A stretch of DNA of 43,834 bases, from the NCBI GenBank assembly GCA_947473045.1, contig CANJCO010000042.1:1-43834 (forward strand). The letters are read 5' to 3'. Of the stretch, positions 1 to 43,834 are shown one piece after another (the stretch's first letter is position 1; every line of letters starts with the position of its first letter). The translations under genes were made by a program, and so were the position numbers. The DNA is from Myxococcales bacterium (lineage in GTDB: Bacteria; Myxococcota_A; Polyangia; Polyangiales; Polyangiaceae). The notes under the pieces were generated by a model that was given only the letters and a program-made list of their open reading frames with translations, made no database searches and was not told the origin of the DNA.

Positions 1-753
1 GCGCAGTGAGATGCGCAGCACCGTCGCGAGCAGGGCTTCCTGCCCGAGGCAGGCTCCCATCCATTCGGCGTCGTGGTTGCCCCACGTGAGCGAGACGTTG
101 CGCTGGTTGCGGAGCGTCTCGATCACGCGATCGAGGCGCGGGCCGCGATCGCCGAGATCGCCCGCTACGATGAGCTCGTAGACGGCGAATGATCGCAGCG
201 CATGCGCCGCGGCGCGAATGAGCTCGAGCGCGCCGTCGCCTGCTAAAAATGGGTCGATCAGCCCTCGCACGAACGCCGCGTCGCGCCCGAGCGCCCCGGC
301 GAAGAGCAGCTCGGAGAACAGCTCGCGCAGCGCCGGAGAAAAGACGCGATCGGCGTGCCTCAGCGTGTAGCGACACGCCTGGGCGCGGATCAGGGCGACC
401 AGGCGAAGCAGGCACGTGACCGCGAGCGCGTCGCGCTCGGGCGGCTTCAGCCCAGCGGTCACGCGCGTGAAGGTCTCGCGCGGGTAGTAGATGAGCGCGA
501 GCAGTGCGGCGCGTTCGGCCTCGGTCGTCTCCGCCGCGAGCGTTCGCTCGACCAGCGGGCGCAAGCTGCCCGAGCCGTTGCGCAGAATGTGCTCGAGCTT
601 GCGAAATTCGCCGTGAACGTCGCTCACCACGTGCACGGTCCCGCGCGGAAGCGTCGCGATGGATCGCAGGTGGGCGATCTCGGCGTGCGCCGCCTCGGGA
701 GACGCGAAGCGGTACGAAAGCGCGCGGAGATAAGGCAGCTGGGATCGCGGCAT
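1..753 (-). CDS. fbp: Class III fructose-1,6-bisphosphatase, N-terminal part (runs off the window)
   Basis: This enzyme hydrolyses fructose-1,6-bisphosphate to fructose-6-phosphate in cytosolic gluconeogenesis; class III is the metallophosphatase-fold form known from Firmicutes. Only the first 251 codons are present and the frame is still open at base 1; complete family members are usually around 640 residues. The metallophosphatase motifs appear in order: VVSDVHGEF (DxH, near residue 46), GDLGDRGPR (GDxxDRG) and TWGNHDAEWMG (GNHD). The stretch between the first two motifs is the alpha-helical insertion typical of this class. The start is the ATG at 751-753, followed by MPRSQLPYLRALSYRF, which resembles the usual family N-terminus. 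It is the last visible gene of a minus-strand run, 47 nt behind the small membrane protein. The assignment rests on motif spacing and overall resemblance. Confidence 0.88.
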   Translation of the reverse strand, partial: MPRSQLPYLRALSYRFASPEAAHAEIAHLRSIATLPRGTVHVVSDVHGEFRKLEHILRNGSGSLRPLVERTLAAETTEAERAALLALIYYPRETFTRVTAGLKPPERDALAVTCLLRLVALIRAQACRYTLRHADRVFSPALRELFSELLFAGALGRDAAFVRGLIDPFLAGDGALELIRAAAHALRSFAVYELIVAGDLGDRGPRLDRVIETLRNQRNVSLTWGNHDAEWMGACLGQEALLATVLRISLR

Positions 754-800
754 GGTGCGCGATCAGCAGAGCGAATTGCGCGGCGCGCCGCAAGCGTCGA

Positions 801-1109
801 TCAGCGCGACATGCCCGTTGGGCCGAGGGCGAAATAGGCGATCGCGACGACCAGAATCATGAACGCGGCGACGAGGGCGTAGCTGACGCGCTGCTGCGCG
901 GTCGACCAGCCGTCACCGTAGAACTTGCCCTTCGAACGCACGCGAAGCCTTCGCTGCACTTCGGCGAGCATGGGCCTCGTGGCCGGCGGCGGCAGCGACG
1001 GCGCCGAACGCTTGAGCAGCGCGCGCATCGGATCGTCGTCGAGGTCTATCGCCGGATCGAGCTCCTCGTCGGGATCGGGCGCGCGTCGGGTGGGGTCTTC
1101 AGGCATCAT
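801..1109 (-). CDS. Small single-pass membrane protein coupled to ECF sigma factor (possible anti-sigma)
   Basis: A 102-residue protein with a very acidic N-terminus (EDPTRR...DEELDPAIDLDDDP), a basic middle (residues about 53-62) and one hydrophobic segment near the C-terminus (about residues 77-96, VSYALVAAFMILVVAIAYFAL). Its ATG overlaps the TGA of the sigma-factor gene by four bases, so the two are probably translationally coupled. By position and topology it could be a minimal membrane anti-sigma factor holding the sigma factor at the membrane. No zinc-binding HxxxCxxC anti-sigma motif is present, so this role is inferred from context only. Two consecutive ATG codons make the exact start ambiguous by one codon. 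Confidence 0.75.
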   Translation of the reverse strand: MMPEDPTRRAPDPDEELDPAIDLDDDPMRALLKRSAPSLPPPATRPMLAEVQRRLRVRSKGKFYGDGWSTAQQRVSYALVAAFMILVVAIAYFALGPTGMSR

Positions 1110-1708
1110 CGGATCTTCTCTCCGAGGCGTTTTTCGACGAGCTCCTTGAGCTGCGCCCGCGCCCTGAAAATGCGGCTCTTGACGGTTCCCGGCGGCAGAC
1201 CGGTGATTTCGCCGATCTCTTCGTACGACAGCTCTTCGACGTCACGGAGCACGAGGCATTCGCGAAACGTGTCTTCGATTTCGGTGATGGCCTGCGCGAC
1301 GATGGCCTCGATCTGGCGGCCGGCGACCATCTCGTCGGGCCGCTCGATGTGGCCGATCGCGGCGCTTCTTGCGTCTCCGAGCGGCAGGCGGTCTGCGATC
1401 GACTCCAGCTCGTCCTGCTTGCTCGCGTGGCGCACGCGCAGGTATTTTGCCCGATTTTTGCAGAGGTTTACCGCGATGCGATAAATCCATGTCGAGAGCT
1501 TCGAGTCGCCGCGAAAGCTCGCGATGGCCTTGAACACCTGCACGAAGACTTCCTGCGAGAGATCTTCGGCCTCTGCCTGATTGCCGAGCATGCGAAACAC
1601 CAGGCCGAACACGCGCCGCTCGTAGGTTCGCACGAGCGTGTTGAACGCGCGCTCGTCGCGTGCGAGCAGGCGCTCAACGAGCTTGGAGTCGAGTTCGTCG
1701 ATCGGCAC
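1106..1708 (-). CDS. RNA polymerase ECF sigma factor (RpoE-like)
   Basis: A group 4 (ECF) sigma-70 family factor that redirects RNA polymerase to a stress or envelope regulon. Region 2 is clear (FNTLVRTYERRVFGLVFRML, then DLSQEVFVQVFKAI and STWIYRIAVNLCKNR). Region 4 carries the helix-turn-helix (YEEIGEITGLPPGTVKSRIF). I place the start at the GTG at 1706-1708, giving VPIDELDSKLVERLL and 200 residues, the usual family size. The frame stays open upstream to a TTG at 1840 and an ATG at 1810. The 44 extra residues are proline-rich and unlike sigma factors, and no start has a strong ribosome binding site. The gene overlaps the small membrane protein by ATGA and lies about 150 nt behind uppP, so it may also have its own promoter. 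Confidence 0.9.
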   Translation of the reverse strand: MPIDELDSKLVERLLARDERAFNTLVRTYERRVFGLVFRMLGNQAEAEDLSQEVFVQVFKAIASFRGDSKLSTWIYRIAVNLCKNRAKYLRVRHASKQDELESIADRLPLGDARSAAIGHIERPDEMVAGRQIEAIVAQAITEIEDTFRECLVLRDVEELSYEEIGEITGLPPGTVKSRIFRARAQLKELVEKRLGEKIR

Positions 1709-1859
1709 TACGGGCCAGCTTGCCAATAAAAAGGGTGGAGGGGCAAAGTCGAAATCGGCGTCACCTTCGCGCGCGTCGGGCCACGGTGGCGCTTGGCGTA
1801 GGCGACGCATCGTGTAGCTGCCGACATGCGGCACGCGCAATAGTTCCCGGCTGCGGGCC

Positions 1860-2669
1860 TCAGCGGAGCGTCATCCAGAGCACGAGCGCGCCCATCGCGA
1901 CGCGGTAGACGCCGAACGGCTCGAGACCGCGGCGCGTCAGGTAGCGCACGAACGCCGCGATGACCGCCCACGCGACGAGAAACGAGACGGTTACGCCCAG
2001 CGCGAGGCTCTCGGCGCCGATGTCGTGAAGCAGCACGTGCCGCGATTTCCACGCTTCGTAGAGCGTGGCGGCGCCGAGCGTCGGGAGGCCGAGGAGAAAC
2101 GAAAATTCCGCGGCCGTGCGCGTCGACAGCCCCGCGAGCTGGCCGGCGAGGATGGTCGCCATCGAGCGCGAGGTGCCCGGAACGAGGGCGAAGCACTGCC
2201 CGGCACCGATGATCAGCGCGCGCTTGGCGGTGACGTGCTCGAGACCGTCGCGGCCGGTGATCTTGCGGGCCGCGCGCACCCGCTCGCTGACGATCATGAT
2301 CAGGCCGCCGGCGATGAGCGCGATCGCGACGGGCGTCGTTCCGAAGAGGTGCGACTTGATGGCCTTGCCGGCGAGCTTGCCGATCACCGCGACCGGTACG
2401 AAGCCGATGGCCAGCGCGCCGAGCAGCCGCAGGCTGTCGGGACGCCGCTCTGCGAGGCCGCGCGCGAGGCCCAGCAGCAAGGCGCGGTACTGAACCGCCA
2501 CCGCGAGGATGGCGCCGAACTGCACCACGATGGCGAACGCGTCGCTCGCTTCGCTCTTGCCAAGGCCAAGGGCGCGCTCGGCCACGATGAGATGCCCTGT
2601 CGACGAAACCGGGAGGTACTCGGTGAGGCCCTCGATGACGCCGAGGATCAGCGAAATGAAGATGGGCAT
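1860..2669 (-). CDS. uppP: Undecaprenyl-diphosphatase
   Basis: An integral membrane enzyme (UppP/BacA family) that dephosphorylates undecaprenyl pyrophosphate so the lipid carrier can be reused for peptidoglycan and other envelope polymers. At 269 residues it has the normal family length. Motif 1 is intact (EGLTEYLPVSSTGHL, residues about 14-28) and motif 2 is present (PGTSRSMATILAGQLAGLS, about 160-180). Several hydrophobic helices cover the rest. The chosen ATG at 2667-2669 gives MPIFISLILGVIEG, the standard start; the longer open frame upstream belongs to the preceding gene's coding region. It begins 7 nt after the stop of the upstream hypothetical gene, so the two are very probably co-transcribed. 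Confidence 0.96.
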   Translation of the reverse strand: MPIFISLILGVIEGLTEYLPVSSTGHLIVAERALGLGKSEASDAFAIVVQFGAILAVAVQYRALLLGLARGLAERRPDSLRLLGALAIGFVPVAVIGKLAGKAIKSHLFGTTPVAIALIAGGLIMIVSERVRAARKITGRDGLEHVTAKRALIIGAGQCFALVPGTSRSMATILAGQLAGLSTRTAAEFSFLLGLPTLGAATLYEAWKSRHVLLHDIGAESLALGVTVSFLVAWAVIAAFVRYLTRRGLEPFGVYRVAMGALVLWMTLR

Positions 2670-2676
2670 GTCGACG

Positions 2677-3312
2677 TCAGGCGGCGCGATCGCCCGCGCG
2701 GCCGAGGGCGGCGAGGACCTCGTCGAGCAGCGGCGTGAGCTCGCTGCACAGGCGCTTGGGCACGGCGCGCGAGTCGGCAAGCAGCTCGCGGAGCCGCTTG
2801 GCTACGTTCTTGATCGCAGCGGCCTCACCGCGCCTCTTCTCGGCTTCGTCGATCGGAAACACCTGCGCGCCAAACTGTTTTGACAGGCTCGGGAGCGGCG
2901 TCGCGTCTTCGAGCACTTTCTGGCGGATACCTTCGACGAGCTCGGCCGGCGCGTCCGGCTGCTCCTCGGCACGACGCAGAAAATCCACGGACTGATACGT
3001 TGGAATGGGCTCGTCGAGCCCGTTGCGGTCGAGCACCGCGGGCGCGCGTCGCTGCAAAAACGCGTAGGACCCCGTGAGCTTGTCGACGGTCTCGCGCTTG
3101 AGGCGAAGCTCGAGCCGCGTGTAGTCGTCAAAGCTGGAGTAGCCCCAGCCCTTCCAGGAGTTGTCGCGGCGCACGTCGATGAGCGCCTCGGCGAGCTCGA
3201 TCCAGCTGGATTTGAAGCGTCTGGCGCACGCGATGACGGTGGCGCGCGCGGGATCGTCGTCGTGGGACGACTGCGCCTGCGCGAGCTCTTGATCGACCTT
3301 CGAGGCTTTCAT
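2677..3312 (-). CDS. Conserved-looking protein of unknown function, helical, 211 aa
   Basis: I do not recognise a named family. The product is soluble, with no signal peptide or membrane segment. Residues about 20-80 (RFKSSWIELAEALIDVRRDNSW, WGYSSFDDYTRLELRLKRETVDKL) look like a helical DNA-binding-style fold of the kind seen in plasmid or phage replication accessory proteins. A second helical part contains FLQRRAP and IPTYQSVDFLRRAEE. The C-terminus is Arg/Leu-rich (AAIKNVAKRLRELLAD). The start at 3310-3312 (MKASKVDQEL) follows a GGG-rich stretch; another ATG lies five codons upstream. It lies 7 nt before uppP and is therefore likely in that transcript. A regulatory, DNA-binding role is a guess from fold impression only. 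Confidence 0.75.
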   Translation of the reverse strand: MKASKVDQELAQAQSSHDDDPARATVIACARRFKSSWIELAEALIDVRRDNSWKGWGYSSFDDYTRLELRLKRETVDKLTGSYAFLQRRAPAVLDRNGLDEPIPTYQSVDFLRRAEEQPDAPAELVEGIRQKVLEDATPLPSLSKQFGAQVFPIDEAEKRRGEAAAIKNVAKRLRELLADSRAVPKRLCSELTPLLDEVLAALGRAGDRAA

Positions 3313-3333
3313 AGGGACCCAACGCATAGAGAG

Positions 3334-3353
3334 CCTTGCGCGCCGCCGCAAGG
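3334..3353. repeat. Inverted repeat (7-bp stem) between unknown gene and methyltransferase gene
   Basis: CCTTGCG and CGCAAGG flank a 6-nt loop. It lies in the 119-nt gap after the methyltransferase-like gene on the minus strand. There is no T-run, so it is at best a weak terminator or a 5' leader hairpin of the downstream gene. Confidence 0.4.
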
Positions 3354-3431
3354 GACGAGGACTCGCGGGCAGTGATCGGCGCGAAGAACAGCGGCGCGCG
3401 CCGTATGGAACGGGAGCCGCGAAGGCCAAGT

Positions 3432-4109
3432 CTACTGCGCAGGCTCACCGAGCAGAAGGCGGTTTTTGGGGGTGATTTCGACAGGAATCGTTTGCGTGTA
3501 GACTGCATATTTTGCCGCGCGCAGCACGGCCACCCGCGTGGCGTCGATGGCCGTGGGCACGTCGAGCCAGCCTCGCAGTCCTCCCGCGTCGCAGGTGACC
3601 TCGTCGTGGCAGCAGGGCAGCACGGCGACGCGCGCCCGCGCAGCGACGGCGGCGGCGAGCACCTGGTCGGTGAGCGCTCCGCAGGCATGCGCCGAAACCA
3701 GGAGATCGCCTTCGCGCGCGGCGACGTCTTCGAGGCGACCGGCGCGCAGCTCGATGCGTCCTTTCAGTCGCGGCCAGGCATTGACGAGCGCCTGCTGCAG
3801 GATGAGCGCGCTTGGCGGCAGCCGCGTGTCGACCGCCAGCGCGTCGGGTGAGCTGTCGTCGAGCAGCAGCATCAGATGCGCGAGCAGCCCGTGGCCGCAG
3901 GCAAGGTCGAGCACGCGACCTCCCCGAAATCGGCGTCGCGTGCGCCTTGCGACCTCCCAGTTTTCGTACAGCTCCTTGCGCGGAAGACATCCGGTCGCGC
4001 ACACCACGCGGGCGATGCGGTCGAACAGCGAATCCGAAGGAAATCGAGGCAGATCGCGGTGGCCGAGGCGCGAGCGACTGCCGGAGTCGAAAGGGTGCGG
4101 CGAGCTCAC
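3432..4109 (-). CDS. SAM-dependent methyltransferase-like protein
   Basis: A 225-residue class I methyltransferase-like protein. The SAM-binding motif I is clear (RVLDLACGHGLLAHLML, around residues 58-74), followed by an acidic motif II region (DALAVDTRLPPSA). Later segments GDLLVSAHACGALTDQVL and AVLPCCHDEV resemble the methyltransferase group annotated as Methyltransf_32 or glutathione-S-transferase-C-like, in which CC/H residues follow the core. The substrate cannot be inferred. The start is taken as the GTG at 4107-4109, which overlaps the TGA of the upstream histidine kinase (GTGA), the typical coupled arrangement in this window. The longer open frame beyond it lies inside the kinase gene and is Arg-rich noise. 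Confidence 0.82.
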   Translation of the reverse strand: MSSPHPFDSGSRSRLGHRDLPRFPSDSLFDRIARVVCATGCLPRKELYENWEVARRTRRRFRGGRVLDLACGHGLLAHLMLLLDDSSPDALAVDTRLPPSALILQQALVNAWPRLKGRIELRAGRLEDVAAREGDLLVSAHACGALTDQVLAAAVAARARVAVLPCCHDEVTCDAGGLRGWLDVPTAIDATRVAVLRAAKYAVYTQTIPVEITPKNRLLLGEPAQ

Positions 4110-6331
4110 TCCGCCGGAACCTCGACGCGCACGTGGGTGCCGCCGGAAAACGTGGTGGTTAGCTTGGCGCGCAGCTGGCGCACCAGCGCGCCGATGAGCT
4201 TCCCGCCCATCGACGACGAGCGCTCGGCCGTCGGAGTCGCGCCTTGGCCCTCGTCGGCGACGACGAACGCGAAGCCGCTCGGGAGCACCTCGACGCGCAC
4301 GTGCACGCGGCACCTGCCGTCAGCGGACTTGCCGTGCTTGAGCGCGTTGGTCACCAGCTCGTTCAGGATGAGCCCGCACGGAACCGCGCGATCGATGGTG
4401 ACTTCGACCGGCTCGGCCTGAACGTCGAACGCGACGTCGAGGTTGAACGAGCTCCGCAGCATCGCGCAGAGAGCGTTTGCGTAGTCGCCAAAGACGATGC
4501 GGGCGAGGTCGTCGTGCGCGTACAGTTGCTCGTGTACGAGCGCCATCGTGCGCACGCGGTTGCCCGTATCGACCAGCCCCGCGCGCACGTTCGGCGCCTC
4601 GATCTCGTCGGCCTGCATGGCGACCATGCTCGAGATGATCTGCAGGTTGTTTTTGACGCGGTGGTGAACCTCCTGCACGAGTGTTTCTTTCTCGCGCAGC
4701 GACTGTTTCAGGGCAGCTTCGAGGCGAAGGCGCTCGCTGAGATCGCGCACCGCGATGATGGCGGCCTGCGTCGAAGAAGAAGGCGTCACGGTGAGCGTTA
4801 TCTCGGCGGCGAAGGTGGCCCCGCGCTTGTCGCGCGCGTCGCGCCGAATCAGGCTCGCCCCGCTGCGCGCGTCCCCCACGAGCGCCTCGGCGACGAGCTC
4901 GCTGGCGCCGTCGATGAACGTGTTGACGGGCCGCCCCTCGCACGGTCCGAACATCGCCTCGGCGCGCGCATTGGCGGCCGTCACCGTGCCGCCCCCGTCG
5001 ACCAGAATCAAGCAGTCGGGGCTGAGCATAAAAATGGATTCGAAGGCCTTGCGGCTGTTGCTTTGCAAAATGAACGAAGCGAGCTGTTCGGCGGCGCGCT
5101 CCAGCAGTGACGGGAGTCGCTCGAACCCGGGAAACGATTCGGAGCCGCCGACCTCGAGCACGGCGAGCACGCCGTCGGTGCCGAAGACGGGCACGGCGCA
5201 GACGGTGCGTATGCCGAGCGATTGCGCCACTGCGCCTCGGCGCGACGGTCGCTGGTTCGCGTCGTTCGACCAGAAGTCGGTGCGCAAGTAGGTCTTGCCG
5301 GTGCCCCAGGCGGTTCCAGGAGCGCCCACTCCGACCACCCAGTCGGTACCCTTGCGAAAGGTCAGCTCCCGGCTGACGCGCAGCCACTCATCGAATCGCG
5401 GCTCCGAACTCGCGCTCGCGAGGTGTACGAGCGTGGGCAGGCGCGGATCGACGACCCAAAGTTGCGCTGTCCGGATGTCGAGCTCGCGCACCAACTCGGC
5501 GACGAGGCGCATGCCCGCCTCCTCGAGCGAGTCGCTCGTGAGCAACATCGCCGCGACGCGCTCCGCGAGGCTCTCGCGGGCTACCGCGATGCGCTGCTCG
5601 GTCACGTCGGTCTGAACCGAAATAAAGCCGGTGAGCAGTCCCGACTCGTCGACCAGGGGGCGGGTTTCGAGCTGGATCCAGTACTGGCGCCCGCTGCGCG
5701 CGTAGTTGAGCACCACGCCCACGAAGGGCTCGACGTTGTCGATCGCTTCGCGCATCAAGGCGCGCGTCTCGGCGGACGTGTCGTCGCCCTGCAGCAGGTC
5801 GCCCGGCTTGCGGCCACGCGCCTCGTCGAGGGTGTATTCCGTGAGTCGCGAAAATCCCTCGTTCACCCATTCGATGCGTCCCGCAGGGTCGGTGATCACG
5901 ACGGCGTTGGTGGTGCGCTGGGCGACCTCCGCGAGTCGCGCGCGCTGCCGACCGGCCTCGCGCTCGTCGCCGATGTCGACGACGATGCCGCATATGCGGA
6001 CGGGGCGCCCGCTGGCGTCTTCGAGAACCTCGTTGCTGCTGCGGACCCAGCGCACGCCGCCGCCGGGGAGCGCCAGGCGAAATTCGAGGGTCGACGACGG
6101 GGCCGCCGCGTCGAGGCGCACCCGCGCGAGGTCATCGCCGTGGACGCGCGCCTCGAACGCCGCCCATGACGCAACGACCTCACCGAAGGCGTAATCGAGC
6201 AAACGGTAGAGCCCCCTCGACCACGTGGTGACGCCCGTGAGCACGTCGAGCTCCCAAAGCCCCGCCGCGTTGTCTTCGCGTCGTGCGGCCTTGAGCGGCG
6301 ACTGCGCGTGGAGGTCGGGAGGATCGATCAT
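4106..6331 (-). CDS. PAS-PAS-GAF-PAS sensor histidine kinase, HisKA_2 type
   Basis: A 741-residue cytosolic sensor kinase. Approximate domain order: PAS with PAC-like tail (15-125), second PAS (135-255; FISVQTDVTEQR end motif), GAF (265-425), third PAS (430-545; IAVRDLSERLR), HisKA_2 dimerisation domain with phospho-acceptor His in LVQEVHHRVKNNLQIIS (about 565), then HATPase (N-box NELVTNALKHG, G-boxes DEGQGA and SGGTHVRV). There is no transmembrane segment, so it senses an intracellular signal. No response regulator lies beside it (orphan kinase). The start at 6329-6331 gives MIDPPDLHAQS; an ATG-like codon 11 residues upstream is less likely. The only coupled partner is the methyltransferase-like gene, overlapping by GTGA. 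Confidence 0.93.
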   Translation of the reverse strand: MIDPPDLHAQSPLKAARREDNAAGLWELDVLTGVTTWSRGLYRLLDYAFGEVVASWAAFEARVHGDDLARVRLDAAAPSSTLEFRLALPGGGVRWVRSSNEVLEDASGRPVRICGIVVDIGDEREAGRQRARLAEVAQRTTNAVVITDPAGRIEWVNEGFSRLTEYTLDEARGRKPGDLLQGDDTSAETRALMREAIDNVEPFVGVVLNYARSGRQYWIQLETRPLVDESGLLTGFISVQTDVTEQRIAVARESLAERVAAMLLTSDSLEEAGMRLVAELVRELDIRTAQLWVVDPRLPTLVHLASASSEPRFDEWLRVSRELTFRKGTDWVVGVGAPGTAWGTGKTYLRTDFWSNDANQRPSRRGAVAQSLGIRTVCAVPVFGTDGVLAVLEVGGSESFPGFERLPSLLERAAEQLASFILQSNSRKAFESIFMLSPDCLILVDGGGTVTAANARAEAMFGPCEGRPVNTFIDGASELVAEALVGDARSGASLIRRDARDKRGATFAAEITLTVTPSSSTQAAIIAVRDLSERLRLEAALKQSLREKETLVQEVHHRVKNNLQIISSMVAMQADEIEAPNVRAGLVDTGNRVRTMALVHEQLYAHDDLARIVFGDYANALCAMLRSSFNLDVAFDVQAEPVEVTIDRAVPCGLILNELVTNALKHGKSADGRCRVHVRVEVLPSGFAFVVADEGQGATPTAERSSSMGGKLIGALVRQLRAKLTTTFSGGTHVRVEVPAE

Positions 6332-6637
6332 GCTTGGGAGCGGTGAGCGTCGCCGGTGCCGCATCGACGCGCGACGACCACCAAAGCCGCGGGGCGTGCC
6401 ACGGTCAAGTCGCCACTCGTAAATTCAGTAGGTCGGCCCCGCTCCGCGGCTCAGCATTGGAACGCAGGACGCGCGCAAAGGATGCGCGCTGGAATTGCGC
6501 CTCCGATGAAGGGCCGTCCCGCCGCTGCCGGCCGCGCTGCCGACCCAGCCACCCCGCGGCGGCGGCGCGCAGTAAGCGGCAAGCTCCCGAAACACTTCCG
6601 GCATCCGCGCAGCCTGCGCATGCAGTAGCGTGCGCAC
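6332..6637. other. Divergent intergenic region
   Basis: This 306-nt gap separates the divergently transcribed kinase (minus) and PH-domain protein (plus) and must hold promoters for both. I see a GCGCGC/GCGCGC inverted repeat around 6470-6489 and a GC-rich tract near 6550-6570. I see no convincing -35/-10 pair, RNA gene or short gene. Confidence 0.4.
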
Positions 6638-7081
6638 ATGGCTGGATCCAGGCGTGCGCTGCTCGACGGAGAGAATCTCATTTGGGAGGGTCGCCCCTCG
6701 TGGCGAGCGTTCGCAGGGGCGACGATCCTCGGTTGGGCGCTGTCGATCGTGCTGGTCGGTTTCGTGATTCTCGCGGTGCTCGAGGTCAAGAAGCGCTCGG
6801 TCGCGTGGATGGTCTCGAGCCGTCGCATCGAGATCGAGCGCGGCTTTCTCTCCCGCCGCATCGACACGCTCGAGCTGTGGCGCATCAAAGACGTCGAGTT
6901 TCGCCAGAACCTGTGGGAGCGCATGGTCGGCGCCAGCACCATCATCGTGACCGCGCGCGACGAGGTCGATCCGGTCGTGCAGCTTCGCGGCATGCCCGGC
7001 GATCGAAGCGTGTTCGATCAGCTGTCGAACGCGGTGCTGGTCGCGCGCCAGCAGCGCGGCGTGATGAACGTCGCGCAGTAA
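6638..7081 (+). CDS. PH-domain (bPH2-type) membrane protein
   Basis: A 147-residue protein with a central hydrophobic hairpin (about residues 28-50, TILGWALSIVLVGFVILAVL) followed by a bacterial PH-like domain: WMVSSRRIEIERGFLSRRIDTLELWRIKDVEF is the hallmark of the YdbS/bPH2 family (SxRRIEIExGxLSRxxxxLELxRIxDV). These proteins sit in the cytoplasmic membrane with a cytosolic PH domain; their partners are usually unknown. The start ATG at 6638 follows GTGCGCAC with only a weak ribosome binding site. It is transcribed alone and converges on the pntAB operon, leaving only 19 nt between stops. Confidence 0.85.
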   Translation: MAGSRRALLDGENLIWEGRPSWRAFAGATILGWALSIVLVGFVILAVLEVKKRSVAWMVSSRRIEIERGFLSRRIDTLELWRIKDVEFRQNLWERMVGASTIIVTARDEVDPVVQLRGMPGDRSVFDQLSNAVLVARQQRGVMNVAQ

Positions 7082-7100
7082 CGCCGGCGCCGTTGGACGA

Positions 7101-7538
7101 CTAAGGCGCGGCGGGCTTTTTCGCGCGCTGCGGCGGGCCGAGCCACAGCAGTTCGCCCGCGGGAATCGCGACCAGGTACGGCACGGCGAGGGCGACGACG
7201 AGGGTCATGATGATCGCGCCGCCCCGGCCGACGGGTCCGTAGATCCCCGACAGGTAGGCTGCCGTCCAGGAGACGATCGCGATCAGCAGCAGGCCCGCGC
7301 CGAGCGACAGAAATGCCGAGATCCGGGCGATCGCCGCGGCGTGTGCAGATTGCACGAAGAGCGCGACCCCGGCGGCGACGTGCAGCGCGATGAGCAGCGC
7401 GGCCGAGGCGTCGACGGGCGTCCACCGCGACGGAAGCGCCATGAACACGCCGACCACGAGCAGCGCGGCCGTCGTGACGTGCGCTATCGCGAAGCCGATC
7501 GCGCCGCGCCTTGGGAGCGCCGCGGGCGGATCGCTCAC
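7101..7538 (-). CDS. Four-TM integral membrane protein downstream of pntB
   Basis: A 145-residue, very hydrophobic protein with four predicted membrane helices (about residues 14-35, 45-68, 72-98 and 105-130) and a short basic C-tail (RAKKPAAP). I recognise no family. It starts with GTG one base after the stop of pntB, so it is the third gene of the transhydrogenase operon. A supporting role for the transhydrogenase, or simple co-expression, cannot be separated from sequence alone. Confidence 0.75.
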   Translation of the reverse strand: MSDPPAALPRRGAIGFAIAHVTTAALLVVGVFMALPSRWTPVDASAALLIALHVAAGVALFVQSAHAAAIARISAFLSLGAGLLLIAIVSWTAAYLSGIYGPVGRGGAIIMTLVVALAVPYLVAIPAGELLWLGPPQRAKKPAAP

Positions 7539-7539
7539 G

Positions 7540-8973
7540 TCAGCCTGCCTTGTCGTCTGCGGCGAGCCGGGAGGCGAGGGCCTGAATGCTCTTTTTGGCG
7601 TCGCCGAAGAGCATGAGCGTGTTGTCGTTGTAGCAAATGGCGTTGTCGACTCCGGCGTAGCCTGCCGCCATTCCGCGCTTGAGCATCACCACGCGCGCGG
7701 CCTTCCAGGCCTCGAGCACGGGCATGCCGTAAATGGGGCTGTCGACGTCGGTGAGCGCGCTCGGGTTGACGATGTCGTTGGCGCCGATGATGAGCACCAC
7801 GTCGGTCTTTTCGAAGTCCGCGTTGATCTCGTCCATCTCTTTGACGATGTCGTACGAGACGCTGGCCTCGGCGAGCAGCACGTTCATGTGTCCGGGGAGG
7901 CGACCTGCGACTGGGTGAATGGCGTAGCGAACTTCGATGCCGCGGGCTTCGAGGCCTTCGGTGAGCGTCTTGGTCGGGTGTTGCGCCTGCGCGACCGCCA
8001 TCCCGTAGCCGGGCACCACGATGACGCTCCGGGCGCCGAGCAGCAGCTGCGCCACCTGTTCGACGTTGGCCTCGGTGACTTTGCCCGCAGGCTCCGTCTT
8101 GGCGGCCTTGGAGCCACCCGAAGGCGCCGCGCCGAACCCGCCGAAGACGACGTTCCAGATCGAGCGGTTCATCGCCTTGCACATGATGTAGCTGAGGATC
8201 GCGCCGCTCGAGCCCACGAGCGCGCCCGTGATGATGAGCAGATCGTTCGACAGCATGAAGCCGCTCGCGGCCGCGGCCCAACCTGAGTAGCTGTTGAGCA
8301 GCGACACGACGACGGGCATGTCGCCGCCGCCGATCGCCATGACGAGGTGCACGCCGAGCACGGCCGAGATGCCGGTCATGATGAGCAGATACGTGAGTCC
8401 GGCCGGGGCCTCGGCCCCCGTGAACAGCACGCCGAGATAGATGCATGCTGCAACCATTGCGGCGTTGATGAGGTGGCGACCCGGGAGCAGCAGCGGCTTG
8501 CCGCCGAGGCTGCCGCGCAGCTTGAAATACGCGATGATCGAGCCCGTGAAAGTGAGCGCGCCGATGAACACGCCGGCGAAGACCTCGATCTCGTGCACGA
8601 CGGACCGCGGCTGGCCGGGTTCGAGGTAGCTCGCCATGCCGACGAGCACGGCGCTGGCGCCGACGAAGCTGTGGAGCACGGCGACGAGCTCCGGCATGCT
8701 CGTCATGGCGACGCGCGCAGCGAGCACTGCCCCCACGAGCGTGCCGACGCCGATGGCAGCCGCGAGGATGGCGTAGGCCGCAGGCATCGCCGCGGGGTGG
8801 TCGGCGCCTTCGCGCGTGAGGGCGACGCAGGTGACCAGCAGCGCGAGGGCCATGCCGACGATGCCGAGCGTGTTGCCGCGCCGCGCGCTCTCCTGGGTCG
8901 ACAAACCGCGCAGCGACAGAATGAAGAGTAGCGCAGAGGCGATGTAGACGAGGCTTTGGGTCGAGACGAGCAT
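7540..8973 (-). CDS. pntB: NAD(P) transhydrogenase subunit beta
   Basis: The membrane and NADP(H)-binding subunit of proton-translocating transhydrogenase, which uses the proton gradient to make NADPH from NADH. At 477 residues it matches the usual PntB (about 460). The N-terminal two thirds is a bundle of membrane helices beginning [19 protein letters not shown]. The soluble domain III carries the NADP-binding signatures [36 protein letters not shown] and [11 protein letters not shown], all typical. The ATG at 8971-8973 shares its last base region with the pntA stop (TGATG), so the pair is coupled. The open frame upstream of this ATG lies within pntA and is not PntB-like. Confidence 0.97.
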
Positions 8974-10571
8974 CACTTGTGCCCTCCGTGTGCGGGGGCG
9001 GCTTCTTTGGCGCCTGGCGCCCGTCTGAACATCTTGAGCATCCGCGAAGTGACCAAAAAGCCGCCGGCGACGTTGATCATCGCGAGCAGAATCGCAGCGC
9101 CGGCGAGCATCGTCGTCGCTCCGAGGCCGCCCACGCGCAGCAGCAGCACGCCGCCCACGAGGATGATGCCGCTGATCGCGTTGGTGACGCTCATGAGCGG
9201 GGTGTGCAGGGCGGGGGAGACGTTCCACACCACGTGCCATCCGACGACGCACGCGAGAAGAAAGACGGTGAGGTGCGCGAGAAAGTCAGCCGGCGCGAAC
9301 AGGCCCGCGGTCGCCAGCAGCGTCGCCAAAATGACGCCGACCGCGAGACCCGCGGCGTTGGAGCGAGGCGGCGGAGGCGCGGCGGCGACGACCACGGGCT
9401 TCTTTTCGGGGCGCGGCGCGTGGGATGGCGGTCGCGGCTTCGGGGGCGGCCACGTGAGCTCGCCGTTGTGCAGCACGAGCACGTGGCGGTGCACCTCGTC
9501 GCCGAGATCGAGCGCGATCGCCTTCTTGTCGGCGCTCCAGATCTCTTCGAGGAGATTGTAGACGACCGTGGCGTACAGCTCGCTGGACTGGTTGGCCATG
9601 CGGCTCGCCAGATCGGTGTACCCTACAATCTTTACGCCGAAGCGCTCGACCACCTTGTCGCGCTCGGTCAGCGCGCAGTTGCCGCCTTGCTCGGCCGCGA
9701 GGTCGATGATGACGCTGCCCGGTCGCATGCTCACGACGGCTCCGCTCGTGATGAGCTTGGGGGCGTCGGCGCCGGGGATGACCGCGGTCGAGACGATGAT
9801 GTCGACCTCTTTGGCGTTTTCAGCGATCAGGGTCTGCTCTGCCGCCAGATAGGCGTCGCTCATCTGCTTTGCGTAGCCGCCTTCGCCTTCGCCCGACTCG
9901 TCGAAACGAAATTCGAGGAAGCGGGCACCGAGACTCTGAACCTGCTCGCGTACGGCGGGCCGGGTGTCGAACGCGCGCACGACCGCGCCGAGGCTTCGCG
10001 CCGCGGCGATGGCTGCGAGGCCCGCGACGCCCGCTCCGATGATCATGACCTGCGCGGGCTTGACCTTGCCGGCTGCGGTGATTTGACCTGGAAAAAAGCG
10101 GCCGAACTGCGCCGCAGCCTCGACCACCGCGCGGTAGCCGACCACGTTGGCCATGGCGCTGAGCGCGTCCATTTTCTGGGCGCGCGTGATGCGCGGCATC
10201 ATGTCCATCGCGAGCAGCGTGACTTTTCGTTCGGCGAGCTGTTCGAGCAGCGCTTTGTTTTGCGCGGGCCAAACGAACGAAATCAGGTGCGCTCCCTCTT
10301 TGATGAGGTCGGCCTCGTGCTTGCCGTCGGCGCGAAGCATCGGAGCGCGCACCTTGAGCACGACATCGGCTTCGGCCCAGAGGGTCGCGGCGTCGGCCAC
10401 GATGCGGGCTCCTGTCTCGGCGTAGGCGCCGTCGAGCAGCTGCGCGCCTTCGCCCGCGCCGGCCTCGACGATGACCTCGGCGCCGAGCTTGATGATCTTG
10501 GCTACGAGCGTGGGGGTAGCCGCTACGCGGCGCTCGTTCTGGGCAATTTCCCTGGGTATTCCGATAATCAT
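8973..10571 (-). CDS. pntA: NAD(P) transhydrogenase subunit alpha (fused alpha1-alpha2)
   Basis: The 532-residue alpha subunit, containing the NAD(H)-binding domain I and the first membrane helices. Start [20 protein letters not shown] is the alanine-dehydrogenase/PNT N-terminal signature. The Rossmann motif is [22 protein letters not shown] (about residues 166-187) and is followed by [17 protein letters not shown] Pro-rich linker (about 396-420, [12 protein letters not shown]) joins domain I to a C-terminal block of four helices with [23 protein letters not shown], the normal alpha2 segment. Some alpha-proteobacteria split alpha1 and alpha2, but here they are one chain, as in E. coli. The ATG at 10569-10571 is chosen because the 18 preceding codons are non-conserved and charged. 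Confidence 0.97.
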
Positions 10572-10682
10572 CGCGCCTTGCCGTTGGTCGCGCGCCTCGT
10601 TCGATGCGCGATCGCTGGCGCGCACGGTACTCGCTTCACGCGCTTCCGTGAACCCATCGCCCGCATGGCGCGGGGCCGTTTT

Positions 10683-12146
10683 TCAGAATTGGCCGTAGAC
10701 GAAGGGCTCGGCCTTCGCGCCGGCCGCCAGATGCAGCGCGAGGGCGACCGCGGCGAGCAGGGCGCCCTGCACGAACGCGGGGCTTCGGGCGAAGCGATCA
10801 CCGATCGCCATGGTGGCGCGGCGCGGCAGAAAGTGAACGCCCATCGCGCAGGCGAGCAGCAGCAGCACGCGCGGCGCGAGGTTGCTCACGCCGAAGCCGC
10901 CGGTCACGATGCGCTCGAGCACGACCACGGCGTGACCGAACGTAGGCGCGCGAAAGAAAATCCATGCAAAGCACACGTATTGGAACGTGAGGAACGTCGA
11001 GCCCCATGCGCCGATCCACGATTCGCGACGCGGCCCGCGCCACCGCTGCCACATTCGCGTGCCCGCCAGCGCGACGCCGTGCAGGGCGCCCCATATGACG
11101 AAATTCCACGACGCCCCGTGCCACAGGCCGCCGAGCACCATCGTTATCAGCAGGTTGCGGTAGGTCGCCACGTTCGAGCCGCGCGAGCCGCCGAGCGGAA
11201 TATAGAGATAGTCGCGCAGCCACCCCGACAGCGAGATGTGCCAGCGATGCCAGAACTCCTGCAGGTTCTTCGCGACGTACGGCGCGTTGAAGTTTTGCGG
11301 CAGCTCGTAGCCAAACAGCTTGGCGCTGCCGAGCGCGACGTCGGTGTACCCGGAGAAGTCGGCATAGATCTGCACCGCGTAGGCGTAGACGCCGACGACC
11401 ACCTCGAGCGACGAGAACCGCTCGGGGTTTTCGAACACGCGGTTGACGTGGCTGACGGCGAGCGTGTCGCCCACGACGACCTTCTTCACCAGACCGGTGG
11501 CGATGAGCCAGAGCCCCTCCGCCTGCTTTCGTGCATCATACACGGGAACGTCGCGCAGCTGCGGCAGCATATCGCGCGGACGCACGATCGGGCCGGCCAC
11601 GAGGTGAGGAAAGAAGCAGACGAAGAGCAGGTAGTCGAGATAGCGCTCGGCGGGCTCGAGCTCGCGGCGATACACGTCGATCGTGTAGCTCATCGTCTCG
11701 AACGTGAAGAACGAGATCCCGAAAGGCAGCACGAGCCGAAGGTGCAGCGGCGAAAGCGGCAGCCCGACCGCGTGGGCGAGCTGCGCGAGCGCGTCGAAGG
11801 CGAAGTTCCAATATTTGAAGACGCTGAGAACGCCCAGGTAATAGACGATCGACACGAGCAGCAGCGCCTTGCGCGCGCGCGGGCTCTCGGTCTTTCCGAG
11901 CTTTCGGCCGACCCAAAAGTCGATCGTCGAGCCGGCGAAGATGATGCCGAGGCACAGGGCGCTCCAAGCCATGGGCCCCATCGGCACGGGCTGCTCACGC
12001 GAGGCCTCGAGGGTGCCGAAAAAATAGAAGCCGTAGCTGGCTACGGTGAGCAGCAGCACGCGCGCGAGTCGGTGGCGGTGCACCAGCCAAAACAGCGCGA
12101 AGGTGGCGAGCAGAAAGGCGCCGTACGCGGGCGAGTTGAAGAGCAT
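10683..12146 (-). CDS. MBOAT family O-acyltransferase (AlgI/DltB-like)
   Basis: A 487-residue polytopic membrane acyltransferase. Hallmarks: FWLVHRHRLARVLLL start region, FGISFFTFETMSYTIDVYR, FFPHLVAGPIVR, YADFSGYTDVALGSAKLFGYELPQNFNAPY, EFWHRWHISLSGWLRDYLYIPLGG, and GGLWHGASWNFVIWGALHG, which contains the presumed catalytic His. This is the AlgI-type pattern for O-acylation of an exported polymer or lipid. The usual partner, an SGNH/AlgJ-like periplasmic transferase, is not adjacent, so the acceptor is unknown. The gene is on the same strand as pntAB, 111 nt upstream of pntA, and may be co-transcribed or independent. Confidence 0.93.
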   Translation of the reverse strand: MLFNSPAYGAFLLATFALFWLVHRHRLARVLLLTVASYGFYFFGTLEASREQPVPMGPMAWSALCLGIIFAGSTIDFWVGRKLGKTESPRARKALLLVSIVYYLGVLSVFKYWNFAFDALAQLAHAVGLPLSPLHLRLVLPFGISFFTFETMSYTIDVYRRELEPAERYLDYLLFVCFFPHLVAGPIVRPRDMLPQLRDVPVYDARKQAEGLWLIATGLVKKVVVGDTLAVSHVNRVFENPERFSSLEVVVGVYAYAVQIYADFSGYTDVALGSAKLFGYELPQNFNAPYVAKNLQEFWHRWHISLSGWLRDYLYIPLGGSRGSNVATYRNLLITMVLGGLWHGASWNFVIWGALHGVALAGTRMWQRWRGPRRESWIGAWGSTFLTFQYVCFAWIFFRAPTFGHAVVVLERIVTGGFGVSNLAPRVLLLLACAMGVHFLPRRATMAIGDRFARSPAFVQGALLAAVALALHLAAGAKAEPFVYGQF

Positions 12147-12351
12147 CGGACCGCGCAGCCTTTAGCGGACCCTGTTCGGGCGCGAAAGTGCGCGTGAGCG
12201 CGCCGCAGCCAGTCGCTTGCCGCGCGGGTCGCCTCGCTCGGTGCGCGATCGTCCGCCGCGTGGGGGCCTGGCCCTTCCGAGGCTGCCGAGCTCGAATCGC
12301 GCGCTGGGCGCGGCGCTTGCTTTCGCGTGGGCCTCGGTCCAAATTTGGCAG

Positions 12352-12954
12352 ATGGCCCGTCTTCTTGCTTCGGTATTCGTTGCGGCCTCGGCCGCTGTGG
12401 TCGCGCTCGCTCACTGCGGGGGCAGCGTCGCCGTGACTCCGCCGCCGCCGCCGGGGGTGCGTTTCCCCAAGGCGCATCGTGCCGCTGCTGAGGCCTGTCC
12501 CTCCACCCGTCCCCCCGGCATTGGTTTGCCGGTCGACGCCGGGCCCGCGGTCGACGCGGGGATATCCGACCCCAACGCGTGCCGTTGGGACGGCGATTGT
12601 ACGAAAGGCAAGAACGGGCGCTGCTCCGGCACGCGCTTCGGGCTCCAGTGCACCTACGACGCCTGTTTCGTCGATGCTGATTGTTCGTCTGGAGCGGCCT
12701 GTTTGTGCAGCGGAAATGGCAACTACTGCGGGACGGGAACTTGCCTGTCGGACGCGACGTGCGGGGGACGCGGGTGCTCTCCTACGCTCGATTTCACCTG
12801 CGGCAGTTACGGCGGCACGCGGGGCTATTATTGCCATACAGCGGCCGATACGTGCGTCGACGACACCGACTGTACGGAAGGCGGAATGGGCTTCTGCGGC
12901 TACGATCCGGCGGCGTCTCACTGGAGCTGCAGCTATTCGGGTTGCGCGGGATGA
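12352..12954 (+). CDS. Cysteine-rich secreted lipoprotein
   Basis: A 200-residue probable lipoprotein: signal peptide MARLLASVFVAASAAVVALAHC with lipobox LAHC, then a Pro-rich linker. The remaining 150 residues hold about 20 cysteines in repeated short motifs (CRWDGDC, CFVDADCSSGAACLC, CLSDATCGGRGC, CVDDTDC). The DxDC spacing is common in secreted proteins of Myxococcota and suggests a disulphide-knotted surface domain. No function is recognised. I chose the ATG at 12352 because it begins the signal peptide; the frame is open 45 codons further upstream without a sensible N-terminus. Its stop overlaps the start of the di-haem cytochrome gene (ATGA), so the two are made together. Confidence 0.85.
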   Translation: MARLLASVFVAASAAVVALAHCGGSVAVTPPPPPGVRFPKAHRAAAEACPSTRPPGIGLPVDAGPAVDAGISDPNACRWDGDCTKGKNGRCSGTRFGLQCTYDACFVDADCSSGAACLCSGNGNYCGTGTCLSDATCGGRGCSPTLDFTCGSYGGTRGYYCHTAADTCVDDTDCTEGGMGFCGYDPAASHWSCSYSGCAG

Positions 12955-14237
12955 GCGTTCGCGGCGCGACCGTTCGCGCGTCGCTCGCCCTTGCCGCCGT
13001 GCTCGCAGGTGGCGCATGCGTGGCCGCCGCGCCTTCTGCCCAGGTTCGCTATCTCAGCGACTCCCACTCGCGCCGGGCCTCGCTCGAGGCGTCGCTCGTC
13101 AATCGCGATAACGGATATTCGACGTTGCGACTCGCGCGATATGCCACCGGCACATCGGGAGACTGGGACGCCCTGCCTGAATGGAACCCGCCCGCGGAGC
13201 CGCTCGACGCCGCGATGCTCGCCACGCCGCGCGCGCCCGTCGCTGCCGGCGCAGCTCCGCTCGGGGTGGATGCCGCGGCGAGCAGCGGCGATATTGCGGC
13301 CCTGCGCGCGCTCGGAGAGGCGGCGTTCTTTCGGTATCCCGCGCAGCTGCTCGACGCGGCCGAGGTGGTCACCAGTGAGGCGATCGCGGCACGGTACGGG
13401 CTTTGGACCGACGCGGGGCACGGGGTCGGTGGCCTCGTTCGACTCCGCACGACCGACGGCGTGACGCATCTCGCAGTCTCGTGCGCTACGTGTCACGCAG
13501 CGCAGCGCGGCGACTGCCTGAGCGTCGGCGTGGGCAACGACCGGCTCGACGTCGGCGCGCTCCTCGTCGACGCGAGGCGCGGCGCCGGGCCTGCGTCAGC
13601 CGCGCAGCTCGCCTGGGGGCCGGGCCGCCTGGATGTCACGACCTTGGATGGATCCGAGCCGGTGCGCATCCCCGATCTGCGCCCGGTTCGCTCGCTGGGT
13701 TACTTGCATCATACAGCGAGCGTCGAGCAGCGCGATGAGACCAGCCTCGCGGTGCGCCTCGAAACGCTCATCATCACGTCGAACGGGCAGGCGGTCAGGC
13801 CGCCGCGCGCCATCGCGCTCGGGCTCGCGATCTACGTGCGATCCCTTGCAGACGGACTCGCCGCGCGCCCCCCGCAGTCCGATGCCGCGCTGCGGGGCCA
13901 GTCGCTCTTCATGGCTCACTGCTCCGGCTGTCACGCGCCGCCCTCGTTCACCGGGCGCCCGGTCGCGATCGACCTGGTGGGTACCGATCCGGTCGTCGGG
14001 CGTTCGCGCGAGCGGGGCACCGGCACCTACCGCGTGCCCTCGCTGCTGGGCGTCGCAGGCCGCGGGCTGCTGTTGCATGATGCAAGCATCTCTTCGGTGT
14101 CCGAGCTCCTTGATCCCGCCCGGACCGGCGCCGACTATCGCGGCAGGCTTGGCGGCCCCGCACCCGGCCACCGGTTCGGTCTCGACCTCGCCGCCGAAGA
14201 CCGCGCCGCGATCGCCGCCTTCGTCGCCGGGCTTTGA
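12951..14237 (+). CDS. Secreted di-haem c-type cytochrome
   Basis: A 428-residue exported protein with two CxxCH haem sites: SCATCHAAQ (around residue 178) and HCSGCHAPPSF (around residue 324). The C-terminal half has the pattern of the cytochrome c peroxidase/MauG-type superfamily (RGTGTYRVPSLLGVAGRGLLLHDASISSVSELL), where a loop after the second haem ends in a short LHD segment. The N-terminus is a signal sequence (ATVRASLALAAVLAGGACVAAAPSA); cleavage by signal peptidase I or II is possible because the lipobox is imperfect. Its ATG at 12951 overlaps the lipoprotein stop. Electron partner and substrate are unknown. A GC-rich hairpin follows 14 nt after the stop. Confidence 0.9.
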   Translation: MSVRGATVRASLALAAVLAGGACVAAAPSAQVRYLSDSHSRRASLEASLVNRDNGYSTLRLARYATGTSGDWDALPEWNPPAEPLDAAMLATPRAPVAAGAAPLGVDAAASSGDIAALRALGEAAFFRYPAQLLDAAEVVTSEAIAARYGLWTDAGHGVGGLVRLRTTDGVTHLAVSCATCHAAQRGDCLSVGVGNDRLDVGALLVDARRGAGPASAAQLAWGPGRLDVTTLDGSEPVRIPDLRPVRSLGYLHHTASVEQRDETSLAVRLETLIITSNGQAVRPPRAIALGLAIYVRSLADGLAARPPQSDAALRGQSLFMAHCSGCHAPPSFTGRPVAIDLVGTDPVVGRSRERGTGTYRVPSLLGVAGRGLLLHDASISSVSELLDPARTGADYRGRLGGPAPGHRFGLDLAAEDRAAIAAFVAGL

Positions 14238-14251
14238 GCCACAAAAGCGAA

Positions 14252-14279
14252 GCGCCCGGGGAGCGTGTCGCCCGGGCGC
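14252..14279. terminator. Bidirectional hairpin between convergent genes
   Basis: A perfect 9-bp stem (GCGCCCGGG / CCCGGGCGC) with a 10-nt loop, 14 nt after the plus-strand cytochrome stop. No long T-run follows on the plus strand; the minus strand has a CTTTTG downstream. It probably helps end transcription of the plus-strand operon. Confidence 0.6.
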
Positions 14280-14290
14280 GTCTGGAAAAC

Positions 14291-14317
14291 GGGAGGCCTG
14301 CCCTCAGGCAGGCTGCT
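14291..14317 (-). terminator. Intrinsic terminator of the DUF1501/cytochrome operon
   Basis: On the minus strand, GCCTGCC-TGAG-GGCAGGC (stem at 14296-14313, extended by flanking GGAG/CTCC with a small bulge) is followed by CGTTTTCC. It begins only a few bases after the stop codon at 14319-14321, so it is well placed to end the operon. Confidence 0.7.
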
Positions 14318-14318
14318 C

Positions 14319-15695
14319 CTAGATCTGCAGTGCGTTCACCAGACCGGCGATCGAGCCGCCGCGGTAGAAATCCTGCACGCGGCGCATATCACCCTTCGCG
14401 ACTGCGAACGCGGCTGCCGCTGCGGCTGCGTTGGAATTCGCCTGACTTGAGATGTTCGCCGTGTCGCCGGTGGCCGGATCGTAGCCCGATACATTGCGGT
14501 TTTCGTCGATGCCGCCGAACCAGCCCGTCTTGAGATAGCCGTTTCCGAATACGTACATCCAGTTGGCATTTCCGGGAGTGCCGTCGGGCCAGCCGCTTCG
14601 GACGGTCGGGTCCTTCGGGGTGTCGCCGTGGATGGTCATGACGATGCCGTCGGCCAGCGTCTTGCCGCAGCCCGAGGGATCGGGCGTCGCAGCGCAATCG
14701 GCCATGAACGCGTCGAAGATCTTGCCGAGCGCGACGACGTTGGACTGAAGCGTCGCCATGTTGTTGAACGCGCCGTGCGGGTCGTCCCGCATGGCCGGAA
14801 TGATGAGCGAGCTGGTGAGTCCGAGCTTGAACGCACGGGCCGCGATGGCGAGCGAGCGACCGATCTCGACGATGTTCGTAGGCGCACCCGCGATGCCGTA
14901 GCGCACGTCGTCGGCAGCGGTGGGCTGCAGCTGGGCCGAGAGGTTTTTGCCGAGCAGATCGGCGGCGACCTTGGCGCTGGTGATCGGTTTGTCGAGGGTC
15001 TTGCGGCCTGACGCAGCGTTGAGGCTGGCGAAGGCGTTGTAGTATGCGTCGTTGAGCTTCGCGGCTTCGGGCGTCTGCAGGAGCGTGCGCGACGCGGCGC
15101 TGTTGAAGAGATCGACGAGGCCCGAAGAGTTCGCGACCGTGGCGACGCCCGGCGCGCCGGGGGCGGCGCCAAACGTAACTGGATTGACGCCAATCACCGG
15201 AAGCAGCGTCGGATTGGCCTGCTGAATCGCAGCGATGGCGGCGATCATGCCCATACCGGTGCCGATCGTGGCGGCGGACTGCGGAGTCGACGTGTGCGTC
15301 TCGTTGCTCCCGGCCATCATCGCCGTGATCTGCCTCTTGGGGCCGAGCGTCTGGAACGGTGACTCGGGCGCGTAGACGAGGGGCTTGTTGGTGCCTGCCA
15401 CCTTCGTGGCCTTGCCGAGCGCGTGGAACGCGGCGTTGCCATCGCCCTTCAGCGCGACGCCCACGTGCGGGAAGAGCAGCTGAAACCAGGCGAATCCGCC
15501 GTTTCCGGCCACGAGGTGCACGCTGCGGTTGGTGGTGGGACACGCGGCCTGATCGGCCATCGCGACGCCCGCGCTGTCACCGAGCACGTTGAGGAAGCGG
15601 CTTCGCTCGAGACCGAGCACGGCCGCCACGGTCGCGCTCCAGCGAAGAAAGTCACGCCTGCCGGTGCCGCGGAGTTCTTTGAGCCTTTGATCCAT
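14319..15695 (-). CDS. Tat-exported DUF1501-like protein
   Basis: A 458-residue exported protein. The N-terminus has a twin-arginine signal (TGRRDFLRWSATVAAVLGL). The body resembles DUF1501 proteins, a secreted alkaline-phosphatase-like fold typically paired with DUF1549/DUF1553 or DUF1800 proteins. Segments seen are GGFAWFQLLFPHVG, AMMAGSNETHTSTPQ, GLTSSLIIPAMRDDPHGAFNNM, IVMTIHGDTPKDP and GNANWMYVFGNGYLKTGWFGGI. Catalytic residues cannot be assigned. The start at 15693-15695 is preceded by AGGAG at good spacing. It is the last of four minus-strand genes, 11 nt behind the small lipoprotein, and is followed immediately by a terminator. Tat export suggests a cofactor or folding before export. 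Confidence 0.8.
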   Translation of the reverse strand: MDQRLKELRGTGRRDFLRWSATVAAVLGLERSRFLNVLGDSAGVAMADQAACPTTNRSVHLVAGNGGFAWFQLLFPHVGVALKGDGNAAFHALGKATKVAGTNKPLVYAPESPFQTLGPKRQITAMMAGSNETHTSTPQSAATIGTGMGMIAAIAAIQQANPTLLPVIGVNPVTFGAAPGAPGVATVANSSGLVDLFNSAASRTLLQTPEAAKLNDAYYNAFASLNAASGRKTLDKPITSAKVAADLLGKNLSAQLQPTAADDVRYGIAGAPTNIVEIGRSLAIAARAFKLGLTSSLIIPAMRDDPHGAFNNMATLQSNVVALGKIFDAFMADCAATPDPSGCGKTLADGIVMTIHGDTPKDPTVRSGWPDGTPGNANWMYVFGNGYLKTGWFGGIDENRNVSGYDPATGDTANISSQANSNAAAAAAAFAVAKGDMRRVQDFYRGGSIAGLVNALQI

Positions 15696-15706
15696 TTGCG
15701 TAACTC

Positions 15707-16399
15707 CTATTCGCAGGTGTGAGCCGCCTCGAGGATCGAGGCGATGGCGATTTGCTGGCCCTGGGCAGCGGTCATTCCCTTTTGCTGCGCGACTGTGACG
15801 GCGTCGTTGGCGACGGTCACGTGGTCGTCGCTCGCCGGCTTCCCCATCAGGCACGAGAGGCCGTCCTTGGTGAAGTTGCCGCTTCCGTCAACGAGCTGCG
15901 TCTGCGGACACGCAGCCATGGTCGCCGCGCCGGACTGAATCTCCTGCGCCGCGATCACGAAGATGTCGAACTGCTTCGACAGCGCAGCCGTCGATGCGAT
16001 CACAGCCTCCGGCACGCGACCGCCGTAGTTGGCGAGGCCCAGGGCCGAGGCGCCTTGCGTGTAGAGTGCACCGGCCGAGCCCTGCTTCTTGTTCGCGGTG
16101 TCGACCCCGCGCGTCGCGAGGATTGAGCCCAGCGAGGCGTAGGTGATCTTCGAGCACGAGTGAAGGCGGGCGATGACCTCGGGAGAGCCGACCGCAGCCG
16201 TTTCCGTTCGTACCTGCGAGGGATCGGTAATCCCGTTTTCACCGCTGTTCGGGTCCTGGAAGTGGTGCTGCGTATTGGCGCCGGCGGCGAGCGAGTCGTC
16301 GTACCAGCCGCCGCCGAGCAGGCGGTCGTTGCTTTCGGTCGCGCAACCCGCCGCCGCGAAGGCGAGGGTTCCGATCAGGGAGAGGGCGATGAGCTTCAT
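15707..16399 (-). CDS. Lipoprotein of unknown function in redox operon
   Basis: A 230-residue lipoprotein: MKLIALSLIGTLAFAAAGC signal with lipobox AAGC. The mature protein has four further cysteines (LHSCSKIT, MAACPQTQ, LSCLMGK, and a C-terminal AHTCE) that could form two disulphides, and helix-forming stretches such as IASTAALSKQFDIFVIAAQEIQ. No haem motif or known domain is recognised. An AAAGGA ribosome binding site precedes the ATG. It lies 20 nt behind the DUF1549-like gene and 11 nt before the DUF1501-like gene, so it is probably a subunit or accessory protein of the same secreted complex. Confidence 0.78.
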   Translation of the reverse strand: MKLIALSLIGTLAFAAAGCATESNDRLLGGGWYDDSLAAGANTQHHFQDPNSGENGITDPSQVRTETAAVGSPEVIARLHSCSKITYASLGSILATRGVDTANKKQGSAGALYTQGASALGLANYGGRVPEAVIASTAALSKQFDIFVIAAQEIQSGAATMAACPQTQLVDGSGNFTKDGLSCLMGKPASDDHVTVANDAVTVAQQKGMTAAQGQQIAIASILEAAHTCE

Positions 16400-16419
16400 T
16401 TTCTTGATTCCTTTCCCGA

Positions 16420-17697
16420 TTAGAACTTCACGAAATCGTCGGCGGTGAAGATATTGCGAATGAGGCGCTTGAGCTTGAAGCCGTTCGCGGTGAAATCGGC
16501 GACGAGCGGGTCAGTGACGACCGGCGGCACGGTGGCCAGATCGTTGACGACGTCGGCGCGGCTCATCGCGAAGTTCCACTCTCGGGTCACGATGCAGCGG
16601 GCGACGTCGGCATCTGCGGCGATCGCCTTGCCGTAGCTGGCGAGGTCGGTGACGGTGGTGCCGTTGCGCCAGGCGAAGCTCTCTCCGCCGGGGAGCCAGT
16701 CTTCGAGCTTGGCCGTGGGCGTCCCGGTCGAGGGAACCTTGACCTGAATGTCCTTTTGGTAGGCGCCTTTTTCATCAAAGTTCGCAAACAGCGGCGCGGC
16801 GTGGTTCATCGAAGTATGGCAATTGGCGCATACGACCGATGACGTGTCCTGGAAATTGACGCGCACCGTCTGGGCGTTTCCGCCGGAGATGCTGTTGAAG
16901 TTCCACGGGCTCGTGTAAACCCCGCCGCCCATGGGCGTGGGCGTGGACGTGAACTCGGCCGGAAACTTCGAGCAGACAAATGTTTCCTGAACGAAGCGCA
17001 CGCGGCGAAATGCCATGTTCGCATAGTACTGCGACATGATGCCCGGGTCGGTGAGCAGGCCCGCGGTCGGGCCGGTGCCGCCGCAGCTCGCGTCGGTGAA
17101 CTTGCCATTCGCGTAAGTCGGGCAGGTATTGGTGCTCGCGGTAAACAAGTCGGTATAGGGGCGGTCGGTGACGACGACCTCGGCGGCGAACGTGGCTGCC
17201 GTGTCGAAGCTCGGCATTCCGTTCTTCGGCGCGCCTTGCTGACCCGTTTTGAGGGTGTCTCTCCACCACTGAATCTGGCGCGCTGTAAATCGCGGGTCCG
17301 ACAGCATCGCGTCGATCTTGCTCTCGTAGGCGGCCTTGGTAGCCGCGTTCGTCGAGTCGGCCATCAGCGCGACGTCGGCGAGCGCGGGCAGCTCACCGAC
17401 GAGCTTGAGGCTCGCAGTGCGGAGGGCTTCTCCGTAATTGACCTTGCGCTTGTCGATATTGGGATTGGACGCGGCCTGGGGATCGGCGCCGCTCGCTCCG
17501 GGCTGCGTGCCGGGAGGCGTTCCGCCCGAGCCCGGGTTCGAAGCGCTGCCGTTCTGGGTGGCGGGATCGGGATTGCCTGAGAACGTTTCGCCGGCGAGCG
17601 AGTCGCTGCTCGAATTCCCGCAGGCCGCGACGGCCGCTACGAGACCGAACGCTGCAGACAGCGCGACGAGCGAGGCGTGACGCGGAGTGGTTCGCAT
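16420..17697 (-). CDS. DUF1549-like mono-haem lipoprotein
   Basis: A 425-residue lipoprotein (signal MRTTPRHASLVALSAAFGLVAAVAAC). A Ser/Gly/Pro linker (about 27-75) precedes a domain that resembles DUF1549: YGEALRTASLKLVGELPALADVAL and YESKIDAMLSDPRFTARQIQWWRDTL. One haem site follows (VVCANCHTSMNH). The C-terminus (LKRLIRNIFTADDFVKF) resembles the ends of DUF1585/DUF1553-type proteins. Such proteins are exported and often encoded next to DUF1501 partners, as here; their biochemical role is unknown. The start at 17695-17697 follows AAGGAAGG; the frame is open 17 codons further upstream. It lies 47 nt behind the di-haem lipoprotein gene. Confidence 0.8.
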   Translation of the reverse strand: MRTTPRHASLVALSAAFGLVAAVAACGNSSSDSLAGETFSGNPDPATQNGSASNPGSGGTPPGTQPGASGADPQAASNPNIDKRKVNYGEALRTASLKLVGELPALADVALMADSTNAATKAAYESKIDAMLSDPRFTARQIQWWRDTLKTGQQGAPKNGMPSFDTAATFAAEVVVTDRPYTDLFTASTNTCPTYANGKFTDASCGGTGPTAGLLTDPGIMSQYYANMAFRRVRFVQETFVCSKFPAEFTSTPTPMGGGVYTSPWNFNSISGGNAQTVRVNFQDTSSVVCANCHTSMNHAAPLFANFDEKGAYQKDIQVKVPSTGTPTAKLEDWLPGGESFAWRNGTTVTDLASYGKAIAADADVARCIVTREWNFAMSRADVVNDLATVPPVVTDPLVADFTANGFKLKRLIRNIFTADDFVKF

Positions 17698-17744
17698 AGG
17701 AGACCTTCCTTTCAATACGCTACGGTGAGTCACGATTACCTCGC

Positions 17745-18914
17745 TCATTCCTTGGTTGCCCAGGCCATCAGGGCCTGGTAGCCGGCTGCGCCGGTGGTGC
17801 CGTAGGGCTTACCGCCCCCGTGATTGAGTCCGCTGCCTGCGAGGGGCGCGAGCAGGAGGCTGCTCTGCGCCTTGTTCGCGAGATTGAGCTTGAAGTGCGC
17901 CTGTTCACAGGCCCCGGCGAAGTCGTTCTGCTTCAGCTTCGACAGATCGAGCGCGCCGGTGGCGTTGGCGTTGCCGCCGCCGTGGCAGCCGACGCAGCTC
18001 TTCGACAGCTCGGGCGCCGCCGAGGTCTGGAAGCCTGCGAGGTCTTTGCAGGTCGGCTGCGCGCCGGCGTCGGGGGAGGCGACCGTCGCCGCGTCGAATT
18101 TGGCAAATTCGATTTTGAGCTGACTGCCGGCAATCCAGTTGAAGAAGAAGAACGGAGTCGCCAGCGAGACGGTTTGGCCAGCAGCGATGCTTACGTCGAC
18201 CGCGGAGTAGCTCTTGTCGGCAAGCTGGGGCGACTTGTCCTGCGGCACCATCACGAACACGGGCGCGACGACGTGAATGCCGGTGCCGGTCGGGGCGACG
18301 AGCTGCACGCTGTCGAAGCGGGCGTAGTTACCGGCGACCTGCGCGCTGAACACGAGCTTTGCGCCGGCCATGCCGGCGGCGATCGTCGACAGATCGATGA
18401 CACCCTGGGAGAGGTCTACGGGACCTGCTCCGGGCAGCGGCGTCGCGGAGAGCACGGCGGCCTCGGCGGTCAGCCACGTCGTTACGTCCGCCTTGAGCTG
18501 CTCGTTGCCCGGGTCGACGAGGGTCGCGGCGGGGTGACCGGCGGGTCGGTTGACCAGCTTGCTGGCGTAGACGTCGGCGACGACGATGCCCGGGTAGGCC
18601 TTCGCAGACACATAGGAGTCGGGGCCAGCGAGCCACCTGGGGGCGTTGAGGGTTGCGCCTGTCGCGTGGCAAGCGCCTCCGCACTTCGACTCGAGGGCGG
18701 GCTGCACCTTGCGGTAGGCCGCCTCCGCCTGGCTCGGGGTCGCCGCGGCGTCGCCGCCGCTGTAGCTCGGGCCGCCGCCGCCGTTGCCCCACGAGCCGGC
18801 GCCGTTGCCCGTGCCGTCGAGGGAGCTGTTACCGCCGTCGCCGCACGCGAGGAGGGAGGATGTCGTCGCGAAGGTCGCGATCGCGATGAGCTTGATGGTT
18901 GCCAGCTTCGTCAT
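17745..18914 (-). CDS. Di-haem lipoprotein, first gene of the redox operon
   Basis: A 389-residue lipoprotein (MTKLATIKLIAIATFATTSSLLACGDG; lipobox LLAC). A Gly/Ser-rich linker follows. Haem site 1 is unusual, CGGACH (a CX3CH spacing, around residue 81). Haem site 2 is a regular CVGCHGGGN near residue 309. Between them lies a beta-rich domain (VVAPVFVMVPQDKSPQ, VDVSIAAGQTVSLATPFFFFNWIAGSQLKIEF). The pattern CHxxG...ALDLSKL resembles planctomycete-type cytochrome c domains. An AAGGAGG ribosome binding site lies close to the ATG at 18912-18914. A candidate sigma-54 promoter lies upstream. It heads the operon ending at 14319. Confidence 0.85.
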   Translation of the reverse strand: MTKLATIKLIAIATFATTSSLLACGDGGNSSLDGTGNGAGSWGNGGGGPSYSGGDAAATPSQAEAAYRKVQPALESKCGGACHATGATLNAPRWLAGPDSYVSAKAYPGIVVADVYASKLVNRPAGHPAATLVDPGNEQLKADVTTWLTAEAAVLSATPLPGAGPVDLSQGVIDLSTIAAGMAGAKLVFSAQVAGNYARFDSVQLVAPTGTGIHVVAPVFVMVPQDKSPQLADKSYSAVDVSIAAGQTVSLATPFFFFNWIAGSQLKIEFAKFDAATVASPDAGAQPTCKDLAGFQTSAAPELSKSCVGCHGGGNANATGALDLSKLKQNDFAGACEQAHFKLNLANKAQSSLLLAPLAGSGLNHGGGKPYGTTGAAGYQALMAWATKE

Positions 18915-18940
18915 CTCCCGCCTCCTTGCACACACATCAA

Positions 18941-18956
18941 TGCAGTTAAGGGGCCA
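18941..18956 (-). promoter_or_regulatory. Candidate sigma-54 (-24/-12) promoter
   Basis: On the minus strand the sequence TGGCCCCTTAACTGCA fits TGGC-N8-TGCA with exactly 10 nt between the invariant GG and GC. The predicted start site would be near 18930, leaving about 15 nt of leader that still contains the AAGGAGG site. This is a pattern match only; no activator site was identified. Confidence 0.35.
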
Positions 18957-19061
18957 GCGTGAATACTGGCTGATTTGCGGCGTTTCGTCGCCTTTGCGGC
19001 GTCTTTCGGTGGCGCATCTGGATCAGAGTTGAACCAGCGCGGTGGTCCATCGCGCCCACAC

Positions 19062-19078
19062 GCGCCCCTCAGGGGCGC
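19062..19078. repeat. Hairpin spanning the stop codon of the FHA protein gene
   Basis: A perfect 7-bp palindrome, GCGCCCC-TCA-GGGGCGC; the 3-nt loop is the stop codon of the last Tad-locus gene. There is no T-run, so terminator function is uncertain, but it is the only stable structure at the end of the operon. Confidence 0.45.
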
Positions 19079-20388
19079 ACGATCTTGAGGCCTAGAATGC
19101 GCGCGGCCTCCGCGTAGGTCTCGTGTCGGGGATCTTGCGGAGGCGTCGTGGCCGCCAGCTGCTCGTACGCGGCCGCGGCGCCGCGGTAGTCGTTGGAGGC
19201 GAGGGCGTCGGCCGCCTGCCGCTCCAGCGACTTCGGGGGCGGCGCCCCCTTCGCTGTGGCCGCGGTGGCGGACGGCGGGGCGACAGCGGACGCGACGGGT
19301 GGCACGTAGGCGGGGGCCGTCTGTGTGGCTGCCGCGGTGGCGGCGGGGATCGGGTCGGGCTTCGCAGCCACCGCGCTCGCGCTCGCAGCAGCCTGTGCGC
19401 GGCGCGCTTCGATCGCTTCGTCAGCGGCCATCTGCTCTTTGCGGTGCTGGCCGGCGACGAGCACCGCCAGAAGCACCGGCATCAGCAAGAACATGACCTT
19501 TTTGGGCAGCGAAGTGTCGGTCCAGTCCTTCTTCATTCGCGCCAGAAGCGACGTCTCACCGGCGGCGCGAAGCGACATCTGGGTCTGCTGCGGCAAGTGG
19601 TGCGGCGCTGGCGCCGTCGCGAGCGGCGCCCCCGGAGCGGGCGCGCCCCACGGCTGCAAGGTCTGATTCATCGGCCGGTGCGTTTGTGGCATTTCGTCGG
19701 CGGCAGCGAGCTGCACGCTTCCGAACGCCTGATAGGCGGGCACTTGCGGCGGCAGCGGGGCGGGTCCGGAGATCGTGCGCGACTCGGGAGCCCTGTCGCC
19801 CGCGGGCGAGAAATTCGGCGCGGCGGCTGGCAGACCTGCCGCGGGTCGCGGGCGGCCCTGGCCCGGTCGCGCTTCGTCGGCGTGCAGAGGGGCGACGATG
19901 GTGGGTTCGGGCTCGCCAAGCCCGGCAGGATTCGGCGGCGCTGCCACCGGCTGCGCGGCCATCTGCGGACGAGCCTGCGACTGCAGCGATGCTCGCATCT
20001 GCGGGGAGACCAACGCCTCGCGGGCGATCGTTCGCTCGTCGTCTTCTTCCTCGGCTTCGTCGAGGTCGAGGTCTTCGACGGTTCGGAACACCAGCCGGGC
20101 GCCGCCGATTTCGAGCGTGCTCGGACTCTCGATTTGCTGCCACGTGCTACCGATCGCACGCCCGTTGCTCTTCGCCGGGTTGCGCTCGTCCGAGCTCTGA
20201 ACGAACAGCCCGTGGCCGTCGAAGTAGAAATACGCGTGCACGGGCAGCACGCCCGGCGCGTCGATCGACCAAGCGGCCGATCGGCCCACGCTCATGGGCT
20301 GAAGTTGGGTTCCCGGCGACAGCTCGAGCATGCTGCGCGCCGACGAGCCTGTGCGAACTTCGATGATCTGAACGGCGCCGTCAGCCAT
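19069..20388 (-). CDS. FHA-like domain / single-TM / periplasmic protein, last gene of Tad-like locus
   Basis: A 439-residue membrane protein. Residues about 1-110 form a diverged FHA-like domain (MSVGRSAAWSID, LPVHAYFYFDGHGLFVQ, AKSNGRAIG): the GR and NG positions survive, but the Ser of SxxH is lost. It is followed by an acidic patch (DLDLDEAEEEDDER), a long Pro/Ala/Gln-rich linker (about 125-275), a basic juxtamembrane segment (MKKDWTDTSLPKK), one TM helix (VMFLLMPVLLAVLVAG) and a periplasmic part ending in a TPR-like helix pair (AADALASNDYRGAAAAYEQLAA). The layout resembles the inner-membrane ring proteins of type III secretion (SctD). The start at 20386-20388 overlaps the end of the second CpaF gene by 8 nt; an ATG ten codons upstream is possible. 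Confidence 0.82.
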   Translation of the reverse strand: MADGAVQIIEVRTGSSARSMLELSPGTQLQPMSVGRSAAWSIDAPGVLPVHAYFYFDGHGLFVQSSDERNPAKSNGRAIGSTWQQIESPSTLEIGGARLVFRTVEDLDLDEAEEEDDERTIAREALVSPQMRASLQSQARPQMAAQPVAAPPNPAGLGEPEPTIVAPLHADEARPGQGRPRPAAGLPAAAPNFSPAGDRAPESRTISGPAPLPPQVPAYQAFGSVQLAAADEMPQTHRPMNQTLQPWGAPAPGAPLATAPAPHHLPQQTQMSLRAAGETSLLARMKKDWTDTSLPKKVMFLLMPVLLAVLVAGQHRKEQMAADEAIEARRAQAAASASAVAAKPDPIPAATAAATQTAPAYVPPVASAVAPPSATAATAKGAPPPKSLERQAADALASNDYRGAAAAYEQLAATTPPQDPRHETYAEAARILGLKIVRP

Positions 20389-21523
20389 GGGTTTGAACTG
20401 GCCCACGGCTCGCAGCATCGTACATCGACGCGGGGATGTCCATGCCGTGCTCGTGCAGCACGTTGAGGCATTTCGGCAGCACGCCCGAGGGCACGAAATC
20501 GGACAGAACTTCGCCGCCCGGGCCGAAGCCGTTGTAGCGCCGCACGAAGACGTCCTGGGTGAGGTAAGTGTCGGTCTTCGGGTCGAACCCGGTGACCTCG
20601 GTGATGTGCGTGATTTTGCGTGAGCCGTCCTGAAGGCGACCCGTCTGCACGATGAGATTCACTGCGCTCGCGAGCTGAATGCGAAGCGCGAAGAGCGGCA
20701 TGCTCACGTCGCTCATCATTGCCATTGTTTCGAGGCGCGCGAGCGTGTCCTTCGGATACGTCGCGTGAAGCGTCGACAGGCATCCGCCGTGGCCCGAGGT
20801 CATGGCCTGGATGAGATCGAGCGCTTCTCCGCCACGAATCTCGCCGACCACGATGCGGTCCGGGCGCATGCGCAGGGTCGCCCGAAACAAGTCGCGAATG
20901 GTGACAGCTCCGCGGCCTTTCGGATCGGGCGGGCGCGCCTCGAGCTGCACGACGTGATCGCGCTGCAGCTGCAGCTCGCGCGAGTCTTCGAGCACGACCA
21001 CGCGCTCGCCCTCGGGAATGAACGACGACAGGGCGTTGAGCATCGAGGTCTTGCCGGAGCCGGTGCCGCCTGCCACGAGAATGTTGAGCTTGCTCGCAAC
21101 GAAGGCGTGCAGCGCCACGGCGGCGTCTTCGGGCATCGCGCCAAAGCCGATGAGCTTCTCGACCGTGAGCGTCTCCTGAAAGAAGCGCCGGATGGCGACG
21201 TGCGGCCCGTCAGGCGCAGCAGGCGGGAGGATGGCCTCGATGCGCGAGCCGTCGGGAAGGCGGCCTTCGAGAATCGGTCTCTGCTCGTCGATGTGTTTGC
21301 CGACGTACTGCGCCATGTTGCGCAAAGCGGCCGTGAGCGCCTCGCGGCTCTCGAATTTTGCGGGCACCAGCTCGAGCCGCCCTTTGCGCTCGATGTAAAT
21401 CTGGTTGGGGCCGTTGATCATCACCTCGCTCACCGAGGGATCCTCGAGGTACCTGCGCACAGGCTCGAGGAACTGCATGATGGTCTCTGCGAAGACCTCC
21501 TTGGGAATCGTCTGGGCGGTCAT
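20381..21523 (-). CDS. CpaF/TadA-family secretion ATPase (second copy, no FHA domain)
   Basis: A 380-residue hexameric secretion ATPase of the CpaF/TadA (T2SSE) family that would energise assembly from the cytosolic side. Motifs: SVSEVMINGPNQIYIERKG, HIDEQRPILEGRLPDGSRI, Walker [13 protein letters not shown] (about residues 150-161), Asp box (VVLEDSRELQLQ), Walker [17 protein letters not shown] and the His box SGHGGCLSTLHATYP. It lacks the N-terminal extension of the first ATPase in the locus and has an extra C-terminal tail (VFVRRYNGFGPGGEVLSDFVPSGVLPKC). Both ATPases keep all catalytic motifs. The gene lies 56 nt behind the TPR lipoprotein gene and overlaps the following FHA gene. Confidence 0.93.
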   Translation of the reverse strand: MTAQTIPKEVFAETIMQFLEPVRRYLEDPSVSEVMINGPNQIYIERKGRLELVPAKFESREALTAALRNMAQYVGKHIDEQRPILEGRLPDGSRIEAILPPAAPDGPHVAIRRFFQETLTVEKLIGFGAMPEDAAVALHAFVASKLNILVAGGTGSGKTSMLNALSSFIPEGERVVVLEDSRELQLQRDHVVQLEARPPDPKGRGAVTIRDLFRATLRMRPDRIVVGEIRGGEALDLIQAMTSGHGGCLSTLHATYPKDTLARLETMAMMSDVSMPLFALRIQLASAVNLIVQTGRLQDGSRKITHITEVTGFDPKTDTYLTQDVFVRRYNGFGPGGEVLSDFVPSGVLPKCLNVLHEHGMDIPASMYDAASRGPVQTHG

Positions 21524-21579
21524 GGGGCAGGTCTCTTCGTCTCCCTCGCCCGCGCGTCGCGAGGGTCGGGCGTTCCATG

Positions 21580-22275
21580 TTAGCGCGCCGCGGGCGCCGG
21601 GCGTGGCGTCGTTTGCATCGGGCTCGCAGGGGGGTCGGCGGCAGGGGGCAAAATCAGGGTTGGCGCCGCGCCCGCGCCCGCGCCCGCGTCTGCCGGCGTC
21701 GCCGCGGCCGGCGGAGGCACGGCCAGCAATCTCGACGCGCGCGCCTCATCGGCGTGCACGCCGCGCGGAGCGAGCGCGAGGTACTCGCGAAACTGGGCGT
21801 CTGCGCCCACGCGATCGCCGGCGTCACGAAGCACGGTGGCGAGCAGAAAATGGGGCTCGGGCTCTGCCGGTCGCGCAGCGATCACGCCCTCGGCCTCGGC
21901 CTGCGCGCGGTCGAGATCGCCGACGCCGGCGTAGAGCGTCGCCAGCACGTAGCGCGTCCTGTGATCGCCGGGATGCTTGCCGAGGTAGGGCCGCGCGTAT
22001 TCGATCGCCATCTGATAGCGACCGTCGCGCACGCAGATCTCCAGCAGCAGCGGCGTGATCTTCGTTTCGTCGCCCCCGCGCTCGAGCGCTGCGGCGAGGT
22101 ATTCCTCGGCACGCGTCGTGTCGCCAACCGCCGCAAAAGCGCGGCCCGCCTCCACGAGCTGCGCCGGCGTCTCCTGCTTGCCGAGCTTCTCGGCGTTCTT
22201 AATGCGATCGCTTGTAGGAGGTCCGCACGCGACCAGCGTCGCGACGAGACCGAGCAGCGCAGCCGTCCCGCGCAA
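21580..22275 (-). CDS. TPR lipoprotein (TadD-like)
   Basis: A 231-residue lipoprotein with signal RGTAALLGLVATLVAC (lipobox LVAC). Helical repeats follow: AQLVEAGRAFAAVGDTTRAEEYLAAALERG, PLLLEICVRDGRYQMAIEYARPYLGKHPGD, YVLATLYAGVGDLDRAQAEAEGVIAARP and FLLATVLRDAGDRVGADAQFREYLAL. These are TPRs, matching the role of TadD, the outer-membrane-side lipoprotein that supports secretin assembly. The C-terminus is low-complexity Ala/Pro, coded by a short tandem of GCGCCC units around 21665-21690. The start codon is TTG (22273-22275), two bases after the preceding stop; no ATG or GTG fits the signal peptide. Confidence 0.85.
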   Translation of the reverse strand: MRGTAALLGLVATLVACGPPTSDRIKNAEKLGKQETPAQLVEAGRAFAAVGDTTRAEEYLAAALERGGDETKITPLLLEICVRDGRYQMAIEYARPYLGKHPGDHRTRYVLATLYAGVGDLDRAQAEAEGVIAARPAEPEPHFLLATVLRDAGDRVGADAQFREYLALAPRGVHADEARASRLLAVPPPAAATPADAGAGAGAAPTLILPPAADPPASPMQTTPRPAPAAR

Positions 22276-22277
22276 GG

Positions 22278-23141
22278 CTACGACGCCGAGCGCCCGAGCG
22301 CCTGCTTCATCTGCCGATCAGTCTCGTTCAGAAAGTCGACGAACTTCCCGTCCTTGCCCTGGAGCATCTCGATGAGGGTGCGCGCCTCTTTGTGCGTTGA
22401 CGGTTTGTCGCCCACTTCGAGGGCGTGGCGCAGCCGCAGCACGTGCGTCCGGTAGTCGTCTTCCATCTCTTTTTGCAGCTTGTTCGCGTCGTCGCTGGCC
22501 CGCTGATAGGCCTGCATGTCGCCGCCCTTTTTGAAGCAGGCTGCTGCGGTTTGATACAGCGGCACGGCTTCGACGCCGTCGTGCGCGTGGAAGGCGCGCC
22601 GCTCGCGCCGGCTGTCTGCGATGCCCTTCTGCTGCTGGGCATAGATGACGGCCTCGGCGGCAGAGCGATCGCACGCGTCGAGAGGCTGCGCCCACAGCGA
22701 AGGCACCTCATCGGGGATGCCGTTGTCGGGCGCCGCGTTGGCGTTGAGGATCATGAAGACGCCAAATCCGAGCCCGGCGAGCATGGCCACCATGAGCACG
22801 GGGTTGCTCTTCTCCGCCTTCTTCTTCGTCACCTTGTCGCCGCCGTCTTCGGCGATGGTGATCAGCATCTGCGTCTGACCAAGGCCGAGCACGGCCTCGG
22901 GAGGCAGCGGCGCCTGCGTGAAGGGAACGCCCCCGATCATGGGCGGTCGCTCGAAGTGCAGCGCCTGAACGAATACGCCGGCCGCGCCTACCTGTACGAG
23001 CACGTGCTCGCCGGCAGCCTGGTCGAGCGGCAGACGAATCTCGCAGTGCGCGCCGCTGCCGATGAGGGCCCGCTCGGCTTCGACCGAGATGACCTCCTGC
23101 TTGCCGTTGGCGTGCTGAATCTGGAACCGGAGAACGCTCAC
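22278..23141 (-). CDS. Degenerate FHA-like / single-TM / periplasmic protein
   Basis: A 287-residue membrane protein. Residues 1-95 look like a degenerate FHA domain (LRFQIQHANGKQEVISVEAERALIGSGAHCEIRL, AAGEHVLVQV, MIGGVPF). The phosphothreonine-binding Arg, Ser and Asn positions are mostly missing, so it may be a structural FHA fold only. A basic stretch (KVTKKKAEKSN) precedes one TM helix (PVLMVAMLAGLGFGVFMIL, about 114-133). The periplasmic part is helical with paired Cys (DACDRSAAEAV, AAACFKKGG) and ends in a charged coiled-coil-like region. The start is GTG at 23139-23141 with GGGAGG upstream. It lies between tadC (13 nt) and the TPR lipoprotein (2 nt). Topology again resembles SctD. Confidence 0.8.
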   Translation of the reverse strand: MSVLRFQIQHANGKQEVISVEAERALIGSGAHCEIRLPLDQAAGEHVLVQVGAAGVFVQALHFERPPMIGGVPFTQAPLPPEAVLGLGQTQMLITIAEDGGDKVTKKKAEKSNPVLMVAMLAGLGFGVFMILNANAAPDNGIPDEVPSLWAQPLDACDRSAAEAVIYAQQQKGIADSRRERRAFHAHDGVEAVPLYQTAAACFKKGGDMQAYQRASDDANKLQKEMEDDYRTHVLRLRHALEVGDKPSTHKEARTLIEMLQGKDGKFVDFLNETDRQMKQALGRSAS

Positions 23142-23154
23142 GAGTGGCCTCCCA

Positions 23155-24063
23155 TCAGCTTAGCGAGGTCATGACCTTCATGAGGATTGGCCCCATGATC
23201 AGGATCATGACTGTGATGAATACGAGCAGCAGCGGACCGACCATGGCGACGCCTGCCTTGGCGGCCAGCTCTTCGGCGCGAACGCTTCTCCGGGTGCGCG
23301 AGGAGGTCGCCTGAATCTGGAGAACCTCGCTGACCGGGTTGCCGCGCTCTTCCGCTTGCACGAGCGAGCCGGTGAACTCCTTCACCACGTCGATCGGGCA
23401 GCGGCGCGCGAACTCGAGCAGGGCCTCTTTGCGCGTGCGCCCGAGCTGCAGGCTCTGCAAGATGAGCGTAAACTCCTCAACAATCGGATCGCTCGGGTTG
23501 CTCGATTTCTCGACGACCTGGCGCACCGCGCCGGGGAAATCGAGGCCCGCGCCCATGGCCAGCGCCATGAGATCGATCACGTACGGAAGGCCGCGGCTCA
23601 CGCTCTTGAGTCGCTCCTGCGCGATGCCTGTAATATGCATGTAAGGAATGGCCGCGCCGATCGGACCGCCGACGATCAGCATCGTCGCGCCGCCCGTGTG
23701 GAAGCCGAAACCGACGATCGCGCCCACGATGAACCCGACGACCCCCGAGCCGATCATCAGCGCGAAGAACTCGTCACTCGTCATGCCGAGGTAGTCACCG
23801 GCGAAGCTGATCTGCTCGTCGAGACCGTTTCGGTGCTCTTCGCTGAGAATGCCGCTGACGCGCACCCCGAGCCACCGCACGAAGGGCTCGATCTGCGACC
23901 AGCCGTCTCCTGCCTGAACGGCGCGCTGGCGCTTGAGACCGCGGAGGCCGAGCCGCGGGGCGAGGCGGGTGGGGGCGCTGGCGACGCCGTAGACCGCGAA
24001 GAGAATCGCCATGCCCACGGCGGCCAGCATCAGCAGGCGAAAAACTTCATAACGAATGGTCAT
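23155..24063 (-). CDS. tadC: Tad inner-membrane platform protein TadC
   Basis: A 302-residue type II secretion F-domain (T2SSF) membrane protein that forms the platform driven by CpaF ATPase. The F-domain is clear: LPYVIDLMALAMGAGLDFPGAVRQVVEKSSN and EEFTLILQSLQLGRTRKEALLEFARRCP, ending with TM helices (VAMVGPLLLVFITVMILIMGPILMKVMTSL). N-terminal TM segments are MLAAVGMAILFAVYGVA and SGVVGFIVGAIVGFGF. The ATG at 24061-24063 overlaps the tadB stop by ATGA. A long open frame upstream of this ATG is the wrong frame of tadB. Confidence 0.93.
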   Translation of the reverse strand: MTIRYEVFRLLMLAAVGMAILFAVYGVASAPTRLAPRLGLRGLKRQRAVQAGDGWSQIEPFVRWLGVRVSGILSEEHRNGLDEQISFAGDYLGMTSDEFFALMIGSGVVGFIVGAIVGFGFHTGGATMLIVGGPIGAAIPYMHITGIAQERLKSVSRGLPYVIDLMALAMGAGLDFPGAVRQVVEKSSNPSDPIVEEFTLILQSLQLGRTRKEALLEFARRCPIDVVKEFTGSLVQAEERGNPVSEVLQIQATSSRTRRSVRAEELAAKAGVAMVGPLLLVFITVMILIMGPILMKVMTSLS

Positions 24064-24941
24064 ATGTCCACCGCCAGCACTTTGCGCGCGAGAATGAGCG
24101 CGCCTACCCAGCAGCCGGCTGCGCCGCCGGAAAGCATGTAGCCGAGCACGCTCGACTGCATGGGATCGAAGAAGCCGGGCGAGAGATAATTCATCATGAC
24201 GAGGATGAGCAGCGGCAGCGCGCCGATGACCCAAAGCTGCATCTTGCCCTCGGCCGTCTTGCTTCGAATGACGCCCTCGAGGCGCGACATCTCCCGCAGG
24301 CTCGTCGCGGTCGACTCGAGCACCTTGGCGAGGTTGCCACCGACTTGCCGGCCGATGAGAATCGCGCTGAGCGAAGCGTCGACCTGCCGGCTTCCGATGC
24401 GGGCGGCCATGTGGAGCAGCGCCTGATCGAGTGAGCTCCCGACCTTCATCTCCTTGGTCGCGAGCTCGACCTCGTCGCGAATGGGAGGCTGCAAAATGGG
24501 CACGACCGAGTTGAACGCGGCGCTGATGCTCGGAATGGCCTTGAGCGCGTTGGCCAGCGACATGACGAAGTTGTCGAGCTGCTCTTCGATCTTGGCGCGC
24601 CGCTTCACGCGCTCGTTTTCGATGTAGACGATCGGCCCGGCCGCGGCGGCGACCAGCCACACCGGAAAGAGCGGAAGCCCCTCGGGCAGCACGAAATGCG
24701 CGAGGCTGACCACCGCGAGCACGCCGACCTGCGCGAGGGCGATCACGCGTCCGGGGGTCCAGATGAACATCGGACGCAGCTTGCGCTCGAGCGTCGAGGT
24801 GTACCTGGCCCAGTAGCGGTTCGCGAGGCCGTCGACGTCGGACACGGCGTCGCGGACGGCGATGAAGATCCCGAAGGTCACCAGAAAAATGCCGCCCCAC
24901 TTGAGCAGGGGCAACACGAGCGCTGGGTTGAGCTCGGTCAT
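24060..24941 (-). CDS. tadB: Tad inner-membrane platform protein TadB
   Basis: A 293-residue T2SSF protein, partner of TadC. N-terminal helices include LLKWGGIFLVTFGIFIAV and VIALAQVGVLAVVSLAHFVL. The F-domain contains LDNFVMSLANALKAIPSISAAFNSVVPIL, LDQALLHMAARIGSRQVDASLSAILIGRQVGGNLAKVLESTATSLREM (typical TadB sequence RQVGGNLAEVL) and KMQLWVIGALPLLILVMMNYLSPGFF. A GGGGAGC ribosome binding site precedes the ATG. It lies 34 nt after the FHA-ATPase stop and overlaps tadC by four bases. Confidence 0.95.
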   Translation of the reverse strand: MTELNPALVLPLLKWGGIFLVTFGIFIAVRDAVSDVDGLANRYWARYTSTLERKLRPMFIWTPGRVIALAQVGVLAVVSLAHFVLPEGLPLFPVWLVAAAAGPIVYIENERVKRRAKIEEQLDNFVMSLANALKAIPSISAAFNSVVPILQPPIRDEVELATKEMKVGSSLDQALLHMAARIGSRQVDASLSAILIGRQVGGNLAKVLESTATSLREMSRLEGVIRSKTAEGKMQLWVIGALPLLILVMMNYLSPGFFDPMQSSVLGYMLSGGAAGCWVGALILARKVLAVDI

Positions 24942-24975
24942 GATGCTCCCCGAAGACCGCTTCCAATAAGGTGGA

Positions 24976-26790
24976 TCACAGGTACGGCTCTCCTTTCTGG
25001 ACGAGATTCATGACAATGAAATCCAGGAGGTACGATGGGAGGTAGCCGGTCGCGCGGTGCTCGCCGATGACCTTGCCGCCCGGGCCGGTCCCGGTGCGGA
25101 CGAACTCGAAAATCGGTCGAAGCTCGATCTCGCCCGTCTCGTCGATGCCGACAACTTCGCTGATCGCCGTGACCTTGCGCGAACCGTCCGACAGGCGCGA
25201 CTGCTGCACGATGACGTGAACGCTCGACGCGATCTGTTCGCGGATCGCCCGCACGGGCAAGTCGACGCCCGCCATGAGCACGAGCGTCTCGAGTCGGCTG
25301 ATGGCCTCGAGCGGCGAGTTGGCGTGCGTCGTCGTGAGCGACCCGTCGTGACCGGTGTTCATCGCCTGGAGCATGTCGAGGGCTTCGCCGCCTCGGCACT
25401 CGCCGACCACGATGCGATCCGGGCGCATGCGCAGGGCGTTCTTCACGAGGTCGCGGATGGTGTACTCGCCGCGGCCCTCGAGGTTGGCGGGCCGCGTTTC
25501 GAGCGAGACGACGTGCGGCTGTTTCAGCTGCAACTCTGCAGCGTCTTCGATGGTGACCACGCGCTCGTCGGCCGGAATGGCTCCGGAGAGGCAGTTGAGC
25601 AGGGTGGTCTTTCCGGAGCCAGTGCCGCCGGAAATGACGATGTTCTTCTTGGCGATGACGCTGCGGACGAGGAAGCGCGCCATGCGTTCGGTCAGCGCCG
25701 CGTAGCTCACGAGGTTGTCGAGCTGCAGGGGAGTCCGCGCGAATTTGCGAATCGTGATGCACGAGCCGCGCAGCGCGATCGGACGGATAACGGCGTTGAC
25801 GCGCGAGCCGTCTTTGAGGCGCGCGTCGACGAGCGGCGATGACTCGTCGATGCGGCGACCGAGGGGGGTGACGATGCGCTCGATGACGCCGCGCACGCGC
25901 TCGTCGTCGGTGAAGGTGACCTCGGAAAGCGTGAGCTTTCCCCGCTGCTCGATGTAAATCGTCTGGGGATCGACGACCATGATTTCGGTGATGGTCGGGT
26001 CCGAGAGAAAGTGCTCGAGTGGTCCGAGCCCAAGCGCCTCGTCGGCGAGCTCCCCGATGAGTTTGTCGCGATCGATCTCGGGGGGCACTTTGCCGACGCC
26101 GTCGAGGTTCTGAACGATGCGCCGCAGCGCGCCCAGCACCTTCGGGCGCATCGAAGCCTCTTCGAGCTTCGCAGTGTCGATGGTCGCCAGATCGAGGTGC
26201 TCGAGGAGAAACTTGTGAATCTCGCGCCGCAGCGCCACGTCGCGTGCCCGGTTCTTGCGCTTGACGTCGGCTGCGCCCAGCGCCGCGCTCGCCTGCTGCT
26301 CCGTCGACAGCGCCGGCTTGGGCTTGGTGCCGGTAGGCTCGACGACCGTGGGCCTCGGCGGCGGGGGCTTGAGGGGAGGCAGCGCGGACTGCGAGCGCGC
26401 GGCGGGCGGAGGCGCGGCAGCGGGGGCGGGTCGCCACGCGGCATTGTCGGTGGTCGCCAGGGAGGGAGCCATCGCGATCGGCGCCGACGCGACCTCTGCG
26501 GGCATCATGTAGACTGTGAAGTTCCCAACGACGATCGCGGTGCCGAAGGGAACTTCGAGCGACTCCCGTCGCAGGAGCGTCTCGCCGGCGAGCGTGCCGT
26601 TGGTCGAAACGTCCTCGACCCGCAGCGAGCTGGGACCGACGTGCACGACAGCGTGCTGACGCGAGACCATGTCGCTGTCGAGGCGCAGCACACAGTTGGG
26701 ATGCCGCCCGATGGAGATGGGTCCGGTGGGCTGGAATGTCTCCCGCCGCTCCTGCCCATCGTCGGATCGAACGACGACCTGAACGTTCAC
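24976..26790 (-). CDS. FHA-domain fused CpaF/TadA secretion ATPase
   Basis: A 604-residue ATPase with a canonical N-terminal FHA domain: GRHP (G28, R29), SRQH (S43-H46) and STNGT (N64, G65) are all intact, so phosphothreonine binding is likely. A Pro/Ala-rich linker (about 120-170) precedes a CpaF/TadA domain: [20 protein letters not shown]-like start, [20 protein letters not shown], Walker [12 protein letters not shown] (about 386-396), IEDAAELQL, Walker [20 protein letters not shown] and His box [15 protein letters not shown]. It would power assembly at the TadB/TadC platform. The start is GTG at 26788-26790. Fusing FHA to the ATPase suggests that Ser/Thr kinase signalling gates the machine. 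It lies 10 nt behind the secretin gene. Confidence 0.95.
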
Positions 26791-26800
26791 GTGCTGGCTC

Positions 26801-28132
26801 TTACTTCGCTGCCGGGGGCGTGCGGTCGAAGGTATTGAGACTGTCGATCTCGCCCGAGAAATCTTTGTACTGCGACACCGCGCTCTTGATCATCTCGAGG
26901 GACGACTTCGGAACGGTCTCGACGACGCTCGGGATGATGAACATCGCGTTCTCGACCTCGGTCTCTTTGTTGCCGTGGCTGCCGAACAGCACGCCGAGCA
27001 CCGGAATTTGGCTTAGCAGCGGCAGGCCGTTTACGTCGTGCTGACGATTCGACGTCTTCATGCCCGAAAGAATGAGCGCCTGCCCGAGCTTGAGGTTCAC
27101 GAGCGTCTCGAGGTGACTGATGTCGCGCCCGGGAAGATCGCCGCTCGCGGTGGTCTGCGGCGGCGTGAGATCGCTCACGTCGCCCGAGAGCTTGATTTCG
27201 ATCTCGCGCGTTTGCGAGTCGAAGCGGGGAAGCACTGCGATGTTGGTGCCGAACAGGATCTTCTGCACGCCGCTCGTCGAGTTGAGCGCAAACTGCCGGA
27301 AGTTGACCTCTCCGCCGCTGTTGAAGATCGCTTCGCTGCCGTTCGAAGTGATGATCGACGACTGCTTGAGCACCTTCGCCCAGCCGTTGCGCGCCGCGAT
27401 ATCGAGCCGCGGCAAGGGCTGGTTCTGGATGGTGGCCTGCGCCGTGGTGACCGTGCGGCTGAGCAGGTCGTAGGTCATTGCATTCTGCACGAAAGTGTCG
27501 CCGCCAAGCGCCGCCGGATAGCCGATACCGACCGCGTAGCTCGAGCTCTTGTCGTACTGGACGAAGAAGAAATCGACCCGCACGAGGATCTTGCGATCGC
27601 CGGCTCCGGAGCCCACGCCCACAAGGTTTTCGACCTGGCCGGGGTAGAGCAGCGAGATCTGCTGAAGGCGCTTGAGCTGCGACTCGGTGGTGACTCCGCC
27701 TTCGAGAAAGAACCGCCCGCCGACCCGCCGAATGCGAACGCCGGTCTCCCCTTCGAGCAGCTGCTGCAGCTCGTGGTAGACGACCTCCGGAGGCTTGGTG
27801 CTCACGTTGATGACCCACGTCGACTGGGAGTTGTCGTCCTTGATCAGCACGAGCGTCGTGGAGCCGGCCTTGCGTCCGGTCACGAGAAACTGTCCGGTCG
27901 CGTCGGAGTAGCGGACGTCGATGATGGTCGCGTCGCCCGGCAGGTAGTTCTTGATGCCTTTGCCCGGAATGCTCTTGGTCTCGTTGATGGCGAGGCCCAG
28001 CTCGTCGGTGGCCTTGGTCTCGGCGTGCGCGACGCCCAAACTGCCAGTCAGCGTGCCGGTCGATGCTGCGGCGGCGACCGCGACGAGGAGCACCGTGCGG
28101 GACAGCCGGCGAATCATGCGGGTCGAAATCAT
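26801..28132 (-). CDS. cpaC: Tad/Flp secretin CpaC (RcpA)
   Basis: A 443-residue outer-membrane secretin. Signal peptide TVLLVAVAAAASTGTLTGSLGVAHA. The N-terminal part has the pilus-assembly BON/N-domain features (INETKSIPGKGIKNYLPGDATIIDVRYSDATGQFLVTGRKAGSTTLVLI; EGETGVRIRRVGGRFFLEGGVTTESQLKRLQQI). The secretin domain follows: VRVDFFFVQYDKSSSYAVGIGYPAALGG, PRFDSQTREIEIKLSGDVSDLTPP, DISHLETLVNLKLGQALILSGMKTSNRQHDVNGLPLLSQIPVLGVLFGS and EVENAMFIIPSVVE, all diagnostic. It overlaps the cpaB stop by ATGA. It provides the outer-membrane channel of this machine. Confidence 0.96.
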   Translation of the reverse strand: MISTRMIRRLSRTVLLVAVAAAASTGTLTGSLGVAHAETKATDELGLAINETKSIPGKGIKNYLPGDATIIDVRYSDATGQFLVTGRKAGSTTLVLIKDDNSQSTWVINVSTKPPEVVYHELQQLLEGETGVRIRRVGGRFFLEGGVTTESQLKRLQQISLLYPGQVENLVGVGSGAGDRKILVRVDFFFVQYDKSSSYAVGIGYPAALGGDTFVQNAMTYDLLSRTVTTAQATIQNQPLPRLDIAARNGWAKVLKQSSIITSNGSEAIFNSGGEVNFRQFALNSTSGVQKILFGTNIAVLPRFDSQTREIEIKLSGDVSDLTPPQTTASGDLPGRDISHLETLVNLKLGQALILSGMKTSNRQHDVNGLPLLSQIPVLGVLFGSHGNKETEVENAMFIIPSVVETVPKSSLEMIKSAVSQYKDFSGEIDSLNTFDRTPPAAK

Positions 28133-28914
28133 CGGTAACCTCCGACCACTTCAGGACGGCTCGGCGCGACTTGAATCGTGGTCTTCACGTCGGGGTTGAA
28201 AATGCTCGACGAGACCCGCGGCGGGTTGTTGAGCAGGGTGTTGTCGTCGGGGCTGCGAAGGGCCACCGACAGCGCGCCTTTTTCGGCGGCGACGGCGACC
28301 GTCTGGGCCTCGGACAGCGTGAGGCTGATCGTGAGCACAGACTCCTGAAGCTTGCGGTCCTTCGCCACCAGATCGGCGGCCTCGGGCGAGGTGTCGTAGT
28401 TCGAAGCCAGCACGAGCACCTTCTGCAGCACGACGAGGGCGCTGCGCATTTCCTGGTCGCGATCTTTTTCGCCGAGTGTGACGATTACATCGACGTAGTC
28501 GCCCGGCTTGACCATGCCCGCCGAAGAGTCCTCGCGCCGCGTGCGAATCGACACGCCGCGATGGCCGGGAAGGATCAGCGTCGACAGGTCGCGACGCTCT
28601 TCGTTGGCGGTCGCGAGATCGGTCCACATCAGGGTTTGTCCTGCCTGAACGGTCGTGCCGAGGCGCAGTCCGATGACCTTCTGGCGCTCGGCCTCACGAA
28701 CGGCGCGCGGCTCGAGGTAGGCCTGAGGCACTTCGCGCGTCGACAGCTGGTCTTCGGCGATCGGCTTGCCGCGCTCCATCGGCTTCACGGCGACGAGGAG
28801 CTTGACCTTGTCTCCGCCCGACGCCTCGCGCTCGAAGCGCTTGAGGTAAAGCATCAGCATCAGCACGCCGAGCAGAGACATTCCAAGGGCAATGAACAGG
28901 GCGCGGCGATCCAT
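28129..28914 (-). CDS. cpaB: Flp pilus assembly protein CpaB (RcpC)
   Basis: A 261-residue periplasmic protein anchored by an N-terminal helix (ALFIALGMSLLGVLMLMLYL). It has a SAF domain (VKLLVAVKPMERGKPIAEDQLSTREVPQAYLEPRAV) and an RcpC-type domain (GHRGVSIRTRREDSSAGMVKPGDYVDVIVTL, SVLTISLTLSEAQTVAVAAEKGALSVALRSP). These proteins link the secretin to the inner membrane and may contact peptidoglycan. The ATG at 28912-28914 starts MDRRALFIAL; the longer open frame upstream is the wrong frame of the preceding lipoprotein gene. Its stop overlaps cpaC. Confidence 0.94.
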   Translation of the reverse strand: MDRRALFIALGMSLLGVLMLMLYLKRFEREASGGDKVKLLVAVKPMERGKPIAEDQLSTREVPQAYLEPRAVREAERQKVIGLRLGTTVQAGQTLMWTDLATANEERRDLSTLILPGHRGVSIRTRREDSSAGMVKPGDYVDVIVTLGEKDRDQEMRSALVVLQKVLVLASNYDTSPEAADLVAKDRKLQESVLTISLTLSEAQTVAVAAEKGALSVALRSPDDNTLLNNPPRVSSSIFNPDVKTTIQVAPSRPEVVGGYR

Positions 28915-28964
28915 CACGCCCAACGTTATCTGCCTTCGCCGCGTTTGGGAACAGCGGCGCGGCG

Positions 28965-29639
28965 TCAGTGCAGCGGCTGCGGACCGAGCGGACGCGGGCC
29001 CTGCCTGCGCACCGTGACCACCACTTGCTTTTGCAGCTCGAAGCGCTGCATCAGCGGATAAATTTCGTCGTGATCGCCGACGAGCACCGCCAGCTGCGGG
29101 CTCTGCGGTCGCAGGCGCTCGAAAGATTTGTCGCTCGTGTCGAGCGTGAACTGGAGCGTCTCTCCAGGCTTTCCGGTGACATAAAATGAAGCGGCGCCCG
29201 ACGTATCGGTGCGCGCGATTTCGCGACCGAAATAAATCACGGGGACATTGACGGCGTTGTCGGTGCGAAGGGACACGACGACTTTGCGCTTGGTCGCCGC
29301 GCACCGCACCGTCTCGCCCAGAATCTTGTCGTCGGCCAGCTTGCTCAGGCGCACGCTGATCGGGCGCGTCGGAGACAGGTAGTCCTCGGGACATTTCACG
29401 TACAGGTCGATCGTCTCGCCCTCGGCGCCCTTGAACGCCAAAAGGGCTTTGCCCGCAGCGTCGCTCCTCGCGATCTCCTTGCCCCCGCGCGAGATCACGG
29501 CGCCGGACATCGCCACGCCCGGATCGCTCTCCACGGTCACGGCGAACTTGAAATCCGGCGGCGGCGTGGCCTGCATCGAGCTGCAGCCCGCGGCGCTGAC
29601 TGCGGCGAATACAGGCGCGAGCATGAACGAAACACGCAT
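28965..29639 (-). CDS. Lipoprotein with repeated beta-sandwich segments, first gene of Tad-like locus
   Basis: A 224-residue lipoprotein (MRVSFMLAPVFAAVSAAGCSS, lipobox AAGC). The mature part holds two related segments of the type GKEIARSDAAGKALLAFKGAEGETIDLYVKCP and GREIARTDTSGAASFYVTGKPGETLQFTLD, an internal repeat like the Ig-like or carboxypeptidase-regulatory sandwich (PEGA-like) that modifies extracellular proteins. The C-tail is basic (RRQGPRPLGPQ). The upstream minus-strand sequence has a TTGGAC, 17-nt, TAGCCT arrangement that could be a weak sigma-70 promoter. It lies 50 nt before cpaB, so it is probably co-transcribed and may decorate the machine at the outer membrane. The family is not identified beyond the fold impression. 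Confidence 0.8.
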   Translation of the reverse strand: MRVSFMLAPVFAAVSAAGCSSMQATPPPDFKFAVTVESDPGVAMSGAVISRGGKEIARSDAAGKALLAFKGAEGETIDLYVKCPEDYLSPTRPISVRLSKLADDKILGETVRCAATKRKVVVSLRTDNAVNVPVIYFGREIARTDTSGAASFYVTGKPGETLQFTLDTSDKSFERLRPQSPQLAVLVGDHDEIYPLMQRFELQKQVVVTVRRQGPRPLGPQPLH

Positions 29640-29713
29640 AGACCGACAGGCTAACATCCCTCACCGGCTCGTCCAACCCGGCCACGTGATAGCGTCGCCG
29701 GCGCGTGACAGCG

Positions 29714-30874
29714 ATGGCCTTTCGACTTGCGCGCAGGGTTGCGCCCGCCGAGTGGGTGCTGATCGCGTTCACCTGCTACGCGGCGGCGCGCATGCTCGGA
29801 TCCGGCACCGTCGCCTTTACGGCAGCGGCCTTCCCCCGACAGGACGTCGCCATCACGCTGCTGGCGATTCTCACCGCTCGCCTCGGCGCGGAGTTTCGCA
29901 GCGAGCCATGGATCGACGCGGCGGCGCAGCGGCGTCACTGGATCGCGCTGCCGCTCTTCTTCGCGCCGGCGATCGTCATCGTCGCGGCGCGGCGTCACCT
30001 CGCCGAGTTCGACGTTGAGGCCGCGCGGCTCGCGTCGATGATCGATCGGGGGCGAAACTACGCCGACGCGCTGGCCTTCGCGAGCGTACCTCCGCTGTTT
30101 TTCTGGCTGTTTTCGGGGCTCCACGACAAGCGGCGCGCACTTGGAGAGGCGGGCAGCGTCTTTGTCGCGCTCGCGCGTTACGCCCTGCGCGCCGGTCGCG
30201 CGTGGTTTGCTCCGATGCTGCTGGTCTACGCCTATGTGCTGATGGCCCCGGTGCTCGAACGGCCGCTCGTCGGCGATCAGGACGCTCGCCTCGCAGCGAT
30301 CGACCGCGCGCTGTTTTTCGGCCACAACCCGAACCTGCTGTGCGACGCGATCGCGCGGCCGTGGCTCTCGGAGTGGCTCGCGGGGGCCTACGTGTTTTAT
30401 GCGCCGCTCTTTCCGCTCGCGCTCGGGGTGGCGTACGTGAAAGACCCGGCGCGATTTCGCGAGCTGGCCTTCGCCACGACGTTCGCGCTGGCGGCGGGCT
30501 ACGCCTGCTACACGATTGTTCCTGCGCAGGGGCCCCTGTTTACGATGCGCTTCGAGCACGATCTCGACCTGTATTATCTCCGCGAAGTGAAGCTCGCCTT
30601 GATGGACAGGCTGCGCGTTGCCCGGGACTGCTTCCCGAGCCTGCACACCTGCGTGTCGCTGGTGCTGTTTCGCGGGATCGCGCGCTCGTCGCCGAAGCTC
30701 GCGTGGGCGCTCGCGCCGCTGGTGCTGTCGATCCCGATCGCGTGCGTGTATCTGCGCTATCATTACGTGGTCGACGTGCTGGCGGGGGTGGCCCTGTTTG
30801 GATTGACCACGTGGCTCACTTCGCGCATCTTCCGCCTTCGGGGCGAGACAGCGCCCGCCGCAGGCCCACCTTGA
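29714..30874 (+). CDS. PAP2_3 superfamily membrane enzyme (IPC-synthase / sphingomyelin-synthase-like)
   Basis: A 386-residue polytopic membrane protein. The C-terminal half carries the lipid phosphatase/phosphotransferase signatures: CFPSLHTCVSLVLF (PSxH motif) and VYLRYHYVVDVLAGVALF (RYHxxxD motif), with VPAQGPLFTMRF ahead. This arrangement matches PAP2_3, the branch including fungal AUR1 inositol-phosphorylceramide synthase and related phosphotransferases. It therefore probably transfers a phospho-headgroup to a lipid or removes a phosphate; the substrate is unproven. The ATG at 29714 is used; a GTG three codons earlier (29705) is an alternative. Its stop overlaps the next gene by TTGA. 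It is divergent from the Tad-like locus. Confidence 0.86.
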   Translation: MAFRLARRVAPAEWVLIAFTCYAAARMLGSGTVAFTAAAFPRQDVAITLLAILTARLGAEFRSEPWIDAAAQRRHWIALPLFFAPAIVIVAARRHLAEFDVEAARLASMIDRGRNYADALAFASVPPLFFWLFSGLHDKRRALGEAGSVFVALARYALRAGRAWFAPMLLVYAYVLMAPVLERPLVGDQDARLAAIDRALFFGHNPNLLCDAIARPWLSEWLAGAYVFYAPLFPLALGVAYVKDPARFRELAFATTFALAAGYACYTIVPAQGPLFTMRFEHDLDLYYLREVKLALMDRLRVARDCFPSLHTCVSLVLFRGIARSSPKLAWALAPLVLSIPIACVYLRYHYVVDVLAGVALFGLTTWLTSRIFRLRGETAPAAGPP

Positions 30875-31695
30875 ACCGCACGGTCGTCGCACTCTCCCTC
30901 GCCGCTGGCGCTCAGCTTTGTGCGCTTTCCGCGAGAGCCGAAGGCAGCGACGTGGAGGCAGGTGCCGACGTGGCGAGGCCCGCGTCGGTGGCGCCCGAGC
31001 CCCAGGCGCGCAGGCCTTGGCTCTACGCCGATGACGCCACGATCCCGGCTCCTTTGCGGGCTGTTTTCGTCTCGCGCGTGACGTTCGCGTCCGGCGCCGA
31101 GCGCAGCGTGACGCGGCCGTTCGCATCGAACGCAGCCGCGCCGGGGGGCCTGGCCGAAGTGGGCGGCGAGGTCGGTCTGCTGCCCACGCTCTCGCTGGGC
31201 GCCGCAGGCATCGTGGGCTTCGGCGACGGCCTCGCGGGCGGCATGGTCGGAGGGCTTCGCTTCGCGCCCTTCGCCCGCTCTCCGTCATCGTTTCGGCTCG
31301 TGCTCGAGGGAGGCTATCTGCGCGATCGCAGCTCCGAAAACGGCGCGTACGCGAAGGTCGCCGCGAGCTTCGATTATCAGCGCCTGCGGCTCGCCTCCGC
31401 CGCGCACGGCGAGCACGTTTTCGCGAAGGGCCGCGACGGCGTCGACTTGCTCGTCACGCTGGGCGCGAGCCTTCGCGTGGCCGGGCCGCTGCGCCTCGGC
31501 GTCGAATACGTGGGGCAGGATCTCGAAGAAATCGACGGTGACGAGGCCGAGGGCGGCGCGCGGCATTTCCTCGGACCGACGCTCGCCGTAGACCTGCTCG
31601 ATCACCGGCTCATGCTCGCGGGCGGTCCCGCGGCGGGCCTTTCTGAACACTCACCGCGCGCGGTCGGTCGCCTGTCGATCGCCTACGCTTTCTGA
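30871..31695 (+). CDS. Predicted outer-membrane beta-barrel protein (TTG start)
   Basis: A 274-residue exported protein. The start is a TTG at 30871 overlapping the upstream TGA; it gives a good signal peptide (NRTVVALSLAAGAQLCALSARAEG), and no ATG or GTG fits better. The mature protein alternates Gly-rich amphipathic strands (LGAAGIVGFGDGLAGGMVGGLRFAPF, FRLVLEGGYLRDRSSENGAYAKVAASFDYQRLRLA, LRLGVEYVGQDLEEI) and ends in AVGRLSIAYAF, with a C-terminal Phe as in beta-barrel proteins recognised by BamA. The function is unknown. Coupling to the PAP2_3 enzyme suggests a shared envelope-lipid role, which is an inference. Confidence 0.82.
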   Translation: MNRTVVALSLAAGAQLCALSARAEGSDVEAGADVARPASVAPEPQARRPWLYADDATIPAPLRAVFVSRVTFASGAERSVTRPFASNAAAPGGLAEVGGEVGLLPTLSLGAAGIVGFGDGLAGGMVGGLRFAPFARSPSSFRLVLEGGYLRDRSSENGAYAKVAASFDYQRLRLASAAHGEHVFAKGRDGVDLLVTLGASLRVAGPLRLGVEYVGQDLEEIDGDEAEGGARHFLGPTLAVDLLDHRLMLAGGPAAGLSEHSPRAVGRLSIAYAF

Positions 31696-31708
31696 TCGGC
31701 CCGACCCC

Positions 31709-31870
31709 TTGGACTTCAAGCTCACGCGCACCGAAATTGGCGTCGTCATCGCGATGTTCGTCGTGATCATCACCATCAACGCGTGGTGGCGCGTACGGGC
31801 CATGGGCGCGGGCGAGCAGCGTCGGCAGCAAGCCGAGATGGCGGCCAGGCTCGACGCCGGCGCGGATTGA
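31709..31870 (+). CDS. Small single-TM membrane protein (53 aa)
   Basis: This short open frame begins at a TTG 13 nt after the barrel-protein stop. It encodes DFKLTRTEIGVVIAMF and a clear hydrophobic helix (IGVVIAMFVVIITINAWW), followed by a charged amphipathic tail (RVRAMGAGEQRRQQAEMAARL) and a TGA. Composition and codon use look like a real protein and it fills the gap before the convergent kamA gene. No ribosome binding site is evident, and an internal ATG at the helix would be too short to fold the same way. A small membrane regulator or subunit is possible; the function is unknown. Confidence 0.5.
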   Translation: MDFKLTRTEIGVVIAMFVVIITINAWWRVRAMGAGEQRRQQAEMAARLDAGAD

Positions 31871-31889
31871 ACCCCGCGCCGCTCGCCGC

Positions 31890-33275
<1,386 letters not shown>

Positions 33276-33335
33276 GGGACCCGCTTTTCCCACGCGCGGA
33301 CGCGCCTTGCAACGTCGCCCTCTGCACGCACCGCG

Positions 33336-34388
33336 TCAGTGGCGGTCGCGGGCCGCCTGTGCGAGCCGCCGCACCATCGCGGCGAGATCGATCGGCTCGA
33401 CTGCGCGGGCCGCGCCGCCCATCGAGAGAATCCATCGCGCCATCGCGCCGAGCTCGCCCACGGGCAGCGACAGCCGCATGCGACCGTCGGCCGCGTTGGC
33501 GATCCGCTGGGCGGGATGCAGCTTTCGCGCGCGCAGGCTGGGCGCGAGGCTTGCGTCGATTTCGATGATGGCGCGCCGCGGATCGGGAGACGCGAGCACG
33601 CCGCACAGCGGGTGCAAGTGCGCTCCGGCGTCGAAGCCGTCAGGCACAGCGAAGCGCGCACGCAAGAGGGTCGTCGACTCGATCCGCTCGAGCTCGAGCA
33701 CGCGCACCCCCGCCGCGCTCGGGTCTTCTTCGCGCGCCAGCACGCGGATCTCCCCGCGATCGACCACGATCGCGAGTGCCTGAATCGTCTTGATTTGGGG
33801 GCGATCGGCGCCCGCAGGCCGGTAGGTCACGCTGATTTCGCGCAGCTCCGCGACGGCGCGAAACAAGTCGTCGAGCTCGCCGCTCCGAGCGCTGTACCCT
33901 CGCGCCGGCGGCTGCGTGAACACGAGCCGTTTGCCGAAACTCTCGGGGCTGCGCACGTCCATGCCCTGCTTCGACTTGAGCGGCCGAGCCGCCAGCAGCA
34001 GCAGATCGCGCAGCGCGAGCTCCACCTCGTCGAACACAGCCGAGCCGCGCATCGGCTCGAACGTCGCGCGCGCGGCGTGGAGCAGGTAGGCCTGCGTGCG
34101 TCGCAGCGGTATGGCGCGCCCCTTTTCGCCGGGAGCCACGCGCCAGACTTGCGGGCCGCCCGGGCGCACGCGCACTGACTCGAGCGTCAGCTCTTCGCGG
34201 AGCTCCTCGAGGTACCGCCGGACCGAGCGCGTGCTGACGCGCAGGGCTCCCGCGAGCTCTTCGATGGTGACGCCGGTGGGGCGCTCCTCGAGCAGCTCGC
34301 GCATGCCTTCGAGTCGCCGAAACTGGGTGAACGCACCCGTCGGCCGCCCGGCCTGCGCGGCGCGCTTCGGGATGCGTAGCTTGCTCAC
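33336..34388 (-). CDS. WYL-domain transcriptional regulator
   Basis: A 350-residue DNA-binding regulator. The N-terminal winged helix-turn-helix is RLEGMRELLEERPTGVTIEELAGALRVSTRSVRRYLEELREE (about 25-65). The C-terminal WYL region contains ISVTYRPAGADRPQIKTIQALAIVVDRGEIRVLARE (about 200-235) and the WCX-like tail with GELGAMARWILSMGGAARAVEP. WYL domains bind nucleic acid or nucleotide ligands and often control defence or stress genes. The start is GTG at 34386-34388, which overlaps the stop of the cytochrome gene (GTGA); the long open frame upstream is the wrong frame of that gene. Coupling to a haem protein is unusual. Targets are unknown. Confidence 0.9.
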   Translation of the reverse strand: MSKLRIPKRAAQAGRPTGAFTQFRRLEGMRELLEERPTGVTIEELAGALRVSTRSVRRYLEELREELTLESVRVRPGGPQVWRVAPGEKGRAIPLRRTQAYLLHAARATFEPMRGSAVFDEVELALRDLLLLAARPLKSKQGMDVRSPESFGKRLVFTQPPARGYSARSGELDDLFRAVAELREISVTYRPAGADRPQIKTIQALAIVVDRGEIRVLAREEDPSAAGVRVLELERIESTTLLRARFAVPDGFDAGAHLHPLCGVLASPDPRRAIIEIDASLAPSLRARKLHPAQRIANAADGRMRLSLPVGELGAMARWILSMGGAARAVEPIDLAAMVRRLAQAARDRH

Positions 34389-34879
34389 GGCGCAGGCGCC
34401 GGTCGCAGGCGCAGCTCGGTACGGTACTTTGCTTTGTACTGCGCGTGGCAGCCTCGGCAGCTGGCGCGCACGCCGTCGATGTCGGCGACTTTGGCCGCGC
34501 GCGCTCCGTCGCCGGCGATCGAGGCCCAGTTCGAATAGCCAGGCTCGGCAGGGGCGTTCGCGGCGATCACGCGAAGCTGCGCGCCGAGGGCGTCGAAGTC
34601 CTGGGCGTTCGACGCCGGGGTCATGTGCTGCTTCATCCACGCTTGCAGCGGACAGTCCGGCAGCGGCTTCTTTCCGCACGCGCCCCCGTCGGCAGCTGCG
34701 CCGTTGTCGACCGCTGCATCGAGCGGCGAAGCAACGGCCGTTGCCTGCGCCTGAGCGTCGACCATGCGCGGAGCAACCGATGCTGCAGGCGCCTCCGAAG
34801 GCGTGCCGACGGCAGGCGCTGGCTGCTCGCTTTTGCAGGCCAGCAACAGGCAAACGACCGCGGCGCAAAGCTCACGCAT
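34385..34879 (-). CDS. Cytochrome c'-like mono-haem lipoprotein
   Basis: A 164-residue lipoprotein (MRELCAAVVCLLLAC, lipobox LLAC). After an Ala-rich linker (about 20-65) comes a helical domain with a C-terminal haem site, VADIDGVRASCRGCHAQYKAKYR, the layout of the cytochrome c'/c556 four-helix bundle. Other features are CPLQAWMKQHMTPASNAQDF and YSNWASIAGDGARAAK. Such proteins can bind NO or CO or shuttle electrons; which applies here is unknown. It is the first gene of the unit and overlaps the WYL regulator gene. A TTATCC / TATATT promoter-like pair sits just upstream, which would give a nearly leaderless transcript. Confidence 0.85.
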   Translation of the reverse strand: MRELCAAVVCLLLACKSEQPAPAVGTPSEAPAASVAPRMVDAQAQATAVASPLDAAVDNGAAADGGACGKKPLPDCPLQAWMKQHMTPASNAQDFDALGAQLRVIAANAPAEPGYSNWASIAGDGARAAKVADIDGVRASCRGCHAQYKAKYRTELRLRPAPAP

Positions 34880-34887
34880 GAGCCTTC

Positions 34888-34916
34888 AATATAGGTCCGC
34901 ATCCGCGCGCGGATAA
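34888..34916 (-). promoter_or_regulatory. Candidate sigma-70-type promoter for the cytochrome-WYL operon
   Basis: On the minus strand, TTATCC (34911-34916) and TATATT (34888-34893) are separated by 17 nt. The -10 matches 5 of 6 consensus bases, the -35 about 3 of 6. The start site would fall 0-5 nt before the ATG, giving a leaderless or near-leaderless mRNA. Confidence 0.35.
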
Positions 34917-34951
34917 ATGGCGTTCGATTTTGCTAAGGTGGAAAGTCTCCC

Positions 34952-36259
34952 ATGAAGCGATCCACGGTCGAACTCATCAGCGCCAAGCGCGACGGCGGGG
35001 CCCTCGCCCCCGACGAAATTCAAGCGTTCATCTCGGACTACCTCGCGGGCCGCGTCGCCGACTACCAGATGACCGCGTGGCTCATGGCGGTGTTTTTTCG
35101 TGGGATGACCGACGAAGAGACGGTCGCGCTCACCCACGCGATGCTTCACTCGGGCCGCGTGCTCGACTTGTCGGCCGTGCCCGGCGTGAAGGTCGACAAG
35201 CACTCCACGGGCGGCGTCGGCGACAAGGTCTCGATCTGCCTCGCGCCGCTCGTCGCCGCGTGTGGCGTGCCGGTGCCGATGGTCAGCGGGCGGGGGCTCG
35301 GTCACACTGGCGGCACCCTCGACAAGCTCGAGGCCATCCCCGGCTTTCGTACCGATTTGTCGACCGACGATTTCGCCCGCATCGTCGGCGACGTGGGCAC
35401 GTGCATGATCGGGCAGACCAAAGATATCGCTCCCGCTGACAAGCGCATCTACGCGCTGCGAGACGTGACGGCGACCGTTGAGTGCGTGCCGCTCATCGTT
35501 GCCTCGATTCTGTCGAAGAAGCTGGCCGAAGGCATCGACGCGCTGGTGCTCGACGTGAAGGTCGGGCGCGGAGCCTTCATGAAAGACGAAGCGAGCGCGC
35601 GCACGCTCGCGACGGCGCTGGTGCGCGTCGGCGCCGGCGCAGGCAAGGCCGTCACGGCGCTGCTCACCGACATGAGCGCGCCCCTCGGCGTGGCGGTCGG
35701 CAACGCGATTGAGACCCGCGAGGCCATCGACGTGGTGTGCGGACGCGGGCCGGCTGATCTCGTCGAGCTGACGCTGGCGCTCGGGGCGGAGATGCTCGTG
35801 CTGGGCAAGAAGGCCGCGAGCGAGCCCGAGGCCCGACGCATCCTTCAGCAGGCGATCGATCGCGGCGACGCCGCACGCACGCTCGAGCGCATGATCGAGG
35901 CGCAGCACGGTGACCCTCGCGTGGTGGCCGATACTTCGCGGCTCGTGATCGCGCCCCACCGGAGCGAGATCACATCCACGCGATCGGGCTTCGTTACGAG
36001 CGTCGACGCGCTCGAAATTGGCCGCGCGGCAGTAGGCATGGGGGCAGGGCGCGCGCGCGCTGAAGACATGGTTGACCCTGCGGTCAGCATCGAGGTCATC
36101 GCGAAGCCGGGCGACCGCGTCGAGGCCGGGCAGGTGGTCGCGCGCGTGCACCTTCACGAAGCGCGACCCGAGATCAACGCCCGCATCGCCGCGGCCTTTG
36201 CCTACGGCGACGAGGCCCCCGCGCCGCGATCGCTCGTGCTCGGACGAATCGCTACTTGA
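34952..36259 (+). CDS. deoA: Thymidine / pyrimidine-nucleoside phosphorylase
   Basis: A 435-residue nucleoside salvage enzyme that cleaves thymidine (and in some relatives uridine) with phosphate. Signature segments are VKVDKHSTGGVGDKVSICLAPLVAACGVPVPMVSGRGLGHTGGTLDKLE (residues about 78-126), KKLAEGIDALVLDVKVGRGAFMK and GNAIETREAIDVVCG. The length fits DeoA/Pdp (about 430-440). The choice between thymidine phosphorylase and broad pyrimidine-nucleoside phosphorylase cannot be made by eye. An AAGGTGGAAAG stretch lies shortly before the ATG. The last 8 bp overlap the 3' end of metG in convergent orientation. Confidence 0.95.
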   Translation: MKRSTVELISAKRDGGALAPDEIQAFISDYLAGRVADYQMTAWLMAVFFRGMTDEETVALTHAMLHSGRVLDLSAVPGVKVDKHSTGGVGDKVSICLAPLVAACGVPVPMVSGRGLGHTGGTLDKLEAIPGFRTDLSTDDFARIVGDVGTCMIGQTKDIAPADKRIYALRDVTATVECVPLIVASILSKKLAEGIDALVLDVKVGRGAFMKDEASARTLATALVRVGAGAGKAVTALLTDMSAPLGVAVGNAIETREAIDVVCGRGPADLVELTLALGAEMLVLGKKAASEPEARRILQQAIDRGDAARTLERMIEAQHGDPRVVADTSRLVIAPHRSEITSTRSGFVTSVDALEIGRAAVGMGAGRARAEDMVDPAVSIEVIAKPGDRVEAGQVVARVHLHEARPEINARIAAAFAYGDEAPAPRSLVLGRIAT

Positions 36260-38267
36260 GCCGCGCGCCCGGCTCGGCGCTGTCGGGCGCAGTCGCGAGC
36301 ACCAGCTTTTCGCTCGGGCCAGTCGCGAGAAGCATGCCGTGCGACACGAGGCCTTTGCCGAAGTCGCGCGGCGCGAGGTTGGCCACCACGATGACCCGCT
36401 GACCCACCAGCGCGTCGGGCGCGAACGTCAGCGCGAGGCCCGCGATGACGGTGCGCGGCTCGGGCTCGCCCACGTCGACGGTCAGCTTCAGCAGCTTGTC
36501 TTTCTTGGGCACCTTCTCAGCGGTCTTCACGACGCCGACCTTGAGCTCCACCTTCGCGAAATCGTCGTAAGAAATGGCGGGCGCGACGGAGTCTGCGATG
36601 GCGCTCGGGTGCCCGGGAATGCCCCCTGCGGCAGGCGCGAGCGCTGCCGGGGCAGTTGACGCGGGCATGAGGCGCGAAAGCAGCTCCGCCTCGCGCTCCT
36701 TGTCGATCGTCGGAAACAGCGCGCCGCTCGGCGCGAGCGCGTGGCCCCCGGGGAGCGGGTCAATGCGTGTATTATGCATCGTCCACGCGTCGGCTCCGAC
36801 GGTGGCCGACAGCGGGCCGAGTCCGAGCTGTTTGCGCAGCTCGTTGGCCTTCGTCGGCATGGCGGGCCACAGCAGCTCGCTCAGCGTCTTGAGCGCCTCG
36901 AGCAGCAGCCCGAGCGCCGCGTCGATCGCGGGCTGATTGCCGGCCTTTGCGGCCGCCCAGGGCGCGGCCTCGTCGACGTATTTGTTGGCGCGGGAGGCGA
37001 GCCGAAGCGTGTGCTCGAGCGCGAGGTGCGGGGCGAGCGACTCCCAGTACTGCGGCACTTGCCCGGCGAGCTCGAGGCGGTCGCGCAGAAACGCCCGGTC
37101 GATATCGGCCGGCAGCGCCCCGGGATCGAACGCCGGCGCCTTTCCCGCAGTCAGCTTCGAGCAAAGCCCCAGGGTGCGCGAGAGCAGGTTGCCCAGGTTC
37201 TTGCCGAGGTCTGCGTTGTAGCGCTCCACCATCGCGGCGTGATCGAAGTCGCCGTCCTGTCCGAACGCCACGGCGCGCAGCAGCTGGTAGCGCAGGCCGT
37301 CGGCGCCGGCGAGCTCGGGCGTCTCCGCCAGTCGTACGGGATCAACTGCGTTTCGAAGCGACTTGCTCATTTTCTGGCCGTCGATGGTCAGAAAGCCGTG
37401 CGCGAAGACTTTGCTCGGCAGCGGCATGCCCGCGCTCATCAAAAATGCAGGCCAGTAAACGGTGTGAAAGCGCAGAATGTCTTTGCCCACGAGGTGAACG
37501 ACCTCGGCGTTGGGCGCCCAGTACTTGCGCTCTGCGTCGCTGCCGAAGCCCCCGAGCGCAGTCCAGTAGTTCGCGAGCGCGTCGAACCACACATACATCA
37601 CGTGCTTGTCGTTGCCGGGCACCGGAATGCCCCACGAGAAGCTGGCGCGCGAAACCGACAGATCGTGCAAGCCCCCCTTCACGAAGCTGATGACCTCGTT
37701 GCGGCGGCTCTCGGGCTCGATGAACGACGGGTGCGCGTCGTAGTAATTGAGCAGCCGATCGGCGTAGCTCGCGAGCTTGAAGAAATAGGTCTCTTCGCGG
37801 ACCTTCTCGGCCCCGCGGCCGGGATGCAGCGGGCATTCGTTGCCCGCAAGCAGCTCTTTCTCGGTCTTGAACGACTCGCAGCCCACGCAGTACCAGTCTT
37901 CGTAGCTGCCCAGATACAAGTCGCCGTTCTGCTCGACGCGCTTCCACACTTCCTGCACGAGCCGCTCGTGCTCGGGATCGGTGGTGCGAATGAAGTGGTC
38001 GGCCTCCACGGACATCTTCGGCCAGGCGGCGCGAAATCGCGCGCTCATGTCGTCGACGAAGGCCTTCGGAGAGAGGCCTCGCGAGACTGCCTCGCGTTCG
38101 AGCTTCAGGCCGTGCTCGTCGGTGCCGGTCAGCATGAACGTCTCGCGGCCCCGCAGGCCGTGATAGCGGCGCAGGGCGTCGGCGACGATGGTCGTGTAGG
38201 CCGTGCCGAGGTGCGGCACGTCGTTGACGTAGTAGATCGGCGTCGTGACGTAGAAGGGGCGCGACAT
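36252..38267 (-). CDS. metG: Methionyl-tRNA synthetase with C-terminal tRNA-binding domain
   Basis: A 671-residue class I aminoacyl-tRNA synthetase that charges tRNA-Met. It has the HIGH-like motif VPHLGTAYT (residues about 17-25), a zinc-knuckle region (CVGCESF...CPLHPG), KMSKS in QKMSKSLRN, and an anticodon-binding helical domain. The C-terminal tRBD/EMAP-like domain (FAKVELKVGVVKTAEKV, ending PGARLK) makes it the homodimeric form. The start at 38265-38267 (MSRPFYVTTPIYYVND) is canonical. It converges with deoA, overlapping by 8 bp. About 70 nt separate its start from the upstream membrane protein gene's stop. Confidence 0.98.
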   Translation of the reverse strand: MSRPFYVTTPIYYVNDVPHLGTAYTTIVADALRRYHGLRGRETFMLTGTDEHGLKLEREAVSRGLSPKAFVDDMSARFRAAWPKMSVEADHFIRTTDPEHERLVQEVWKRVEQNGDLYLGSYEDWYCVGCESFKTEKELLAGNECPLHPGRGAEKVREETYFFKLASYADRLLNYYDAHPSFIEPESRRNEVISFVKGGLHDLSVSRASFSWGIPVPGNDKHVMYVWFDALANYWTALGGFGSDAERKYWAPNAEVVHLVGKDILRFHTVYWPAFLMSAGMPLPSKVFAHGFLTIDGQKMSKSLRNAVDPVRLAETPELAGADGLRYQLLRAVAFGQDGDFDHAAMVERYNADLGKNLGNLLSRTLGLCSKLTAGKAPAFDPGALPADIDRAFLRDRLELAGQVPQYWESLAPHLALEHTLRLASRANKYVDEAAPWAAAKAGNQPAIDAALGLLLEALKTLSELLWPAMPTKANELRKQLGLGPLSATVGADAWTMHNTRIDPLPGGHALAPSGALFPTIDKEREAELLSRLMPASTAPAALAPAAGGIPGHPSAIADSVAPAISYDDFAKVELKVGVVKTAEKVPKKDKLLKLTVDVGEPEPRTVIAGLALTFAPDALVGQRVIVVANLAPRDFGKGLVSHGMLLATGPSEKLVLATAPDSAEPGARLK

Positions 38268-38337
38268 GGGCCGCCGTGCTTACCACACCGGCCTCCGCGC
38301 CGCGGCCGCCGTGGCGGCGGACGAGGCCGTCACGCGT

Positions 38338-39279
38338 TCAGTGATGCGCGCCGATCGCGACAGGCGCGGCGGCCCAGCGTGGGCCCCACGCGAGCGCCCG
38401 CGCGGGAGGTTCCCATGCGTGCGCGCAAAACAACACAAGCGAAATGGTAAGCAAACAGTGTGATGGCCGCTTGTCAGCAACAGCGATGCGTGGCAATTTG
38501 CGACTTGGGGGGGGTAGCGAGAACACGCCGGGGGGCGACGGGTTCTCGCCTCCCGCCACTTTTGCCCGCCAATCTTGATAGTGGGTTGTCGTCAGGCTCG
38601 CGCGCTTGCGTGCAGAGCGCCTCTCGGCGGGGCACACGACCAGCGGCAGAAATCTCCAGGTTTTTAGCCTGTATTCCGCGTAGGCCGGCCAGCACGCAGC
38701 GAGCTTGCGCTCCTCGAGCGTAGCGCGCGTGGCCTGCACCGCCACAAACAGGGCCCATATGGCCAGATTGCGCGGAGACCAGCGCAGCGCCACCACGGCG
38801 AGCGTAGCGATCATCTGACCCAGATAGATGGGGTGCCGAATCATCGCGTAGGGCCCCTTCGTCCGCAGCGGGCGGGCGGCTACGAAGAGGCCGTAAGACC
38901 CTCCCAAATAGAGATAACCGGAGGCGGCGACCAGATTGCCGACGAGCATCACGATCAGCAGGTTCCACTCGCCCGGCAGGCCGCGCACGGTCACGTCGCC
39001 GAGCGTCATCGCGAGCGGCAGCGGTCCGCCGATCGCCGGCAACACAATCTCGGCTGCAGTCGCAGGCAGCGCGACCGCCGGGCTGCGCCGCGCGTACCCA
39101 ATCGCGATAAGGCAAAAAATGGCAGTCTCTGCGCCCCACAGCGCGACGTCGAGCGCGGACGCATGCGCGCCCATGCGAAACAGCAGCGAAACCCTGTAGC
39201 CGACGAGCGCCCCGTAGAACGCGACGCCCACCGAGCGGTAGACGCGCTCGGGGACGGCATGGACCAGGCTCGCGAGCAT
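38338..39279 (-). CDS. Isoprenylcysteine carboxyl methyltransferase-like membrane protein with long C-tail
   Basis: A 313-residue polytopic membrane protein of the ICMT/PEMT methyltransferase group. The signature is RTKGPYAMIRHPIYLGQMIATLAVVAL followed by ALFVAVQATRATLEERKLAACWPAYAEYRLKTWRFLP, the usual C-terminal active-site block (RHPxYLG ... EExxL ... YxxY). The family normally ends here, at about residue 215. The last 98 residues (CPAERRSARKRAS onward) are basic, Pro-rich and contain an isolated hydrophobic patch (CLLTISLVLFCAHAW). They are coded over a poly-G/C run and a hairpin, so they may be an unnatural run-on caused by a lost stop or a frameshift. The N-terminal ATG at 39277-39279 is plausible. 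Confidence 0.75.
   Translation of the reverse strand: MLASLVHAVPERVYRSVGVAFYGALVGYRVSLLFRMGAHASALDVALWGAETAIFCLIAIGYARRSPAVALPATAAEIVLPAIGGPLPLAMTLGDVTVRGLPGEWNLLIVMLVGNLVAASGYLYLGGSYGLFVAARPLRTKGPYAMIRHPIYLGQMIATLAVVALRWSPRNLAIWALFVAVQATRATLEERKLAACWPAYAEYRLKTWRFLPLVVCPAERRSARKRASLTTTHYQDWRAKVAGGENPSPPGVFSLPPPSRKLPRIAVADKRPSHCLLTISLVLFCAHAWEPPARALAWGPRWAAAPVAIGAHH
38517..38549. repeat. Inverted repeat inside the C-terminal extension of the ICMT-like gene
   Basis: GCGAGAAC (38517-38524) pairs with GTTCTCGC (38542-38549) across a 17-nt G-rich loop. A run of 8 G lies just before it (around 38507-38514). It could be a former 3' terminator now read as coding sequence. Confidence 0.45.
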
Positions 39280-39337
39280 GGGCGAAGTCTACAACAGCGC
39301 TGGGTGGGGCGAGCAGGCGCGCGCGCGGCGCAAAAGG

Positions 39338-39359
39338 CGGCCCGTTATCGCGCGGGCCG
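39338..39359 (-). terminator. Intrinsic terminator after the hydrolase lipoprotein gene
   Basis: On the minus strand, CGGCCCG and CGGGCCG form a 7-bp stem with an 8-nt loop and are followed by CCTTTTGC. It begins about 30 nt after the stop of the large lipoprotein gene. Confidence 0.65.
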
Positions 39360-39388
39360 AGAGGGTCGCCGGGCGGGCTGCCGCGGCG

Positions 39389-41842
39389 TCACTTCTTTTT
39401 CGGATCGTTGGGATCGGCGTCGGTCGCGTCGGGCGCTCCGTCGTCGTCGAGATCGCGCACCGGCGCCTTGAATCCCTTCACGCCGGGAACCTTGCCCGCG
39501 AACGCGTCTGCAAAGAAACCGGCGCTCATGCTCTGAAGCTCGCGATACGCGCAGCTCACGTCGTAGGGCGCGTCGGCCGTGGGAAACGCGCCCTGCTGAT
39601 CGAACTGGGCAAAGGGCGCCTTGAAGTTGCGCACCCCCCGCGAGCGCACGAAGTCGAAGCCATGCGTGCCCGCCGCGGTCTGCACGAGCACGGCAGTGGC
39701 TCCCATCACCGGGGCGTCGTGAATGCTGCCTGCGCCATCGGGGCTGGCCTGCGCAAACGCGATGCGATGGGGGTTCTGGTCGGGCTTCGCGAGATCGCTC
39801 AGCTCTGCGTTCGAGCCGACGTTCGGCGTGGCCATGGGAAGCCCCGCTGCGCGCGCGAGGGCCTCGCTGCCCTCGTTCGACACGATCTCGTCGCCGACGA
39901 CTTCGATCTGAATGATGCTTCGCGGCTTGGTCGCGACGCCTTTGAGCTTGGCCGGCGAGGTGACGAGCGCGCCTGCATACGTGAGGGGATCGCCCAAATC
40001 GGTAATCGACTGCACGAGGGTGATAATCGGGTGGGAAGGAGTAAATACGTCGGCTTGAAAGCCGAAGTTAAACCCGCCGGCCAAGGCGAGCTGCTTCGAG
40101 ATCACAGGCGAGTACGCGGCGAGGTCGATGACGATTCCGGCGCCCGCCACGTTGAGCACCCAGCCGCTGACGCCAGGCTCGATCGCCGCAGACAGGGCGC
40201 CCTCGATGCCGCCGAGCGAGTCGCCGACATAGCCGATCTTGCTGCCGTCGAATTTGGGAGTCTCACTGCCTGTCTTCAGCGCCGACAAATCAGGATTCGA
40301 CCGCAGCACCTTGACCACCTGCGCGGTATCGAGCGGGGCCTGCCGCAGCTGATCGCGAAGCGCGCCGATATTGAGCAGTCCGCCGAAGATGTCGCTGCTG
40401 CCGTTGGTGGCGCCGTTCACCGGATCGGCGAACCCGTCGGGCCCCGCGTAGGTGCTACCGGCAGCGATCGTCTCTTTCGTCGTGAAGTTGCTGACGAGAT
40501 CGTGCTGGTAGTCGGGGCCGGGCGCCCGGGCGCCGAACGTGACGCTGTCGATCGCGACGACAGCCCAGCCGGCGTCGCACCACCGGTTGGCCTGATCGAG
40601 GAGGTATTCGCGCGAGCCGCTGAGCCCGTGTTGCACGATGATGACGGGATATCCGCTCGGCGGCATGGGGGCAGTCGGGATGGCGACTGTGAGCCAGATT
40701 TTCGACGTTGGCTTCTCGGGAGCGACGATGACCTTGCCTTGCGCGTCGTGGGCAAAGGTCGCGTGATCCAAGGTGTCGTAGTTGCCTTTGTTTTGAAGAA
40801 AATTGGCAGCGTCGAACTCGGCAGTTCCGAGGGCCGCGATCTTGTCGTGACCATGAACGCCCAGTCGGGAATCGGTGTCGTCGGCGCCGCTCGCGAGCTT
40901 GACGGTGGCCTTTCCGAGCCACGCGTCGAGGTCGATGAAGCCGGCGGGCACCACGCCCCCGGGCGCCTGCGCGAACTTCACGGCCGCCATCGGGGCCACG
41001 CCGGCGGCGTCCCACTTGAGCGTCGGCGCGGGCTGGTCTTCGAGCCAGTCGCGCGCATCGAACAGCTCGTGGGCCATCTTGTTGGTCGTGAACGGCGCGA
41101 TGCCGACGACGGTGGCCTTGTCGCTCGCGAGGGCCGTCGCCAGTGCGGCGGTGACCTTCGCGATCGCTGGCGCGTAGACGGCCGACAGCGGCGAGGCGGC
41201 GCCGCTCAGCAGCGCCTTGAAGTCGGCGCTGGCCACGACGTGTTTGCCCTTGTCGTCGGTGACGCGACTGGTGAGCACGGCCGCATAGCGGTGGCCTTCC
41301 TCGAGCACCACGCCGCGGGCGGGACCGACGCCCACGGTCGGGCGCGTCCTGGTGCCTTGCGGGTGGTGAAACGCTGCGCGGCAGGCGACGCGAGCTTTGG
41401 CAGCGTCTGTGGCCTCGAGGTCGATCAGGTAGACTGAGCTGGCGTCGCCGGTGCAGTCGGCCTCGGTGATCGGCAGCGTCGCCGGATCGATCTCGGCCGT
41501 GACCGGCTGGTTGTCGTCGTCGAGAGGCTTGCTCGGATCGTCTACGTAAAACAGGGCCATCGCGATGCGCGAGAAGCCGTCCTGTTTGGCCAGCTCGTGG
41601 GTGAGGTATTTCGCATTTTGCTTCACCACCGCAGAAACGCCGGGGATCTCGATGACCTTGCCGCCCGCGAGGTACGCGTCGGTCGGGTAGGGCACTTGGA
41701 GAAAGTCGGGAGTCGCTGACGCCCCAACGAAGCGAAGCGTGGGCGACGCGGCGACCGGCGTGGTGGTGTCAGACGTGCTGCACGCTCCGGAGGCGATGAG
41801 CGCAAGCACAGCAAAACCGGAGGCGAGACGAACCGATTGCAT
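39389..41842 (-). CDS. Large alpha/beta-hydrolase-type lipoprotein with C-terminal Asp-rich motif
   Basis: An 817-residue lipoprotein (MQSVRLASGFAVLALIASGACS, lipobox SGAC). The N-terminal 350 residues have beta-rich segments common in large myxobacterial lipases (TLRFVGASATPDFLQVPYPTDAYLAGG). The hydrolase core contains GYPVIIVQHGLSGSREYLLDQANRWCDAGWAVVAIDSVTFGAR and the nucleophile elbow YVGDSLGGIEGAL (GxSxG), with a late His in AAGTHGFDFVRSRG as a possible catalytic residue. The C-terminus DLDDDGAPDATDADPNDPKKK is a calcium-binding thrombospondin-3/EF-like loop. Esterase or lipase activity is likely but the substrate is unknown. The ATG at 41840-41842 begins the signal peptide; the open frame extends 140 codons further without a sensible start. 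Confidence 0.85.
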   Translation of the reverse strand: MQSVRLASGFAVLALIASGACSTSDTTTPVAASPTLRFVGASATPDFLQVPYPTDAYLAGGKVIEIPGVSAVVKQNAKYLTHELAKQDGFSRIAMALFYVDDPSKPLDDDNQPVTAEIDPATLPITEADCTGDASSVYLIDLEATDAAKARVACRAAFHHPQGTRTRPTVGVGPARGVVLEEGHRYAAVLTSRVTDDKGKHVVASADFKALLSGAASPLSAVYAPAIAKVTAALATALASDKATVVGIAPFTTNKMAHELFDARDWLEDQPAPTLKWDAAGVAPMAAVKFAQAPGGVVPAGFIDLDAWLGKATVKLASGADDTDSRLGVHGHDKIAALGTAEFDAANFLQNKGNYDTLDHATFAHDAQGKVIVAPEKPTSKIWLTVAIPTAPMPPSGYPVIIVQHGLSGSREYLLDQANRWCDAGWAVVAIDSVTFGARAPGPDYQHDLVSNFTTKETIAAGSTYAGPDGFADPVNGATNGSSDIFGGLLNIGALRDQLRQAPLDTAQVVKVLRSNPDLSALKTGSETPKFDGSKIGYVGDSLGGIEGALSAAIEPGVSGWVLNVAGAGIVIDLAAYSPVISKQLALAGGFNFGFQADVFTPSHPIITLVQSITDLGDPLTYAGALVTSPAKLKGVATKPRSIIQIEVVGDEIVSNEGSEALARAAGLPMATPNVGSNAELSDLAKPDQNPHRIAFAQASPDGAGSIHDAPVMGATAVLVQTAAGTHGFDFVRSRGVRNFKAPFAQFDQQGAFPTADAPYDVSCAYRELQSMSAGFFADAFAGKVPGVKGFKAPVRDLDDDGAPDATDADPNDPKKK

Positions 41843-41945
41843 AATGCACTTTAAATTAGCACGGCAGGCCGCGCCTTCGCATCGCGAATGAGTGGACGCG
41901 CCAGCGCCGCCTCCGTAACGTTGCGCCTCTTTCTGGAGGTCTGCG

Positions 41946-42503
41946 ATGCGCGTTCGAACGTTGGTGGCGGCGGCAGTGGTGGGTGTGACGGGGCTGGCCG
42001 CGTTCGTGGCGTGCGGCGGGGGCGAGATCGCGCCCGCGTCCGATGCCGGCGGCGGTGGCGGCGCCGATACTTCGGTTGCTTCCGAGACGGGCGCGGCGGT
42101 CGACGCCAGCAAGCCCGCCGACGGCGGCATCGCCGACGCAAACAAGCCGTGCGCCATCGACGCCGATGTCGCCGCGCTTCTACAAATCGACGCGGGCGGA
42201 GTCGACTCGGGCGGCATCGACCTCCCGGCGTGTCTGAGCTGCATCAACACCAGCTGCGCCACTTACGTGAGCCAGTGCAACGACGACTGCGTGTGCAAGC
42301 AGGGCGTGGCCGACTTCGTCGACTGCACCCAGAAAAACCCCTCCCAGTTTCAGCAGTGCGGGCTGCAGCTCTACACCAACTTGCAGGGCACTTCGGCGCA
42401 GTCGATTGGTCAGGGCCTCGTGCTCTGCGCCGGCTCGAAATGCCCGGTCTGCATTCCGAGTGACGCGGGCGCGCCGATCGTCGACGCCGGCGGCAAGGGC
42501 TGA
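41946..42503 (+). CDS. Cysteine-rich lipoprotein
   Basis: A 185-residue lipoprotein (RTLVAAAVVGVTGLAAFVAC, lipobox FVAC). An Ala/Gly/Asp linker (GGGEIAPASDAGGGGGADTS) is followed by a Cys-rich domain: CLSCINTSCATYVSQCNDDCVCKQGVADFVDC and a second cluster (LCAGSKCPVCIPSDAG). The sequence resembles the short secreted Cys-rich proteins common in Polyangiales, whose function is unknown. A GGAGG ribosome binding site precedes the ATG. It is divergent from the hydrolase lipoprotein and is followed by the hairpin cluster. Confidence 0.85.
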   Translation: MRVRTLVAAAVVGVTGLAAFVACGGGEIAPASDAGGGGGADTSVASETGAAVDASKPADGGIADANKPCAIDADVAALLQIDAGGVDSGGIDLPACLSCINTSCATYVSQCNDDCVCKQGVADFVDCTQKNPSQFQQCGLQLYTNLQGTSAQSIGQGLVLCAGSKCPVCIPSDAGAPIVDAGGKG

Positions 42504-42506
42504 CTG

Positions 42507-42533
42507 AGCAGGCCGTTGAAGCAGCGGCCTGCT
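42507..42533. repeat. Hairpin 1 of the hairpin cluster (shared with 43420-43450)
   Basis: A 9-bp perfect stem (AGCAGGCCG / CGGCCTGCT) with loop TTGAAGCAG. Its reverse complement shares a 25-base core with the hairpin at 43420-43450, so it is a dispersed element and not only a local terminator. Confidence 0.8.
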
Positions 42534-42545
42534 AGCCTTTCATCT

Positions 42546-42567
42546 CGGGGAGGCATGCACCTCCCCG
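42546..42567. repeat. Hairpin 2 of the hairpin cluster
   Basis: CGGGGAGG and CCTCCCCG pair across the 6-nt loop CATGCA (8-bp perfect stem). Confidence 0.75.
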
Positions 42568-42570
42568 CCC

Positions 42571-42589
42571 CGAAAAACGCGGTTTTTCG
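42571..42589. repeat. Hairpin 3 of the hairpin cluster
   Basis: CGAAAAAC pairs with GTTTTTCG across a 3-nt GCG loop. The T-rich arm makes it a terminator candidate for the plus-strand lipoprotein gene, 68 nt after its stop. Confidence 0.7.
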
Positions 42590-42607
42590 CCGGTCCCCGC
42601 CCCACGC

Positions 42608-42624
42608 AATTGGCTTCGCCAATT
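42608..42624. repeat. Hairpin 4 of the hairpin cluster
   Basis: AATTGGC pairs with GCCAATT across a TTC loop (7-bp stem, UUC-G tetraloop-like closure). Confidence 0.7.
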
Positions 42625-42625
42625 A

Positions 42626-42656
42626 CTAACAGGGTGTTTTTCGAGCACCCTGTTAG
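42626..42656. terminator. Hairpin 5, strongest of the cluster
   Basis: An 11-bp perfect stem, CTAACAGGGTG / CACCCTGTTAG, with loop TTTTTCGAG. It probably stops transcription from one or both of the convergent flanking genes. Confidence 0.65.
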
Positions 42657-42734
42657 CAGGGGCGAGCCGGCAGCCAAACGCGCTAGGGCGACGCTGTCAT
42701 GGCGCCGCCCTCCGTGCTTTTGTGACTTCCCGGC

Positions 42735-43256
42735 TCACTCGATCGCGTGGCAGCCTTTGCAGCCGAAGCCCTTCATCGTCTTCATGTCGAAGGGTTGGTC
42801 ACCCATGGCCTTCGCCATCGCCGGCTCGACGACCTCGTGCATGAATTTCACGTCCTCAGGCTTGGCCTTTGCGAGCTTGGCGAACGCGTCGGGGGTCGAT
42901 ATTTTCAGCTTGGGCAAAAACTTCTGAGGCGCCTCGCGGTTGGGGCCGTGGCACGTCTTGCAGCTGAAGTCGGCGAACTCTTTCGGCTCGTGATCCTGAA
43001 AGACCTTGGCCATCGCCGGCATGACCTTCGCCTTCATGTAGGCGACTTGCTCGGGCGTGCCTTGCGCCTCGGCCCAGGTCGCGCGCAAGGCAGCCGGCGC
43101 AGGCGCGGCGCTCGCGACAGGGGCCGCGGAGGCGCTGGGCGCAGGGGCCTCGCTCGCAACGGGAGCCGGCGAAGCAGGAGCGGCCGAGGGGGCCCCACCG
43201 CATCCGAGGGCGAGGGCAAAGCAAGCAGCGATCAGCGCGGAAGCAGTGATTTGCAT
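42735..43256 (-). CDS. Di-haem c-type cytochrome lipoprotein
   Basis: A 173-residue lipoprotein (MQITASALIAACFALALGC, lipobox ALGC). An Ala/Pro/Ser linker (about 20-58) precedes a helical domain with two CxxCH sites, FSCKTCHGPNREAP and a C-terminal GFGCKGCHAIE. The repeat VMPAMAKVFQ and VVEPAMAKAMGD around the two haems suggests an internal duplication. It is probably a small periplasmic or outer-membrane-tethered electron carrier. The ATG at 43254-43256 begins the signal; the frame runs further upstream without a sensible N-terminus. It is bracketed by the two inverted copies of the 25-base hairpin element. Confidence 0.88.
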   Translation of the reverse strand: MQITASALIAACFALALGCGGAPSAAPASPAPVASEAPAPSASAAPVASAAPAPAALRATWAEAQGTPEQVAYMKAKVMPAMAKVFQDHEPKEFADFSCKTCHGPNREAPQKFLPKLKISTPDAFAKLAKAKPEDVKFMHEVVEPAMAKAMGDQPFDMKTMKGFGCKGCHAIE

Positions 43257-43419
43257 GTGCGTGCATAGTACACGACGAGGCCTCCCGGCGCGAGCACGTT
43301 CGGGGCGCGCGCGATCACTGCGCCACACCTTCCGCGCGCGGCTCCGGCGGCGGCCGTGGCGCGCCCCGAGGGAATGGCAAGCGCTTAGCAGCCCATGCGC
43401 AATAAGCTGCGGACTCGAA

Positions 43420-43450
43420 CTGGCAGGCCGCTGCTTCAACGGCCTGCCAG
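43420..43450. repeat. Dispersed hairpin element, inverted copy of 42507-42533
   Basis: CTGGCAGGCCG and CGGCCTGCCAG form an 11-bp perfect stem with loop CTGCTTCAA. The core is identical over 25 bases to the reverse complement of the element at 42507-42533, about 0.9 kb away, with the cytochrome gene between them. Confidence 0.8.
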
Positions 43451-43527
43451 AGCCTCGCAGGGCGGCGCGTCCGGGTAGAGCAGGCACTCACGACGCGCTC
43501 CGTCGACGACGTGCTCGCGGGCCGAAT

Positions 43528-43549
43528 CGGCAACGCGTCGGCAACGCGT
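43528..43549. repeat. Tandem 11-nt duplication
   Basis: CGGCAACGCGT occurs twice in direct tandem, with a similar CGCCGCG following. Probably a small slippage duplication. Confidence 0.6.
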
Positions 43550-43675
43550 CGCCGCGGTCGCCGCGAATCGGCCCCACGACGGCCCCACACTGGCCCGGCC
43601 ACCCTCCCAACTCGCGATCTGCCTGAATTCAGCCACATCGCCCATGGCACGCGCCCTGCTCAGTCTCTGAGCGCC

Positions 43676-43834
43676 ATGCCGAGTCTCGAACACGATGCGC
43701 TCATCGAGCTGATCCGCAGCGATCCGTCGCTGCTTCGCACGCTGCTCGCGTCCTCGGGAGTCGAGCTCGCGGGCGGCGAGGCCGAAGTCTGCGACGCCAC
43801 GCTCACGGCGCCCGAGCTTCGGGCCGATCTCGTA
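43676..43834 (+). CDS. Start of an unknown cytosolic protein (runs off the window)
   Basis: The first 53 codons of a plus-strand gene: MPSLEHDALIELIRSDPSLL, then a helix and TAPELRADLV. No signal peptide is present. The beginning resembles small uncharacterised proteins of the Rpn/PD-(D/E)XK-like type in which a conserved YRADLV-like segment follows the first 50 residues, but too little is visible to assign a family. Confidence 0.6.
   Translation, partial: MPSLEHDALIELIRSDPSLLRTLLASSGVELAGGEAEVCDATLTAPELRADLV

Follow-up and report, generated by a model that had tools for sequence, protein, structure and literature searches.

Some of the genomes considered here carry PSCyt-type and DUF1501/DUF1552-type genes by the dozen, and one article states that nothing is known about the function of PSCyt genes (PMC5615132). 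The closest described arrangements are two-gene pairs: a di-haem PSCyt-like protein of 757-790 aa with DUF1501 (loci L194, L195 and L196), a DUF1549/DUF1553 (PSCyt2-type) protein with DUF1501, a PSCyt3-type protein (DUF1587/1595/1592/1588/1585) with DUF1552, and a DUF1800 protein with DUF1501. According to a second article, the DUF1800 + DUF1501 pair and a Tat motif adjoin bacterial chitin synthase genes (PMC5122149). An open-licence literature search retrieved no paper describing the four-gene cassette reported below.

The window, i.e. the whole stretch of 43,834 nucleotides that was analysed, carries the cassette on its minus strand from 18914 to 14319 in the order g1 (P0004), g2 (P0003), g3 (P0002) and g4 (P0001), with intergenic gaps of 47 bases (g1-g2, using the g2 start at 17697), 20 bases (g2-g3) and 11 bases (g3-g4). 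The first-pass annotation had described four genes in order with short gaps, encoding three lipoproteins of which two have haem sites. Coordinates, strand, order and gaps all agree with this description, and so do the lipoboxes of g1, g2 and g3 and the haem motifs of g1 and g2, which by sequence motif amount to three haem-c sites, two in g1 and one in g2. The terminator that had also been proposed fares less well: one candidate, a terminator-like hairpin with a T-rich tail, lies 3' of g4 (14253-14265, minus strand), but it is weak, as the region holds 3 such sites versus a mean of 4.6 in shuffled sequence, i.e. fewer than the shuffles. An NCBIfam search gave no match for any of the four cassette proteins.

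The four genes are found together elsewhere. Of 59 relatives, 11 have strong matches, and these are the same 11 for each of the four genes; in a scan of genome contigs 42 of 46 named loci contain all four in this order, the remaining four being three loci interrupted by contig ends and one lone g4. In the 41 measurable loci the gaps range from -25 to 286 bases between g1 and g2, from -1 to 28 between g2 and g3, and from 8 to 76 between g3 and g4. This shared order and these gaps make the grouping more than chance; chance clustering is ruled out by that order together with the joint presence in the 11 relatives. Pairwise-distance correlations among the four families amount to 0.87-0.91 (47 loci), and on sequence evidence the four genes are co-inherited across part of the myxobacteria, the loci being labelled Myxococcota or delta/proteobacterial MAGs. 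The scan turned up no four-gene cassette in Planctomycetota, but it used two short peptide patterns derived from seven close sequences and could miss distant forms outside Myxococcota. A search for plasmid copies gave no match to P0001. The alignments underlying the conservation counts below comprise 52 (g1), 50 (g2), 54 (g3) and 56 (g4) rows, with earlier copies of twice-fetched loci excluded, truncated genes left out of some alignments, and the start codons of the relatives picked by a simple script.

g1 (17745-18914, minus strand) is translated into a 389-aa lipoprotein with its lipobox Cys at residue 24, present in 49/52 relatives. Two mono-haem domains (approximately residues 55-160 and 285-389) flank a middle domain and are related, as they match each other in a profile comparison (97.5%, E 7.5e-12; E-values of profile comparisons, here and below, refer to single pairwise comparisons and not to database searches). 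The translated haem site 1, CGGACH (residues 78-83; 18666-18683, minus strand), has CX3CH spacing, a form shared by 6 of the 52 relatives, with CX2CH in 44 and CX4CH and CX6CH in one each. Site 2, CVGCH (residues 307-311; 17982-17996, minus strand), is spaced CX2CH in 43 relatives and CX3CH in 8 and is absent from one. The haem cysteines and His of site 1 are conserved in 52/52 relatives and C310/H311 of site 2 in 51/52.

g2 (16420-17748, minus strand) more likely starts at 17697 because the ribosome site there is better. It encodes a lipoprotein with the lipobox Cys at residue 43 (conserved in 49/50 relatives) and a translated haem site, CANCH (residues 307-311; 16816-16830, minus strand), whose C307, N309, C310 and H311 are conserved in 50/50. 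The Pfam search bears out the proposed DUF1549-like member of the cassette: PF07583 (DUF1549) matches with E 1.4e-8 and 35.4 bits, above the curated cut-off of 29.8, over model positions 22-120 of 209 only. PF07627 (DUF1588), with the CxxCH present, reaches its cut-off of 27 with 27.0 bits, PF07624 (DUF1585) matches weakly at 19.0 bits, below its cut-off of 25.8, and the DUF1553 match is sub-threshold only. Among 12 g2 relatives, DUF1585 matches at E 0.1 or better in 9, and a weak DUF1800 match is found in 3 (best E 0.0023). In profile comparisons g2 matches DUF1592-type proteins (99.2%, E 1.3e-19), with most of its length aligned to the C-terminal two thirds of DUF1592/DUF1588/DUF1585 proteins. 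DUF1587, DUF1595 and DUF1592 all gave no match in the Pfam search of P0003, so g2 departs from the full DUF1587-1595-1592-1588-1585 order, which was found in L167. Judged by these matches, the label DUF1549 alone does not describe g2.

Contig C68 of the same genome (locus L194) encodes a 766-aa di-haem protein with a true DUF1501 gene 28 bases away. The g2 core matches the middle of this protein (98.3%, E 2e-14 in the profile comparison), and the first haem domain of g1 matches its N-terminus (89.4%, E 2e-6), a match that may reflect generic cytochrome c similarity. Because g2 and the g1 haem domain match parts of one polypeptide, the cassette looks like the known haem-protein/DUF1501 pair in a split and enlarged form, plus an extra lipoprotein.

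This extra lipoprotein is encoded by g3 (15707-16399, minus strand), a Cys-rich protein of 230 aa with a predicted all-helical core, a lipobox at residue 19 (Cys present in 51/54 relatives) and no haem motif. Past the lipobox, cysteines 82, 164, 183 and 229 are conserved in 54, 53, 54 and 54 of 54 relatives, respectively. A Pfam search yielded no reliable family, and fold comparison of the structure model (pLDDT 81.5, pTM 0.65) was uninformative, the best Foldseek E being 2.0 and the best VIA Z 3.9. We also considered g3 as the DUF1595-like piece absent from g2. It aligns with the right region, the N-terminal part of DUF1592-type proteins (DUF1595 region), yet not significantly (1.7%, E 0.03, 64 columns), which leaves a lead only.

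g4 (14319-15695, minus strand) encodes a 458-aa protein that had been annotated as Tat-exported and DUF1501-like. Tat export is indeed predicted: residues 12-19 read GRRDFLRW, with the translated twin-arginine motif RRDFL at 15645-15659 (minus strand), and a twin-arginine motif occurs within the first 45 residues in 53/56 relatives, while the Pfam TAT_signal match (E 0.0084) falls short of the cut-off of that model. The relation to DUF1501 stands too, but is remote. PF07394 (DUF1501) did not match P0001 at an E limit of 1 or 10, nor any other row of the g4 alignment (A1) at E 0.1; searching its own genome with E up to 10 gave 8 matches without P0001, and across 30 genomes no g4 locus was among the matches listed. 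Profile-profile comparison with the DUF1501 set, however, gave 96.3% and E 1.5e-9 over 135 C-terminal columns, so that the match is confined to the C-terminal third of g4, and a lower 93.6% and E 2.1e-7 with 56 rows, versus 0.1% for an unrelated control (A1 against A3). In the model (pTM 0.78) the top VIA matches are alkaline-phosphatase-superfamily chains, with ENPP1 at Z 11.7, rmsd 4.5 and 245 aligned residues, and the 50 matches listed are by title phosphodiesterases, phosphatases, sulfatases and their kin. Foldseek found nothing for g4 at E 0.001 (best E 0.25), and a search by sequence for solved structures related to g1, g2 or g4 found nothing convincing. Given the profile comparison and the predicted alkaline-phosphatase-type fold, g4 is, at the level of sequence and model, a divergent relative of DUF1501. 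A relation to the DUF families was thus found for g2 by Pfam and for g4 by profile and fold. A DUF1552/HXXSHH (PF07586) partner had been expected because g2 resembles PSCyt3-type proteins; this assignment of g4 was rejected (4.1%, E 0.01; 7.9% in a later comparison), DUF1501 and DUF1552 themselves matching at 98.1%.

The predicted fold raises the question of whether g4 is a working metallo-hydrolase, of the kind seen in phosphatases, sulfatases or phosphodiesterases, that has an envelope polymer as its substrate, with the cytochromes supporting or sensing rather than delivering electrons. H134, D305, H307, D358 and D371 are invariant in 56/56 relatives and would suffice for one metal site. However, of the D-x-H, F-G-R-T and G-x-D-H columns conserved in 19 DUF1501 relatives, g4 keeps only D-x-H (D305, H307), no conserved nucleophile can be assigned from conservation alone, and the haem proteins are kept in every complete locus, so that we regard a hydrolase as unlikely. 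The same replacement of the canonical motif residues would suit a g4 that has no catalytic activity and serves as a scaffold or binds a substrate within a structural unit, e.g. an envelope or matrix layer, with stabilising or redox-sensing haems; conserved disulfide-type cysteines are abundant in g3 and g2, and no enzyme pathway is conserved in the neighbourhood. The strict conservation of the charged g4 residues and of the haem Cys/His exceeds what a scaffold needs, and this role also appears improbable.

The flanks revealed no fifth partner common to all loci, and no porin or quinol oxidase type of extra partner that would mark a respiratory chain is conserved in them. Some loci share a downstream methyltransferase (15 loci), DUF3570 (5 loci) or, within one subgroup, a fatty-acid hydroxylase (11 loci). 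Directly upstream on the same strand of the window, at 20381-29772, a Tad-type pilus/secretion locus encodes RcpC, secretin, T2SSF and T2SSE proteins. That the cassette serves this locus as an accessory is very unlikely as a general role because many loci are Tad-less: L026, L031/L110 and L033 show the link again, and L035 has an FHA relative, but among the 46 scan loci, many with short flanks, only L110 has Tad genes within the flanking sequence covered, and long flanks carry others such as S41 peptidase, TerB and HemD.

We consider it quite possible, if somewhat short of probable, that the four products assemble into a complex of the cell envelope, which would be a split and enlarged form of the secreted haem-protein + DUF1501 pair that many bacteria have. 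In E. coli the residue at position +2 governs lipoprotein sorting, a rule that we apply to myxobacteria by assumption. Asp at +2 is rare (5/49 g1, 1/49 g2 and 3/51 g3), which fits outer-membrane sorting by this rule, and g1, g2 and g3 would be outer-membrane lipoproteins facing the periplasm or the outside. g1 may relay electrons to or from the g2 haem, g4, exported by Tat in the folded state, may dock on g2 and hold a substrate or metal, and g3 might be a disulfide-braced adaptor joining the parts. Electron transfer by the cassette is plausible, and from these features we infer its biochemical role: the likeliest job would be to oxidise or reduce a substrate, e.g. a polymer, at the surface or in the periplasm, with electrons passing through the three haems. 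The more specific idea, that the four proteins make up a new kind of redox enzyme of the envelope whose three haems act on a substrate bound by a protein of alkaline-phosphatase fold with a remodelled active site, is distinctly improbable; if true, it would be the first DUF1501/PSCyt system with parts separate enough to dissect singly. Haem domains, core, DUF1501-like partner and extra lipoprotein are separate genes that nearly always occur together, and as isolates including Polyangium species carry the cassette, it offers a genetically tractable route to the function of these systems and to the question of whether their two halves act together.

Compared with the known pairs, the cassette shares a DUF1501-type partner with the DUF1800 + DUF1501 pairs, but g2 hardly matches DUF1800 proteins (10.4%, E 0.003). 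As in the PSCyt2-type pairs, a haem protein is partnered with a DUF1501-type protein, and P0003 passes the DUF1549 cut-off and has a profile match of 93.9% over 65 columns; it differs in its sub-threshold DUF1553 match and in the two further lipoproteins of the cassette. The PSCyt3-type + DUF1552 pairs are abundant in the same genomes as the cassette, and g2 aligns with the C-terminal two thirds of their haem proteins, CxxCH included, whereas it has no DUF1587 and DUF1595 parts and g4 has no DUF1552 match. The pair of a 757-790-aa di-haem protein with DUF1501, which exists in the window's own genome, has the type of N-terminal haem domain and the core domain in common with the cassette, and in L194 and L195 the haem protein is likewise upstream of the DUF1501 gene. 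There, however, the haem parts form one polypeptide instead of two lipoproteins, g3 is missing and DUF1501 retains the DTH, FGRT and GxDH columns, whereas g1 of the cassette has a second haem domain and a middle domain.

Four genes lie on the minus strand of the window from 18914 to 14319 in the order g1 (protein P0004), g2 (P0003), g3 (P0002) and g4 (P0001), separated by short gaps; coordinates and translations bear out the order described in the first-pass annotation. Its reading of the products as three lipoproteins, two with haem sites, and one Tat-exported protein also held, with lipoprotein signal peptides found in g1, g2 and g3, haem-c motifs in g1 (two, one with CX3CH spacing) and g2 (one), and a twin-arginine signal in g4. 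In E. coli, Asp at position +2 is a criterion for lipoprotein sorting, and judged by this rule the scarcity of Asp at +2 suggests that the cassette lipoproteins may reside at the outer membrane.

The four-gene cassette is a real unit. Among 59 relative genomes, P0001 matches were found in 11 and P0002 matches in the same 11. P0003 matched in 22, with best E values of 6.8e-77 or lower in P0001's 11 and of 5.8e-8 or higher in the remaining 11, and P0004 in 17, with E values of 9.2e-14 or lower in P0001's 11 and six further matches (E 5.2e-8 or higher) confined to the C-terminal haem region. Twenty regions were fetched around matches in the relatives, 12 of which contain all four genes in order, seven being cut at contig ends and one (locus L042) carrying a lone g4 homologue. 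A scan for two peptide patterns across the contigs of 84,980 species' genomes yielded 46 loci with organism titles, some of them on contigs already represented among the 20 regions; 42 keep the full set of four genes with order and strand unchanged, three (L090, L091, L103) start at a contig end within the cassette and one (L135) is a lone g4 homologue. Intergenic gaps in the relatives' loci are short, and pairwise distances correlate among the four families at 0.87-0.91 (47 loci). The distribution is patchy, as the g4 profile matches just 27 of 377 genomes drawn from the phylum, 25 of them in five families and two with weak E values (1.7e-6 and 3.7e-5). Several genomes (G004, G006, G011, G015, G029) contain at least two copies. 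In G006 a complete cassette on contig C4 is accompanied by three extra g3-g4 copies, each at a contig end (C29, C35 and C58; L040, L041 and L019), possibly a recent amplification. Both lone g4 homologues (L042:9104-10351, minus; L135:6622-7944, plus) stand without g1-g3 and start with a lipoprotein-type signal, without a twin-arginine motif.

The predicted DUF1549-like member is g2, which clears the Pfam DUF1549 cut-off (35.4 versus 29.8 bits) and reaches that of DUF1588 (27.0 bits, cut-off 27), DUF1585 being sub-threshold. In profile comparisons the g2 core aligned with DUF1592-type proteins over their C-terminal two thirds (99.2%, E 1.3e-19), g2 being devoid of their N-terminal DUF1587 and DUF1595 parts (full order seen in L167), and with a DUF1549/DUF1553 set (93.9% over 65 columns). 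The window's own genome also has a two-gene counterpart on contig C68 (L194), where the gene for a 766-aa protein with two CxxCH motifs and weak Pfam matches to DUF1549, DUF1588 and DUF1592 is followed 28 bases later by a true DUF1501 gene. Using an alignment of three such proteins, the g2 core matched residues 160-532 (98.3%, E 2e-14), the first haem domain of g1 residues 42-123 (89.4%, E 2e-6) and the whole g1 core the protein at 80.6% (E 1.3e-5), although general similarity among c-type cytochromes could account for some of the g1 match. The haem parts are joined in one protein in the two-gene form, whereas the cassette has them on separate lipoproteins, and this fusion makes a g1-g2 contact likely.

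Pfam gave nothing reliable for g1 and g3, and NCBIfam nothing for any of the four proteins. Profile comparison shows that g1 carries a duplicated mono-haem domain, one copy at each end (97.5%, E 7.5e-12), with a middle domain in between. One haem site of the g1 family alternates between CX2CH, CX3CH, CX4CH and CX6CH among relatives (e.g. window 18666-18683, L093, L110, L037), an unusual freedom of spacing. In Minicystis rosea (L097, around 5723-6987) the g1 open frame stops before the second haem site while similarity goes on, which suggests a frameshift or broken gene. The g3 model is all-helical with a confident core, four conserved Cys follow the lipobox, and no known fold (structure comparison) or family (Pfam) was found for it.

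The DUF1501-like assignment of g4 stands as a remote relationship but not as a family match. The curated DUF1501 Pfam model did not match g4 (P0001, own genome and relatives), although the genome that the window comes from has two genuine DUF1501 proteins (contigs C68 and C78) that the same model detects; Pfam reported solely a sub-threshold Tat signal. A profile of 17 g4 proteins matched one of 19 DUF1501 relatives over the C-terminal 135 columns (96.3%, E 1.5e-9), as did a profile of 56 g4 rows (93.6%, E 2.1e-7), with DUF1501 versus DUF1552 as positive control at 98.1% and an unrelated pair at 0.1%. A DUF1552 relationship of g4 was dismissed at 4.1%. Foldseek matched the AlphaFold model of g4 (17 sequences; mean pLDDT 74.5, pTM 0.78) best to lipoteichoic acid synthase and nucleotide pyrophosphatases (best E 0.25), with none at E 0.001 or better, and VIA comparison ranked ENPP1 (Z 11.7, rmsd 4.5, 245 residues) just ahead of sulfatases and the phosphatase PafA. 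Taken together, the profile match and the modelled fold most likely place g4 in the alkaline-phosphatase fold group, as a divergent member. H134, D305, P306, H307, G357, D358, W369 and D371, among others, are invariant in 56 of 56 g4 proteins; in the alignment the DUF1501 D-x-H is retained, the FGRT and GxDH columns are not.

A Tad-type pilus or secretion locus (window 19069-29772, minus) lies immediately upstream of the cassette and encodes FHA, T2SSE ATPase, TPR, FHA, T2SSF, secretin and RcpC proteins. This link recurs in L026, L031/L110 and L033, and was not seen in the other scan loci within the DNA covered; other subgroups have other neighbours, the common core being the four cassette genes only. 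A convergent cytochrome c protein (window 12681-14237, plus), matched by Pfam Cytochrom_C at E 4.5e-6 and carrying two CxxCH motifs in its translation, has a homologue adjoining the cassette in a same-genus genome (L002, about 2505-3476). Five loci (L031, L093, L117, L119, L132) carry a DUF3570 family protein in their flanks, assigned by Pfam in L031 and L117 and by clustering in all five.

The electron-transfer idea of the first-pass annotation, drawn from motifs only, appears reasonable. The cassette proteins would form a complex in which electrons might flow through the three haems, g4 would be the substrate- or metal-holding partner and g3 could act as adaptor. In the literature, PSCyt2 and PSCyt3 genes are reported usually to adjoin two unknown gene families, with no information on what they do (PMC5615132), DUF1501/DUF1800 pairs with a Tat motif adjoin bacterial chitin synthases (PMC5122149), a redox role is suggested for DUF1549/DUF1553 (PMC2754498), DUF1588 and DUF1592 are merely listed (PMC7789669), and a Tad-like killing apparatus is the subject of PMC8460266. 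Our literature searches on the DUF and PSCyt families and the Tad context found no description of the four-gene cassette. Profile comparisons relate it remotely to the PSCyt and DUF1501 groups; it is a real, conserved arrangement, of interest because it provides, as individual pieces, the components of a system that is widespread but has no known function, and it represents a known kind of system in a different form.
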